IMG/VR virus record: IMGVR_UViG_3300036770_005931
Location: 1-51,865 of that record
Length of the DNA stretch: 51,865 bases
Direction: 5' to 3' (one strand)
From: a virus
Of the stretch, positions 1 through 51,865 are shown piece by piece. Both the position numbers and the translations under genes were made by a program. Each line of letters begins with the position of its first letter. The stretch's first letter is position 1. Under the pieces are notes generated by a model. That model did not search any database and was not told the DNA's origin. It worked only from the letters and a program-made list of their open reading frames with translations.

Positions 1-76
1 ACGCCCACAGTCGGGCAGGCTCAATGTCCCAGGGGTCCACGCCCACTCGGTCGGCTATCAGTCGTATCGTCCTCAT
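1..76 (-). CDS. Partial small protein cut by the window edge
   Basis: An open frame starts with ATG at 76 and runs off the left edge after 25 codons (begins MRTIRLIADRVGVDPW). I do not recognise it. The main support is a near-consensus promoter whose -10 element ends 7 nt upstream of the ATG, so the mRNA would be leaderless, as for several other genes here. No ribosome binding site is visible, which fits a leaderless start. Confidence 0.4.
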   Translation of the reverse strand, partial: MRTIRLIADRVGVDPWDIEPARLWA

Positions 77-83
77 GGGTGTA

Positions 84-112
84 ATCATACCACCCTGCTC
101 GTCGCTTGTCAA
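84..112 (-). promoter_or_regulatory. Sigma70-type promoter for a leaderless mRNA
   Basis: On the minus strand TTGACA (107-112) and TATGAT (84-89) are separated by exactly 17 bp. The -10 box ends 7 nt before the ATG at 76, so transcription should begin at or very near the start codon. Confidence 0.75.
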
Positions 113-123
113 CCCCGAACGCG

Positions 124-156
124 AAAAAAAGGGCCGACCCCCGTAGGGGCCGACCC
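124..156 (-). terminator. Intrinsic terminator after the 100-aa gene
   Basis: On the minus strand the arms GGGTCGGCCCC and GGGGTCGGCCC form an 11-bp stem (two wobble pairs) with a short loop, followed by seven T residues (124-130). It lies 14 nt past the stop of the gene at 170-472. Confidence 0.85.
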
Positions 157-169
157 TCCCTCGTCGGCC

Positions 170-472
170 TCAGGCCTCGTCGGTCAGCCAGTCCGGCTCG
201 GGGTTCGGGAACACGCCCTCCATAATGTCGGCCAGCCTCAGCACCAGCAGGTCTCGGGCCTCGCTGTCGGTCACTTCGTCAACGCCCGACTGTTGGGCCA
301 CGAATTCGACCAGTTCGTCGTCGCTCTCGGGAACGACGATGCCCTCGGCCAGCAGGCGCACCAGGGTGTTGCCCACCTTCCGGTTCGCTCGTCGGGTGAA
401 ACACGCCCACGATGCGTTCCCCATCGCGTCTCGCTCCTCGTCGGTCATCAGGACCCTCAGAATGGTAATCAT
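170..472 (-). CDS. Hypothetical small acidic protein (100 aa)
   Basis: I do not recognise this 100-residue protein. It is rich in Asp and Glu, especially in its second half (for example PESDDELVEFVAQQ), and shows no membrane segment or metal-binding motif. The ATG at 472 is preceded by a good GAGAGGAGC-type ribosome binding site. It is probably co-transcribed with the gene at 546-836 upstream, and an intrinsic terminator follows. The GC content here is clearly higher than in the tail region. A long plus-strand frame covers the same DNA, but it lacks a binding site and looks like a codon-bias shadow. Confidence 0.7.
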   Translation of the reverse strand: MITILRVLMTDEERDAMGNASWACFTRRANRKVGNTLVRLLAEGIVVPESDDELVEFVAQQSGVDEVTDSEARDLLVLRLADIMEGVFPNPEPDWLTDEA

Positions 473-512
473 GCCCTTGCTCCTCTCTGTCTCTGTCTCT
501 CTGCGCGCCTCA

Positions 513-538
513 GGGGCCGACCCTTTCGGGCCGACCCC
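513..538 (-). other. Strong GAAA-loop hairpin between two genes
   Basis: On the minus strand GGGGTCGGCCC and GGGTCGGCCCC pair over 11 bp around a GAAA tetraloop. There is no T run after it. Its arms nearly match the terminator stem at 124-156, so the same hairpin follows both genes. It may stabilise or process the mRNA, or be a weak attenuator. Confidence 0.6.
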
Positions 539-545
539 TTCGGTC

Positions 546-836
546 TCAGACCTTCGTGGCCAGGATGGCCAGGGTGTTCACCAGGTCTCGGCGACCGACG
601 ATGCGATTGGCGGTGGCGACCATCTCGTCCCACTTCGCACCGACCGTTCCCGACGCTCCAGCCTGCTGAGCGATGAGGCGGGCGAACCACACGGTCCCTT
701 CGTCCTCCACCTGCTCCTGGCACCAGGTGACCAGGCTCTTCAGGCTCTCCAGTTGCTCCTTCAGGGAGCGAACCTCGGCGACCAGGACCTGCTCCTCGTG
801 CTCTGCGATTTCCTGCCATGTCATCGTTGCTTCCAT
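546..836 (-). CDS. Hypothetical coiled-coil protein (96 aa)
   Basis: The open frame could extend to 1082, but ATG at 836 is preferred: it has an AAGG-type ribosome binding site and a promoter (883-911) directly upstream that would not transcribe the longer version. The resulting 96-residue protein begins MEATMTWQEIAEHEEQ. Residues of roughly 10-45 form a Leu/Glu heptad pattern typical of a short coiled coil. I do not recognise the family. It is the first gene of a two-gene unit with 170-472. Confidence 0.65.
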   Translation of the reverse strand: MEATMTWQEIAEHEEQVLVAEVRSLKEQLESLKSLVTWCQEQVEDEGTVWFARLIAQQAGASGTVGAKWDEMVATANRIVGRRDLVNTLAILATKV

Positions 837-882
837 GTCCTTGCCCTTTCTCTCGGGGAACCCTGCGTTCCCTCGTGACTCC

Positions 883-911
883 ATTATGGGGCATGGGTGT
901 AACAAAAGCAA
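883..911 (-). promoter_or_regulatory. Promoter for the 546-836 gene
   Basis: On the minus strand TTGCTT (906-911) and CATAAT (883-888) are separated by 17 bp. The -10 box ends 46 bp upstream of the ATG at 836, leaving a normal leader with a ribosome binding site. Confidence 0.6.
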
Positions 912-961
912 CTCATGTGCGAAAAAAGCCTCTGACCAGGGACGATGCCCGTCGCCAGCGA

Positions 962-977
962 CGTTCCACGTGGAACA
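962..977. promoter_or_regulatory. parS-like partition site
   Basis: A 14-bp perfect palindrome GTTCCACGTGGAAC (963-976) within CGTTCCACGTGGAACA. Bacterial ParB-binding parS sites follow TGTTNCACGTGNAACA, so 15 of 16 positions agree; the mismatch is the first base. No parA or parB gene is visible in the window, so host ParB or a phage protein encoded elsewhere would have to bind it. Confidence 0.6.
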
Positions 978-991
978 CGAACACCTGTTCG
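978..991. promoter_or_regulatory. LexA/SOS-box-like palindrome
   Basis: CGAACACCTGTTCG is a perfect inverted repeat of the CGAAC-N4-GTTCG form, the core of Gram-positive and actinobacterial LexA boxes. It directly abuts the parS-like palindrome. A related five-copy array lies at 1302-1377. Confidence 0.55.
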
Positions 992-1202
992 CCTCCACTC
1001 GCACCCGCTGACCAGGGCGTTTGTCATGAGAGGCCCCTAGGACGCCCTCTGAGCCACGCACCCGCCTCTCGGCTCCCGACACCCATTCTCGGCGCCAGCG
1101 TCGCTCTCAGGGCAACGTCGTTACACCCTGCGCCCCTCATCGCCCCAGGCCACCAGGCACTTTCGCCCCTCCCTCAGGGTGTAGCACGATGGCCCCTCTG
1201 AC

Positions 1203-1218
1203 GTCAGGCGTCCCTGAC
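1203..1218. promoter_or_regulatory. Palindrome GTCAGG-N4-CCTGAC
   Basis: A perfect 6-bp inverted repeat with a 4-bp centre, the same architecture as the neighbouring CAAGC-N4-GCTTG and CGAAC-N4-GTTCG sites. A partial copy of the motif, CCTGAC, recurs at about 1288-1293. Confidence 0.5.
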
Positions 1219-1230
1219 ACTTGCTGACGA

Positions 1231-1285
1231 CAAGCAAACGCTTGCCCTGTACAAGCAAGTGCTTGCTCTGTACAAGCGTTAGGCG
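1231..1285 (+). repeat. 21-bp iterons with CAAGC-N4-GCTTG palindromes
   Basis: CAAGC occurs at 1231, 1252 and 1273, exactly 21 bp apart. The first two units are near-identical and contain perfect CAAGC-N4-GCTTG palindromes followed by CYCTGTA. The third unit is degenerate after its first half. Iterons of this size are typical binding sites for replication initiators. Confidence 0.7.
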
Positions 1286-1301
1286 TGCCTGACAGGTGTG
1301 A

Positions 1302-1377
1302 CGAACAGATGTTCGGTGCGAACGTGTGTACGACGAACAGATGTACGACGAACGTGTGTTCTGCGAACAGGTGTTCT
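1302..1377 (+). repeat. Five-copy 15-bp array of LexA-like sites
   Basis: Sites start at 1302, 1319, 1334, 1349 and 1364 (spacing 17, 15, 15, 15). Each is CGAAC-N4-GT(T/A)C. The first is a perfect CGAAC-N4-GTTCG palindrome, the fourth and fifth keep GAAC-N4-GTTC, and the second and third end in GTACG. Centres alternate between AGAT/AGGT and GTGT. The form matches the actinobacterial LexA box core. The regular phasing suggests cooperative binding of one protein. Confidence 0.7.
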
Positions 1378-1534
1378 GTGGATAAAGGTGTGGATAACGC
1401 CTTGTGGATGACGCCTGTGGATAAGGTTGAGGTTGTCCCCAGGCTGTGGACGAACCTGTGGACAATGTGGCTGTGGACAAACCCTGTGGACGACGACGAG
1501 GTTATCAACAGGCTGTGGATAAGGCTGTGGATAA
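1377..1534 (-). repeat. DnaA-box cluster
   Basis: Five exact copies of the consensus DnaA box TTATCCACA lie on the minus strand (ending at 1377, 1389, 1416, 1514 and 1526 on the plus coordinate as TGTGGATAA). Near-matches are at 1403, 1445, 1457, 1472 and 1485, and one plus-strand near-match, TTATCAACA, is at 1502. Spacing is mostly 12-15 bp with two 28-29-bp gaps. Such density is a hallmark of DnaA-dependent origins. Confidence 0.75.
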
Positions 1535-1659
1535 CTTTCGAAGCACGAGATGGGGGTTGGGCATCCAAATCGTGGCAAATCGAAGGTGCGGGGCTTTTTC
1601 GCGAAGCGTCCGGCATATGGGGGGCGCACCCATACAACCTCTATTGCACGATTCTTAAA

Positions 1660-1689
1660 TAGATTTATCCAAACCAGCGACGGGCTGTC
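1660..1689 (+). repeat. Degenerate copy of the 27-bp intergenic repeat
   Basis: It begins TAGATTTA and ends CGGGCTGTC, as does the copy at 3662-3688, but the middle differs. It overlaps the end of the minus-strand gene at 1688-2134. Confidence 0.4.
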
Positions 1690-2134
1690 ACAGGCTAGCG
1701 TCGTGCGATTCCGGCATTTCCGTGAAGATGCCGTCATACGCCTCGTCTACCTCGGTTGCCTCTCGGACGAAGGCCACCTTCAGTCGACTGCGGTCGTATC
1801 CCGTAGCGCGTGAAAAAGCGACTCCAGGCGTACTGGTCGGCACGACGATGCCCCAGCACAGGTCGTCATGCCTTTTGATGTACTGCTCCAACTTGCTGTA
1901 GATGTTCGTCGCATGGGTGTATTCGTTGTAGTGCCACTCAATATCATCGGGCGTCCAGTCGTCAGGAGCGGTGATGGTGCACTGCACGGTGACATCCACG
2001 ACGACAGTCCTCTCTCGGCAGACACAATCCTCCTGGTGGGGTTCTCCCAGGTAGGACGGGCAGTAGAAGCACCGCTTGTCCTTTCGCTTTCGAGTGTCGT
2101 CCAGGTTGACGGGCAAATCTTTGCTAGGTCTCAT
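1688..2134 (-). CDS. Hypothetical protein with a cysteine cluster (148 aa)
   Basis: The N-terminal part has a compact cysteine group, C22-x2-C25 and C37-x-C39 with H33 between them, that probably binds zinc. The rest is a soluble mixed domain with several Trp and Tyr residues. The ATG at 2134 has an AGAGGT ribosome binding site and a promoter at 2164-2192. I do not recognise the family. A degenerate intergenic repeat overlaps its stop codon. The next gene upstream on the same strand has its own promoter, so this is probably monocistronic. Confidence 0.7.
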   Translation of the reverse strand: MRPSKDLPVNLDDTRKRKDKRCFYCPSYLGEPHQEDCVCRERTVVVDVTVQCTITAPDDWTPDDIEWHYNEYTHATNIYSKLEQYIKRHDDLCWGIVVPTSTPGVAFSRATGYDRSRLKVAFVREATEVDEAYDGIFTEMPESHDASL

Positions 2135-2163
2135 GATTACCTCTTTCTGTTGTAGGTGGCATG

Positions 2164-2192
2164 AGTGTATGGCCTCATTGCCTTCTTGTCAA
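2164..2192 (-). promoter_or_regulatory. Promoter for the 1688-2134 gene
   Basis: Minus-strand TTGACA (2187-2192) and TACACT (2164-2169) with a 17-bp spacer, about 30 bp upstream of the ATG at 2134. Confidence 0.7.
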
Positions 2193-2254
2193 GGTATTTG
2201 TGTACTGACAATGGGCACCCATCAAAATCTAGAGTTGCACCTCCCTCCGGATAA

Positions 2255-2281
2255 ATTTAGGAGAATGGGGCGCGGGCTATC
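2255..2281 (+). repeat. 27-bp intergenic repeat, copy 1
   Basis: Shares 25 of 27 positions with the copy at 3662-3688. The core reads TTTAGGAGAA then GGGGCGCGGGCT. It lies immediately beyond the stop codon of the minus-strand gene 2282-2800. Its function is unknown. Confidence 0.7.
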
Positions 2282-2800
2282 CTATTTTTTCGGTGGGCGG
2301 TAGGCCGGGTCATTGAGTTGGTCAGTGCGGATGACTCGGGTGTTTTGTGGGTCGTAGGTTGATTCCTCGCCCATTTCCCAGGCGTCGTCGTATCTCAGCC
2401 AGCCGTATAGGGTCACATCTCGAAATTCCGGCGCGATGGCCTCAGCGACCCACAGAACGAGCCCTTTGCCAAGTTGGTGGCGTCGGACGGCGGCCGATTT
2501 GCCAGTTCGGATGCGCCGGACCTCAATATTGGCCCCAACATCAGGGAGGTGCTTGTACTGCTCGTGCTCGGTTTGGTGCCAAACATGGGCATGCCAGTAG
2601 CGGTTTGTGTACTTGGCGACGGCAAGTTCGCAGATGGAGGCGGCTACTAGGGCGGTCCGATTGTCCTCCATGCGCTCAGCCTTGTAATGAGGGGCATCCT
2701 GCTTGGTCCAGTTGGCCGTATAACGCCGTATGCCGACATCGCAGGCATGGGCGTATTCCCAGGTTTCTAGGCCGATTGAGACGGGGACTGGGCTTGTCAT
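2282..2800 (-). CDS. Putative PD-(D/E)XK-like nuclease fold protein (172 aa)
   Basis: E58, D87 and E93-x-R95 are spaced like the E...D...ExK catalytic core of restriction-endonuclease-like folds, with Arg in place of Lys. A hydrophobic strand (GLVLWVAEA, about 112-120) follows. The match is weak and would need profile comparison. The ATG at 2800 lies 6 nt downstream of a TAGTAT -10 box, so the mRNA is predicted to be leaderless. A 27-bp intergenic repeat follows the stop. Confidence 0.6.
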   Translation of the reverse strand: MTSPVPVSIGLETWEYAHACDVGIRRYTANWTKQDAPHYKAERMEDNRTALVAASICELAVAKYTNRYWHAHVWHQTEHEQYKHLPDVGANIEVRRIRTGKSAAVRRHQLGKGLVLWVAEAIAPEFRDVTLYGWLRYDDAWEMGEESTYDPQNTRVIRTDQLNDPAYRPPKK

Positions 2801-2806
2801 GCCTGG

Positions 2807-2835
2807 ATACTAGGAAGTTTCGTGCTGAGTGTCAA
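2807..2835 (-). promoter_or_regulatory. Promoter giving a leaderless mRNA
   Basis: Minus-strand TTGACA (2830-2835) and TAGTAT (2807-2812) with a 17-bp spacer. Only 6 nt separate the -10 box from the ATG at 2800. Confidence 0.8.
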
Positions 2836-2948
2836 GTATTTGAAAGTTTTTCTTGCATTGAGCGACCCAAGCGACCTGAAGTAAATGTACGCATCAAAAA
2901 GTTGCGGTCCCTCTTTCATATTGAGAGTTGATACCCACTAGGAGAGAT

Positions 2949-3647
2949 ATGAGCCACTACAGAGGAATTACCATCAAGAAGACCTACCGCATCGCCCCAG
3001 AGTTCCTGGAGGTGCTGGAACGTCGTCTCGTCAACGACCGGGCCCGAGAGGAGTCCTACGGCGCTCGTAAGAGCCTGTCGCCATTCATGAACTACGCGCC
3101 CTTCAACAAGCATCATTTTGCCCTAATGGTTGAAGTCGCCAAGCGTGAGAGCCACAACCCTCTCATCTATCTGGATGCGATGATTGTCGGCTGGTGTATC
3201 GGATACAGCGCATCGCGCCATTCATTTTCGGCTATTCGACATGGTGGCTACACCTATAACCGAGGTCGGGAGGCTGGTTCGGCACTCTTTCATTACCTAG
3301 AAGACCAGACGATGGATGAGGAGACTCTTTTGCCGATATATCTTCATCTTGACTTTGATTCCATCATCACTGAGAAGGGCTTTATGTGGCATCTGCCTTC
3401 TGCCTGCGACGGTTGTCGTGAGTTGTATCGACAGCAGAGGCGTATCGTCGGGCGAATTGATGGCGACCGTTTGGACGCCAATGACCGGATGTGGGAGATG
3501 ACTACTCGTTCTCTGATGAAGGACATGGTTCGTCGTCGTCCGTTTATTCGTATTGATGACGAGAAGGCCCAGAGGTGGGACGAGATGTGGGAAGACCTAT
3601 TCGGTGAGATGCCGAAAGTGAACCCCTACAAAAATATTGAGCACTGA
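2949..3647 (+). CDS. Hypothetical protein (232 aa)
   Basis: ATG at 2949 (MSHYRGITIKKTY) is preferred over an in-frame ATG at 2928 because AGGAGAG lies just before it. I do not recognise the protein. It is soluble, has a C-x2-C pair (CDGC) near residue 154 and a basic, Trp-rich C-terminal third. The 27-bp repeat lies 14 bp past its stop, and the next plus-strand gene starts 126 bp downstream. A shared early-gene function with that neighbour is possible but not shown. Confidence 0.7.
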   Translation: MSHYRGITIKKTYRIAPEFLEVLERRLVNDRAREESYGARKSLSPFMNYAPFNKHHFALMVEVAKRESHNPLIYLDAMIVGWCIGYSASRHSFSAIRHGGYTYNRGREAGSALFHYLEDQTMDEETLLPIYLHLDFDSIITEKGFMWHLPSACDGCRELYRQQRRIVGRIDGDRLDANDRMWEMTTRSLMKDMVRRRPFIRIDDEKAQRWDEMWEDLFGEMPKVNPYKNIEH

Positions 3648-3661
3648 ACTCTTTCGGTTAG

Positions 3662-3688
3662 ATTTAGGAGAAAGGGGCGCGGGCTGTC
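3662..3688 (+). repeat. 27-bp intergenic repeat, copy 2
   Basis: Differs from copy 1 (2255-2281) at two positions. Here it lies downstream of a plus-strand gene and about 15 bp upstream of a promoter. The two copies therefore have opposite orientations relative to the gene they follow. Confidence 0.7.
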
Positions 3689-3702
3689 GACCCCGGATTT
3701 CG

Positions 3703-3731
3703 TTGACTCTCCGTTCACACACTGTTGTACT
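3703..3731 (+). promoter_or_regulatory. Probable promoter for the 3774-4382 gene
   Basis: TTGACT (3703-3708) and TGTACT (3726-3731) with a 17-bp spacer, about 40 bp upstream of the start codon. The -10 box is weak. Confidence 0.45.
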
Positions 3732-3773
3732 GTTCTCGCACCTCGGGGAAGGGCCCTGAGGTGAGGAGGAATC

Positions 3774-4382
3774 ATGAGCAACTATCCGGGTTTCAGGGGA
3801 GAGGAACAGCACTTCTGGGACGCATCAATCACTCCGGGCGATGACTGTTTGCCCGAATATTCAGAAGCCAGTTTCACTGAACGGAGAAACCCTGTTGTCG
3901 TAGAGCAGGTCAGTCGACGGGCTTTGGGTTTCGGGCATTTCATGATTCAAGTTCTTGGCGACTTGGTGAGGGATGGGAAAACACTTCACGACCTTTATCC
4001 CCGTCTCGTGGAGGGTCCTCAGCAGTCTTATAGCGGTTGGATGCTCAATGACCACACGGAGTTTTGGAATGCGTTGTGTTATCTCACGGCCCCTGAGGAG
4101 AAGCGGTATCACTATTGGGAGGAGTCGGCGTTCTTTCTTCAGTTGTGTTCCGTCTCGTGCACGCTAAAGGAGGCCCACCAATCTCTATTGGAGGAGGCTC
4201 CGCCGTGCATGGGGCAAGTGGTTGATAAGGCGACGGGACAAGTTGATTATCCCGTAACTCTTACTGACGAAAATGGCGAGGAATACCATGAGGTTTTCCG
4301 AAGCATTGATGAGTGGTACGACTATTTCGTGGGAAGCAGACTTGATGCTGAATATGACCGTATTGACAGAGGGGGCGAGTGA
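3774..4382 (+). CDS. Hypothetical protein (202 aa)
   Basis: Begins MSNYPGFRGEEQHF after a strong GAGGAGGAA ribosome binding site. I do not recognise it. It is acidic and aromatic-rich, with no membrane segments. The C-terminal region reads like a beta-strand-rich domain (YPVTLTDENGEEYHEVF). Its stop overlaps the start of a 44-aa gene (TGATG), so the two are translationally coupled. Confidence 0.7.
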   Translation: MSNYPGFRGEEQHFWDASITPGDDCLPEYSEASFTERRNPVVVEQVSRRALGFGHFMIQVLGDLVRDGKTLHDLYPRLVEGPQQSYSGWMLNDHTEFWNALCYLTAPEEKRYHYWEESAFFLQLCSVSCTLKEAHQSLLEEAPPCMGQVVDKATGQVDYPVTLTDENGEEYHEVFRSIDEWYDYFVGSRLDAEYDRIDRGGE

Positions 4383-4516
4383 TGACAAAGGTCAGGTTTA
4401 ACATTTGCGGATGTCGGACGACTCAGCAGTTCTGCCGTCATATGTCGTTCTGTGGCACGCGCCGACAGGTTCAGCGTCAGCGCAAGAAGGTCATTTGTGG
4501 GAGACGGAAGGTGTAG
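4382..4516 (+). CDS. Small Cys/Arg-rich protein (44 aa)
   Basis: A short gene starting at an ATG that shares one base with the upstream stop codon. The product begins MTKVRFNICGCRTTQQFC and is strongly basic. C9, C11, C18, H20, C24 and C39 could build a small zinc-binding unit. The last 26 bp overlap the convergent gene at 4491-4724. The coupled start and cysteine pattern support it; there is no homology evidence. Confidence 0.55.
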   Translation: MTKVRFNICGCRTTQQFCRHMSFCGTRRQVQRQRKKVICGRRKV

Positions 4517-4724
4517 TCCGGGTTTCTTGGGCGGTAATCCATACTCTCGCTCCGCAGGAGTCTGGTTCATCGGATTGCACGATGGTGGCGGCAACTTGCT
4601 CGCAACCACACGGGCAGATGATGTCCAGGCTCCTGTGGTGTGTGGAGCCTTTGTAGGTGCGGTCAATGATGGCGTCTTCGCCCTTTTTGATGTTTTGTTG
4701 GTGGACGTGAACGATGTGCTTCAT
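4491..4724 (-). CDS. Conserved actinophage-type small protein, SCGARVW family (77 aa)
   Basis: The pattern HVHQQNIKK near the N-terminus, a central YKG segment and a C-terminal SCGARVWI resembles a small protein of unknown function that I recall as widespread in actinobacteriophages (HVNQHVI ... SCGARVWIET). This copy has an additional CPCGC cluster in the middle that may bind metal. The start at 4724 has an AAGG ribosome binding site. The repeat array begins 70 bp upstream, so read-through from that side could transcribe the gene. Confidence 0.65.
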   Translation of the reverse strand: MKHIVHVHQQNIKKGEDAIIDRTYKGSTHHRSLDIICPCGCEQVAATIVQSDEPDSCGARVWITAQETRTTPSVSHK

Positions 4725-4793
4725 GAGAGCCTTTTTTAAAAAAATTTTTGGGCGCCTGTGGTGGTCGGATTTTTAAGAACGCTTCGTCGCTTT

Positions 4794-6146
4794 GGTTCTC
4801 TTCAACGGTCTGGCTCGTTCTTCATTCGTGGGTATCTCTTCAACTGCGACTCGTTCGCGGTCTATTGGCTCTCTCCGATTGTGCGACTCACTCGATTGCG
4901 TCGGTTCTCTCTCAAACAATGGTTCATTTACTGTGAATGGTGCTCTTGCCTCTGTTGATTCACTACCTGTTATTGGTGCTCTTGCCTCTGATGGTTCATT
5001 CAGGCGTTTTGGGTACTCGGGGTCAATGATTCGTTTACCCTAGATGGTTGTCTCGTGGACCGCGACTCACTCCCGGTTCTTGGTTTTCTTCGGGCGAATG
5101 GTTCGCACGCAAAAGATGGTTCTCTCTCGTTTGTCGGCTCACACGAATCTCACGGTTCTCTCATCACTATTGGTTCATTCGGTTGTTTTGGTTCTCTCCC
5201 AAGACCCGATTCACTCTGGTCTATTGCCACTATCTCCATGTGTGGTTCGCATGTCGTACACGGTGCACTCTCTGGTATGGCTCACTCCGCAATCTGGTTC
5301 GCTTGTGTTTTCCGGTTCACTTTCCTGGGCTGGTGCTCTCACTTCTGTCGGTTCAATCGGGGAATTACGGATTTCTCTTCGCACGCGTTTCGTTATATGT
5401 GGTCTGGTTCTCTCACTCGTTCTGACTCACTCTTTTTCAACGGCGCTCTTCGTCCTCACGGTTCATTTTCGTCTAGCGGTGCTCTCGTGTCACACGATTC
5501 AATCAGCAGTAAAGGTGCTCTCGTTTCTTGTGTTTCGTTTCCCTCGTCTGGTTCTCTTACAGTGCGCGACTCACTCTTAGCGGTTGGTTCTCTTCCTGAC
5601 TCCTGGTTCGTTCCGACATACCGGTTCTCTTCGCAACTATGACTCACTCAAGTCACATGGAACTCTTCTCTCTACGCGGTTCATTCATTGAGGCTGGTGC
5701 TCTTCCGAGTCCTGATTCGCTCTTTTCACACGGTTCTCTTTGGTCACACGGCTCATTCGCCCCTCTAGGGTCTCTTAGTCAGCGTGATTCATTCGTCAAG
5801 AATGGCGCTCTCATATCCGTTGATTCACTTCTCTGCCCTTGGTTCTCTCAAGACCAGTGGTTCATTCCCGATGTACGGCACTCTAAAAGTCAATGATTCA
5901 CTCAGGGGTGTTGGTGCAATTGTGGCAAGTGGTTCATTCAAGGGGTGTGGTGCGCTTGTGCATCTTGATTCATTCAGCAAGGACGGTACGCTTGTTGGAA
6001 GTGATTCATTCTAGGGGTGCGGAACTCTTCTTCATTTTGATTCATTCGCGGTTTATGGTACTCATAGGTCGCAGGATTCATTTTCGAGGGGCGGTTATCT
6101 CAAGAGCAATGATTCACTTGGCCGTGCTGGTTCTCTCTACTTCCTC
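4794..6146 (+). repeat. Alternating 18-bp / 36-bp tandem array, about 75 units
   Basis: By hand parsing there are about 75 consecutive units, nearly all exactly 18 bp. Each has a conserved 9-bp half and a different 9-bp half. Two unit types alternate without exception: A-type near GGTTCTCTY (variants GGTGCTCTT, GGCGCTCTC) and B-type near GATTCAYTC (variants GGTTCATTC, GACTCACTC). The true period is therefore 36 bp. About nine units have 17 or 19 bp (for example at 4848, 5011, 5262, 5279, 5368, 5387, 5586, 5659, 5822). Read in phase, units encode [GD]-S-[FL]-xxx / G-[SA]-L-xxx hexapeptides with only one in-phase stop (unit at about 6003) before a TGA just after the last unit. The length slips prevent one continuous reading frame. 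It could be a decayed or frameshifted repeat-protein gene, a binding-site array or a non-coding RNA. Confidence 0.9.
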
Positions 6147-6332
6147 GGTTGAAGAACTAAAAGCCTGACCATCCATGTCCATCAACGCCCAATAGGCGTC
6201 TTTGTAACATGGAAAGTCAGACTCAAAGATGATTTCGTCCCCGTCCTCCAGGGTACCGATGACCCAACCGCCACGGTATGGCGTGATACGGATGGTGTAC
6301 ACCAGCCCCTGAAGGAGAGGAACATTATTCAT
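6114..6332 (-). CDS. Hypothetical small protein (72 aa)
   Basis: Starts at an ATG that shares its A with the stop of the IS110-like gene (TGATG), which implies translational coupling. The product begins MNNVPLLQGLVYTIRITPY and looks like a small beta-rich domain. Its last 11 codons run into the repeat array, so its C-terminus is encoded by the final two array units. I do not recognise the family. Confidence 0.65.
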   Translation of the reverse strand: MNNVPLLQGLVYTIRITPYRGGWVIGTLEDGDEIIFESDFPCYKDAYWALMDMDGQAFSSSTEEVERTSTAK

Positions 6333-7195
6333 CACGCCGCCTTGTATCCGGGCGGAGCGATGTAGTGAGCGTGACCGCCGTGCTCAATGATGTAGGGCTT
6401 CGGCGGTGCGGTGTTGAAGTGAGCCTCATAGGCAACATGGTGCCAGTGGGCAAGGAACAACTTCGTGGCGTAGCGTGACGCTTGCGAGAGGATTCGACCC
6501 TGGGGCAAACGGCCAGCCTCGTAAGCCTCACGAGTTGCCTTGTCCTTGATGTTCTTCTCACGCAATGTCTGTGCGGCCAGTTCGGCATAGTCGCCAGCCT
6601 CGTTCTTCGCCATGCGACGCTCCTTGTCCTGCACATACAACTTGCCGTAGAACGCATCGTCCTTACCAGACACCTTGATGAACGACTGACCAATCTTCCA
6701 GCAGATGGTCTTCAGTTCAGCATTCCACGGACGCTTCTCGCCCTTGTTCCACTTGCTAGTCGGGTCAAGACCGGCATAGCGCCAGATGTGACCGACAGTG
6801 GGGGCCTTCGTGATGTCAATATGGGAGAGGAGACCGGCAGCAAGTACCGGGCCAATGCCCATCTGCGAGAGCGACCAGCGCCCGACCTCGTGCGCCTCGG
6901 CGTAAGCCTGAAGGGCAGGGACAATGGACTTCTCCACAGTGTGAATCTGACCGTAGTAGTACTCAATCAGGACGCTGTCATCCTCGTCGTAAAGGATTGA
7001 GGAAACCTGGTTGCCAAGAGCAATACGATGCTCCTGGATACGGTAGTAGTAGTCAACAAGCGCACCGGCCTGGCGACGGTCGAGTGTTCCAGACTTGCGG
7101 ACGAGGTCCTTGTCCAGACGCTTGATGATTTCGGGTCCGGCGAACTCAACCGTAGTCGGGTCCTCCAGGTGGAACTTCTGCTTTTTGGTAGCCAT
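6332..7195 (-). CDS. IS110-transposase C-terminal-domain-like protein (287 aa)
   Basis: Residues 111-127 (QMGIGPVLAAGLLSHID) form a helix-hairpin-helix like that in the C-terminal domain of IS110/IS116/IS902 transposases. WRYAGLDP (138-145) matches the conserved block that follows it. The N-terminal DEDD RuvC-like domain of IS110 is absent: residues 1-105 form helices instead. The serine-containing QSG segment expected after AGLxP is replaced by SKWNKGE. No element ends are evident, so this is probably a domesticated phage protein and not an active insertion sequence. It has a strong promoter and ribosome binding site, and is followed by a coupled small gene and then the tandem array on the same strand. 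Confidence 0.75.
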   Translation of the reverse strand: MATKKQKFHLEDPTTVEFAGPEIIKRLDKDLVRKSGTLDRRQAGALVDYYYRIQEHRIALGNQVSSILYDEDDSVLIEYYYGQIHTVEKSIVPALQAYAEAHEVGRWSLSQMGIGPVLAAGLLSHIDITKAPTVGHIWRYAGLDPTSKWNKGEKRPWNAELKTICWKIGQSFIKVSGKDDAFYGKLYVQDKERRMAKNEAGDYAELAAQTLREKNIKDKATREAYEAGRLPQGRILSQASRYATKLFLAHWHHVAYEAHFNTAPPKPYIIEHGGHAHYIAPPGYKAA

Positions 7196-7246
7196 GATGG
7201 GCTCTCCCTTTTGATAGTTGTTAGTTGTGGCTATATGCCGAAAGAG

Positions 7247-7275
7247 ATAGTACAGACACCTCAGGAAAGTGTCAA
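7247..7275 (-). promoter_or_regulatory. Strong promoter for the IS110-like operon
   Basis: Minus-strand TTGACA (7270-7275) and TACTAT (7247-7252) with a 17-bp spacer. The start codon is about 50 bp downstream, preceded by AAAGGGAGAG. I see no intrinsic terminator between this operon and the tandem array. Confidence 0.8.
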
Positions 7276-7291
7276 CCTTTCAGCGAAAAAA

Positions 7292-7915
7292 TCAGGAAGA
7301 AATTTCGTCCCTGATTGACCTGATGATGTCCCCAGTCTGACGCTTGTAGTGGGTGCGCCAGTCCGGAGAGTTCTTATAGGAATTGTTGTTGTTGTTCAGA
7401 ACGACCATATGCCCCTGTTTCAGGGAAATATGGAACCAAGAATTTGGGCTTTCTTCGGTGAGCACAAAGGGATAGGTGACCTCTTCTCGTGGAACCACGA
7501 GAGAGCCCCCAGTTTCAATCCCACGGCCAACTCGGTCAAACTGATAGGCGGTCAGGTCTACATAGAAAGATTCGGTGACGACCACCAAGTGGCCATCAAA
7601 ACCATTCCCATCTCTGTTGTCGTTCCCAGTGGCAACCATATTGTCGCCAAATCCAACACCGACACTCCAAGCGTCGGCATCCCATTCTTTGAAGTAGAGA
7701 CCGGCCCGCTGGTGGGCGAGCATCTTGTCATTCATGGCCATAGCGGCCATGGGTATTACCTCATGCTTGATGCCGAAGTAGGTGAAGACCTCGCTGGCGA
7801 TACGGGCAGATAGAACGCAAGCGTTAGGCATCACCTGTGGTCGAACTTCTGAGTTCCAGAGGCGGACTAATGGGTCAATGATGGTTTTTTCGGACTCAGC
7901 GAGAATGGTTGTCAC
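7292..7915 (-). CDS. Putative papain-like-fold protein (207 aa)
   Basis: C33 at the head of a helix (NACVLSARIA), H109 before a strand (GHLVVV) and D120 (YVDLTA) are ordered as the Cys-His-Asp triad of papain-like folds (transglutaminase, NlpC and related hydrolases). The substrate is unknown: it could be a protease, an amidase or an inactive homologue. The start overlaps the preceding gene's stop by 4 nt (ATGA), so it forms a two-gene operon with the winged-helix gene. Confidence 0.6.
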   Translation of the reverse strand: MTTILAESEKTIIDPLVRLWNSEVRPQVMPNACVLSARIASEVFTYFGIKHEVIPMAAMAMNDKMLAHQRAGLYFKEWDADAWSVGVGFGDNMVATGNDNRDGNGFDGHLVVVTESFYVDLTAYQFDRVGRGIETGGSLVVPREEVTYPFVLTEESPNSWFHISLKQGHMVVLNNNNNSYKNSPDWRTHYKRQTGDIIRSIRDEISS

Positions 7916-8370
7916 TTTTCCGCCTCTCGCTCGGCCTTCGGATTTCGGACCTCGTATGTTCCACGCTTTACCTTGCGGAAGTACTGAGGGTTGTTATCAA
8001 TGAATTTGAGGGTCGTCGGATACGACATCTCTGAAACATCGCACAACTCCTGGGTGGTCACCTGCGCTCCAGGGTTCTCGTCCAGCCACTTGTACACGCT
8101 GTCATACTTATTGGCACGCTTGACCTTTGGCTCAAACCCATCAAAATCCGGGTTCACTTTTCGAATGATGGACTCGGGGAACATCATCTGACTAAGAAGA
8201 TGCCTAGTGACTTTGCCACCATTGGCATTGATGGTCTGCCGAAGACGCAGAGTCTCGCTCGCCTCATTCCATTCATCGCGAGGAACCCTTGTGGAGGTCC
8301 CGTACTTTGCGATGAGTGCGTTGATGGTGGTCTTGTATTCGGTGTTGGCTTGTTCGTCAGTAAATCTCAT
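7912..8370 (-). CDS. Winged-helix DNA-binding protein (152 aa)
   Basis: The C-terminal half (about 95-150) reads as a winged helix: a helix (SVYKWLDENPG), a turn-recognition pair (TTQELCDVSEMSYPTTLKFIDNN) and a wing (FRKVKRGTYEVRNP). The N-terminal half is helical. ATG at 8370 is chosen over upstream codons because a promoter -10 box ends 7 nt before it, predicting a leaderless mRNA. It is probably a transcription regulator, possibly of its own operon. Confidence 0.65.
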   Translation of the reverse strand: MRFTDEQANTEYKTTINALIAKYGTSTRVPRDEWNEASETLRLRQTINANGGKVTRHLLSQMMFPESIIRKVNPDFDGFEPKVKRANKYDSVYKWLDENPGAQVTTQELCDVSEMSYPTTLKFIDNNPQYFRKVKRGTYEVRNPKAEREAEK

Positions 8371-8377
8371 GCCGGTC

Positions 8378-8406
8378 AGTGTAGTTGATAGGTGTGCGGA
8401 AAACAA
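8378..8406 (-). promoter_or_regulatory. Promoter giving a leaderless mRNA
   Basis: Minus-strand TTGTTT (8401-8406) and TACACT (8378-8383), 17-bp spacer, 7 nt from the ATG at 8370. Confidence 0.65.
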
Positions 8407-8424
8407 CTATTTAATAAAAAAGCC

Positions 8425-8757
8425 TTATGACCTGGTGTTTTGTGGCTTTTTGTTTTTAGATGCTTGTTCTAGAACTCTCTCAATATCTGCATCAGTGGCG
8501 TTATTGATGACAAATAACTTCGCTGATGACTGGCTATTGGGGGAGTGCAGGAAAGCGCTCTTGATGTAGTTGTATCGGTCGTCCTGGCGAGTCCGCTGGT
8601 TGTCCCAAAAGTATTCCGTATAGTCGTTCTCGGCCTCAATGACGATAACGGGAGCGATATTCCCATTCTCGTGCTCTACATAAATAACTCCAGGGAATGA
8701 AAACTTTTCCATTGGCGTCTTGAGGGCGCTTTTTGTGGGTTCAATGTCCTGTTCCAT
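8425..8757 (-). CDS. Hypothetical protein (110 aa)
   Basis: Last gene of a long minus-strand operon, 6 bp after the kinase-like gene and with a GGAAGG ribosome binding site. The protein has strands around residues 20-45 (GVIYVEHENG, APVIVIEAEND), a Trp/Tyr/Arg-rich middle and a basic tail. I do not recognise it. Its position suggests a role tied to the kinase-like protein. Confidence 0.65.
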   Translation of the reverse strand: MEQDIEPTKSALKTPMEKFSFPGVIYVEHENGNIAPVIVIEAENDYTEYFWDNQRTRQDDRYNYIKSAFLHSPNSQSSAKLFVINNATDADIERVLEQASKNKKPQNTRS

Positions 8758-8763
8758 AGTAAT

Positions 8764-10620
8764 TTACCTTCCCTGACGCATCCCAATAGCGTCCGATAGC
8801 ATGTCTGGATAGGATTCTAGCATTTCAATACGCATTCGCGCAACTGTTCTTAGAGCATCTAAGTGTGCTTTTTCAGTAGCGGTAAGAGGAATACCTCTTT
8901 TTTCAAAGTTGCTTGGGTCAAGTAGGGAATCAAGATTTTCCTTGATTCGTTCAAGCGCCTGGTTTACACCTTCGGAAAACTGTTCACCCTCTCCGTCAAC
9001 ATCACCAATTCGGTTATATGCGTTCATGACTGCTTGGTCCAAAATGAGGTAGTTCTCCTGTGAGTTTTTCAATACATCATCAATGGACATATTTGCCCTC
9101 TTCATAGCAAGGGCTCGAATTTGCTCGGGAGTGGCGTCGTCACCCCAGTCACCAAGACCATCGTAAACGCGCCCGCCCATCAATAAGCCATTATCAATGA
9201 TTCCCAGACGCTGTGAGCCATCATCGTCAATGGCAACCATGATGTTGCCTCCGTGCCGGTCTGTATTGTCAAGAATAAAGTCCATAGCGAGGATTTGGCC
9301 TAGGTCTGCAAGGTTGACGGTTCGGGAGTCAATTCCCCCGGCGTTATGAGAGTCAAGCCAACTCAGATTCTTGCCCTTTCCGTCGCCCCACGCATCAACA
9401 TTGCGCATCGCAGTCCAGCGGATGTTTCTCTCTCCAACACGCGTCACTTTGACATTTGGGCTAATTCGAATATGTCTGGAGTCTGGCTGAGCCGCGAGGT
9501 CAAGAAGTTGACCGGCACGCATTCCGATGTCTTCCATCATTGCATCGTTCGCGCCATATGTGCTTGCCTTGAGATACCAAATGGCACCAGTTTCTTTGTC
9601 AGTGAATTTGTAGACTCGCCACAAACCACCTAACTCATCGTCTTGTAAGGCATCCGACTTCATCTGCACGATTCGGAATCGTCGGTTCTCAATTTGAATG
9701 CCGTCGCTCACCTTGTAGGTGCCGTCCATAATTGATTCAAATGTGACTGGCGAACCATCAGGAAGCATGAGTTCATCGCCACCGAACGATAAATCCTCGT
9801 CAAACATTACAGCGGCAAAAAGGTCATCGGAAAGGTCATCAATGCTTCCGTTGTTGTAGTGAATGTCAACGACTGCGTCCCGGTACTTCAAGTCGTCAAT
9901 GTCAATATCGCGTGGACCGATAAGTCCAGCCTTAATGTCTCCCTGGTCGGTCTGTTCGGCTTTTGGACGCTGGTACGGCATTGCCGAAGCCAACTGACCA
10001 AGAACCTCAGAACCGCCCGCCGATGCCAGCAATGCGTTGTACGAGGCTTCATCAAGAACGGCAAACTCCCTTTCCGTTTCAACAACATAGAAAGAACCGC
10101 CCTGGGTCCATACGAGTTCTTTTGCTTTTTCGTCTGCTCGCGCAAAGGCACGGTCACGATTTCCCCGCTTAGGAACAACAAGTTCGCGAGGTAGGCCACG
10201 GATTGCTTGCTCAAGAGATTCTTGTGCTTGTTCAACCGGAGAGGGAGCGGGCTGGGTTGGAGCGGGATTTACGATTTCCCCGACTGTTCGGTATCCCATT
10301 TCCCCAAGGGACCGGTAGCCCATGTCCGAAAGCGAACGAAGTTTTTGAGCCGGTTGCTTGCGAGCCCGAGCGCCTCCCGCAGGCGCTGACGCTCCATACG
10401 AGGGCACGTAATCCACATTGCGACCGCTAGAGTTGACAACACGGAGATTAGGTCGCCCTTCAGAGGTGAGACCACGAGCAATTTCCTTTCCTGCTTCATC
10501 AAGAAGGCGAGTCCCTAAGGGGCGCTCCCACGCTGTGCCTTCCTGGACAATGCCGTCGCCATCGGCGTCTCTTGCGTCTGGGTCGTACGGCTCTATTCGG
10601 AGACGAACTCGGGGTGCCAT
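8764..10620 (-). CDS. PI3/4-kinase-like (HipA-type fold) protein with N-terminal calcium-loop motif (618 aa)
   Basis: The C-terminal half carries the signature of PI3K/PI4K-like and related atypical kinases: a candidate nucleotide-binding Lys in WYLKAS (about residue 345), the catalytic loop D454-R-H-x2-N459 and the metal-binding D476-N-G. The N-terminus has DADGDG at residues 18-23, an EF-hand/dockerin-like calcium loop that I have also seen in actinophage structural proteins. Between them are a Pro/Ala linker, a repeated YRSLGEMGYR-type motif and a helical region. It may phosphorylate protein or lipid, possibly a host target, or be a virion-associated effector. The start shares TGATG with the upstream gene. 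The kinase fold is likely; the substrate is unknown. Confidence 0.7.
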   Translation of the reverse strand: MAPRVRLRIEPYDPDARDADGDGIVQEGTAWERPLGTRLLDEAGKEIARGLTSEGRPNLRVVNSSGRNVDYVPSYGASAPAGGARARKQPAQKLRSLSDMGYRSLGEMGYRTVGEIVNPAPTQPAPSPVEQAQESLEQAIRGLPRELVVPKRGNRDRAFARADEKAKELVWTQGGSFYVVETEREFAVLDEASYNALLASAGGSEVLGQLASAMPYQRPKAEQTDQGDIKAGLIGPRDIDIDDLKYRDAVVDIHYNNGSIDDLSDDLFAAVMFDEDLSFGGDELMLPDGSPVTFESIMDGTYKVSDGIQIENRRFRIVQMKSDALQDDELGGLWRVYKFTDKETGAIWYLKASTYGANDAMMEDIGMRAGQLLDLAAQPDSRHIRISPNVKVTRVGERNIRWTAMRNVDAWGDGKGKNLSWLDSHNAGGIDSRTVNLADLGQILAMDFILDNTDRHGGNIMVAIDDDGSQRLGIIDNGLLMGGRVYDGLGDWGDDATPEQIRALAMKRANMSIDDVLKNSQENYLILDQAVMNAYNRIGDVDGEGEQFSEGVNQALERIKENLDSLLDPSNFEKRGIPLTATEKAHLDALRTVARMRIEMLESYPDMLSDAIGMRQGR

Positions 10621-10991
10621 CAGAATGACCCAACTTCTTTCCAGCCCTCGTTAATAAATGAGGAGTTAAGCGTCTTGAAAATGCCGTCTTTTCTCATCAG
10701 ACAACCTTCTTGGCCCGTTTTTTCGCAGACGGTTGTTGACTTTTTCTCATAAGAATCAACAATTTGTTGAATATTTGCACTTAAAAGTGGGTTTGAAGCC
10801 GAAAAATAGAACCGGAGTGCCCCAAATTTCTCTTTTATTTGGTAAATCCGATAATCAGGGTCAATTTCCAGTGCTTTTTGATGTAATTCTCCAATTAATG
10901 GCCACCAGCCGGAATCGCAGTCAATAAAGCGCCCAAATGTCGGGTCAATCCTGTCCAGAATCGGTTGGAGTTCTTTCGGATAAATCGTCAT
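10620..10991 (-). CDS. Conserved phage protein of unknown function (123 aa)
   Basis: Contains CDSGWWPLIGELHQK followed by YQIKEKFGALRFYF and a Cys pair further on (C89, C97). This combination recurs in a widespread phage family of unknown role (GWxxLIxxL ... QVKEKFGxLRFY ... CExCG). In this copy the second half of the zinc ribbon is degenerate. It lies in the middle of the long operon and overlaps the gene upstream by 47 nt. Confidence 0.75.
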   Translation of the reverse strand: MTIYPKELQPILDRIDPTFGRFIDCDSGWWPLIGELHQKALEIDPDYRIYQIKEKFGALRFYFSASNPLLSANIQQIVDSYEKKSTTVCEKTGQEGCLMRKDGIFKTLNSSFINEGWKEVGSF

Positions 10992-11223
10992 TGCCCTGCT
11001 GTTCCCATGCTTGCGTTTCGTCTGTGCCTAAATCATTGTAGTCGCACAACCACCACTCATTGGCCTGCTTGCTTTGAGTCATCCGAATCCAGAAGGTTAA
11101 AAGGCCCAAAAGATGCCATGGATTCCAAGGGCGTACCCGGGAAAGACAAGCCAAATCATCGTCAATTGGTTTGACGACGCGCCAAGAACCGTTAATGACG
11201 GTAATTTTAGCGCCAAACCACAT
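10945..11223 (-). CDS. Hypothetical protein (92 aa)
   Basis: The open frame extends further upstream, but ATG at 11223 lies 1 nt after the preceding gene's stop (TAAAATG) and fits the operon. The product begins MWFGAKITVINGSWRVV, has a hydrophobic segment rich in Trp and Leu (PWHLLGLLTFWIRM) and an acidic, polar tail. It may be membrane-associated. It overlaps the next gene by 47 nt, which is long but not unusual in phages. Confidence 0.5.
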   Translation of the reverse strand: MWFGAKITVINGSWRVVKPIDDDLACLSRVRPWNPWHLLGLLTFWIRMTQSKQANEWWLCDYNDLGTDETQAWEQQGNDDLSERTPTDSGQD

Positions 11224-11224
11224 T

Positions 11225-11404
11225 TTAGGAATTTTGTTCGGCGTGTTGGATGGCGTAATCAACGGTACGACCATAATAGGTATACGGCTGAGTGCAGGAA
11301 TACCGCGCAAGGGTTTTAGCGATTGTCGCCCATTTATCCCGTTCAACCGTGATTTGCTTCAAACGCTTTTCTAATTCAGAAATGATGGCGTCTTTGTCAC
11401 TCAT
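11225..11404 (-). CDS. Small coiled-coil protein (59 aa)
   Basis: Begins MSDKDAIISELEKRLKQI. ATG at 11404 overlaps the end of the preceding gene by 8 nt and has GGAG upstream, so it is preferred to a longer TTG-initiated version. Residues 5-40 form a likely coiled coil. No family is recognised. Confidence 0.6.
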   Translation of the reverse strand: MSDKDAIISELEKRLKQITVERDKWATIAKTLARYSCTQPYTYYGRTVDYAIQHAEQNS

Positions 11405-11678
11405 CTGGTTTCTCCGAAGCACTTGACGAAATGAAACCTAAAATAGAGTCAATTTTCTCCCATAAATATGGCCATTCAGTTCGATGACGAATCAAAACCT
11501 TCATGTGGTGAGACTTATTTGGGCCGAATTCCAAAACTGCCTGAGTTAGGTCATTCAACAGCCGGTGCATTTCTTTAACTTCAGCATCGGAAGGCGGATT
11601 TACCTCGGTGGCATTTGTCGGGGGCCAGGGTGCCGATACTTCACTTCCAGAAATATCTTTATATTTGAAAATGTCCAT
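11397..11678 (-). CDS. Hypothetical helical protein (93 aa)
   Basis: Its ATG shares a base with the stop of the DNA methyltransferase gene (TAATG), so it is coupled to it. The N-terminal third is Pro-rich and the rest helical (EMHRLLNDLTQAVLEFG). I do not recognise the family. Its position right after the methyltransferase makes a modification-related role possible. Confidence 0.6.
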   Translation of the reverse strand: MDIFKYKDISGSEVSAPWPPTNATEVNPPSDAEVKEMHRLLNDLTQAVLEFGPNKSHHMKVLIRHRTEWPYLWEKIDSILGFISSSASEKPDE

Positions 11679-12592
11679 TATGTTTCCCCAAAAAGTTCAA
11701 GTTGTTTCGCTTCGGAATCTCTGGCTGTAATTGTTTCGTCAATTCTCCTCTGAATGAGAGGGAGATATTCCGAGTTAAGTTCAATTGCCACACCCTGACG
11801 GCGTTCCTGTAGGGAAACAGAAACAGTAGTTCCTGACCCACCAAATGGGTCAAGAACGATGCCCCCAGGAGGTGACCCTGCCAAAATACACGGGCGAATA
11901 AGTTCAGTAGGGAAAGTTGCAAAATGACTTCCCTTGTATGGACGAACTGGCACCGTCCATACTGAGCGCTTATTCTTAAGGCCATCATCCGTTGACCCGA
12001 CTGCTGGCTCCCTTATTGACTCGTAGTCAAAGTAGTAAGACTGGCTTTTTGACAGCAGAAAAATATATTCGTGCGATTTAGTACACCTATCCTTAACACT
12101 TTCAGGCAAAGGATTTGGCTTGTGCCAAATAATGTCTTGACGTAGGTACCATCCGTCTTCCCTGAGTGCCAGAGCAACCATCCAGGGTATGCCTACGAGG
12201 TCTTTTGGTTTGAGTCCTTCACCCGTTCGCGAAAAGACTCCCTCTCTGGGTGCGCCAAATCCCGCGCGTCCATTGTTAGATGCTCGCGAATTATTTCCAG
12301 CGTAACTATCGCCAAGGTTGAGCCATAGGACACCATCGTCGCACAAAACCCGACGCACCTCTCGGAAAACGCTAACGAGTTCTTCCACAAATTTTTTTGG
12401 GTCATCTTCTAGTCCAATCTGTGAGTCAGCACCGTAATCACGAAGCCCCCAGTAGGGCGGGGATGTTACGCAACAGTTGATGGAAGCATCAAGGAATGTT
12501 GAAAGAACTTGACGGCAATCACCTGAGTAAATCTGGTATTCAGGAGAAGAAAAAGCCGGGAGGATGGAACGAGAAATCAAACCAGCAGTCAT
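11678..12592 (-). CDS. Solitary DNA methyltransferase, N4-cytosine/N6-adenine type (304 aa)
   Basis: Motif IV T43-S-P-P-Y-W appears near the N-terminus and the SAM-binding motif I (DPFGGSGTT) near residue 245. This order (IV before I) defines beta-class amino-methyltransferases (N6_N4_Mtase family). The middle region has a typical WHKPNPLPESVKDR block. No restriction enzyme is next to it, so it probably protects phage DNA or marks it, as an orphan methylase. Its start overlaps the upstream small gene by 4 nt. Target specificity cannot be read from the sequence. Confidence 0.9.
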   Translation of the reverse strand: MTAGLISRSILPAFSSPEYQIYSGDCRQVLSTFLDASINCCVTSPPYWGLRDYGADSQIGLEDDPKKFVEELVSVFREVRRVLCDDGVLWLNLGDSYAGNNSRASNNGRAGFGAPREGVFSRTGEGLKPKDLVGIPWMVALALREDGWYLRQDIIWHKPNPLPESVKDRCTKSHEYIFLLSKSQSYYFDYESIREPAVGSTDDGLKNKRSVWTVPVRPYKGSHFATFPTELIRPCILAGSPPGGIVLDPFGGSGTTVSVSLQERRQGVAIELNSEYLPLIQRRIDETITARDSEAKQLELFGET

Positions 12593-12813
12593 TCTGGAAG
12601 AACCTCAATCAAGCGAGATGTTTCATAAAAGACTAACGCTTCCTCAATAATCCCGTTATCACTAGAACTTGCGTTCGGTTTCATGCTGACCAGCAATGCT
12701 CGATAAAGTTTGTCTGAAATTAACTGTTCCAGTGCAAGAGCGTCGCTTGCATTGCGTATGACAATATTTCCAGACTCCTGAAATAAAGCATCAAGTTGGT
12801 TCACAAGTTTCAC
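12589..12813 (-). CDS. Small hypothetical protein (74 aa)
   Basis: A helical, Leu/Ala/Ser-rich protein (MKLVNQLDALFQESG) whose start and stop both overlap neighbours by 4 nt (ATGA). This tight coupling with the methyltransferase supports its reality. No motif is recognised. Confidence 0.6.
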   Translation of the reverse strand: MKLVNQLDALFQESGNIVIRNASDALALEQLISDKLYRALLVSMKPNASSSDNGIIEEALVFYETSRLIEVLPE

Positions 12814-13214
12814 AGGTCTCCACCAGAGAAATATGGGATGTCGGAAATATTGGGGCCTTCCTCGCGATATGTGGTAAATGAATTGAGCGCAGAAATGTCA
12901 AATTCCTCAATGTCAATCACACCAGAAAGAAGAAGGTTGTCGTAAAGAGTTGAACAAAGATTTGCCAGAGCATCAGCATGTTTGCCCTCAATTGCGAACA
13001 ACATGTGCCCACTTACTGCCATTGCAAGCAAAACACGCATTGAGTGCGCGGCCCGCTTGAGTATCTGGGAGTCATTCTCTGCAAGTTCGTCTCTGTTTGA
13101 AATCAAAGTCAACGATGCACTGAGATTGAGCATGTACTCAATCATTGAATCATCTGGCGGTCGGAATTCACTAAATGATGCCTCTTCCACTTCAGTCCAC
13201 CCTTCCAACAACAA
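12810..13214 (-). CDS. Hypothetical protein (134 aa)
   Basis: A helical protein with a central segment rich in Ala, Met and Leu (RVLLAMAVSGHMLFAIEG) that is probably a core helix and not a membrane span. Its start overlaps the preceding gene by 23 nt. The alternation of small helical proteins before the methyltransferase is unexplained. Confidence 0.6.
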   Translation of the reverse strand: MLLEGWTEVEEASFSEFRPPDDSMIEYMLNLSASLTLISNRDELAENDSQILKRAAHSMRVLLAMAVSGHMLFAIEGKHADALANLCSTLYDNLLLSGVIDIEEFDISALNSFTTYREEGPNISDIPYFSGGDL

Positions 13215-13449
13215 GAGAAAACAACTTTAGGGCATGCTGAACCTCCGGAATGGCTTGCAGTCCTGGATTTGCCTGAGCGCACATTTGCAGCGCCCTACCA
13301 AGGCTTTCAACGGTTCGTATTTCTATATTAAGATTTTCTTTGATGGAAGAAAATGCATTACACAAGTGGTCAATTTCATCGTGTAATTGTGATACATACT
13401 TATTCAATTCACCAATCTGAGTTGAGTAATGCTCTTCAAAATCGCTCAT
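13192..13449 (-). CDS. Coiled-coil protein, first gene of a ten-gene operon (85 aa)
   Basis: ATG at 13449 (MSDFEEHYSTQIGELNKY) is preferred to an upstream TTG because a TTGACA-17-TTGACT promoter ends 6 nt before it, which would make the mRNA leaderless. Residues 10-50 show heptad periodicity. It opens the overlapping operon that runs through the methyltransferase and kinase genes to 8425. Confidence 0.65.
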   Translation of the reverse strand: MSDFEEHYSTQIGELNKYVSQLHDEIDHLCNAFSSIKENLNIEIRTVESLGRALQMCAQANPGLQAIPEVQHALKLFSLVVGRVD

Positions 13450-13455
13450 CCTTTC

Positions 13456-13484
13456 AGTCAAGCAACTTTAGTGGCGAATGTCAA
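13456..13484 (-). promoter_or_regulatory. Promoter of the 13449-8425 operon
   Basis: Minus-strand TTGACA (13479-13484), 17-bp spacer, TTGACT (13456-13461), 6 nt from the ATG. The -10 box is poor, but the geometry matches the other leaderless promoters of this phage. Confidence 0.55.
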
Positions 13485-13507
13485 TGATTAAAAATCCTCC
13501 CAAAAAG

Positions 13508-13536
13508 TTGCGTCAAAGGTTGACGGGCAGTATTAT
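13508..13536 (+). promoter_or_regulatory. Divergent promoter for the 13589-13840 gene
   Basis: TTGCGT (13508-13513) and TATTAT (13531-13536) with a 17-bp spacer. It fires away from the minus-strand operon promoter only about 25 bp distant. Confidence 0.65.
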
Positions 13537-13588
13537 CTAGTCACTGGCAACAGCCAAATAACTAACGAAGAACAAGGAGAAACCTAAT

Positions 13589-13840
13589 ATGCCGACTGAG
13601 TTTGAAAAACTGGCTTCCAGCCCGACTGGAATCCGACGTGGGCGAGTTAGCCGTCTGACCCCAGAGCAGAGAGCCAAGAAGGCTGAGGAGACGAAGGCCA
13701 AGAATCGCTTGCGCAATGAGGCCCGTCGACGCGCTCACATCGTCCTCCAGTACCGCTATGCCAAGGAGTTTCAGGAACTTCTTGAGATGGAAATGGACAA
13801 TTTGCTCAAGACGGATTCCCGCTACACAATTTCATCCTGA
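13589..13840 (+). CDS. Small basic protein (83 aa)
   Basis: Preceded by AAGGAG. Residues 15-50 are rich in Arg and Lys (RRGRVSRLTPEQRAKKAEE) and the rest forms a helix ending in acidic heptads. It could bind nucleic acid. It has its own promoter and intrinsic terminator, so it is a self-contained, probably highly expressed unit. No family is recognised. Confidence 0.7.
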   Translation: MPTEFEKLASSPTGIRRGRVSRLTPEQRAKKAEETKAKNRLRNEARRRAHIVLQYRYAKEFQELLEMEMDNLLKTDSRYTISS

Positions 13841-13865
13841 ACAACTTTTACAAGTTGGTGACAAA

Positions 13866-13887
13866 GGCACCCTTCGGGGTGCCTTTT
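13866..13887 (+). terminator. Intrinsic terminator
   Basis: GGCACCC and GGGTGCC form a 7-bp stem around a TTCG tetraloop, followed by TTTT and then a second T run. It lies 25 bp after the stop of the 83-aa gene. Confidence 0.9.
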
Positions 13888-13934
13888 CATTTTTTTAACA
13901 ACTGCGGTTTTGATTCGTGATGTACCATCTTTAG

Positions 13935-14243
13935 ATGAATCAGGGATACGACGGCGAACACAAAGAGTTTATTCTCGGCGATATCCAGATTTTACGTCAA
14001 GCCAACGGGCCGTGCATTGTCTGCGGTCACCCAACTGGTGATTGCGCAACTGAGACTTCTGCTCCTCATCACATTTGGGGTGTGACTGAAGTACCTTCGC
14101 TTGAAGATACGACGATGATTTTAGTTGAAGAAGACATAATTGAATATCGCCAAATCACCCCGTTCACAAAAAGCAAAGTTCTACTAGCCCGAGCAGGGCA
14201 AAAAATCTCAGTAACGCGAGCGCGCGAACTGAGAATCGTTTAG
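13935..14243 (+). CDS. Zinc-ribbon-like small protein (102 aa)
   Basis: Contains CIVCGHPTGDCA (from about residue 27): C-x2-C-x-H-x4-C, which probably binds zinc. Related segments occur in actinophage proteins of unknown function. The C-terminal part is strand-rich and ends with RARELRIV. No ribosome binding site is evident before the ATG, so the mRNA may be leaderless. It precedes the ribonucleotide reductase gene on the same strand. Confidence 0.65.
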   Translation: MNQGYDGEHKEFILGDIQILRQANGPCIVCGHPTGDCATETSAPHHIWGVTEVPSLEDTTMILVEEDIIEYRQITPFTKSKVLLARAGQKISVTRARELRIV

Positions 14244-14325
14244 TCTCATCGCACGCTCTCTTCAGCGGGCGGTGGGGGTCTCCTCTTCTGTCTGCTGACC
14301 CATTAACCATCAGCACAGAAAGAAA

Positions 14326-16260
14326 ATGACAGTGGCTCATATCAGTGACGAATTCGTAGCACAGTACGCAACAAAGCAAGCGCCATGGGGATTTGGAGGC
14401 CTTGGAGAGATTGTTTATCTTCGAACCTACAGTCGCCCGATAGAAGGTGCTGGACGCAATGAAATGTGGCCTGAGACAGTTCAGCGTGTAATCAACGGCG
14501 CGATTGAAATCGGTGTTCCCTATACGCAAGAGGAGGCTGAGCGTCTTTTTGACCACATGTTCAATCTTCGCTGTTCATTTTCTGGCCGGGCCTTATGGCA
14601 GTTGGGTACCCCACTAGTCAAAAAGTTCAATGCCGCGTCTCTCAATAACTGTTATTTCGTCAATATTGAGACACTTGAAGATTTTGAGTTTCTGTTTGAC
14701 CACTTGATGCTCGGTGGAGGCGTTGGATTCTCTGTTGAGCGTTCAAAGATTCACGAACTGCCAAAAGTCAAGACAGGCGTGAAGATTTCGCACGAGCGCT
14801 CAAACGATGCTGATGTCATTGTCCCCGACTCTCGGCAGGGTTGGAGTCGCCTGCTTCACTCGGTGCTGAAGTCGTACTTCCATACTGGAAAGTCCTTCAC
14901 CTACTCCACGGTTCTGATTCGTGAATTTGGTGCTCCGCTCAAGACATTCGGTGGAACTGCTTCTGGGCCAGGTGCATTGATTGACGGCGTGACTGATATT
15001 TGCAAGGTGTTGGAGAATCGCTCAGGCAAGAAGTTGCGCTCTATTGACGTTCTTGATATTGCCAATATCATTGGACGCATCGTCGTGTCAGGTTCGTCGC
15101 GTCGCTCAGCACAAATCGCAATCGGCGACCCTGATGACATTCTGTTCCTGCGAGCCAAGAACTGGTCAACAGGAACGATTCCAGCGTGGCGCGCAAACAG
15201 CAACAACAGCATCTATGCCGATGCATGGGACGAAATCATGCCTGAGGTGTGGAAGGGATACGACGGTTCTGGAGAGCCATACGGTCTCGTCAATCGCAAG
15301 TTGGCTCGTCAGTATGGTCGACTTGGCGACAAGCGCCCAGACCCGACAATTGAGGGCTACAACCCATGCGCAGAAATCGCGCTTGGTGACGGTGAGTCAT
15401 GCAACCTTGCGACGCTCTTCTTGCCCAACATCAAAAGTATTGAACAATTCAAAGACGTCTCACGACTTCTGTACATGTGCCAGAAAGCCATTACAGGACT
15501 GAACTATCCCTACGAGAAGACAAATAAGATTGTCCAAAAGAATCGCCGTCTTGGTCAGTCAATAACCGGCGTTTTGCAGGCCACTGAAGAGCAACTGTCG
15601 TGGCTGTCTCCTGTCTATTCATACTTGTCAAAACTTGATGAAGACTATTCAAAGTCCATTGGAATTCCGGCATCAGTTCGGCTAACCACAGTTCAGCCAT
15701 CCGGAACACTTAGCCTTCTCCCTGGCGTTACGCCTGGTATCCATCCGGCATATGCTCGCTACTACATCCGTCGCGTGCGCTTTGGAGCGGCTGACCCTCT
15801 CGTTGATGCATGTCGTCGTCGTGGATACAAGGTCGTGTGGGACGTTGGACTTGACGGACGCGAGGACCACACTCGTTATGTCGTTGAATTCCCATGCAAG
15901 TCACCGGATAACTCCGTTCTTGCTAAGGACATGACTGCTGTCGAGCAACTTGAATGGGTTAAGAAGATGCAGACTGACTGGGCAGACAATGCCGTGTCAG
16001 TTACTGTGTACTACCGCAAGGAAGAGTTGCCAGCAATCAAGGAATGGCTAAGCGAGAACTACACAGATTCAGTGAAGTCGGTTTCTTTCCTTCTCCACAG
16101 CGACCATAACTTCCCCTTGCCCCCTTACGAAGAAATTGACGAAGATGCTTACCAGAAGATGTTGGCAAAAGTTGATTACTCAGCGCCGCTGGTCATGGAT
16201 GCGTCTGGCACGGAACTTGACCCCGCAGACTGCGTAGGTGGAGCGTGTCCAATTCGCTGA
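14326..16260 (+). CDS. nrdJ: Class II (adenosylcobalamin-dependent) ribonucleotide reductase (644 aa)
   Basis: Reduces ribonucleotides to deoxyribonucleotides for phage DNA synthesis. The sequence matches the monomeric Lactobacillus-type class II enzyme: C109 in NNCYFVN, the active-site block N346-P-C348-A-E350, and a C-terminal redox pair C636/C641 in DCVGGACPIR that renews the active-site disulfide. A conserved GGGVGFSVERS segment lies near residue 130. At 644 residues it is somewhat shorter than the 739-residue prototype. No small-subunit gene is needed or seen. The enzyme needs cobalamin from the host or environment; I see no cobalamin riboswitch in the short leader. Confidence 0.93.
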   Translation: MTVAHISDEFVAQYATKQAPWGFGGLGEIVYLRTYSRPIEGAGRNEMWPETVQRVINGAIEIGVPYTQEEAERLFDHMFNLRCSFSGRALWQLGTPLVKKFNAASLNNCYFVNIETLEDFEFLFDHLMLGGGVGFSVERSKIHELPKVKTGVKISHERSNDADVIVPDSRQGWSRLLHSVLKSYFHTGKSFTYSTVLIREFGAPLKTFGGTASGPGALIDGVTDICKVLENRSGKKLRSIDVLDIANIIGRIVVSGSSRRSAQIAIGDPDDILFLRAKNWSTGTIPAWRANSNNSIYADAWDEIMPEVWKGYDGSGEPYGLVNRKLARQYGRLGDKRPDPTIEGYNPCAEIALGDGESCNLATLFLPNIKSIEQFKDVSRLLYMCQKAITGLNYPYEKTNKIVQKNRRLGQSITGVLQATEEQLSWLSPVYSYLSKLDEDYSKSIGIPASVRLTTVQPSGTLSLLPGVTPGIHPAYARYYIRRVRFGAADPLVDACRRRGYKVVWDVGLDGREDHTRYVVEFPCKSPDNSVLAKDMTAVEQLEWVKKMQTDWADNAVSVTVYYRKEELPAIKEWLSENYTDSVKSVSFLLHSDHNFPLPPYEEIDEDAYQKMLAKVDYSAPLVMDASGTELDPADCVGGACPIR

Positions 16261-16264
16261 CGCC

Positions 16265-17080
16265 TTAAAAGCGCGTTGTTACGACCCTAAAACGACCATC
16301 GCGAACTTCCATTTGGTCCCAATCTGGGAACCTTGTGGAAACCATAACTCGCTTTAGCCACCTATCAGTTCCGTCGTAGCGCGCCTCAAATGGCGTTCGG
16401 CCATGTACTGCTGTGCGATTGTTTAAGACGAGAATTTCGCCAGTTTTGAGAAAAATGGTGGTTTTAACCTTCTCAATAGCATCAGAGAATAAGCGCAGCG
16501 CGATTTCGGCCTCACTAGTGAGACCCGTCATTAAAGCCCTGTCATAGGTCATACTGGTTCCGCCATCAAAAAGCACTGGAGTTTGAATTTGCGCATCTGA
16601 TTGTTCAGATGATTTAAAACTTTCGTCAATACGGGTGAAGAAAACCGGCTGATGGAGTATTCGTATTGTCTCCATGTCAAGATGCTCAATAATGTCCGGC
16701 AGACATGCAATGTTTGTTCCTGCCTTATCGTCTTCTCGGACGCAAAGCAAAAGAACCACATCGGCACGCCAAGGGTGAAAAGCAGTTTCAGTGTGCATTT
16801 CAAGAACGATTTTGGATGACGAGGAAATCTGACGCCCCTCATCAGTTTTAATAGGAAATAGGTTCTGGACGGTTGCTCCATTTTGTTCCTGAGCAAACCC
16901 ATAAACGGACCCATATCTCATAGCGCTTACGCGAAAATATGAGTCAATCTCATTGATGGTCAACAAATCCTTCTCATCGGAGACCATAGACTCAAGAGAT
17001 GATGGAGTGGGGATATTTTGAAAATTACGCTTGAACTCTTCCGAAAACATCAAGCATTTTTCAACTCGATAAGGGACCAT
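16265..17080 (-). CDS. Fe(II)/2-oxoglutarate oxygenase of the clavaminate-synthase/TauD type (271 aa)
   Basis: H96-x-E98 in EMHTETAFHPWRAD and H226 in AVHGRTPF form the iron-binding triad (His-x-Glu...His); R240 or R244 would bind 2-oxoglutarate. The HTExAFHPxR block followed by CVREDDKAGTN resembles the clavaminate synthase-like group, which includes amino-acid hydroxylases such as asparagine oxygenase. The substrate is unknown; a free amino acid or a modified nucleobase are both possible. It is convergent with the reductase gene (4 bp apart) and divergent from the nuclease-like gene. Start codon choice is uncertain (ATG at 17080 or about 17050). Confidence 0.85.
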   Translation of the reverse strand: MVPYRVEKCLMFSEEFKRNFQNIPTPSSLESMVSDEKDLLTINEIDSYFRVSAMRYGSVYGFAQEQNGATVQNLFPIKTDEGRQISSSSKIVLEMHTETAFHPWRADVVLLLCVREDDKAGTNIACLPDIIEHLDMETIRILHQPVFFTRIDESFKSSEQSDAQIQTPVLFDGGTSMTYDRALMTGLTSEAEIALRLFSDAIEKVKTTIFLKTGEILVLNNRTAVHGRTPFEARYDGTDRWLKRVMVSTRFPDWDQMEVRDGRFRVVTTRF

Positions 17081-17125
17081 AAGGGAATATTACACACATA
17101 TCAAATGCGTTGGGGTGGACAATCG

Positions 17126-17156
17126 TTGACAAGTAACGCCACAAATTTGCTAAGGT
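17126..17156 (+). promoter_or_regulatory. Probable promoter giving a leaderless mRNA
   Basis: TTGACA (17126-17131) and TAAGGT (17151-17156) with a 19-bp spacer; 6 nt remain before the ATG at 17163. Confidence 0.5.
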
Positions 17157-17162
17157 GCAAGC

Positions 17163-17681
17163 ATGGAACCCATCCAAAGTTCTGGCTATGACCCTTATGC
17201 TGATATCAGAGGCAACAATAAGGGTCAATTTTCATCAGACCTCGCCTTCGGCCTTGTTGGCGAAGGCCATGCGGAATCAATCGTTCGCGCCCTCATGGAA
17301 GGATGGGTTGAAGTCAAAACCGATGGTTTTGAAAATGGCAACTTGTTCATTGAAGTTGCCCACTGCCCAGGAAGAGTCAGAAAAGACGACGGAGACTTTC
17401 AATGGACAAAGTCTGGCCTGAATGTCACGCAAGCCAAGTACTACATGTATCTCAAGCAGGCTAAAAATGGGGAATTGCGTAGCGCAGTAATTATTCCAAC
17501 AGAAAGATTACGACGCTTTCATGCATGGGTAAAGGCTGAAAAAGGAAGCCAGATTCAGGCACCCGGCTTTAAGGGTACGGGCTACATGTATGGCAATATT
17601 GACGGTCAAGTCCCGACTATTGGCCTTCGAATTTGCGCCCAAGATGTTGAAATGCTAAGGAACACCAGCGACTTTGACTAG
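17163..17681 (+). CDS. PD-(D/E)XK nuclease-like protein (172 aa)
   Basis: D26, E34, E50-V-K52 and a further E64 after GN give the D...GE...EVK...GNxFIEV pattern of restriction-endonuclease-like resolvases and recombination nucleases. It probably cuts branched or damaged DNA during phage replication, or acts as a Holliday-junction resolvase-type enzyme. The C-terminal part contains a WTKSGLNVTQAKYY motif seen in such phage proteins. It lies between dNTP synthesis and SSB genes, which fits a DNA-processing role. Confidence 0.75.
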   Translation: MEPIQSSGYDPYADIRGNNKGQFSSDLAFGLVGEGHAESIVRALMEGWVEVKTDGFENGNLFIEVAHCPGRVRKDDGDFQWTKSGLNVTQAKYYMYLKQAKNGELRSAVIIPTERLRRFHAWVKAEKGSQIQAPGFKGTGYMYGNIDGQVPTIGLRICAQDVEMLRNTSDFD

Positions 17682-17696
17682 TGCTCCTCAGCATTA

Positions 17697-17798
17697 TCAA
17701 TCTTTATCCTTTGATTCATCCTTGAAGATGTATTTAGTGAGCCAATGGATGACCCAGTAGGTTCCACCAATGTAAAGAAGCAGAACCAACCAGTCCAT
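17697..17798 (-). CDS. Single-pass membrane micro-protein (33 aa)
   Basis: A short gene whose ATG shares a base with the stop of ssb (TGATG). The product begins MDWLVLLLYIGGTYWVI and has one hydrophobic span (about residues 3-25) followed by a charged tail (KDESKDKD). The coupling to ssb and the clean membrane pattern support it. It could be a small membrane anchor or a holin-like protein; neither is shown. Confidence 0.6.
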   Translation of the reverse strand: MDWLVLLLYIGGTYWVIHWLTKYIFKDESKDKD

Positions 17799-18253
17799 CA
17801 GAACGGTTCGTCTTCTTCGGTGATTCGGGATTGAGCGGTGCGCTGACTAGCGGTTGCCGGACGAGCAGAACGCTGGGGGGCGTTTCCTCCGCCATTAGCC
17901 TGGCGCCGATTGAATGACTCAACCGACTTGCAAGCAAGAGCAACCTCATCTGCGATGAGTTCAACCTTGCTTCGCTTGCTTCCGGTCTTCTCGTCCTCCC
18001 AGGAACGCTGTTCAAGACGGCCAGTTACAATAACGCGCACGCCCTTTTCAAGTACTCGCGCAACGTCGTCGGCAAGGTAGCGCCATGCTACAACATCAAA
18101 AAATGATGTCTTTTCCTGCTTTTCTCCGGAGGCATCAGTCCAGTAATGGCTTACAGCGACTGAAAATTCTGCCTTCGGTGTGCCATTGCCCAGAAACTTC
18201 AATTCTGGGTTGGCGGTTAGGTTACCAACAATAGTTGTAGGTGATGCTGACAT
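17798..18253 (-). CDS. ssb: Single-stranded DNA-binding protein (151 aa)
   Basis: Bacterial-type SSB: an OB-fold from residue 5 to about 110 (IVGNLTANPELKF, FFDVVAWRYLADDVARVLEKG, VIVTGRLEQRSWED), then a flexible Gly/Gln/Arg-rich linker, and the acidic tip EEDEPF that recruits partner proteins. It coats single-stranded DNA during replication. The start has a GGAG ribosome binding site; a promoter and a 12-bp palindrome lie upstream. Confidence 0.95.
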   Translation of the reverse strand: MSASPTTIVGNLTANPELKFLGNGTPKAEFSVAVSHYWTDASGEKQEKTSFFDVVAWRYLADDVARVLEKGVRVIVTGRLEQRSWEDEKTGSKRSKVELIADEVALACKSVESFNRRQANGGGNAPQRSARPATASQRTAQSRITEEDEPF

Positions 18254-18274
18254 TCTTCGTATTCTCCTCTGTTA

Positions 18275-18286
18275 GCCCAATTGGGC
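18275..18286. promoter_or_regulatory. Palindrome in the ssb leader, possible operator
   Basis: GCCCAATTGGGC is a perfect 12-bp palindrome lying between the -10 box and the ribosome binding site of ssb. It could be a repressor site or a small mRNA hairpin. Confidence 0.45.
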
Positions 18287-18292
18287 AAAAGG

Positions 18293-18321
18293 AGAATAGC
18301 ATCACCTTGCGCCAAACTCAA
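18293..18321 (-). promoter_or_regulatory. Promoter of ssb
   Basis: Minus-strand TTGAGT (18316-18321) and TATTCT (18293-18298) with a 17-bp spacer. Confidence 0.6.
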
Positions 18322-18344
18322 TGGATGTTTGCTAGTTTTTCGGA

Positions 18345-18569
18345 ATGGAAATGACCGTGTCTGAAGCGCAACTTAAGGTTGTAAAGATTATACGAGATGT
18401 TTTGGTTGACCTCGCTACTGACGGCGATATGGCCGAGGACGTTGAGGAAATGAATGACCATTTTGGTCGGGTTGCTGAACTCATTATTGAGCAATTAGGA
18501 CTAGAGGTTCTTGAGGGTGATAAGGGAACCGTGACGGCAAAGATTTCTCCAGCATCCGGCTGGGCTTAA
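18345..18569 (+). CDS. Small acidic helical protein (74 aa)
   Basis: Begins MEMTVSEAQLKVVKII; an in-frame ATG at 18351 could also serve. It is acidic and helical, divergent from ssb and overlapping the convergent gene 18566-18937 by 4 bp. No ribosome binding site is obvious, so a leaderless start is possible. No family is recognised. Confidence 0.55.
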   Translation: MEMTVSEAQLKVVKIIRDVLVDLATDGDMAEDVEEMNDHFGRVAELIIEQLGLEVLEGDKGTVTAKISPASGWA

Positions 18570-18937
18570 GCCTTTTCTTCTTCAATAACCTTTTCAATAA
18601 TGTCGGCGATTCTTTGGCTTGACCATTCAAGCAGTTCGCCCATGAAGTCTTCCCATTCTTGGGACAACTGCATTTTTTCAAAAATGTCTGGGTCAAAGAT
18701 TCCGTAATGCTCAAAAACGTAGTTTTCAATCTCGTTACGGTCGGAGACAACAACTGAAGTCATGCTTCCGATGTTGTCAACTCCAGTCAAAATGTCGTAA
18801 AGACCTTCCATGCCAAATTGGTTGTAAGTCTGGCGAACAAGCCTGAAACAAATTTCCCGTCGATAGGCGACGACTGGGTTGGTCACAGAATTGATGAGCC
18901 TCTCCAATTTTTTGGGAGTTAGTCCATCTTCTTCCAT
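18566..18937 (-). CDS. Hypothetical helical protein (123 aa)
   Basis: ATG at 18937 with AGGAGAGCC upstream. The protein is acidic and helical throughout and ends in a Glu-rich helix (VIEEEKA). No motif is recognised. A strong hairpin (18951-18988) separates it from the DUF932 gene upstream; some read-through is likely because no new promoter is evident. Confidence 0.65.
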   Translation of the reverse strand: MEEDGLTPKKLERLINSVTNPVVAYRREICFRLVRQTYNQFGMEGLYDILTGVDNIGSMTSVVVSDRNEIENYVFEHYGIFDPDIFEKMQLSQEWEDFMGELLEWSSQRIADIIEKVIEEEKA

Positions 18938-18946
18938 GGCTCTCCT

Positions 18947-18988
18947 AAAAGCATAATGGGGCAGGCTTTTCGGCCTACCCCATTATGC
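18947..18988 (-). terminator. Terminator/attenuator after the DUF932-type gene
   Basis: On the minus strand GCATAATGGGGTAGGC and GCCTGCCCCATTATGC form a 16-bp stem (one wobble pair) followed by TTTT. The T run is directly followed by the ribosome binding site of the next gene, so it may also act as a leader hairpin. Confidence 0.75.
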
Positions 18989-19006
18989 CAGGAATGCTCA
19001 AGAATG

Positions 19007-20035
19007 TCAGACCAAAGACAGTACAGCCTCCTGGGCCGCAATCTTCGTACGCGTTACCCATGAGTTGTCATCAAGAGAAGCAAACGCTCGCTCGTCAATG
19101 TCCGCATCTCGGTGGTGGTCAAGATATTCACCAATTGCATTGAAGATTGACCAACCATTATGGCCAAATCCTCCAGCGTTCTTGTCGCTCTCGTAGATGG
19201 CCCGAATAATCATGTTCTGGCGTTCTCGATTGTTCTTCTGCCGTTCGGTTTCATCTTTTTTGACTGGGAAAACGGAATCAAGAACCTTGTCAATGCGAGC
19301 CGATGACGACGGCACGGGGATTGAAAGCATCCTTTCTGCCATTTCCTTGAAGTTAGAGGCCCAGTCAACTGAAATTCGCAAAACTTCACGGGCATCATCA
19401 AAGGCAGAATCAATGTTCTTGGTATGGCGAGCAACGAAGATTCGCTCGGCCTTCTGGATTCCGAGACGAACAGTGTTGTTGCACACCGCGCGAATATCAG
19501 TGTTTGCGTAGCGAACTGGCCAGACGCCGTCATGCCCAGTTGACACAACCAGGTATCGCGCAATCTTGTCATTAACCCCTATCGGGTCAATGATGAGACT
19601 GCCAAGGTCAAGCGTCATAAAAAATCTCTTGCCACCCTGAAGTACGCCAGCAGTATCAACAATCGCTTCACCCTCTGAAGCCCCAACTACGGCCAGGGCC
19701 CGCTCTGCTACTTCCTTGTTCTGCTTGACGACATAGCGAGTACCAACGGTTGCTAGGCCATCAAAGGAGCCATCGCCATTATCCCGAATAGTTGCCCGGG
19801 AATCATCAACAATGACTGGTCGCCCATCGGCGCCGACAATGAAGTTGCCTTCCTCGTCAACAGCCGCTACACGGGTCAAACGAACCGTGTAGTCAGCCCC
19901 AGCAGCCTCTAGCATCGTCTCAACCGTCTGCAGGCCCTGCATTGGGGTGCCCAGTCGATGCCAAGGAATTCCCCCTCCTGCCGCATAGGCAAAGCGAGCA
20001 ACTCCGTCAGCATTAATTTCAAGTTCATGTGCCAT
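19007..20035 (-). CDS. DUF932 / phage-plasmid-like protein (342 aa)
   Basis: ATG at 20035 (MAHELEINADGVARFAYA) is chosen because AGAGGAGATG precedes it; the longer open frame lacks a binding site and crosses the promoter. The opening GGGIPWHRLGTPM, the VKQNKEVAERA segment and the NTDIRAVCNNTVRLG block match the DUF932 family, found on phages and plasmids, often beside replication genes. Its biochemical role is unknown. Here it sits between ssb and the WhiB/primase genes. Confidence 0.85.
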   Translation of the reverse strand: MAHELEINADGVARFAYAAGGGIPWHRLGTPMQGLQTVETMLEAAGADYTVRLTRVAAVDEEGNFIVGADGRPVIVDDSRATIRDNGDGSFDGLATVGTRYVVKQNKEVAERALAVVGASEGEAIVDTAGVLQGGKRFFMTLDLGSLIIDPIGVNDKIARYLVVSTGHDGVWPVRYANTDIRAVCNNTVRLGIQKAERIFVARHTKNIDSAFDDAREVLRISVDWASNFKEMAERMLSIPVPSSSARIDKVLDSVFPVKKDETERQKNNRERQNMIIRAIYESDKNAGGFGHNGWSIFNAIGEYLDHHRDADIDERAFASLDDNSWVTRTKIAAQEAVLSLV

Positions 20036-20069
20036 TTTCATCTCCTCTATCTCTTGTAGATTTATCCGA

Positions 20070-20098
20070 ATAATAGCCCACAGCGTCTCTAAGGGCAA
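20070..20098 (-). promoter_or_regulatory. Promoter of the DUF932-type gene
   Basis: Minus-strand TTGCCC (20093-20098) and TATTAT (20070-20075) with a 17-bp spacer. Confidence 0.65.
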
Positions 20099-20139
20099 CA
20101 TTCCACAGAGATTTATCTGAAATCTTTTGTTCACAATCG

Positions 20140-20168
20140 TTGACATGGCGTTCGCCTGTCCCTATGAT
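20140..20168 (+). promoter_or_regulatory. Near-consensus promoter of the WhiB-like gene
   Basis: TTGACA (20140-20145) and TATGAT (20163-20168) with a 17-bp spacer. It lies inside the longest open frame and therefore rules out the most upstream start codon. Confidence 0.8.
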
Positions 20169-20192
20169 TCGCCGTCAAATCAAGGAGGGCAA

Positions 20193-20477
20193 TTGGAACA
20201 ATTTTCTGGAGAGGGCAAAGAAAATTCCTCGGAAGACCCACGAAACTGGGGCTTAGACGCCGCATGCAAAGGGATGCCTTCGGATTGGTGGTTCCCGGAC
20301 AGATTTAATACGCGCGAGGCAATTGAAAATACAAGGACAGCAAAAAAAATATGTTCTACTTGCAAAGTCAAGATTCAATGTCTTGAACTTGCGAATGCCA
20401 CAAGTGAGCCCTTCGGTATTTGGGGAGGCTTAACGCCCAAAGAGCGTGGCTTCAGACGAATGACTCGGCCTTATTAA
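20193..20477 (+). CDS. whiB: WhiB-like iron-sulfur regulator (94 aa)
   Basis: C25, C54, C57 and C63 give the C-x28-C-x2-C-x5-C pattern of WhiB-like [4Fe-4S] proteins, followed by the G-I-W-G-G turn and a basic tail (PKERGFRRMTRP) that contacts DNA. WhiB-like proteins are restricted to actinobacteria and their phages. The start is taken as TTG at 20193, preceded by AAGGAGGG, because the promoter lies downstream of the other candidates. In mycobacteriophage TM4 a WhiB homologue interferes with host gene control; a similar role is plausible. Confidence 0.9.
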   Translation: MEQFSGEGKENSSEDPRNWGLDAACKGMPSDWWFPDRFNTREAIENTRTAKKICSTCKVKIQCLELANATSEPFGIWGGLTPKERGFRRMTRPY

Positions 20478-20528
20478 TACCCCAGGTCCTTTACTACTAA
20501 CAACCGGTGTGCTAAACAAGGGGGCTTC

Positions 20529-22238
20529 ATGGCGCGTGACTGGGTTTCTCCTGAAGTTCAAAACTTCTTAGGCAAATTAGATGGAGTGCGTGCCAACGGA
20601 AGCAATTGGTCCGCTCGCTGTCCTTGTCGACCAGATGACCATAATCCATCACTCTCTGTGGGCCAGGGAGACGATGGGCGCGTCCTCGTTACATGCCACC
20701 GAGGCGTACCATGTGATGTTGACCAGATTTGCCAGTCGGTTGGAATAAATGTGTCTGACTTGATGCCCAAAAAGCAAGATAAGAAACGAAAACTAACACT
20801 AGTTGAGACTTACGATTTTCGTGACGCGCTTGGCAATCTTGTTTTTCAGAAGCAACGATTCGTTGATGAAGACGGCAAGAAGACATTCATCCAGCGCCGA
20901 GTAGATGCTGAAACCGGAGAATGGGTAAGAAATCTTGACGGTGTTGAAAAGATTCTTTACAACCTCCCACAAGTCTGTTCTGCACGCGACGCTGGCGAGA
21001 CCATCTGGGTAGTTGAGGGTGAAAAAGATGTTGACACACTTTCAAACCTAGGAATTACAGCAACCACCATGCCTGGAGGTGCTGGCAAATGGCTTGAGAT
21101 TCATACCGAAACCCTTGCTGGGGCCGACATCGTTCTTGTTGCTGATAATGATGATTCAGGCAAAAAGCACGCTGCTGAAGTTGCTGAAAAACTGCGAAGT
21201 GCAGGATGCTCTGTCAAGTTAAAAATTTCTAAAGTCAAAAACAAAGCAGACGTAACAGACCATCTTGATGCTGGTCTTTCGCTTGATGAACTAGAGGATT
21301 TTGACTTAGCAACGGATGTTCCAGCCGAAGATATATTCGGGCCAATTCTTAAAAAGTTGGCTGAAGTCTTTGCCAAAGAAAATGTTTCTGACCAAACTAA
21401 AATTTCTCGTGCCGAATTAATTCTTGCAGAAATTAACCCCGGCAATCAGGGAGTAAAAAATGAAGGCCGCTTGGTTGAATGGTCTGCCTTCGTTAATGAG
21501 GTAGAAGACGATTCGTACGACTGGGTAATTCCAAATTTGCTTGAACGTGGAGAGCGGGTCATCGTCGTGGCGAGTGAGGGGGTAGGAAAAACCATGCTTG
21601 CTAGACAAGTTGCTCTTTGTTCTGCTGCTGGTCTTCATCCTTTCAAAATGACCAACATGAAACCAGTTCGAACACTGATGGTTGACCTTGAAAATCCGGA
21701 GCGAATTATCCGGCGCACCTCAAAGAGCATTTATGGGGCGACATTGCATTATGGCCACAAAGAAACTCCGGACGCTCACCTTTTGATTAAGCCAGATGGT
21801 ATTGACCTGCTCAAAGCGTCAGACCGGTTAATGCTTGAGGACAAACTGGAGCAGGTTCGCCCCGAATTAGTTTTCCTAGGCCCGGTTTACAAGTCCTTCA
21901 TTGACCCAGGCGGACGTACTAGCGAGGCAATCGCAATTGAAATCGCCAAGTACTTTGACACAATTCGGGAGTACTTTAAGTGCGCTATGTGGTTTGAGCA
22001 TCACGCGCCTCTGGGTTCTGCGTTAGCCTCCAGGGACCTCAGGCCCTTTGGTTCAGCGGTCTGGTCAAGGTGGCCTGAATTTGGCTTGAGCCTCCAGCCT
22101 GACCCAACAGCGCCGGAAGGCTATGTCTACGAGGTAAAGCACTTCCGGGGTGCACGAGACCGCCGTGAATGGCCAACTAGAATGAAGAGGGGTAAAATAT
22201 TCCCATTCGAAGTTCTTGACTATCTTGAGGCAGACTAA
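20529..22238 (+). CDS. Primase-helicase: zinc ribbon, Toprim and RecA-like ATPase (569 aa)
   Basis: The N-terminus has a zinc-binding set (C31, C33, H38, C56, H57, C62) typical of primase ribbons. A Toprim domain follows with E163 in VVEGEKDVD and D206-N-D in VLVADNDDSG. The C-terminal half is a RecA/AAA-type ATPase with Walker A GVGKT near residue 353 and a Walker B-like LVFLGPVYK. It would prime and unwind DNA at the phage fork. A weak TTTACT-17-TAAACA promoter precedes it. Its stop overlaps the next gene's start (TAATG). Confidence 0.88.
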   Translation: MARDWVSPEVQNFLGKLDGVRANGSNWSARCPCRPDDHNPSLSVGQGDDGRVLVTCHRGVPCDVDQICQSVGINVSDLMPKKQDKKRKLTLVETYDFRDALGNLVFQKQRFVDEDGKKTFIQRRVDAETGEWVRNLDGVEKILYNLPQVCSARDAGETIWVVEGEKDVDTLSNLGITATTMPGGAGKWLEIHTETLAGADIVLVADNDDSGKKHAAEVAEKLRSAGCSVKLKISKVKNKADVTDHLDAGLSLDELEDFDLATDVPAEDIFGPILKKLAEVFAKENVSDQTKISRAELILAEINPGNQGVKNEGRLVEWSAFVNEVEDDSYDWVIPNLLERGERVIVVASEGVGKTMLARQVALCSAAGLHPFKMTNMKPVRTLMVDLENPERIIRRTSKSIYGATLHYGHKETPDAHLLIKPDGIDLLKASDRLMLEDKLEQVRPELVFLGPVYKSFIDPGGRTSEAIAIEIAKYFDTIREYFKCAMWFEHHAPLGSALASRDLRPFGSAVWSRWPEFGLSLQPDPTAPEGYVYEVKHFRGARDRREWPTRMKRGKIFPFEVLDYLEAD

Positions 22239-22888
22239 TGTCCAGTCAATCCGGGCTATCAAAAGAGTTCTTAGCAGAACGTGACTTGCGTATTTTCAAG
22301 ATGCGTCAAGCCGGTGTGGCAATTTCCGAAATTGCCCGACGCTTTAACATGTCAACTAAAAGCGTTACGGCAGCAATTAACCGCCAGTTACAGAAACTTA
22401 ACCAAGAAGCGCTCATGGGCTACCCAGAAGTGCTTCGGATGGAACTGGAGCGACTTGATGCTCTCCAGCAAGCAATTTGGCCGCTAACGCAGCATCGAAA
22501 AGTTCGCCTTGATGACGGCTCTGAAGTATCAGTAGAGCCGGACATAAAGGCAATCCAACAGGTTTTGGCGATTATGGACCGGCGCGCGCGTCTTCTTGGC
22601 ATGGAACAGCAAACAGTCAATTTGCAGGTTGAGCAAGTTGGCCAAGCCGATACGGCTAGAGCAGTTCTGGCGGGTGCTGGCAGTCAGACTGCGGCTGCTG
22701 TCAATCAGTTCAACCCAGAAAATGAGGCACGCCAACTTCTTGAATTGATGGGCGCTTCCGGTGTTCTTCCTTCTGATACAGTGCGGGAACTTCTTGGGCA
22801 ACGAAAAGAATTGCCTTCATTGGTTGAAATTGAAGCGCAAACGGCAGACATCATTGATGTAGATGAAGAGGAAACTACCTATGGCTGA
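22238..22888 (+). CDS. Helix-turn-helix protein, possible small terminase subunit (216 aa)
   Basis: Residues 17-50 form a helix-turn-helix (FKMRQAGVAISEIARRFNM then STKSVTAAINRQL), followed by a helical, Gln-rich middle and an acidic C-terminus. The layout resembles small terminase subunits of actinophages, but the large subunit is not in the window, so a transcription regulator or primase accessory protein is equally possible. It is coupled to the primase-helicase gene. Confidence 0.6.
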   Translation: MSSQSGLSKEFLAERDLRIFKMRQAGVAISEIARRFNMSTKSVTAAINRQLQKLNQEALMGYPEVLRMELERLDALQQAIWPLTQHRKVRLDDGSEVSVEPDIKAIQQVLAIMDRRARLLGMEQQTVNLQVEQVGQADTARAVLAGAGSQTAAAVNQFNPENEARQLLELMGASGVLPSDTVRELLGQRKELPSLVEIEAQTADIIDVDEEETTYG

Positions 22889-23210
22889 AGAAGAGATTTT
22901 CGGACCTCAAGACAATATTGAAGTCGCAATGGCTAAAGTTGCAGAAACAATCAAGCCGACCCGCAAGGCAAACACTGGAGCCGAGGACGGCTCAACCGCA
23001 ACGAAGCAGGTCCTCATCCGAACAACAGATGAGGACCATGCTCGCTGGAAGGAGGCCTCCGACAAGGAGGGCATCACTTTGAGCGAATTTCTTCGCAAGG
23101 CGGCCAATGGCCTCGCTTCCGATATTTTGGATTGCAAGCACCCTGCGGAGAACCTGAAATGGTACCCCTGGGGCAAGCGTTGTACTAAATGTGGTACACG
23201 CTGGAAGTGA
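22881..23210 (+). CDS. Ribbon-helix-helix plus zinc-ribbon protein (109 aa)
   Basis: ATG at 22881 has AGAGGAAA upstream and overlaps the previous gene by 8 nt. Residues 43-83 form a ribbon-helix-helix (QVLIRTTDEDHARWKEAS then ITLSEFLRKAANGLA). A C-terminal C85-x-H87...C101-x2-C104 set looks like a zinc ribbon. The N-terminal 40 residues are flexible. It probably binds DNA as a dimer and may regulate the primase operon. Confidence 0.7.
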   Translation: MAEEEIFGPQDNIEVAMAKVAETIKPTRKANTGAEDGSTATKQVLIRTTDEDHARWKEASDKEGITLSEFLRKAANGLASDILDCKHPAENLKWYPWGKRCTKCGTRWK

Positions 23211-23492
23211 TTACTTGAACCACTTCAGCATGCGCTTGCGAAGTGATTCCTTCTTCACGCTCGTGGCGTGAATGACGACATCATTTTCGGACGAGACGCT
23301 ATCTTCAGCAACCACGCGCTCTAGTTCATCAAGGAACTCTTCAACATCTTTTGAGATAACCTTGGGCTCGGGCGTGACGACCTTCTTTGGGCGACCTGGC
23401 TTTCCGGTTCCCTTCGGATTTGCTGATTTCTTTTGAGCCTGCTTTTTAGCCGGGGTTGACTTTGCTGGCTTCTTCTTGGGTGTTTCGCTCAT
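23211..23492 (-). CDS. AT-hook, lysine-rich DNA-binding protein (93 aa)
   Basis: ATG at 23492 (MSETPKKKPAKSTPAKK) is chosen for its AGGATAAG leader. Residues 5-40 are Lys/Pro/Ala-rich like histone-H1 tails and contain the AT-hook core GRPKK (33-37). The second half is an acidic helix followed by a basic end. A nucleoid-associated or phage-DNA-compacting role is likely. Its stop abuts that of the convergent upstream gene. Confidence 0.7.
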   Translation of the reverse strand: MSETPKKKPAKSTPAKKQAQKKSANPKGTGKPGRPKKVVTPEPKVISKDVEEFLDELERVVAEDSVSSENDVVIHATSVKKESLRKRMLKWFK

Positions 23493-23569
23493 GGCGCTTA
23501 TCCTATCTTTCCTCATGCCCCCGTAGCGGACATTCCCTGGGGTGCAAAGTTTTAGATTAGCGTATTTTC

Positions 23570-24190
23570 GTGCTTGGAAAATACCCGGACCCCGTGTCAA
23601 AGATTAGTTTGACGCTTTCTGTCGGACAGTCAGCAAAAAGCCAGATAGTGAAGGAATTTGGCGTGGGCGAGGAACTTGCTATGAATGTTCTGGGCTGGAA
23701 GGGCGACAGACTTGTTTGCGTGGCTCAGATGGACACCTCGTGGCCTTCTAGCGAGGAAGAAAGGGTCCAGCGAACTGGCGATGCATACATGATTATGAGG
23801 CGAGGCTGGCTTTGTGACTCGTTCACGGTCATGGCCGAGGGTTTCATGTCTCGCGATAAGGACGAAACCCGGCAACTTGATTTGGTTGAAGCCTATGTTG
23901 ATGGCACAAAGGGTGTAAATGAATGCCTGACCATCAACTATGTGGACCTATCTCATATTGAACTGTGTGCAATCCCATTCAGGGTTGCCTTGGGTCGAAA
24001 AGTGGAGTGGGGCCCGCTGGTCCATTCTGACGATATTGATGTTTTGAGAAATAGCGAGTATGTCACCATGGCCCAGGAGTTGCTGGCTCAGGAAACGATG
24101 GATATTCCGGAGGATACGGAAACATTCCACCTTGCCTTGGCTGTTGGATTGCATGATAGTGCTGGCTTTTTTATGCAATATGACTTTTAG
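23570..24190 (+). CDS. Hypothetical protein (206 aa)
   Basis: Predicted start is GTG at 23570 with no ribosome binding site, so it may be leaderless or begin later. The protein is an alpha/beta type with alternating strands (RLVCVAQMD, DAYMIMRRGWLCDSFTVMAEGF, LALAVGLHD). No catalytic motif is recognised. It lies between the AT-hook gene and a lipoprotein gene. Confidence 0.65.
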   Translation: MLGKYPDPVSKISLTLSVGQSAKSQIVKEFGVGEELAMNVLGWKGDRLVCVAQMDTSWPSSEEERVQRTGDAYMIMRRGWLCDSFTVMAEGFMSRDKDETRQLDLVEAYVDGTKGVNECLTINYVDLSHIELCAIPFRVALGRKVEWGPLVHSDDIDVLRNSEYVTMAQELLAQETMDIPEDTETFHLALAVGLHDSAGFFMQYDF

Positions 24191-24219
24191 TTGACAGAGT
24201 GAAGTTTTATAGTTAAACT
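24191..24219 (+). promoter_or_regulatory. Promoter of the lipoprotein gene
   Basis: TTGACA (24191-24196) and TAAACT (24214-24219) with a 17-bp spacer; the GGAGGAAAT ribosome binding site follows. Confidence 0.8.
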
Positions 24220-24235
24220 ACCGGCAGGAGGAAAT

Positions 24236-24700
24236 ATGAAAAAGTTACTACTAGCATCAAGTTTGTTGATTCTTGCTTCCTGCGGAGGCACGGAAATTGT
24301 TTACGTAACACCAACAACAAAGCCCGAAGAGTCAACGACGACAACAACAACCCAAGTCGCAACTACGCTCGCCACAACTCCACCATTGGCTACTCGGCCA
24401 CCGTCTAATGTGCCGTCAGGTTCTTCAGGCTCCTACGACCCAGATGGTTATGACAACTTCTTGTGGAGTAGCGTGAATGACTTTTGGTGGCTTTTCACCG
24501 AAGAGGAACTTCTGCAAATGGGCCTTCTCGTTTGTGAAGAGTTTGACCGAGGTTCAACGCTTGACCAAGTAACAACGGCCTTAGTGCAGGTGATGTCGGA
24601 TACCAACACCGCCTACCTGGCAGAAGGACTTGCTGGAGTCACTGCCGGTGCTTTGACATTCCTGTGTCCCGAGCACGGTTGGTGGTTGAATACAATCTAA
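24236..24700 (+). CDS. Secreted lipoprotein with DUF732-like domain (154 aa)
   Basis: An N-terminal signal MKKLLLASSLLI leads into the lipobox L13-A-S-C16, so the mature protein should be lipid-anchored on the outer face of the membrane. A Thr/Pro-rich linker (about 25-65) is followed by a helical domain (FTEEELLQMGLLVCEEFDRG ... LTFLCPEHGWW) with two Cys, resembling DUF732 of actinobacterial secreted proteins. A phage lipoprotein expressed from its own promoter could block superinfection or alter the host envelope. Confidence 0.8.
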   Translation: MKKLLLASSLLILASCGGTEIVYVTPTTKPEESTTTTTTQVATTLATTPPLATRPPSNVPSGSSGSYDPDGYDNFLWSSVNDFWWLFTEEELLQMGLLVCEEFDRGSTLDQVTTALVQVMSDTNTAYLAEGLAGVTAGALTFLCPEHGWWLNTI

Positions 24701-24705
24701 AAGCC

Positions 24706-24837
24706 TCCCACTGGCTAAGACCGGTCAATCCTTTCTCCGGTTGAAGGGGAGCCTGCCCTGCGGGGTTAATGGCTAGCGGTTGGGGCCTCCCCCATGTGCC
24801 CAACCTGCGCCCAAGGCTCCCCGCCAGTGGGATTTTT
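24706..24837 (+). ncRNA. Candidate structured RNA / complex bidirectional terminator
   Basis: A 10-bp perfect stem (24706-24715 with 24823-24832) closes a 107-nt interior and is followed by TTTTT (24833-24837). Inside are ACCGG/CCGGT (24720-24724 with 24737-24741), GGGGAGCC/GGCTCCCC (24746-24753 with 24815-24822, directly abutting the closing stem) and GGTTGGG/CCCAACC (24778-24784 with 24799-24805). The nested, multi-branched layout exceeds what termination needs. It begins 5 bp after the lipoprotein stop and ends just before the tRNA-like gene of the opposing strand. The strand is uncertain. I do not recognise a known RNA family. Confidence 0.6.
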
Positions 24838-24839
24838 CG

Positions 24840-24918
24840 TACCCGGCCAAGGAATCGAACCTTCGCAGAGCGGACCTGTATATAAGACAGGCTGGGGCAA
24901 CCAGCCCCACGACCGGGC
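24840..24918 (-). tRNA. tRNA-like gene, anticodon UAU (Ile), atypical
   Basis: The minus strand folds as a cloverleaf: acceptor GCCCGGT with GCCGGGT, a D arm with GG in the loop, an anticodon arm CCTGT/ACAGG with loop CTTATAT (anticodon UAU, reading AUA), and a T arm with GGTTCGATTCC. Oddities are C at position 8 where U is usual, a missing A14, one G-G mismatch in the T stem and a 10-nt variable region. There is no encoded CCA. It may be a divergent phage tRNA or a decayed one. Confidence 0.55.
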
Positions 24919-24923
24919 GAGAT

Positions 24924-25499
24924 TTACGCTCGGCAGTATATTGCGAATTGCCAAAACCATTTAGCCACAACGGGCCATTTAATTTTTGTCTCAGGGTCCA
25001 GCCACCACTGCGAGTGAGTGTCATTCGGAATGCGCTCGCAATAGTCCTGCAATTCCGTAAAACCGCAATTTAGCAAAATATCCCACACCCGCTGGTGATG
25101 ACAGTTCCAGTGATGCGTGGCACCATCCCAGAATTCGGACTCCCTACCTGGCTGGAAATTGTGCTCCTGATGCTCCATGGTTGATAGCACCATTTCCCAC
25201 GGTTCTTTGTCCTCACGCCATCGCTGAATTGTCTTGAGGACATCTGGACCAACTACCAGTATCGGCGCACCAGGTTTAGCAATGCGACGCATATCAAGAA
25301 GAAAACTAGGAACAGCCCGCCAGTCAATATGTTCAATGACATGCCCGAGATAAATGGCGTCAAAATAATCAACAGGAAAAGGATACGGTTGATTCGGCTC
25401 AACGAGTACGTCGGGCCGAGTCGTTTCGCTTTCCCAAACATCGCAATTTACCCAGCCCTTTGCATAGTGCGTTCCGCATCCGGCGTTCAATAAATTCAC
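24924..25499 (-). CDS. SAM-dependent methyltransferase (191 aa)
   Basis: Starts MNLLNAGCGTH, with the glycine-rich SAM motif at residues 5-10, an acidic residue after the second strand (NCDVWE), and DAIYLGHVIEHI as motif II, typical of class I methyltransferases acting on small molecules or glycans. It is the last gene of a four-gene cluster and its start overlaps the oxygenase stop by 4 nt. The substrate is unknown. Confidence 0.85.
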   Translation of the reverse strand: MNLLNAGCGTHYAKGWVNCDVWESETTRPDVLVEPNQPYPFPVDYFDAIYLGHVIEHIDWRAVPSFLLDMRRIAKPGAPILVVGPDVLKTIQRWREDKEPWEMVLSTMEHQEHNFQPGRESEFWDGATHHWNCHHQRVWDILLNCGFTELQDYCERIPNDTHSQWWLDPETKIKWPVVAKWFWQFAIYCRA

Positions 25500-26308
25500 T
25501 TCTTTTCCCCGATACCGTAGTACATGTCAACATTTGTGGAGATAGGGAAGTAGTATCCACCCTGTCCATTTCTTTTTGCCTTTGGCATATCTCCACGATG
25601 CTTGATACCTGAATAATGAGCAATAAGACTCCGCCTCTCCATCCCCGGTACGTTTGGCCGAGACCCACGGTGCATGAGCCGTCCGTGCCATACGAGAACA
25701 TCCCCACGCGAGGGGAGATGGTTGACGACATTGTTTCCGCGCTCCACTATTTCCTTCTCGAAAAGAGGCGTCAAGATTCGCTCTGAGAACTTTGGCCAGC
25801 GATGGTCTCGTTCTTCTGGCTCTAGGGCATTGAGAATCTTCTCATTAGATACCTGGGGCCAACGATGGGAGCCTGGCACATACTGAAAGGGGCCCGAATC
25901 TGGATGGATGTCGGCAAAGGCAATCCAGACGGCTGCGTAATAGTCGCCAACATGCGGAGGGTTCAGGTAGGAGTCCTGGTGCCAGTCGCGTTCCGTTGAG
26001 ACCCAGCCGGTCAGGTTCAAATGAAGACCGGCTGGCTCGCCAATCAGTTCCTCTAGCAGTGACGCCAGAGGGGCATACGTCAAAATGTCAAGAAGTTCCC
26101 GGTGCCTCATGTAGGGAATTGGGTCAGGCCAACCCATGGGGCGATTCTGGCCCTCGGGTCCGTTGACGGCTAACCAAAGTTCCTCATAGGACTCCATCAG
26201 GTCATGGGGCAGGAAGTTTCTGAGAATGACAACGCCGTCGTCATTCCAGTCACGTGGCCCCACGGGAGGGGCGGGCTCAGTCAAATCTTCGTATGAATAT
26301 TGTGTCAT
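25496..26308 (-). CDS. Phytanoyl-CoA-dioxygenase-like Fe(II)/2OG oxygenase (270 aa)
   Basis: ATG at 26308 is chosen because it overlaps the previous stop (ATGA). H110-x-D112 (DWHQDSYL) and H213 (LMHRGSRPN) form the iron triad; R225 or R226 would bind 2-oxoglutarate. The FQYVPGSHRW block between them is typical of the PhyH family, which hydroxylates lipids, secondary metabolites and sugars. It lies between two methyltransferase genes and downstream of a glycosyltransferase, so a shared substrate such as a glycan is plausible. Confidence 0.88.
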   Translation of the reverse strand: MTQYSYEDLTEPAPPVGPRDWNDDGVVILRNFLPHDLMESYEELWLAVNGPEGQNRPMGWPDPIPYMRHRELLDILTYAPLASLLEELIGEPAGLHLNLTGWVSTERDWHQDSYLNPPHVGDYYAAVWIAFADIHPDSGPFQYVPGSHRWPQVSNEKILNALEPEERDHRWPKFSERILTPLFEKEIVERGNNVVNHLPSRGDVLVWHGRLMHRGSRPNVPGMERRSLIAHYSGIKHRGDMPKAKRNGQGGYYFPISTNVDMYYGIGEKK

Positions 26309-26808
26309 TTGATGCCTACAGTTCTCAAATCTGCACCTTGCGTAGAAACGTTGTATTGAGAGAATACACGCATTGCTCGCTTCAGTTCCCAAGCCCCAAC
26401 ATTGTCATAATACTCCCAATCGCGTATAGGTTTTTCATCAATTGCCGAGTGGGGCGCTCGACCTTCGCCTGCCATCGTGGCTATGAAAAGCCCGCCTATC
26501 CGAAGGTGTTTATGGGCGTTCAATATGATGTGACGCCAATGCGGTGTGTGTTCAAAAACCTCAGCACAGACTGCAACATCAAATTCAGTTGTTGATTTGT
26601 AAGTAGACGCATCGCATACCAAATCAACGCCAGGGCCCGGCTGCATATCAACCCCCAGATAGTGTTCTGCGTGTTGTTGAAGAACACTACGAACGGAGCC
26701 GTTGATATCAAGGCTTCCAAATTCAAGAATTTTCAATTTTTTTTCGGGTTGAGTGACTTTCCAGGCGTAAAACTGAGTACTGACATAATCAAGAACGGCT
26801 TGATGCAC
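26305..26808 (-). CDS. SAM-dependent methyltransferase (167 aa)
   Basis: GTG at 26808 is favoured because GGAAGAG lies before it; an ATG at 26847 would overlap the upstream gene by 59 nt. LKILEFGSLDINGS is SAM motif I, YLGVDMQPGPGVD motif II, and FDVAVCAEVFEH the following acidic strand. It is a class I methyltransferase of the small-molecule or glycan type. Its coupling to the oxygenase and glycosyltransferase genes suggests they modify the same product. Confidence 0.82.
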   Translation of the reverse strand: MHQAVLDYVSTQFYAWKVTQPEKKLKILEFGSLDINGSVRSVLQQHAEHYLGVDMQPGPGVDLVCDASTYKSTTEFDVAVCAEVFEHTPHWRHIILNAHKHLRIGGLFIATMAGEGRAPHSAIDEKPIRDWEYYDNVGAWELKRAMRVFSQYNVSTQGADLRTVGIK

Positions 26809-28516
26809 GGCTCTTCCACTTTTCGTCAAAGATGACTTTGTCAACATTCACGATTTGCTCAAAGTTGTTCGGTGGGTCATTTTTGGTTGTCCAGGAATCG
26901 TTTCCCCATGACTTGGTCAGGCCGCTGACAACTGTCCGCCTATTCATTGTCGTCAGCGTCCAGAGCGCAAGGTCGTCGTCGCCAAAATACCAAGTCATCC
27001 GGTCGTCAAAACGCCATTTCTGTGCCAAATCCGAACTGAGCATCATTGACGCGCCCGAAATGCCCGTTTTCCCATACCAGCCGTTTGCGCCCTGCACATC
27101 CTGGAAAAGTCCGGGAACTAATCGGTTATCGTAATTTGGACAAATCAATCCGATAGTGGGTTCATCATCAATTTGTCCTGCCATCGTCCCAATGGCGTTT
27201 TTTTCTATAATGACATCGTCATTCAAAAAACAGACATGGTTTCCCGGCTTGACACGAGCCAGCGCACTATTCCACATTTTATGTATTCCGGCCCCAGGCG
27301 GACTAACGATAACCTGGACTGTCGGCAAAGAGGCTTGTTTAATCTTTTCAAATGCATCATCGCCATCGGCAACAACATAAATTGTTTCAACGCTGGCGTC
27401 GGCGGCAGCCATTGAACAAATCTGCTGGAATCCAACCATGTTAGATTTTGTTGGAATAATTACATCCACTTTTGACTTGCCCATAGAGCGCATAATTGAC
27501 GCTACATTGCTACGAAGGCGAGTCTCGTAAGGATTGATATTGAGAGCAATTTTCGCTTGCTCAAGCGATTCTGACAACAAACCTAAATTCCATGACGCTA
27601 TTGACAGCAGGTCGTGCGGAAGTGAACCCCAGGAATCTGCCTCGCAAATATAGTCAAGAGGCTTTTCGGTGATACCGACAGCGCGTTTGCTTGCTGAGTA
27701 GCACTGCGACCAGTTATTGGATTCGTAATAATGGCGGGCAAGTTCAACCCACGGCTCTCGCCTATTAGGCGCTTCGGCACATGCTCTGAGTAGCCAGTGT
27801 TCTTTCTTGTCAGTGACTCGTGCCAGATACCTCATCGACGCAGAGCGTTCAGCGTCCCATTTTGAAATTTCCAAGTGCTTGAGAAAATGAGGGATAGCGT
27901 CTTGATACCTATTGTGGAACATGAGTTCTCGTCCAAGATAGAAAAGGTTGCGGTCTCCTTCTGGGTCTTCCTGAACGGCGAGTTCTAGAAGGGGCAAGTA
28001 TTGCGCACGTGATTTATTTGGGTCTGGATAGTGATGAACTACTACACCGCATGGCGCCTGAACTTCAACCCCATCGCAAACTAATACTTCATGGACGGGG
28101 TGTTTCCAGCGATACCCATGCCGACGATGAATATGGTCCCGGTAAAAAACGAGACCCTCGGAGCCATCCTGGTTCCATGACCACACATACTTGTATCGAG
28201 GGCGAGTTACGTTGTCTGGCAGTTGTTCTAGGTGTTCTCGCCAGCCCTCTACCAGTAATTCATCGGCATCAAGGGAGACGCACCAGTCAATGTCGTCTGG
28301 CAAGAGGTCCAACGCTGCATTGCGGGCATCATCAAACCGCCAGGGGTCAATAGAGATTGACGCAGTAGTGCATCCCATTTCTTGGGCTACTTTTACTGTC
28401 CGGTCAATTGACCCTGTGTCAACAATTAGGCGATAGTCTGCATCGTGGCAAGAATTTGCCCAACGCTCAATGAATTTTTCTTCATTCTTGACAATTGTAT
28501 AGACGGCAATTCTCAT
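26789..28516 (-). CDS. Two-domain glycosyltransferase with central helical repeats (575 aa)
   Basis: The N-terminal GT-A domain (1-230) starts AVYTIVKNEEKFIERW and has the metal-binding D83-A-D85-E. A middle segment (about 190-340) has TPR-like helical repeats (YLGRELMFHNRYQDAIPHFL). The C-terminal domain (from about 350) is a second GT2-type fold: VDVIIPTKSN, then FLNDD near residue 431. Each half could transfer a sugar, so one protein may build a disaccharide. It is the first gene of the methyltransferase-oxygenase cluster. Confidence 0.85.
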   Translation of the reverse strand: MRIAVYTIVKNEEKFIERWANSCHDADYRLIVDTGSIDRTVKVAQEMGCTTASISIDPWRFDDARNAALDLLPDDIDWCVSLDADELLVEGWREHLEQLPDNVTRPRYKYVWSWNQDGSEGLVFYRDHIHRRHGYRWKHPVHEVLVCDGVEVQAPCGVVVHHYPDPNKSRAQYLPLLELAVQEDPEGDRNLFYLGRELMFHNRYQDAIPHFLKHLEISKWDAERSASMRYLARVTDKKEHWLLRACAEAPNRREPWVELARHYYESNNWSQCYSASKRAVGITEKPLDYICEADSWGSLPHDLLSIASWNLGLLSESLEQAKIALNINPYETRLRSNVASIMRSMGKSKVDVIIPTKSNMVGFQQICSMAAADASVETIYVVADGDDAFEKIKQASLPTVQVIVSPPGAGIHKMWNSALARVKPGNHVCFLNDDVIIEKNAIGTMAGQIDDEPTIGLICPNYDNRLVPGLFQDVQGANGWYGKTGISGASMMLSSDLAQKWRFDDRMTWYFGDDDLALWTLTTMNRRTVVSGLTKSWGNDSWTTKNDPPNNFEQIVNVDKVIFDEKWKSRASSRS

Positions 28517-28535
28517 GCCTGAAGGTTAGCACTGC

Positions 28536-28724
28536 CTAAGAGAAGAAAATAGCAAACGAAACTGCTTCTTCAAATTTCTCGTTAATATAGTCAGTAACTT
28601 CAGTATTGGCTGCTTTATCATACTGACTAATAATCCATTTTGAGCCATCCCAAGTCCAGGTTTTATTGGCAGCACTGTAAACCTGACCTAGTGTTGGCGA
28701 TGAGGGAAAATCTAGGGCTGGCAT
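28536..28724 (-). CDS. Small tail-fibre-associated protein (62 aa)
   Basis: Opens with LDFPSSPTLGQVYSAANKTW then WDGSKWIIS, a short domain frequent at phage fibre ends (FPxSPxxG ... WxWDGxxW). A related domain is encoded at 30990-31181. The start shares a base with the previous stop (TAATG). It is probably a virion accessory protein. Confidence 0.7.
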   Translation of the reverse strand: MPALDFPSSPTLGQVYSAANKTWTWDGSKWIISQYDKAANTEVTDYINEKFEEAVSFAIFFS

Positions 28725-29098
28725 TATTCCTCGCTTTCCGGAATTTCAACCCATGAACCAGAGTTTTCATCCCACTGATAGGACTTCCCGTCCTCTGGCA
28801 TTGGTAACGGAGGATGCCAGTCATAGTTATTATCAAGATGCCACGACGGGTATGGGCTGACAGGGTTGTAGAACAGGTTGGCGTCTGGCCGATAGATGTC
28901 TCCGATGGCAGCGTACTTCTTGCGGAAGTTGCCGTTGTAGGAGGTTTGTACCCACGGGCCTGGGCCTGCAACAGATTCGCATACAGCGATTCCGCGTGCT
29001 TCTTGTTCAATACCGTTGTCGTCCACCAGGTCAGCGTTTGAGATGACAATGACCTGGGTGACAATGTTGTTTTCGTCAAGTTGTGCGAAGTGTGCCAT
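28724..29098 (-). CDS. MAHFAQLD-type phage tail accessory protein (124 aa)
   Basis: Starts MAHFAQLDENNIVTQVIVIS at the ATG overlapping the previous stop (TGATG at 29098). The N-terminal 65 residues closely resemble those of the protein at 33213-34226 (MAHFAELDSTNHVVRVISV), and both have a WVQTS...FR block. It ends with a WDENSGSWVEI motif like the fibre-tip domain next door. Such proteins accompany fibre genes in environmental phages; their precise role is unknown. Confidence 0.75.
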   Translation of the reverse strand: MAHFAQLDENNIVTQVIVISNADLVDDNGIEQEARGIAVCESVAGPGPWVQTSYNGNFRKKYAAIGDIYRPDANLFYNPVSPYPSWHLDNNYDWHPPLPMPEDGKSYQWDENSGSWVEIPESEE

Positions 29099-29997
29099 CA
29101 GAAGCGCTTCCATCTGATAATGACACGGCCAGAACCGCCGAGACTCAATACAGTCCCAGTAGGAGGCGGGTTAGTTGAACCAGCACCGCCACCCCCACCT
29201 GTGTTCGTCGTCCCATTTAGTGCGGGAGTAGGGCCGCCTTCGGCTCTACCGCCCCCTCCTGGGCCTCCTGCACCGCCCGGTCCTCCGCCTCCTCCTCCCG
29301 CTAAAGTAAGCGGAGAACCCGTGATGGTTGTCGTAGCGCCAGCACCGCCAGCACCACCACCACCAGAGCCGGTCGGACTAGCGTTACCCCCGTTAGAACC
29401 GACTGCACCAGCACCACCACCTCCACCAGCACCAGAAATATAAGGGAAAGCGGGAAACGCAGGATTAGGGTAGGTACCAAAGCCAGAGTTGCCGCCGTTA
29501 TTTCCTTGTGGCGGTGATGTTGGTGGCGTGTTGCCAAGACCGCCACTACCGCCACCTGAACCACCAGGACTGCCACTATCTCCACCAGCGGCAGAAGTGA
29601 TAGGGCCAAATTGGGATGGTGAAGCCGCCCCACCGACAGTCACCGTGTACTGGCCAGGTCCGACTGAGGTCAGGGTTCCTGCCCGATAACCGCCAGCACC
29701 ACCACCACCCATAGCAGAAACCAGGGGGAGCGGAGAAGAACCGCCACCACCACCGACAACGACATATTCTATGTCAGTTGCATCACCAACAACAGTTACC
29801 GTTGCTGAAGCCGTGAAATCAACACCGATGTATGTTGTTGCGCCACCCGGTGCAGGAGAGGACGCAAAGAAACCTGTTCCTGCAGGATACGGTGACCACG
29901 TAAGGAGAAATGTTGGTCCGCCAGGACTATTACCCCGCTGACCAAAATCAGCAACGGGCTGACCCGAACGAGTCCTATCACCATATCGAGCGCTCAT
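29098..29997 (-). CDS. Glycine-rich receptor-binding tail protein (299 aa)
   Basis: A short N-terminal domain, then EYVVVGGGGG followed by long Gly/Ala/Pro-rich runs (for example GGGGGAGAVGSNGG). This resembles glycine-rich adhesin tips such as gp38 of T-even phages, whose polyglycine sheets present variable loops to the receptor. A second protein of this type is encoded at 34232-34960. GAGGTTG lies before the start. Confidence 0.75.
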   Translation of the reverse strand: MSARYGDRTRSGQPVADFGQRGNSPGGPTFLLTWSPYPAGTGFFASSPAPGGATTYIGVDFTASATVTVVGDATDIEYVVVGGGGGSSPLPLVSAMGGGGAGGYRAGTLTSVGPGQYTVTVGGAASPSQFGPITSAAGGDSGSPGGSGGGSGGLGNTPPTSPPQGNNGGNSGFGTYPNPAFPAFPYISGAGGGGGAGAVGSNGGNASPTGSGGGGAGGAGATTTITGSPLTLAGGGGGGPGGAGGPGGGGRAEGGPTPALNGTTNTGGGGGAGSTNPPPTGTVLSLGGSGRVIIRWKRF

Positions 29998-30007
29998 TTA
30001 ATCAACC

Positions 30008-30373
30008 TCATGGAGTGATGCGATTGACGTAACCAGCGATGTTGATGACATTCGTTGTTCCGGCAAACGCACTAACCGTTCGAGCCGTTGAACCATCGCC
30101 CGTCAAGATTAGACCAGGGACTATTAGATACAAGCCAGATTCACCATACAAAGTGAACTCAATCAAGTCATCGCTAGCGGTCGTGCCACCAAACTCAACT
30201 GTCAGTTTGACGCTTGACGAAGATGAGTTAACCGCATACAACCAGATTTCATCAATAACCGTAGTCGACGTACCCGTTGCATGAATTGTCGTACCAGGAG
30301 TCGCAGTCGCGGCGACCTCAATAAGTCGTCCACCAGTGGAACCAGAAAGAAGTTGTTTGCTGAATGAAGCCAC
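30008..30373 (-). CDS. Probable structural protein (121 aa)
   Basis: GTG start at 30373 with GAGGG upstream. Nearly all-beta composition rich in Thr, Ser and Gly (TATPGTTIHATGTSTTVIDEI), as in small virion decoration or fibre domains. No family is recognised. It lies in an unbroken row of minus-strand fibre genes. Confidence 0.65.
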   Translation of the reverse strand: MASFSKQLLSGSTGGRLIEVAATATPGTTIHATGTSTTVIDEIWLYAVNSSSSSVKLTVEFGGTTASDDLIEFTLYGESGLYLIVPGLILTGDGSTARTVSAFAGTTNVINIAGYVNRITP

Positions 30374-30385
30374 GTTTATCCCTCG

Positions 30386-30604
30386 TTAAAGAAAAGACCC
30401 AAGTCCGATAAGAAGGTCAGCATCCTGATTATACAATACTGGAAGTGCCTCTGCGTAGGTAAGAGAGTTCCAGTCGGTCGTTCCGTCACCGATTTTGAAC
30501 TTCCTTGTGTCGCTTTCCAGAGCAAATTCGCCTTCGGCTAGTACGGGGTTAGCGGCGGTCCATTCAGAGGATGTGCCTCGTCTGAATTGAATTCTAACTG
30601 ACAT
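30386..30604 (-). CDS. Mtd-N-like fibre domain protein, copy 1 (72 aa)
   Basis: IQFRRGTSSEWTAANP, then LAEGEFALESDT, then FKIGDGTTDWNSL is the small beta domain common at the start of phage fibres (major-tropism-determinant N-terminal type). Here it stands alone as a gene, next to two paralogues. The ATG directly follows the preceding stop codon. Confidence 0.8.
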   Translation of the reverse strand: MSVRIQFRRGTSSEWTAANPVLAEGEFALESDTRKFKIGDGTTDWNSLTYAEALPVLYNQDADLLIGLGSFL

Positions 30605-30802
30605 TTAGACTCCCATCAGTAGAAATGGACTAAATACATCGGGTGGGTAAAAATAAGGCAAATCATTCCAATTGCTGGACCCGTCACCAATTTTAAAGTT
30701 GTATGTATCAAGTTCAAGGCCTATTTCTCCTTGGGCCAGAATGGGGTTGGCTGTTGACCAACTACTTGACGAACCATTGCGAAGTCTGATTTGAGTAGCC
30801 AT
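30605..30802 (-). CDS. Mtd-N-like fibre domain protein, copy 2 (65 aa)
   Basis: Same domain as its neighbour (IRLRNGSSSSWSTANP, FKIGDGSSNWNDLPY) but with RNGS in place of RRGT and a hydrophobic tail (FSPFLLMGV). Start shares TGATG with copy 3. Confidence 0.8.
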   Translation of the reverse strand: MATQIRLRNGSSSSWSTANPILAQGEIGLELDTYNFKIGDGSSNWNDLPYFYPPDVFSPFLLMGV

Positions 30803-30993
30803 CAGATTAGCAGAAGACTGGGGAAATAAATGCCCTCGTAATAGGGCAAATCATTCCATCTTTTTGAACCATCACCGACTTTAAAGGATAAACCATCTAA
30901 GTTTAATGCTAATTCTCCACGCCCTAGTAGAGGATTTTTAATAGTCCAGTTTTCGGGGGTATCTCGTCTCATCTGAAAAACTGTATCGCTCAC
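30802..30993 (-). CDS. Mtd-N-like fibre domain protein, copy 3 (63 aa)
   Basis: Third paralogue (FQMRRDTPENWTIKNP, FKVGDGSKRWNDLPY) ending in a short hydrophobic tail (YFPSLLLI). GTG start overlaps the previous stop by 4 nt. The three copies probably arose by tandem duplication and diverged. Confidence 0.8.
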   Translation of the reverse strand: MSDTVFQMRRDTPENWTIKNPLLGRGELALNLDGLSFKVGDGSKRWNDLPYYEGIYFPSLLLI

Positions 30994-31181
30994 ACCCCAC
31001 CCCCATCGACTGAAGCAACTCCCCCGTAGACGCTAGAGGCTGTTCCACCGTCAAGATTTAGTACAAAAGGGTTTGAATATGGAACAAGAATCCAGACACC
31101 ATTGGAGTAGCGCCAGGACTTATCACCAACGGTGAAAACATCATTTTCGGACGGGCTATCAGGGAAATCTATGGCAGCCAT
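30990..31181 (-). CDS. Small tail-fibre-associated protein (63 aa)
   Basis: IDFPDSPSENDVFTVGDKSW followed by WILVPY is a relative of the domain encoded at 28536-28724. The C-terminus is Gly/Val/Ser-rich. It is the first gene of a minus-strand fibre row that starts opposite the plus-strand P450 unit. Confidence 0.7.
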   Translation of the reverse strand: MAAIDFPDSPSENDVFTVGDKSWRYSNGVWILVPYSNPFVLNLDGGTASSVYGGVASVDGGGV

Positions 31182-31227
31182 GCCTCTATATTACTTGTAA
31201 TTTCTGCTTGATTTAGTAACTGGGCGC

Positions 31228-31255
31228 TTGACGGCAATTTCCACACTGCTAGTGT
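31228..31255 (+). promoter_or_regulatory. Promoter of the P450-glycosyltransferase unit
   Basis: TTGACG (31228-31233) and TAGTGT (31250-31255) with a 16-bp spacer, 22 bp upstream of the P450 start codon; AAAGGAGG follows as ribosome binding site. Confidence 0.65.
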
Positions 31256-31277
31256 TCTCTGCGTCAAAGGAGGCATC

Positions 31278-32549
31278 ATGGCATTCAAATATAGGCCATA
31301 CAGCGAAGAATTTCAGCGAGACCCTCACGCTACTTATTCATACATGAGGGAGTATGAGCCGGTTCACTGGTCAAATCCCGACTTGGTTTATGTGACCAGG
31401 TATGAGCATGTTATCCAGACGCTGAGGAACCCCAAATCAAGCGTGCAATTTATGGATTATTGCGAGCGGGGAGCATCCGAATATGTCAAGGGAATCCGTG
31501 AACTTCGCGAGAAGGACCCGACTATTGGCAGTTTTACCACCATGCTCCGAAGCGATAATCCCGCCCATGACAGGATGAAGCATCTAACGATTCCTCATTT
31601 CTCCCATCAAAAAATTAATGAACTTGCTGGCCACATTGAAACAATAGTCCAAAAGCGAATCAATTCCCTGAGTAATCATTCAAGAGTAAATATCGCTCAG
31701 GAAATGTCTCGCCACATTCCAGTTGACACGATTTGCCACATTCTTGGTCTTCCCGATGAGGATAAGGAGATGTTAACCAATTGGGCGCATTCCTTGACTC
31801 TCATTGTTGAGCCGCTTCAGTCGTCAACTGATGGAATAGAGCGTGTTCTGGAGATGCTTCCAGACACAATCATGTACTTGGTCAATCGATTGGAGGAGAG
31901 GCGCTCCAATCCAAGAGAGAACGATGTTGTCACTGATTTGGTTCTAGGCGAGGTTGACGGCAAGCCTCTTCCTTATGAAGAAATCGTGTCTACCGTTGGC
32001 CTTCTCTTTATGGCAGGAATTGAGACCACACTGTTTTTTATGGCCAATGCTCTACATACATTGACCGTGAATAAAAAGGCGCGCAGGGAATTTATTGACA
32101 TTACTAGCCAGGCACGTTCGCAGGGTGTGGCATTTTATTCCGACAAAAAATGCATGAACGCCATTGATGAATTGCTCCGATATTCCGGCTCAGTTTGGAT
32201 TACTGGTCGAGCCAACCTAGAAGATTATGTGTACGAGGTTGACAATGGAAAAGTGACCGTACCAAAGGGTTCTTTGATTACGACAGTGATGGCGTCAGCA
32301 AACAGGGACCCAAGAATTTTTAAGAATCCTGAGGAGATTGATTTTGCGCGCGATAATGCCCATAGGCAACTCACTTTTAGTGCTGGCGTTCACTATTGCC
32401 TTGGGTCACATCTGGCTCGTCTTGAATCACTAATTTTGCTTGACAGGTTCTTCACTCAGTTCCCGGAGGTTGAACTACTTGAAGAGCCGGTATGGCGAAC
32501 ACGCCTGACATTCCGAGGAATTGAAGACCTCATAGTAAAATTGGCCTAG
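31278..32549 (+). CDS. Cytochrome P450 (423 aa)
   Basis: A heme monooxygenase of the soluble bacterial class. The I-helix oxygen-activation motif A246-G-I-E249-T-T251, the K-helix E298-L-L-R301 and the heme-ligand loop FSAGVHYC374LG are all intact, as is an HxxxR-type segment (HDRMKH) near residue 100. Length is normal for the family and no membrane anchor is present. It needs electrons from a ferredoxin or similar partner, none of which is visible here, so a host partner is likely. It is encoded on the plus strand inside a minus-strand fibre region and is coupled to a glycosyltransferase gene (TAGTG). The substrate is unknown. Confidence 0.95.
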   Translation: MAFKYRPYSEEFQRDPHATYSYMREYEPVHWSNPDLVYVTRYEHVIQTLRNPKSSVQFMDYCERGASEYVKGIRELREKDPTIGSFTTMLRSDNPAHDRMKHLTIPHFSHQKINELAGHIETIVQKRINSLSNHSRVNIAQEMSRHIPVDTICHILGLPDEDKEMLTNWAHSLTLIVEPLQSSTDGIERVLEMLPDTIMYLVNRLEERRSNPRENDVVTDLVLGEVDGKPLPYEEIVSTVGLLFMAGIETTLFFMANALHTLTVNKKARREFIDITSQARSQGVAFYSDKKCMNAIDELLRYSGSVWITGRANLEDYVYEVDNGKVTVPKGSLITTVMASANRDPRIFKNPEEIDFARDNAHRQLTFSAGVHYCLGSHLARLESLILLDRFFTQFPEVELLEEPVWRTRLTFRGIEDLIVKLA

Positions 32550-33256
32550 TGGCAATCCCTGTTCTCATAGTTCCAACGCTGTATCACTATGATTTATTGC
32601 AAAATATGCTCAACTCCGTGGATTGGCCTGTTGAACATGTAGTTGTGATAGACAATGGCGGAAAACTTGAGGCATGCAAATGTTCCAATGCCGAACAGGT
32701 CAGCATCGTTTCTCTGCCTTCAAATTTAGGTGTGGCCGGAGCATGGAACCTGGGAATCAAACTGACTCCATTCGCCCCTTGGTGGCTCATTTGCAATGAT
32801 GATATTCAGTGGATTCCTGGAAAATTAGAGAAATTTGAGCAATACATAGCACCAAGAACCATTGTTGCTGATTGGCGTCCGCTGACTGCTTTTTGTGGCT
32901 TTGCCATTGATGAGCAGGTTGTTCAGGATGTTGGACTATTTGATGAGTACTACTACCCAGGGTGTGGAGAAGAAGTCAATTACTGGACAAGAGCGCAGAA
33001 ACAGGGAATTCAAGCAATAGATATTCCTGACGCTTATGAATTGCAGGGCGCTGCTGGCCAAACTCGGCAAGTCCTCCAAGAAAAGTATCCTCGCACATCT
33101 GGAATTACCTCAGCAAATCTGGCAGAGGGTATTGCTTCCCGTGGTTATGTCCGGAGTTGGGACTTGGAGAGGCGGCGAGTTTCTGACCCTACCGTCCGAT
33201 ACAAACTGCCACCTATTGTGGGTATGATTCCGGGAGTGAATCCAGATTCACCGTAA
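32549..33256 (+). CDS. GT2-type glycosyltransferase (235 aa)
   Basis: GTG at 32549 overlaps the P450 stop codon. The N-terminus (IPVLIVPTLYHYDLLQNML), the SNLGVAGAWNLGI block and N83-D84-D85 (LICNDDIQW) define a family-2 GT-A fold, similar to the C-terminal domain of the protein at 26789-28516. YYPGCGEEVNYWTR would be the acceptor-side region. It probably adds a sugar to the same product as the P450 or to a virion fibre. Its end overlaps the convergent gene by 44 bp. Confidence 0.85.
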   Translation: MAIPVLIVPTLYHYDLLQNMLNSVDWPVEHVVVIDNGGKLEACKCSNAEQVSIVSLPSNLGVAGAWNLGIKLTPFAPWWLICNDDIQWIPGKLEKFEQYIAPRTIVADWRPLTAFCGFAIDEQVVQDVGLFDEYYYPGCGEEVNYWTRAQKQGIQAIDIPDAYELQGAAGQTRQVLQEKYPRTSGITSANLAEGIASRGYVRSWDLERRRVSDPTVRYKLPPIVGMIPGVNPDSP

Positions 33257-34226
33257 GGGCATCACCAACATTTAATTCCCGATACTTGAGGCGTGTTTCT
33301 TGATACCAGGCTTCAAAAAGCGGAGGCATTGGCGGGTCTTCTAGAACTTCAAAAGAAGTTCCCTTGAAGGGGTACTCTCCTTTAAGGTATCGCTCAACAG
33401 CCTGTGGCTCAACCTGCTCTAGGAGTTCCTCACGTACTTCAATGGGCATTTGAAGTTCTTGCAATACTTTATGACAGGTGACGGCTGCTGGTTCGTTGTT
33501 TCCAAACTCGGTGTGGGCAAGCGCCCATTCAATAATCAGGCGGAACAGTTCATGTGGGGTTCTGGCGGCTGTCTGTGGGTGCGAGTTCAGCGCATCCGAC
33601 GCAACCTCAATATTTAAAATTTCCCATGTCACCTTAAGAATGAGTCCAAGGGGAGTCAGGTCAATTTCTTTTCGCAGGGAATGAACTGCGGGAACGATAA
33701 TTGTTTGACCCTCAACGCGCGCTCCGGTCGCTATGATAGTTCTGTTGTATCCATACATAACTTCCTCAAATGTCGGATACATAAAGTCTTTGGTAGTGCA
33801 GGCAAGATACTGAAACTCGTTTTCTGGGTCTTTGTAAACCGCAGGACAGAATCGATACGACTTGGTGTTTCTGATGTAATACGAAAGATACGCAAGTTCT
33901 TCGTGAGTGAACGGCAAGCCCGTGTACTCGTTGACATTGTCTGGCCGAACCCAAGTGAAGTCATCACCAAGTTCATAATACGGACTTGGCTTTTTTTCAA
34001 CGAATGCGTCTTTGTCCGGAAGGTACAGCATTCCTTCTTGAGCAAAATTCACTCTGAATTTTTTATCAATTGATGTCTGAACCCATCGACCACCTAGAAG
34101 ATTGACGCAATATTCAATACCTTTTTGCTCCGATTCATTACCCCGTTCGTCCAATAGTTCATTGTCATAAACCGAAATGACGCGAACGACATGGTTGGTG
34201 CTATCTAATTCCGCAAAGTGGGCCAT
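33213..34226 (-). CDS. MAHFAELD-type tail accessory protein, long form (337 aa)
   Basis: The N-terminal 65 residues match the 124-aa protein at 28724-29098. The remaining part, starting around residue 95, is a mixed domain with no motif I recognise; its last 40 residues (MPPLFEAWYQETRLKYRELNVGDALTVN) are strand-rich. Its leader (TAGGATAAGCGCC before ATG) is identical to that of the AT-hook gene at 23492. Likely virion- or fibre-assembly-related. Confidence 0.7.
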   Translation of the reverse strand: MAHFAELDSTNHVVRVISVYDNELLDERGNESEQKGIEYCVNLLGGRWVQTSIDKKFRVNFAQEGMLYLPDKDAFVEKKPSPYYELGDDFTWVRPDNVNEYTGLPFTHEELAYLSYYIRNTKSYRFCPAVYKDPENEFQYLACTTKDFMYPTFEEVMYGYNRTIIATGARVEGQTIIVPAVHSLRKEIDLTPLGLILKVTWEILNIEVASDALNSHPQTAARTPHELFRLIIEWALAHTEFGNNEPAAVTCHKVLQELQMPIEVREELLEQVEPQAVERYLKGEYPFKGTSFEVLEDPPMPPLFEAWYQETRLKYRELNVGDALTVNLDSLPESYPQ

Positions 34227-34231
34227 GGCGC

Positions 34232-34960
34232 TTATCCTACTGCACGCGGAATATGGATGATAACGACTCCAGCAGCGCCAGCACCACCAGAAGATGAGCC
34301 TCCAGGGGGACCTGGGGCATTACCCCCACCCCCACCCGAGCCAGTGTTCGCACTGCCAGCGACACCTGGATTGCCAGCAGGACCGCCCCCTCCTGGGCCA
34401 CCCGCGCCACCGGGTCCTCCCCCTCCGCCTCCACCATAGGTTCCAGCAACTGTTGGGGTTCCCGCTCCACCGCTCGTACCACTTCCGGGACCGGAAGAAC
34501 CAGCGCCTCCCGTGCCAGGTGAAGTGTTTGTGTTTCCTGGCGCTCCAGCAGCGCTAAAAAGCAATGTAGTGGGAGGGAAGTAAATTTCTGAAGCGCTGTT
34601 TGCTGCTCCAACAACTACCGAATATGTCCCGGGGGCTAAAGTGGTAGAGGGTTGGTAGTTGACTACGCCAGATTTCCCACCAACACCTTGCGTCTGATTA
34701 AAACTTCCAGGAATAGGTCCACCTTTTGGACCCGGTCGTGGAAATGGGGAACTTACTGAAGATGAGCCACCGGTTCCTGGAGCGCCCCCACCAACGACGA
34801 CGAGCGAAGCATTAATCGGCAATGCCCCATAAATAGTAAAAGGCGCACTTGCCGTAAATGTAAAATATCTTCCAGTTGGTGTAGGTGTTACGGGTACGCT
34901 GGGCGGAGCCTCAAGGCTCGCTGCGTTAACGCCTAAAATTAGATGGTGAATTCCGCTCAT
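34232..34960 (-). CDS. Glycine-rich receptor-binding tail protein, second copy (242 aa)
   Basis: ATG at 34960 (MSGIHHLILGVNAAS) is chosen because the longer frame overlaps the fibre gene; the stop of that gene is 11 nt upstream. A short beta domain (YFTFTASAPFTIYG) leads to SLVVVGGGAPG and Gly/Pro/Ala-rich runs, like the protein at 29098-29997. It directly follows the collagen-like fibre, so it may cap that fibre. Confidence 0.7.
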   Translation of the reverse strand: MSGIHHLILGVNAASLEAPPSVPVTPTPTGRYFTFTASAPFTIYGALPINASLVVVGGGAPGTGGSSSVSSPFPRPGPKGGPIPGSFNQTQGVGGKSGVVNYQPSTTLAPGTYSVVVGAANSASEIYFPPTTLLFSAAGAPGNTNTSPGTGGAGSSGPGSGTSGGAGTPTVAGTYGGGGGGGPGGAGGPGGGGPAGNPGVAGSANTGSGGGGGNAPGPPGGSSSGGAGAAGVVIIHIPRAVG

Positions 34961-34971
34961 GATTTTATGAA

Positions 34972-40848
<5,877 letters not shown>

Positions 40849-40872
40849 TCAACTCACGGGTGGTCGGTTGTC

Positions 40873-40894
40873 AAAATCAGCCCCTCAAGGCTGA
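40873..40894 (-). terminator. Intrinsic terminator between two fibre genes
   Basis: Minus-strand TCAGCC and GGCTGA form a 6-bp stem with a 6-nt loop, followed by TTTT (40873-40876). It lies 4 bp after the stop of the gene at 40899-42236. Confidence 0.65.
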
Positions 40895-40898
40895 AACA

Positions 40899-42236
40899 TT
40901 AGCCTGTGACAACCACCCGATAGGCGTTATTGCCTGGAGCCGTAGCGAAGGAGACTGTCACGATATTCGTGCTGGTTCGAAGGGTATCTGCGATAACCGT
41001 ATCGTAGGTTGCTGTATCGTACACCTGAACAACAACATCACGAGTGTCAAAGTTATGAGTAATCGTGAATGAAGTGTCGGCGGCATTTCCAACTGTTTGC
41101 GAAGCAACCCGAGCAAGTACTGGAGTGCTCGTGCTGAAACCCGAGGCAGTAGCACCAAGGTTTGTACGAGCGTCAGAGGCGGAGGAGGCTCCAGTACCAC
41201 CATGGGCTACGCCAACATCGGTGGCTTCCCAGGTGCCAGTTCCGATGGTTCCAAGGGTCGTGATGCTTGATTGGCCGACATAGGTTGAGGCAATGTCAAT
41301 GCTGTCAGCGTTGGCGACAATCCGGTCAGCAGTGCCGACAACATCAATGGTGTTGCCAGTCTTAGTTAGACCATTTCCAGCGATACTTTGACCGGCGGCT
41401 GAGAACTGAACGAAAGTCAGGTTTGTCGTGCCAAGGGTGATTGTTCCATCGGTGGTCAGCACCCAGCCAGAGTCGGCCCAGTTAGTGCCCTGCTCCACGA
41501 AAACGAAAAGACCAGGCGTGACTTCGTCATTACTGTCTGCGTCGGTGGCTCGGGTCAATACCCATGGGTTGCTCTCGTCGCCAACCGCAGTAACAGTATA
41601 AATACCGTTGTAAGGAGCATTTGTTGAAGTTTCGTTCTTGACCAGAATACGAATACCAACATCCGTAGGGTCTGTGAGTGTTACTCCATCAATAACTAGT
41701 CCGCCATTGGCGTTGGCAGTTAGAACACCTGCAGCGTGGGTAAATGAACTCAGCGCGGCATTAGTTGCCAATCGTGCAGATTGCTTGACATCCAGGCCAG
41801 AGCGAGCCGCATCCACATAAGCCTTGTTGGCTGCGTCAAGTTCAGCGGATGGAGCAGTGACCTGGAGGCGTCCATTAGAATCGCGCTTGGCGAGAGTTCC
41901 ATTAGTATTTGACGAAGTAGCGGAGTTAAGGTCTGTGTAAAAAGCCGTTGAGAGTAAACCTGCCTCGTCACCAGAGGCCAAGTTTGGGGTAATGGTAATA
42001 GCACCACCAGATTCACTGATGGTGAGAGCGCCATCATGGTCGCCAGCCGAGGCTACGCTCTTGACAAGGACCTTCCAGGCTGAACCATCATAATACTTGA
42101 TGCAATCAAGGTCAGTCCGGTAAATGAGTCGACCCTCAAAGTTGCCCGTGCTTGGGTCAGCAGCAACAGCCTCAAAGCGACCATTGAGAAGTTGATTGCC
42201 ATTGAGGTCAAGATTTGTTACAAACTTTGTTGCCAT
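40899..42236 (-). CDS. Tail fibre protein (445 aa)
   Basis: The N-terminus (TNLDLNGNQLLNGRFE) and the LIYRTDLDCIKYYDGSAW block are typical of phage fibre bases, as are APSAELDAANKAYVD and the GVAHGGTGASSASDARTNLGA motif near residue 350, a common fibre linker. The last 90 residues form a beta-rich tip. AAAGGACAGGGAAG lies before the start. Confidence 0.88.
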   Translation of the reverse strand: MATKFVTNLDLNGNQLLNGRFEAVAADPSTGNFEGRLIYRTDLDCIKYYDGSAWKVLVKSVASAGDHDGALTISESGGAITITPNLASGDEAGLLSTAFYTDLNSATSSNTNGTLAKRDSNGRLQVTAPSAELDAANKAYVDAARSGLDVKQSARLATNAALSSFTHAAGVLTANANGGLVIDGVTLTDPTDVGIRILVKNETSTNAPYNGIYTVTAVGDESNPWVLTRATDADSNDEVTPGLFVFVEQGTNWADSGWVLTTDGTITLGTTNLTFVQFSAAGQSIAGNGLTKTGNTIDVVGTADRIVANADSIDIASTYVGQSSITTLGTIGTGTWEATDVGVAHGGTGASSASDARTNLGATASGFSTSTPVLARVASQTVGNAADTSFTITHNFDTRDVVVQVYDTATYDTVIADTLRTSTNIVTVSFATAPGNNAYRVVVTG

Positions 42237-42249
42237 TCTTCCCTGTCCT

Positions 42250-42738
42250 TTAGGTCAGATATGCGAAACCAGAAAATGGCGAGGTGAACTCAACCACTAC
42301 CTGTGACGTACTTACATATAATACTTCACCAATAACCACAGTGGACGCAGAATCAACAACAGTTACGGATGGATAGCCACCTAATGTATGGTTTATTGTC
42401 CATGTATCAGACGGCGAAGCCTGAGTATGGATTTGCCGTCTGGTCCCACCTGGAATGAAAATTGGTTCTGATGGCCAAACTCCATTAGCCTTAGGCCCGT
42501 AAATAAAAACATTGTCAATATTTACATAGAAGTCGCCATCTCGCCCCACGGAAGATGTTGGTGCGCCACTTCCTGACTCAAGGCCATATCCACGTGGCCC
42601 AGGAGCGCCCAGGAGTTGAACAAAGACATCAGTAGTATCTTCGTCAACGGTAACAATATTGCGCAGTTGGTCTGGCGCATTTTCAATATTGACGCTTGTG
42701 ACCTCTTGGATGACTGAGACATTGACCGGGTCAGTCAC
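42250..42738 (-). CDS. Phage structural protein, probably fibre- or baseplate-associated (162 aa)
   Basis: GTG start at 42738 overlaps the preceding gene by 8 nt. Composition is beta-rich, with GAPGPRGYG and SVGRDGDFYVN linker-like motifs and a C-terminal TWTINHTLGGYPSVTVVD domain that is common in phage appendage proteins. It probably attaches a fibre to the baseplate. Confidence 0.7.
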   Translation of the reverse strand: MTDPVNVSVIQEVTSVNIENAPDQLRNIVTVDEDTTDVFVQLLGAPGPRGYGLESGSGAPTSSVGRDGDFYVNIDNVFIYGPKANGVWPSEPIFIPGGTRRQIHTQASPSDTWTINHTLGGYPSVTVVDSASTVVIGEVLYVSTSQVVVEFTSPFSGFAYLT

Positions 42739-43081
42739 GGGTCACCTCAGGTTCTAGCCTGATTTTGCCTTTAAGGACTCGAAAAACACGGTCCGAGTCA
42801 TCAATAATTTCAATATCATAGACACCGTCTGTTGAGATGTTTTCAGTGTCTGACGAGTCAATTATTAATGTAATTGTCCCCAGGTTTCCGCCGAGGACAA
42901 TTCTTCCATTTTCCGTAGTCAACTCAAGAACGACAACTTCTGAGTCAATTTCCGTACGAATTTGCATACGGGCAGTATGGTTTGTCAAATCATACAGCGA
43001 GTCGTCAGGGTTTTTGATAGTAACAACCCGTTCAAAATGCGCCCCCTGGTCAATTGTGAAGTTATAGTTTCCAGCAAGCAC
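42731..43081 (-). CDS. Conserved phage baseplate/appendage protein (116 aa)
   Basis: GTG at 43081 is preferred, with GGAGGT 5 nt upstream, to a TTG at 43093. The pattern YNFTIDQGAHFERVVTIK, TARMQIRTE, GTITLIID and VLKGKIRLEPEVTRD recurs in a small beta-sandwich family of phage structural modules. Its function is not established. It is the first gene of a three-gene appendage set. Confidence 0.7.
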   Translation of the reverse strand: MLAGNYNFTIDQGAHFERVVTIKNPDDSLYDLTNHTARMQIRTEIDSEVVVLELTTENGRIVLGGNLGTITLIIDSSDTENISTDGVYDIEIIDDSDRVFRVLKGKIRLEPEVTRD

Positions 43082-43136
43082 GACGACCTCCAACGCTGTC
43101 TAAAGTTTACTCCTTGAAGACTCTTACCAAGGTGAT

Positions 43137-43177
43137 AAAAGCAAATGGAGCGGTCAGGAGGAAACCGCTCCATTTGC
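43137..43177 (-). terminator. Intrinsic terminator after the holin-like gene
   Basis: GCAAATGGAGCGGT (43141-43154) and ACCGCTCCATTTGC (43164-43177) form a 14-bp stem; on the minus strand TTTT follows. It lies 18 bp past the stop at 43196. Confidence 0.85.
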
Positions 43178-43195
43178 CCTCCTTGTCGGGGAGAC

Positions 43196-43435
43196 TCAGC
43201 CAGCCGGTGTGTTTTCCTTGGCCTTTTTCTTTGCGTATCGCTTGGTTTGAGCATCAAGGAAACTTGCCAACTCTGGGTCGCCAATCTTTGTAGAGGCCCA
43301 CGCAAGCGCGCCCGCGACAACCGGCATACAGAGTGCTATGAATTCGGGGTCAAGATTTGCCTTGGTGGCAAGATAGAGCAAGATGCCCATCACTCCACCC
43401 TTGGCTGCCTGGTCCGTCATTTGCATTTTGTTCAT
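43196..43435 (-). CDS. Holin-like small membrane protein (79 aa)
   Basis: Two hydrophobic stretches (GGVMGILLYLATKA, and EFIALCMPVVAGALAWAS) are separated by a short polar turn, and the C-terminus is strongly basic (KRYAKKKAKE). That is the layout of small class II holins. No endolysin gene is next to it, so another membrane role is possible. It is coupled to the preceding gene by ATGA. Confidence 0.6.
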   Translation of the reverse strand: MNKMQMTDQAAKGGVMGILLYLATKANLDPEFIALCMPVVAGALAWASTKIGDPELASFLDAQTKRYAKKKAKENTPAG

Positions 43436-43695
43436 GAGTTTTCTTCTCCATCATTTTCTTCCCAGTCATTCCAGGAATCCGAATCTGCTATTTCTCGCGT
43501 AATCATGATTTCCTTGGCGCATTCAAGCATGCCGGTACCTAGCCAGGTTGTCATGCCGTCAGATGTTCCCATATGGAGGTCGCGAGAGTCGTTGTCAACC
43601 ACTTCTGCAATAATTATCCAATTGGTAATCATTTGCTCGGGAAATGCCTCGGCAATAAGACCCTGAAAGTCCTTGTCATCACCTGGCTTTGACAT
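43432..43695 (-). CDS. Hypothetical acidic protein (87 aa)
   Basis: A small protein with a strand-rich middle (NWIIIAEVVDND) and an acidic end (NDWEENDGEENS). Coupled to the holin-like gene. No family is recognised. Confidence 0.6.
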   Translation of the reverse strand: MSKPGDDKDFQGLIAEAFPEQMITNWIIIAEVVDNDSRDLHMGTSDGMTTWLGTGMLECAKEIMITREIADSDSWNDWEENDGEENS

Positions 43696-43719
43696 AAAGC
43701 AAGTTTACCATGCGCCCCA

Positions 43720-45165
43720 TCAGAGGCTATCAACACATTCATGGGTGACTATGAACCCCATTGGCTTTACTTTCCGCAGTTCGGTTATCAGTAGTGGCGA
43801 CTGCGTGCCGGTAATTCCACTTGGGGTTTCGGATGTAAGAGTCTTAACGAATATTTGCCAAGGAAACTGGATGGGGTCAAAGAACACATCAATAGTTTGA
43901 GTTCCCGAAAGAAGATATCGAATACCGTCACGAAGACTACGACAGGTTCCAGCATCGTGACCAGTTCTGCGGTCTGTAACGAGTTGGCGGCGCGTTGGAA
44001 TGAAGTTTGAGTCAGTGATATCAAATGATTCAATTTCAATCCAGTCAGAATCAACTAATGTGACTGTTCCCACTGAACCAGATGCCGACACTCCAGACTG
44101 GGACCACTCAAGGGTATTTGTGCCGGTATCAACATTAGTGAGTTCAAATTGACCGTTGAAGGTTGAAGCCCCCTCAACAGTTACAGTATCCCCAATGGAA
44201 AATTCAGTTGGTGAGGCACTGACGACGGCAGAAACATTTCCACTTCCATCTCTGGTTACGGAGGAAATCGTGTAAGTGATATCCGGCTCGGGGTCAATAT
44301 CCTCATGGATTCCTTCCCATGTGGTCGGAAGGTTTCCCCACGGAGTCGTACCAGCGGTTAGTCGCTCAAGTTTAATGCCAACAAACTGAGCAAGCCAGGG
44401 CATATAGTCTGGGTCAACTGCATCAATATCAACTAAAGTGCTTTTTGTTGCGTCGTCATTTTCTATGTATCCTTCAGAAATATCACGATATCTAAAGTCA
44501 AGAGCCTGACTAAATGCCCGACCAGCAAAGACAAGGCCCACATCCATAAACCTAGTCATAGGATATTGAGGATTTTGCTGCTCGGAATCTGCATCAATAA
44601 GAAACCGAGGCATTCTACTAATGGTTTCCCTGAGGAATAAATTGTCAGCAAATCCAAAAGCATTTTTGACAACGGGATGGGCAATCAAAACATTGACCGC
44701 TCCAAATTGCGAGCGAAATAGTATGGTTGCCCTGAATGTTTGGTTTGTAACACTCGTAGGAACGACTAGCGAATCAGAACGAATAACTGTCCATGTAGAT
44801 GCAGGCACCTCATAATAGTTACTAGTAATTGATGCTGGCGAAGAGTTTTGTATGCGTATGGCTACTTCAATAGGTGACGTACAGAAGACATTCACCGTTG
44901 AATTGATTGAATCTCTGATAAATTCTGGACCAACAACAAATGAGTCGTGAGTTACGGAAAACTCAGTATTAGGACTCCCAGCCGAAAGTGCCTGCACGCT
45001 AAGAGCGTGATAAACACCCTTGAAGAGACGTGTACTTTCTACGGTTAGGCTGGCATTGGACCCGGTCCATGAACCAGTGTTGGGCTGAAAAAGGTAGTCT
45101 TCGTCACCCAAAAAGTTAACATACGGCGCATCAAGGCGCTGTAGCGCTTCTCTGCTCGTTGCCAT
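43720..45165 (-). CDS. Baseplate wedge protein, gpI-like, with inserted beta domain (481 aa)
   Basis: DAVDPDYMPWLAQFVGIKL (near residue 250) and the block TRRQLVTDRRTGHDAGTCRSLRDGIRYLL resemble the P2 gpI tail-protein family, which links the J-type wedge to the baseplate. A roughly 80-residue beta domain (YTISSVTRDGSGNVSAVVSA) is inserted between these blocks, and the N-terminal 200 residues form another beta domain. Its position right after the J-like gene fits. Confidence 0.75.
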   Translation of the reverse strand: MATSREALQRLDAPYVNFLGDEDYLFQPNTGSWTGSNASLTVESTRLFKGVYHALSVQALSAGSPNTEFSVTHDSFVVGPEFIRDSINSTVNVFCTSPIEVAIRIQNSSPASITSNYYEVPASTWTVIRSDSLVVPTSVTNQTFRATILFRSQFGAVNVLIAHPVVKNAFGFADNLFLRETISRMPRFLIDADSEQQNPQYPMTRFMDVGLVFAGRAFSQALDFRYRDISEGYIENDDATKSTLVDIDAVDPDYMPWLAQFVGIKLERLTAGTTPWGNLPTTWEGIHEDIDPEPDITYTISSVTRDGSGNVSAVVSASPTEFSIGDTVTVEGASTFNGQFELTNVDTGTNTLEWSQSGVSASGSVGTVTLVDSDWIEIESFDITDSNFIPTRRQLVTDRRTGHDAGTCRSLRDGIRYLLSGTQTIDVFFDPIQFPWQIFVKTLTSETPSGITGTQSPLLITELRKVKPMGFIVTHECVDSL

Positions 45166-45167
45166 GA

Positions 45168-46697
45168 CTATACGCTCGCTACCGTAACTTCACTGCTTGG
45201 AAGTGTTCCCTTGAAGACAAATGCAATGTCGCCGTTGTCTTCTTCTGTTGCGATTGCTTCGTCAAGAGAGGTCATTGTCAAAGTTTCTACATAGTCCACA
45301 CCGTCAATTTGCGACACTTGGGATATCAGGGCATTCTTTCGAATAAGCGTTGTGAATGGATATTGCGACGGGCTGACATACGCTGTGAGGAAGTCATCTA
45401 CTGCGGTTCGCACCTCAAGGGTTGAATATCCAGGTACTATGGCGATTTCAACACCAATTTCAACCGGGGCAATAATCACATCACTCAAATAGAAAGAAAG
45501 ACCCGCAACACAGCGACTTCTAATCTCCTGTTCAACAGCCGCTTTTTCTGTCGGTGTTAGGCTTGCACCCGTGTTGGTTGACATGAAGACCGTTACACAT
45601 CCACCGACATCGTCTGCGTTGAATGCAACCTGGTCAAGAAATTCAAGTTTGGCTTCCTGGTCTGGATAGTCAACTTGGGCTGTTTCTGTGCCGTCACCGT
45701 AGTCATAGGCAACATATGGACCATCGGTGAACTGGTCTTGGATTCCGCCAGTCAGTGCCCAAATACCATCGTAGTCAGGCTTTGAGGTGTCCTTGACGCG
45801 AACCGTTGTAAAAACAGTTTCCGTATCGCCGAATGGGGTTGAACCCTCTAGGACATTCTCAATGACTGCACTACCGCCCGTGGAACTGAACGTCCTGAAA
45901 TATGTACTTGCGCCAATATTGACGGGGGCGCATGATGCATTTACTAGGTTCGTGCCACCATCAAAGACTGTCGTCGTCACGAGGAATTGCTGAAGGCGAG
46001 TTAGGTCATAGGCTTTTACACGATAGGCACTTTCGTAGTTTGAAAGAATAAAGTTGGTTAATTGGTCTGCATTGGCTAGTGAACGACTCAAACTAGCCAA
46101 ATACGTGACAGCCCTATCAAAGAAAGTATCATCAGACTCACTGTTGCTTCCCTGAACAAAGGCCCCTTCAAATGTTGCATCAAACAGACGGTTAATTGGG
46201 GTCAGAATTGTCAGGGCAGTGCCATCCGAAACAACTGGCTTTTCACCCGCTTCAACGGCAGCAATTTGTACGGGGTCCGACTGGGATTCTCCCTCTGGGA
46301 TGCTCACGGAGGATGTGGTTGCGTAGATGTGCGTTACAACGCCATCAGCAGTTGTCTCGGTAAATGAGACCTGCGTTCCAGCCGGAATAAAAAGCCCATT
46401 GGTATCGATTGATGTAAAAATGACCGAGCCAGACGCAAATGTTGCCTCAGCGCGGTAAAAGCCCATAAGGCGCAGAATGCCTTCCATGAGGCCGTCCGGG
46501 AGTCGGTTGACTGAACCAGTGACAAGACCGGCAATATAGGACATTGCCTCCAGCATGGCGTCTTCAACCGTGCCAGGACGCGGGTCAAACTCCGGCAACG
46601 CAACAAGCGCGTAATCTCGCGCCAGGTTGTAAATCTCAATTGGCTGAAGGTCATTGACGGTCAGGTCAATGTATTCACGGAAATCGGGCGATGCCAT
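45168..46697 (-). CDS. Baseplate J-like protein (509 aa)
   Basis: The arrangement LPEFDPRPGTVEDAMLEAMSYIAG, then FIPAGTQVSFTE, then a central PINRLFDATFEGAFVQGSNSESDDTFFDRAV and the C-terminal LTPTEKAAVEQEIRSR block are hallmarks of the baseplate J family (P2 gpJ, T4 gp6). It builds the baseplate wedge. It is followed by gpI and preceded by a gp25-like gene, the usual contractile-tail order. Confidence 0.92.
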   Translation of the reverse strand: MASPDFREYIDLTVNDLQPIEIYNLARDYALVALPEFDPRPGTVEDAMLEAMSYIAGLVTGSVNRLPDGLMEGILRLMGFYRAEATFASGSVIFTSIDTNGLFIPAGTQVSFTETTADGVVTHIYATTSSVSIPEGESQSDPVQIAAVEAGEKPVVSDGTALTILTPINRLFDATFEGAFVQGSNSESDDTFFDRAVTYLASLSRSLANADQLTNFILSNYESAYRVKAYDLTRLQQFLVTTTVFDGGTNLVNASCAPVNIGASTYFRTFSSTGGSAVIENVLEGSTPFGDTETVFTTVRVKDTSKPDYDGIWALTGGIQDQFTDGPYVAYDYGDGTETAQVDYPDQEAKLEFLDQVAFNADDVGGCVTVFMSTNTGASLTPTEKAAVEQEIRSRCVAGLSFYLSDVIIAPVEIGVEIAIVPGYSTLEVRTAVDDFLTAYVSPSQYPFTTLIRKNALISQVSQIDGVDYVETLTMTSLDEAIATEEDNGDIAFVFKGTLPSSEVTVASV

Positions 46698-46997
46698 TTA
46701 TTCATTCCTTTGACTAAAAGCAAGATTGACCCGAACTCGACCATATTCTTGTAGTTCAATTTCTGCTGAGTCAATAATTATTTCAGGGATAAATGCCCCA
46801 GCGGTGAAAGCCAAGTCACGAGTCAAGGAGTCATCAAAAGTTGGGTCCTCAACACCAAAATCCGGATTAAGGGGTAATTCACCAGGCAGAATCTGCAATG
46901 ACATTGCTAGTAGATGTGCATAAAAGTCATCCGTGCCGTCAACAAATTTCTCAACCTGCCCATTCAGGAAGCGCATGGGAAATTTGAACGTATCCAT
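46698..46997 (-). CDS. gp25/gpW-like baseplate protein (99 aa)
   Basis: LLAMSLQILPGELPLNPDFGVEDPTFDD and the closing RVRVNLAFSQRNE fit the gp25-like wedge family (T4 gp25, P2 gpW), the most conserved component of contractile baseplates. Its stop is adjacent to the start of the J-like gene. Confidence 0.85.
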   Translation of the reverse strand: MDTFKFPMRFLNGQVEKFVDGTDDFYAHLLAMSLQILPGELPLNPDFGVEDPTFDDSLTRDLAFTAGAFIPEIIIDSAEIELQEYGRVRVNLAFSQRNE

Positions 46998-47024
46998 AGG
47001 TCTATTTTGCCATCTTTCGGTGAT

Positions 47025-47354
47025 TTACAGGATTCGTCCAGTGATGACGACATCCGACTTCTCGTTGTTAAGAAATGTACAAAGCACCTTACTGCCAACA
47101 GGTGGAGCAACATTTGAAAGGGTTACATCCGTAACAACTTGTACATCTTCAACAGTCTGTTTTGTGACACTCAAGGAGAAGGCATTTGATGTGACGAGAC
47201 ATGGACCGTACACAAAGCCCGAGGCGACCTCTGGAACCTCAACGAAAATAGATGAACCCGTCACTTGCCTGACTACTCCAACATAAACGCCCCCGCCTTG
47301 GAATGGCGTGTTGACTGTTTTACCCGGCGCAATTAGTCCGTTGTCGTTAGCCAT
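47025..47354 (-). CDS. Small OB-fold-like baseplate protein (109 aa)
   Basis: A beta-rich protein (VYVGVVRQVTGSSIFVEVPE, VLCTFLNNEKSDVVITGRIL) with the look of the OB domain of spike or hub proteins (gpV / gp5 N-terminal). It is short, with no beta-helix spike. AGGAGAAGCC precedes the start. Confidence 0.65.
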   Translation of the reverse strand: MANDNGLIAPGKTVNTPFQGGGVYVGVVRQVTGSSIFVEVPEVASGFVYGPCLVTSNAFSLSVTKQTVEDVQVVTDVTLSNVAPPVGSKVLCTFLNNEKSDVVITGRIL

Positions 47355-47362
47355 GGCTTCTC

Positions 47363-49060
47363 CTAAATCCTGAATCTGTCCGGAATTTGAACTGCTTGGA
47401 TTCCAAAGGAACTCTTGATATTCCAGCCGGGAATAATTTCATTTAAAACGACACCTTGGTTAAGCGAGTTGTATTTTACCTTTGATAACCGAGTGTTGGC
47501 GCTTTGTGCCGCTGAATAGACATTACGTATTTCTCTTTGTTTCAGAGAGTTTGTTCCTATGTTGAGAATATTTTGAGCCACAAGAATAGACGAAGCAATT
47601 GCTTCACGCTCTCCACTGCTTAACTTAAGATTTGCTTTAATATACGTCGTTATTGCGTTGCGCGAAGCCTGACTCAATGATACTGGTGCACTTCGTGGGC
47701 CACTCGTAGTGAGAAGTGATGTAGTACCCGATGTTCTCTGCTGGCGTTCAATTTGGTCCGCAGTTTCGTCAATGGCGTTATTGCTGATGCCCGCCGAGAC
47801 TCCTAAAGTTGATGTTGGCTTTCTTGCAACAAAAGTAACCAGAATTGCGTCCGTTATTTTGCGCTCATCCTCGGAAAGGCTCTGGTCATTTTTGATTGTT
47901 CGCCGAATAGAATCAAGAGTTGCTCCGGCATTAAAAAACTCAACACTTGCCTGAACGATGGCTTTAATAGCATTTGCATTTGAGCCTCTGTAACCCATCA
48001 AAGCCAGAGCACTTGTGGTAAATGTACGAGACGCCTGAGCCGACAACTTTTGCTCAACAATGACCCTATTTAAACCCAGCCCAGGTACCGGAGCAATTGG
48101 GTTGTCCCCACGGTTTCCTCCAGAGGGGCTGGAACCCTGTGATGTTGATGTGCTAATGTTTTCCTTATCGGGGTCAACTGGAACTCGGAATTGAACCTGC
48201 ACCGGCTCATTAGAGCCTTCATTGAAGGTCACATCAGTTATTAAATAAAATGCCTCAAAGTCCGGGATGCCACCCAAGAATATTGTCATTCCTGGGCGCA
48301 AGTTGACGCCATTGAATCTGTCCACAAGCATTGAGCCAGATGCGGCATTGATGTCATCGTCCGAACGACGGAGTGATGGTTGCTCTAAAAGAATGTACTG
48401 CTGTTGAGCCTCTGTCCAAACCGGGTCTTTCGTCTCTGGATAGAAAAATGGAATCCATTTGAACTCGCCAAAAGAGTACTTGGGGTCGCCCCATTTGCCG
48501 AGAAGAAACTTTTCGGAACCAAAAAACAGAGTGTTTTCAGACTCAAAACAAATGAACTGTTGCTCGCTAGCCAAACTTTTTAAAACGGTCCAGACTGAGT
48601 CATCAGAGTTTTTTGTTTTTCCTTTGACAACGGCTGGCTTCTTCGTTGTCTGTTCCCCGATGAAGTTCATTCCAAATCGTTGGGCAATAGTGAAGGCAAA
48701 CTCATAGGCAGACATGCCTCGATAGGCTTCTGGCCTCTTATCGCGCTTCATTAACTGAATTGCCTTGGAGCGGCACTCAATTTGATACTCAGGATGTATT
48801 GACGAACTGCGTTGAGTGGAGACTGCGGCTATTTCAAACCACAGGTTTCGGTAAAAAATGTCTCGCCTGACTTGAAAGTAGTTTGCCTTGGCGAAAGTAA
48901 ATGCTGAGTCAAGCACAGTTACGGATACTTGCGATGAGTTTTCAAGAGATAGCGAAACCGAAAAATCAATAATTGCCTCGGTAATATCTCGCGACTGAAA
49001 TGTGCTGAGGTCCCCAAGGTTGAATAATTTCTGGTCAATCGGCTCAAAGTATGATGTCAT
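47363..49060 (-). CDS. Baseplate hub protein, gpD / XkdQ-like (565 aa)
   Basis: The first 300 residues carry hub features: the beta opening (DITEAIIDFSVSLSLENSSQVSVTVLD), EIAAVSTQRSSSIHPEYQIECRS, the SVWTVLKSLASEQQFICFES block and PGMTIFLGGIPDFEAFYLI. After a Ser/Gly linker (near residue 310) the C-terminal 250 residues are helical, an extra domain not typical of gpD. It follows the tube-associated gene, as in PBSX-type and P2-type tails. Confidence 0.75.
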   Translation of the reverse strand: MTSYFEPIDQKLFNLGDLSTFQSRDITEAIIDFSVSLSLENSSQVSVTVLDSAFTFAKANYFQVRRDIFYRNLWFEIAAVSTQRSSSIHPEYQIECRSKAIQLMKRDKRPEAYRGMSAYEFAFTIAQRFGMNFIGEQTTKKPAVVKGKTKNSDDSVWTVLKSLASEQQFICFESENTLFFGSEKFLLGKWGDPKYSFGEFKWIPFFYPETKDPVWTEAQQQYILLEQPSLRRSDDDINAASGSMLVDRFNGVNLRPGMTIFLGGIPDFEAFYLITDVTFNEGSNEPVQVQFRVPVDPDKENISTSTSQGSSPSGGNRGDNPIAPVPGLGLNRVIVEQKLSAQASRTFTTSALALMGYRGSNANAIKAIVQASVEFFNAGATLDSIRRTIKNDQSLSEDERKITDAILVTFVARKPTSTLGVSAGISNNAIDETADQIERQQRTSGTTSLLTTSGPRSAPVSLSQASRNAITTYIKANLKLSSGEREAIASSILVAQNILNIGTNSLKQREIRNVYSAAQSANTRLSKVKYNSLNQGVVLNEIIPGWNIKSSFGIQAVQIPDRFRI

Positions 49061-49072
49061 GGTAATCTACGC

Positions 49073-49777
49073 TCATGTAGGCGTCTGACTCCAGTCAAGT
49101 ACATCATCTTCTTTTGGATTATTGCCCTGACTCGGCTTATTTTGCTGCGGGACAGCAGATGTATACGTAATCACTGGAAGGTCGGCCACCTTGATGGTCG
49201 GATTAATATTTTCCACCAATGTCATACTTGCTTCAGCAGCCACGATTTTGTTATCGGCGTTTCGACGTATTGAAGAAAGTGAAAAATCAATAATTGACCA
49301 AAATATGCCGTTTCTGTTTCCTGCCGTTAGCGAGTTCGTGATTTGCTTGTCTAGTTGCGTAAAGTAAACGGTCCTAGCGCTGTTGGCGATTCGTTGCAGT
49401 TGCTCAATCTGGTCATCAATTGAGATAAACAATCCATCTTGAGGGACGGCCAATAGAAAGTTAAACGAAACCTGCTTCGCCCGATAACGAGCAAAGGCTA
49501 CTAGGGGTGTTTTGCCAGGTCGGGAAATTTCACTAATTTCCGGGGAAAGATTTGAGTACTGTATCTGCTGGGGAGTAAATGGGAACACGAATGGGTCAAT
49601 GCTGGTCTGACCTGTGCCGGTCACCACATTCATAATGGCTTTTTTGGGGTCCGCTCTGCGAGTTGAAACCTGATTTCCACTAAAGGTAGATGCTCGGTTC
49701 CTGAATGCTCGGCGCCTACTAGCGCCAGCGGTTACTGAGATTCTACGTAGGTCATTTACTCGTCTTGTTCTGGCCAT
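49073..49777 (-). CDS. Tail tube / hub-associated protein, XkdP-like (234 aa)
   Basis: A basic N-terminus (MARTRRVNDLRRISVT) leads to FVFPFTPQQIQYSNLSPEISEISRPG, then LVAFARYRAKQVSFNFLL, a pattern found in the proteins between tape measure and hub of contractile tails. A LysM domain seen in some relatives is not evident. Confidence 0.65.
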   Translation of the reverse strand: MARTRRVNDLRRISVTAGASRRRAFRNRASTFSGNQVSTRRADPKKAIMNVVTGTGQTSIDPFVFPFTPQQIQYSNLSPEISEISRPGKTPLVAFARYRAKQVSFNFLLAVPQDGLFISIDDQIEQLQRIANSARTVYFTQLDKQITNSLTAGNRNGIFWSIIDFSLSSIRRNADNKIVAAEASMTLVENINPTIKVADLPVITYTSAVPQQNKPSQGNNPKEDDVLDWSQTPT

Positions 49778-49779
49778 TT

Positions 49780-51865
49780 TTAGTACCTTTCACTACGCGA
49801 CTTTTGCGACCGGTCAATGTAGTCCATAATCTGCATAGCAAGCGATTCGGCATTCTCTCCCGGCTGCTGGTTGATAACGAAGTTATTCGTTATTGTGTTG
49901 CCTCCTACCGAGCCGGTTGCGACTGGGCGCATTACTGGAGTTGGGTCATCGCCTATGTGATTAGCCGTGTTGGGGACGACATGTAGGTGGCGACTGGAGG
50001 AGCCTCCGTGGAATTCGGCATATCCGCCTGACGCCTTGACTGCCGCCTGATAAAGGCCAAGGTTCTGGCCGACCAAGTCGTAGGCGCGACCAGCAGCATG
50101 GTCTGATGACATTGAACCAAGGCCCCAATTACGAAGTCCGGAGGTTACAGTTCGGTTGCCCGCAATCATTGCATCAAATCGTGAGTGAGCACCGAGTGTC
50201 CCAACAATGTTGCGTCGTGGAGTTGAAGTGTCTCCCGGCGCCAGTTTGTCAACATGCGTTCCAAACTCTTGAACAGCAACCGCAAAGTTGTCATTGACGA
50301 CGGAACGGAAACCTGCAACTGTATCATTTATTCCACTGAGCAACTTCTGTTCGCTCGTATCGTCAGGCTTCAAGAGAGCAGCAAGGTCCTCTCCCAAGAT
50401 GTCCTTTAGTTGAGTTTCAACAGTATTGAATCGACCGCCCTTTGGTAGGGCTCCCTCTTCAGTGAACGCGGGACCTTCTCGGAGTTGTTTTGCAATCTCA
50501 AGGAGGCGCATTGGGTCGGTTGTCCCAAGTTCTGAAAGTATTGCTGTTAATTGTTCAGTAGAAACACCTAGCGTTTTTCCAATTCCGGCGGCTCCGCTAA
50601 TCAGGTTCTCTGCAGCGAGTTGAGCAACGGCAGTTGCCGAGCCTCCCATCAGCGATGCTTGAATATCAGCCCATCCAGCGTCCATGAAGGCCTCTTGAAC
50701 GCCTTCACCAGAGAAAATTGCCCCTGGCACATTAAATGCTGCCCCGCCTCCAGGAACCACTCCGAGCCTCTGCATGAGAACTTCCATGGCTTTAATGGGG
50801 TCGCCACCGGCTATTAACAGTTCTTGCTGAGCCAGAGTTTGAATACCTGCGCCTAATTGCTCTGTGGTTAGGGTGCCAGCAAGGGCGGCCTCTCTCAATG
50901 CCCGAGCCGCTTCGTTCGCCACATTGGGAGCATTCAAGATGTCAACAGTTTGCTGAATCTGAGATACCACTCCAGCAAAGGAGTTTGTCAAAGCAGTATT
51001 AAAGTCATCCCCAAACCTTTGAGTTGCCATACCAGTGGCTTCCAGAATCTGTTGAAGAGAAATTAAACTGCTACCCAAATCAATATCGGCTGCATTGGCC
51101 ATATCTCGAATTTGGTCAGTTGTCATTCCGGTGATTTGCTCAAGGTCGCTAAATCGTGAGCCCATCAAGTCAATTGAGTTTTGTAGGCCTTTGCTACGCT
51201 CTTCCCAGGCCTTCATTCCCGCCTCTTCGGCAGTTCCAGCCTTCACCTGAGTCTTAGCAAACTCTTTCATTTTTGCATCAAACTCGCCCATCGCCTGGGT
51301 GGCGGCAGCCATGTCGTTACCAGCAAGCATTGTTTCAACATTTGAGGCGTAATTATCAACAAACTTATTTGCGGCTTCCTTGGCCTGTTTTTTGTACTGA
51401 TTATTCTTTACAAATCCGATGACTGCTCCAGCAAATAGTCCTATAACGGCTCCAGCGGCAGCCCCAATTGGTCCTCCAGCGGCGCCAATCATGGCCCCTG
51501 TTGCAGCGCCACCAAGAGCACCGACTCCAGCCCCTGCTGCAATTGTCGCGGCGGCATTTCCTCCTGTTGCTCGCGCGGCAGCACCCGACAAGTAGTCGGC
51601 GCCAGCGATTGTAGCGCCAGCAGCAAATGCCGGGAGAGCAAATGACATCCCCTTTGATGTCTTTGGATACCCGAAAAATCCCTTTGTTTGTTTCCCCACT
51701 CCAAACTTTCCACCCGGAGCAATCATTGAACCAAATAATCCGCCCGTCAGCATTGAGCCCGCTGCGCCTCCTATGCCTGGGATTTGGGGTAATCCTCCGA
51801 AGGCTAAGGCTCCGCCAAACATCAAAGCCTTTCCTCCGGCACCCATCGCTCCATATCCCTTGGCC
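49780..51865 (-). CDS. Tape measure protein with C-terminal M15-type peptidase domain, 5' end outside window
   Basis: The frame remains open to the right edge (AKGYGAM upstream of the internal ATG at 51846), so the true start is outside. At least 694 residues are visible. The N-terminal visible part has Gly/Ala-rich membrane-like helices (AAGAGVGALGGAATGAMIGA and further repeats), the middle is helical, and near the C-terminus SDHAAGRAYDL and SSRHLHVVPN give the H...D...HxH set of M15-type D,D-carboxypeptidases. That domain could open peptidoglycan as DNA enters. The last residues are helical. Confidence 0.88.
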   Translation of the reverse strand, partial: AKGYGAMGAGGKALMFGGALAFGGLPQIPGIGGAAGSMLTGGLFGSMIAPGGKFGVGKQTKGFFGYPKTSKGMSFALPAFAAGATIAGADYLSGAAARATGGNAAATIAAGAGVGALGGAATGAMIGAAGGPIGAAAGAVIGLFAGAVIGFVKNNQYKKQAKEAANKFVDNYASNVETMLAGNDMAAATQAMGEFDAKMKEFAKTQVKAGTAEEAGMKAWEERSKGLQNSIDLMGSRFSDLEQITGMTTDQIRDMANAADIDLGSSLISLQQILEATGMATQRFGDDFNTALTNSFAGVVSQIQQTVDILNAPNVANEAARALREAALAGTLTTEQLGAGIQTLAQQELLIAGGDPIKAMEVLMQRLGVVPGGGAAFNVPGAIFSGEGVQEAFMDAGWADIQASLMGGSATAVAQLAAENLISGAAGIGKTLGVSTEQLTAILSELGTTDPMRLLEIAKQLREGPAFTEEGALPKGGRFNTVETQLKDILGEDLAALLKPDDTSEQKLLSGINDTVAGFRSVVNDNFAVAVQEFGTHVDKLAPGDTSTPRRNIVGTLGAHSRFDAMIAGNRTVTSGLRNWGLGSMSSDHAAGRAYDLVGQNLGLYQAAVKASGGYAEFHGGSSSRHLHVVPNTANHIGDDPTPVMRPVATGSVGGNTITNNFVINQQPGENAESLAMQIMDYIDRSQKSRSERY

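What the first reader, a model, noticed from the sequence alone, without database searches (positions are those of the whole stretch)
4794..6146. A 1.35-kb array of about 75 units with an 18-bp period and strict A/B alternation
Each unit has a conserved 9-bp half and a variable 9-bp half. A-type halves (near GGTTCTCTY) and B-type halves (near GATTCAYTC) alternate without exception across the array, giving a 36-bp dimer. Variable halves do not repeat between units, apart from a near-identical pair in the A-type units at about 4939 and 4975. This is neither a CRISPR (units too short) nor ordinary microsatellite DNA. I know of no described phage element of this form.
Basis: seen in the sequence. 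Interest (0 to 1): 0.93.

Follow-up and report, generated by a model that had tools for sequence, protein, structure and literature searches.

The report
A phage TIGR-TasA guide-RNA array
The repeat array encodes 38 short two-part guide RNAs for a DNA-binding protein made by the gene just upstream of it, a member of the TIGR-Tas family described in 2025; comparing about 80 related arrays shows that these guides are gained, lost and swapped as whole units cut exactly where each guide RNA ends.

Summary
The array is real (lag-36 z = 13.5), but it is not an unknown element. It is a dual-repeat TIGR array, transcribed from the minus strand. It lies just downstream of a 287-aa Nop-domain protein with no nuclease domain (6332-7195, minus): a TasA. 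That protein matches solved TasR and TasH by sequence (E 3e-18 and 2e-10) and by fold, and the paper describing TIGR-Tas fits closely (PMC12045711).

I refined the anatomy to 10-nt repeats and 8-nt spacers. The array holds 38 units. In all 38, the 3' half of one edge pairs with the 5' half of the next through two covarying Watson-Crick pairs, so the encoded 36-nt tigRNA can be read from sequence alone.

Seventy-eight related arrays all lie on the tas strand. Sister arrays gain, lose or replace whole edge-A-loop-B units (52:1), with breakpoints at the edge centre. So both spacers are inherited together even without a nuclease. No natural target was found. The member is new and the kind is known; the unit-wise turnover bears on questions the discovery paper left open.

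The parts
4775..6155 (-). TIGR array: 38 units of edge repeat (GARYGARYCR) - spacer A (8 nt) - loop repeat (RAGAGMACCR) - spacer B (8 nt), read on the minus strand
   Evidence: Segmentation and position-specific conservation; 38/38 covarying closing pairs; same strand as tas in 78/78 related arrays
6115..6150 (-). first 36-nt tigRNA unit; its left edge is 5'-truncated (about 6146-6155)
   Evidence: a 5'-truncated edge at the array start is a published TIGR feature
4780..4815 (-). last 36-nt tigRNA unit; its right edge is 3'-truncated (AAGCG, then TTCTTAAAAA), and no canonical terminator is found
6332..7195 (-). tasA: 287-aa Nop-domain protein, no RuvC or HNH domain
   Evidence: phmmer to TaTasR 9mty E 3e-18 and TasH 21kl E 2.4e-10; Foldseek best hits TasR and TasH, probability 1.00; PHROG 4285 E 3e-48; Pfam Transposase_20 just below its cutoff
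6114..6335 (-). 73-aa conserved ORF of unknown function between tasA and the array, overlapping the first unit
   Evidence: Also present in L002 and L003 by reading; no Pfam or PHROG match
7247..7275 (-). candidate sigma-70-type promoter (TTGACA-17-TACTAT) upstream of tasA
   Evidence: consensus match only, and the number of matches found equals chance

Best explanation
This is a phage-borne TIGR-TasA system. The minus strand is transcribed from tasA through the array. The precursor RNA is cut in the middle of each edge repeat into 38 different 36-nt tigRNAs. Each tigRNA is closed by two base pairs between the halves of neighbouring edge repeats and is bound by a TasA dimer. Spacers A and B then pair with opposite strands of one split DNA target of about 16-18 bp. 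TasA has no nuclease, so the complex most likely binds and bends the target and blocks its transcription or replication, probably in competing mobile elements. Shown here: the family of the protein, the array architecture, the RNA strand, the closing pairs, and the inheritance of A and B as one unit. Inferred from the published relatives: processing, dimer binding and target geometry. Conjecture: who the targets are, and the blocking role (competition with other mobile elements, about 0.5).
For: TasA matches TasR and TasH by sequence and fold. A homologous array lies next to tas in at least 78 related loci, always on the tas strand, including Salicola phage CGphi29, the source of the published SpTIGR/TasH. 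Edge positions 3 and 4 of copy i+1 pair with positions 8 and 7 of copy i in 38/38 units of this array, using five pair combinations, with no covariation within the same copy. The same holds in 74 arrays and 1,613 units: 92% and 95% Watson-Crick against 73% and 75% expected from composition. G.U wobbles on the tas strand outnumber the A.C cells that would be wobbles on the other strand, 99 to 27. Units turn over in edge phase 52:1, with breakpoints at the edge centre.
Against: No expression data. No target was found in about 1.5 Mb of related phage and prophage-flank DNA or for three prophage guides in their host genomes. No canonical terminator follows the array. Spacers are 8 nt rather than the usual 9, although the published SpTIGR is also 8.
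Confidence: 0.95

Rival explanations
1. The array is a DNA element: protein-binding sites such as replication iterons or a partition centromere, with spacers of no meaning.
For: Long tandem arrays of short motifs are typical of origins and centromeres; some TIGR loci are operonic with ParB-like genes (PMC12045711).
Against: The edge halves covary as base pairs between neighbouring copies, 38/38, with no signal inside a copy, which a DNA-binding site would not need. Arrays follow the tas strand in 78/78 loci. Spacers are conserved unit by unit between sister phages.
Confidence: 0.02
2. TasA with its guides regulates genes of the host or of the phage itself, rather than attacking competitors.
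For: No nuclease; many spacers are retained between sister phages (51 of 74 with at most 2 changes).
Against: No match in the window or sister phages in the right geometry. Three guides from prophages in Halomonas, an acidobacterium and Propionivibrio have no exact match in their own host genomes. Unit turnover is high, and changes in retained spacers show no codon periodicity (23/87 at multiples of 3).
Confidence: 0.25
3. TasA with its guides helps phage recombination or integration by bending DNA at guided sites.
For: Nop and IS110 kinship and the roughly 180-degree DNA bend in TasR (PMC12045711).
Confidence: 0.08
4. The array is a degenerating coding repeat.
For: The 18-bp period keeps a reading frame over stretches (ORFs).
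Against: Frequent 17- and 19-bp steps and stops break every frame; the inter-copy base-pair covariation is unexplained.
Confidence: 0.005

Closest known systems
TIGR-TasA (Flavonifractor plautii FpTIGR, Faure et al. 2025, PMC12045711)
   Same: Nuclease-less Nop-domain protein next to a dual-repeat array of alternating edge and loop repeats with a 36-nt period.
   Different: Actinophage-like genome; 38 units against the usual 5-15; 8-nt spacers; edge repeats vary from unit to unit with compensating closing pairs.
TIGR-TasH of Salicola phage CGphi29 (SpTIGR)
   Same: 10-nt repeats and 8-nt spacers, nearly the same repeats (AAGACAACCA / AAGCGAGCCA against RAGAGMACCR / GARYGARYCR), array downstream on the tas strand.
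   Different: TasH carries an HNH nuclease; the window protein has none; the Salicola array is shorter and ends in a clear rho-independent terminator.
IS110 transposases with bridge RNA
   Same: Homologous RNA-binding domain (Transposase_20; IS621 fold match) and a two-part guide.
   Different: No DEDD RuvC domain; a long guide array instead of a single bridge RNA.
CRISPR arrays
   Same: Tandem repeats with unique spacers processed into guides.
   Different: Repeats of 10 nt, split 8+8-nt spacers, two repeat types, no cas genes seen, internal unit turnover without strong leader polarity.

Membership tests
TIGR-Tas | Nop-domain Tas protein encoded next to the array | tested here: met
   Sequence match to TasR 9mty (E 3e-18) and TasH 21kl (E 2.4e-10); fold match probability 1.00; gene about 195 nt from the array
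TIGR-Tas | Two distinct alternating repeats of 8-12 nt | tested here: met
   38 loop and 37 full edge repeats, 10 nt each, alternating
TIGR-Tas | Spacers of about 9 nt (exceptions allowed; SpTIGR 8), variable between units | tested here: met
   8-nt spacers with no positional conservation
TIGR-Tas | 36-nt unit closed by base pairs between halves of neighbouring edge repeats, with covariation | tested here: met
   38/38 units paired at both positions; 0/500 shuffles reach the covariation score
TIGR-Tas | Array starts and ends with truncated edge repeats | tested here: met
   Half edges at about 6146-6155 and 4775-4784 keep the pairing rule
TIGR-Tas | Rho-independent terminator after the array | tested here: not met
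   No terminator-like site in 4600-7400. It is described as typical, not required; the Salicola and Microcystis phage arrays do show one
TIGR-Tas | Array transcribed and processed into 36-nt tigRNAs bound by Tas | not testable with these tools
   Needs small-RNA sequencing
TIGR-Tas | Guides act on DNA with A and B pairing to opposite strands | tested here: inconclusive
   No natural targets found; joint inheritance of A and B fits
TasA subtype | Nop domain only, no RuvC or HNH | tested here: met
   287 aa; no nuclease family in Pfam; the model is helices only, no nuclease fold
CRISPR-Cas | One repeat type of about 25-36 nt with long spacers and cas genes | tested here: not met
   Two 10-nt repeats; no Cas-like Pfam or PHROG match among the proteins scanned
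IS110 element | DEDD RuvC transposase domain plus a single bridge RNA | tested here: not met
   Only a partial Transposase_20 match, below the cutoff; a tandem guide array instead

The most novel reading that the evidence does not exclude
TIGR arrays evolve by an active cassette process: new guides enter, leave or replace others as complete 36-nt tigRNA-shaped units with breakpoints at the RNA processing point in the edge centre, possibly through an RNA-derived copy or a site-specific recombination. This would be a guide-acquisition route unlike that of CRISPR. My data show the unit and the breakpoints, but do not separate an active process from ordinary recombination followed by selection against mixed-up A/B pairs.
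Probability: 0.25. Interest if true: 0.88.

Novelty: new member of a known kind. Interest (0 to 1): 0.55.

Why it matters
The discovery paper names two enigmas: how TIGR arrays emerge and change, and what nuclease-less TasA does. The sister arrays around this locus give direct data on the first. The inherited unit is the mature tigRNA (edge-centre to edge-centre), changes occur along the whole array rather than at one end, and mixed A/B combinations are almost absent. That last point is natural-population evidence that both spacers of a TasA guide work together, so TasA guides appear to be selected for split-target recognition even though the protein cannot cut. More than 300 relatives in IMG/VR make this testable at scale.

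Tried and rejected
Wrong first labelling: I first called the A-type repeat the edge and paired spacers accordingly. The inter-copy covariation showed the opposite, and the target search was repeated with the right pairing.

Independent replacement of A and B spacers, as it first seemed, was an artefact of that labelling; in the right phase they change together.

Target search: guides from 78 arrays against about 1.17 Mb of related phage DNA, in the published geometry A+rc(B) with gaps 0-2, against three other geometries and permuted pairs, gave no clear enrichment. W, L002 and L003 guides against 0.35 Mb of further relatives gave nothing. Three prophage guides against their own host genomes gave nothing. 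Two 16-nt targets against all IMG/VR gave 45 and 53 hits, judged to be chance, with no clustering of further guide matches. A 16-nt target is too short for collections of that size.

Spacers tracking synonymous changes of coding targets: rejected, 23/87 double changes at multiples of 3 against 25% expected.

Tas in bacterial genomes: the first scan with the single protein found none; with the alignment, 7 loci, among them Halomonas sp. NO4 and Acidobacteriaceae KBS 96.

Full report
The observation. The array is real. Autocorrelation at lag 36 is 0.440 against 0.270 in 1,000 dinucleotide shuffles (z 13.5), and at lag 18 it is 0.390 (z 9.3). Segmentation gives 75 alternating half-units. Conservation extends over 10 nt per repeat, leaving 8-nt spacers, and a few steps of 17 or 19 bp interrupt the period.

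What it is. The gene just upstream on the minus strand (6332-7195, 287 aa) was the key. It is a weak IS110 Transposase_20 match and belongs to PHROG 4285 'transposase'. In the Protein Data Bank its only sequence relatives are TaTasR (9mty, E 3e-18) and TasH (21kl and others, E 2.4e-10). An AlphaFold model (mean pLDDT 77) has TasR and TasH as its best fold matches, probability 1.00, followed by IS621. TIGR-Tas was described in 2025 (PMC12045711): Nop-domain Tas proteins next to long arrays of two alternating 8-12-nt repeats with short spacers, processed into 36-nt tigRNAs whose two spacers bind opposite DNA strands. The window locus fits, with a nuclease-less Tas, that is, TasA.

Which strand, and which repeat is which. 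In all 78 well-parsed relatives the array lies on the tas strand, often starting at or within a few bases of the tas stop codon. Within this single array, position 3 of each B-type copy pairs with position 8 of the copy before it, and position 4 with position 7, in every unit: 38/38 Watson-Crick at both positions, using A-T, G-C and T-A at the first and T-A and C-G at the second, in five combinations. There is no such relation inside one copy. On 29 units of exactly 36 nt the pairing tool finds 100% of closing cells paired and a covariation score of 0.658, reached in 0 of 500 shuffles and at most 0.293 when the partners are slid. So the B-type is the edge repeat, the A-type the loop repeat, and each 36-nt RNA runs from the middle of one edge to the middle of the next. 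The same holds in 74 arrays and 1,613 units: 92% and 95% Watson-Crick against 73% and 75% expected; G.U cells on the tas strand outnumber A.C cells 99 to 27, as expected if the tas strand is the RNA. The pairing rule also picks out the truncated edges at both ends of the window array, giving 38 guides.

How common. One alignment-based scan of IMG/VR finds 308 candidate stretches that encode relatives; the 80 best were kept and parsed together with the earlier loci. Median array size is 20.5 units and the largest 51, so 38 is long but not extreme. GenBank phages hold three hits: two records of Salicola phage CGphi29 (the published SpTIGR) and Microcystis phage Mvi-JY20, each with an array. Seven bacterial genome contigs carry tas with an array, among them Halomonas sp. 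NO4 and Acidobacteriaceae KBS 96.

How the arrays change. The sister phage L002 (Tas 99% identical) has a co-linear array. In the raw side-by-side comparison 51 of 74 spacers keep at most two changes and the rest are replaced. Aligning sister arrays half-unit by half-unit, changed stretches of even length begin at an edge and end before the next edge 52 times and the reverse once, in 14 pairs that use each array once (sign test p about 1e-14). Simulated events of random phase give 161 to 142 with the same aligner. Junction edges of 59 distinct gains or losses are chimeras: positions 1-5 follow the left edge 37:2, positions 6-10 the right edge 38:9 (some of these events come from overlapping array pairs, so they are not all independent). 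In 16 in-place replacements, the edge halves inside the unit carry 20 substitutions and the halves outside 4. The unit of inheritance is therefore the mature tigRNA itself. Changes are spread along the array with no strong polarity. Shared units between sister arrays keep their order (726 of 754), and a number of arrays hold a second, mostly non-adjacent copy of a unit with both spacers alike. Loop repeats are as well conserved as edges, so the near absence of loop-phased exchanges argues that mixed A/B pairs are selected against, or that the exchange mechanism avoids them.

Function. Established for relatives (PMC12045711): processing to 36 nt needs Tas, and A and B pair with opposite strands. 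Inferred here: the TasA complex binds a split site of about 16-18 bp and blocks without cutting. I think competition with other mobile elements is the most likely role (about half of my belief), gene regulation next. No target was found in about 1.5 Mb of related phage and prophage-flank DNA or, for three guides, in lysogen genomes. Whole-collection scans looked like chance. This is an absence of evidence with low power, not evidence of absence.

Verdict. A new member of a known kind, in an actinophage-like virus (primase relatives mainly from actinophages). What goes beyond the paper, as far as the text I read shows, is the unit-by-unit closing-pair covariation inside single arrays and the whole-tigRNA turnover with edge-centre breakpoints. 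I read parts of the main text and had no access to its supplement, so some of this may be documented there.

Noticed in passing
window 6114-6335 (-): A 73-aa ORF between tasA and the array is kept in L002 and L003; it ends inside or at the first units of the array. No family match; possibly an accessory of this TasA clade.
   Followed up: partly
window 1230-1535: Several copies of TGTGGATAA-like sequences (DnaA-box-like) next to 15-30-bp repeats containing GAACAGATGTTC-type motifs; a candidate phage replication origin.
   Followed up: no
window 31278-32549 (+): A cytochrome P450 (PF00067, E 8e-24), which seems unusual for a tailed phage genome.
   Followed up: partly
window 34972-40842 (-): A 1956-aa protein with long 9/18/27/36-bp coding repeats, collagen-like, probably a tail fibre.
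   Followed up: no
window 8764-10620 (-): A 618-aa protein with a weak PI3/PI4-kinase-like match (E 8e-5).
   Followed up: no
L091 5753-5960: In Candidatus Propionivibrio aalborgensis two guide units share spacer B (CACTGGTA) and differ by one base in spacer A (GAAATAAC / GAAGTAAC), as if covering two alleles of one target or as a duplicated unit.
   Followed up: partly
L008-L010 tas genes: TasA proteins of 342-393 aa with an insertion in the middle of the Nop domain (after the DPT motif); array detection near L009 found nothing and near L010 only five half-units.
   Followed up: no
L025, L028, L031, L032, L043, L074, L045/L088: In these loci the array lies upstream of tas instead of downstream, still on the same strand.
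   Followed up: no

Follow-up and report, generated by a model that had tools for sequence, protein, structure and literature searches.

Why would a phage carry a cytochrome P450 coupled to a glycosyltransferase (GT) among its tail genes? We investigated this question for a 51,865-bp IMG/VR virus record (IMGVR_UViG_3300036770_005931; the window, meaning the whole stretch of DNA analyzed), which is classed as linear and is a partial contig, a fragment of a myovirus. Its baseplate protein was nearest to those of Arthrobacter, Gordonia and Brevibacterium phages, and its primase/helicase to those of Arthrobacter and other actinobacteriophages; judged from these protein comparisons, the host is therefore likely actinobacterial. 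The tail genes of the window lie on the minus strand, from 51.8 down to 28.5 kb. The two enzyme genes were first picked out in a sequence-only reading, and both open reading frames match the positions given there exactly. As that reading described, the pair runs against the surrounding genes, since its neighbors on either side (30990–31181 and 33213–34226) are both on the minus strand. The region is laid out as follows.

29098–29997 (−): glycine-rich tail protein that may act as an adhesin
30386–31181 (−): four small tail-fiber-type proteins (Mtd_N-like and FPDSP type)
31182–31277 (+): divergent gap of 96 bp with, by eye, a weak TTGACG-N16-TAGTGT promoter-like pair and a AAAGGAGG ribosome-binding site
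31278–32549 (+): cytochrome P450, 423 aa, with AGIETT, ELLR and FSAGVHYCLG, the last holding the heme ligand Cys374 (Pfam, motifs, structural model)
32549–33256 (+): GT2 (GT-A type) glycosyltransferase, 235 aa, with NDD and GEEVNYWTR motifs (Pfam, PHROG)
33213–34226 (−): tail-region protein with a phrog_7759 N-terminal domain, converging on the GT with a 44-bp overlap
34232–35104 (−): second glycine-rich tail protein, without a match in the PHROG search
34972–40842 (−): collagen-like tail fiber, 1956 aa, with GPTGPTG repeats

By sequence and predicted fold, the P450 is real, and it is divergent and probably functional. Its reading frame is open, with 16–36 stops in each of the other five frames, and it matched Pfam PF00067 (E 8.2e-24, over the cut-off) and PksS (2e-42). 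The AGxETT, ExxR and Cys-ligand motifs are kept, as had been claimed, at residues 246–251 (AGIETT), 298–301 (ELLR) and 367–376 (FSAGVHYCLG), and E298, R301, R311, F367, G370, H372, C374 and G376 were invariant in an alignment of 48 P450s. The AlphaFold model made from this alignment, which replaced an earlier shallow model (pLDDT 70.6), reached a pLDDT of 92.2 and a pTM of 0.92. A structure-based family check returned the P450 fold, with PksS (4yzr) as the top Foldseek match (best PDB E 1.1e-25), and VIA-align ranked acyl-ACP-bound P450BioI first (3ejb/3ejd/3eje; Z 50.0, 1.7 Å over 375 residues), hinting at acyl substrates as a lead rather than a proof. PksS and P450BioI, the closest solved sequence and structure, respectively, are cellular biosynthetic enzymes, unlike the phage-borne P450, which is 24–29% identical to them and 21–29% identical to the PDB chains listed. 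A named family in CYP nomenclature needs more than 40% identity, and the best full-length cellular match to the window P450 had 34%. PHROGs held no match for the P450, and a peptide-pattern search of viral and genome contigs found no close relatives. The enzyme is of the single-domain bacterial type without a fused reductase, and a ferredoxin motif scan of the window, a partial contig, gave one spurious ORF only and no redox partner; host redox partners are therefore presumed. PMC9405906 likewise proposes that viral P450s use host redox partners and, citing Lamb et al. 2019, states that none had been reported in the viral and phage genomes then described.

The GT matched PF00535 (2.1e-6, 28.2 bits, cut-off 23.3) and phrog_29879 (4.7e-26). 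Its NDD and GEEVNYW motifs are present, but invariance across four homologues was limited to Y145, R148 and the final D of NDD (D85). Coupling of the two genes was confirmed: the P450 stop and the GT start overlap by one base in TAGTG at 32547–32551. Searching IMG/VR with an alignment of four relatives, we obtained 378 confirmed phage-contig loci of this GT family. Head-tail adaptors were the immediate downstream neighbors in 15 of 59 loci scanned, others being methyltransferases, GTs and HNH endonucleases, and no P450 occurred in any of 80 loci fetched. Since this large phage GT family is normally found without a P450, we regard the GT as the resident gene and the P450 as the rarer addition; by the same count, joint action of the two is not conserved. 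The phrog_29879-type GT2 of Pontimonas phage phiPsal1 (gene 012; 34% identity, 90% coverage) sits in the structural module, between major capsid and neck genes, and has a group I GT and a methyltransferase, but no P450, as neighbors. This combination of a GT with transferase partners in a structural module is that of a phage virion-glycosylation module. A precedent comes from actinophages, in which capsid and tail tube proteins are modified by GTs and an O-methyltransferase (Freeman 2023, cited in PMC11600133).

We compared the junctions of the insert with those of related phages, as the sequence-only reading had proposed. The P450 was absent from all four relatives (G001–G004), so it varies between them. 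Window positions 34972–51846 are syntenic with G001 and G002 (42–81% protein identity), and the ribonucleotide reductase of G004 is 64% identical to that of the window. G004 has the same junction, with a glycine-rich tail protein, a phrog_7759 protein and a GT on the opposite strand (45–48% identical); it lacks the P450 and instead has a second GT2 beside the GT. Next to this, and divergent from it, come a probable 2OG-Fe oxygenase that matches PF13640, a second probable one that has no Pfam match, and a DegT aminotransferase. The GC content (0.458) and GC3 (0.474) of the P450 are within the phage range. The GT/tail junction is thus old and the P450 a variable but ameliorated addition, given the shared junction and the ordinary base composition. 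The proposal of a moron-type insert is borne out by the opposite strand and the absence from relatives but not by atypical base composition, and a recent foreign insertion is contradicted by this phage-like composition. The P450 was said to have its own promoter: the weak hexamer pair seen by eye and the strong Shine-Dalgarno sequence in the divergent gap are in its favor, whereas a consensus scanner found no promoter on the plus strand. Terminators and promoters found by scan were at or below shuffle expectation, and no convincing direct or inverted repeats were found at the insert borders. Elsewhere in the window (1–1500), the first kilobase has a GC content of 0.63 against about 0.48 in the remainder, and its ORFs had no Pfam match.

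A second overlapping operon (GT2, methyltransferase, PhyH, methyltransferase; 28516–24924) follows the tail genes on the same strand as these.

26789–28516 (−): GT2 and TPR protein, the first gene of this second tailoring operon
26305–26847 (−): SAM methyltransferase
25496–26392 (−): PhyH-type 2OG-Fe(II) dioxygenase with an HQD motif
24924–25499 (−): SAM methyltransferase

A tRNA-Ile gene (TAT anticodon; 24839–24918, −) lies at the end of the operon. The same phage thus encodes a 1956-aa collagen-like fiber, a PhyH oxygenase and GTs, and a further oxygenase, a TauD/CsiD-like 2OG dioxygenase, lies at 16265–17080 (−). The window also encodes a TIGR-Tas RNA-guided endonuclease (6332–7195, −; NCBIfam NF052498, 1.3e-56, over the cut-off) and a 618-aa protein (8764–10620, −) with a sub-threshold PI3/PI4-kinase match (8.3e-5).

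The rarity of P450s in phages held: apart from their absence from PHROGs, a tblastn search of 50,697 phage records matched only an unannotated fecal contig with bacterial-looking ORFs. This phage is nevertheless not the only carrier, since P450s occur in several phage-contig lineages. MT835505.1, a fecal scaffold deposited in GenBank as 'Bacteriophage sp.', was not counted as a phage P450 because its flanking ORFs look like an actinobacterial chromosome; it is possibly misfiled. A profile search of IMG/VR gave 19 P450 loci, of which four (L011, L016, L017 and L021) were left out of the phage-borne count. Phage context was direct in several of them, coming from a tail sheath (L010), an Mtd_N tail fiber (L013), a ribonucleotide reductase (L015), a ribonucleotide reductase with a major head protein (L022) and a thymidylate synthase (L027). 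In L013 the P450 is close to relatives of the small tail-fiber proteins at window 30386–31181, and in L023–L025 it is close to a relative of one of these proteins. In L024, tail-type ORFs, some of them collagen-like, share a stretch with the P450, as do a 2OG oxygenase and a tryptophan halogenase, the last (4464–5981, +; PF04820, 8.8e-103) lying between the tail-type ORFs and the P450; the L027 phage record encodes a tryptophan halogenase as well, elsewhere on the record. The reductases of L022 and L026 are 77% identical to that of the window, yet these phages have different P450s.

The P450s of L009, L010, L012/L013 and L014 group with that of the window (98/98) at 25–28% identity. All of them are surrounded by 2OG-Fe oxygenase genes, and tail genes occur on L010 and L013 and probably on L014. 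Instead of the GT2 of the window, they have 2OG oxygenases, DUF6065 and, in the L010 and L014 clusters, a WS/DGAT-like acyltransferase as neighbors. With several 2OG-Fe oxygenases, DUF6065-like genes and a P450, the clusters of L009, L010, L013 and L014 resemble a natural-product tailoring cluster. Mycobacterium phage Adler (KF981876, 8323–9738; Lamb et al. 2019, cited in PMC9405906) likewise has a P450 in an actinobacterial phage genome, but of a different family (23% over 219 aa, E 5e-5), with Arg in place of the window's His in its heme motif FGVGERACIG, near XRE regulators and hypothetical genes, where neither a GT nor a tail gene is annotated. The CypX P450 A0A6J5NCR8 of an uncultured Caudovirales phage (BFVD) has the same fold (E 3e-22) at 20% identity. 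For comparison, of 153 cyanophages listed in a review (PMC10452541), 76 have 2OG-Fe oxygenases and 20 have halogenases, and P450s go unmentioned. Our search of the viral-survey literature found no paper naming a P450 as a phage auxiliary gene. The coupled P450/GT arrangement is unusual, and phage P450s as such are known but sparsely documented.

The nearest cellular P450s, at 30–34% identity, belong to the order that includes a lake Actinomycetota MAG (L044). Three of them (L236–L238) have a CarD-type regulator and/or a 3-hydroxyisobutyrate-dehydrogenase-like gene nearby, and two also a class-III aminotransferase. A search for the GT in 396 genomes of the phylum of this MAG, run with no positive control, gave nothing at E 1e-12. 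In the P450 tree, the grouping of the window P450 with L009, L010, L013 and L014 had UFBoot 98 and SH-aLRT 98, on long branches. Ten phage P450s needed three origins on the careful tree, and a single origin appeared in 0 of 200 bootstraps; by an AU test, a single origin is still compatible with the data (p 0.087), and neither alternative is proven.

A coupled P450 and GT among tail genes suggests that the virus decorates its own particle or the host surface. Our preferred explanation, to which we give a probability of about 0.38, is that the P450 and the GT2 act jointly as a decoration cassette in the tail region of an actinophage-like myovirus. Host ferredoxin, with a reductase, would feed electrons to a heme-active P450, which would hydroxylate or oxidize the acceptor, or else the sugar or lipid donor; the GT would then add a sugar, giving a product on a tail or capsid protein, and jointly the two enzymes would install an oxidized glycan or a glycosylated hydroxyl. 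The GT2 is the resident enzyme and, by analogy with its relatives among the structural genes of many phages, most likely has a virion protein as its sugar target late in infection. Decoration is preferred because the GT family lies among structural genes, actinophages provide a precedent and the phage has the second tailoring operon. The intact motifs and confident fold, the TAGTG coupling, the G004 junction with its oxygenase/GT2/DegT slot, and the other phage P450s that adjoin tail genes, 2OG oxygenases and, in L024, the tryptophan halogenase also count in its favor. Against it count the 0 of 80 GT loci with a P450 and the lack of a redox partner by motif scan in this partial contig. Moreover, cargo of all kinds commonly lands in tail regions, the P450BioI match hints at an acyl substrate and not at a protein or a sugar, and the P450s of L015 and L022 lie near nucleotide-metabolism genes, not tail-fiber genes.

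Nearly as likely as decoration is modification of the host envelope, in which the P450 would oxidize a lipid or acyl chain of the host and the GT would glycosylate a surface glycolipid or polymer, either changing receptors and so excluding superinfection, or aiding release. The structural matches, P450BioI followed by polyketide and sterol P450s, are consistent with this, as are matches of the GT to rhamnosyl- and galactofuranosyl-transferase models, which fell below cut-off, and the cellular P450 homologues, chromosomal genes beside an SDR, a 3-hydroxyisobutyrate-dehydrogenase-like gene and a class-III aminotransferase. However, the Z values report fold, not substrate, and the structural-gene context of the GT family favors decoration over an envelope change.

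A third, rather improbable option is that the pair, by hydroxylation and glycosylation, inactivates a natural product with antibacterial or anti-phage activity, or else contributes to making such a compound. Actinobacteria make anti-phage natural products, the closest characterized P450s act on polyketides and macrolides, and other phage P450s lie in the tailoring-like clusters with 2OG oxygenases, the WS/DGAT-like acyltransferase or the halogenase. Natural-product glycosylation, however, usually involves the GT1 type, whereas the window GT is a GT2 (GT-A), and no regulator or exporter was seen near the pair. A non-catalytic, P450-like activator of the adjoining GT (EryCII/DesVIII type) is very improbable despite the coupled GT and a TIGR04515 match of 1.5e-18: the match scored 67 bits against a cut-off of 343, the partner is a GT2, and such activators lose the heme Cys, which is kept here along with ExxR and AGxETT, so that the score and the retained Cys exclude TIGR04515 identity. 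We consider an assembly chimera or bacterial contamination at 31180–33260, named in the sequence-only reading as what would refute it, just as improbable as far as it could be tested: the P450 is known from a single contig and absent from the relatives, but the right junction is common to G004, the two genes share a coupled overlap, GC is phage-like, related P450s lie inside other phage contigs, and no cellular P450 above 34% identity was found over most of its length.

In the sources searched, phage P450s are documented from one isolate (Adler) and one uncultured entry. To these the window adds a divergent and intact P450 that is coupled to a GT and sits within the tail region, and the related contigs make it one case of a recurring pattern. 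Action of the pair on virions or envelopes would bring P450 oxidation into the chemistry that phages encode and provide two enzymes that can be tested together; action on metabolites would instead make the P450 an auxiliary metabolic gene of actinophages. A broader and more speculative idea, doubtful as it stands, is that phages, on actinobacteria and on other hosts alike, repeatedly gain oxidative tailoring enzymes (P450s, 2OG-Fe oxygenases and halogenases) next to their tail-fiber genes, and that these enzymes would modify the phages' own receptor-binding proteins; in such a post-translational chemistry of the virion, P450 hydroxylation would create glycosylation sites. Of more interest than the single case is how oxidative enzymes recur next to tail genes across phages, a pattern that can be tested.
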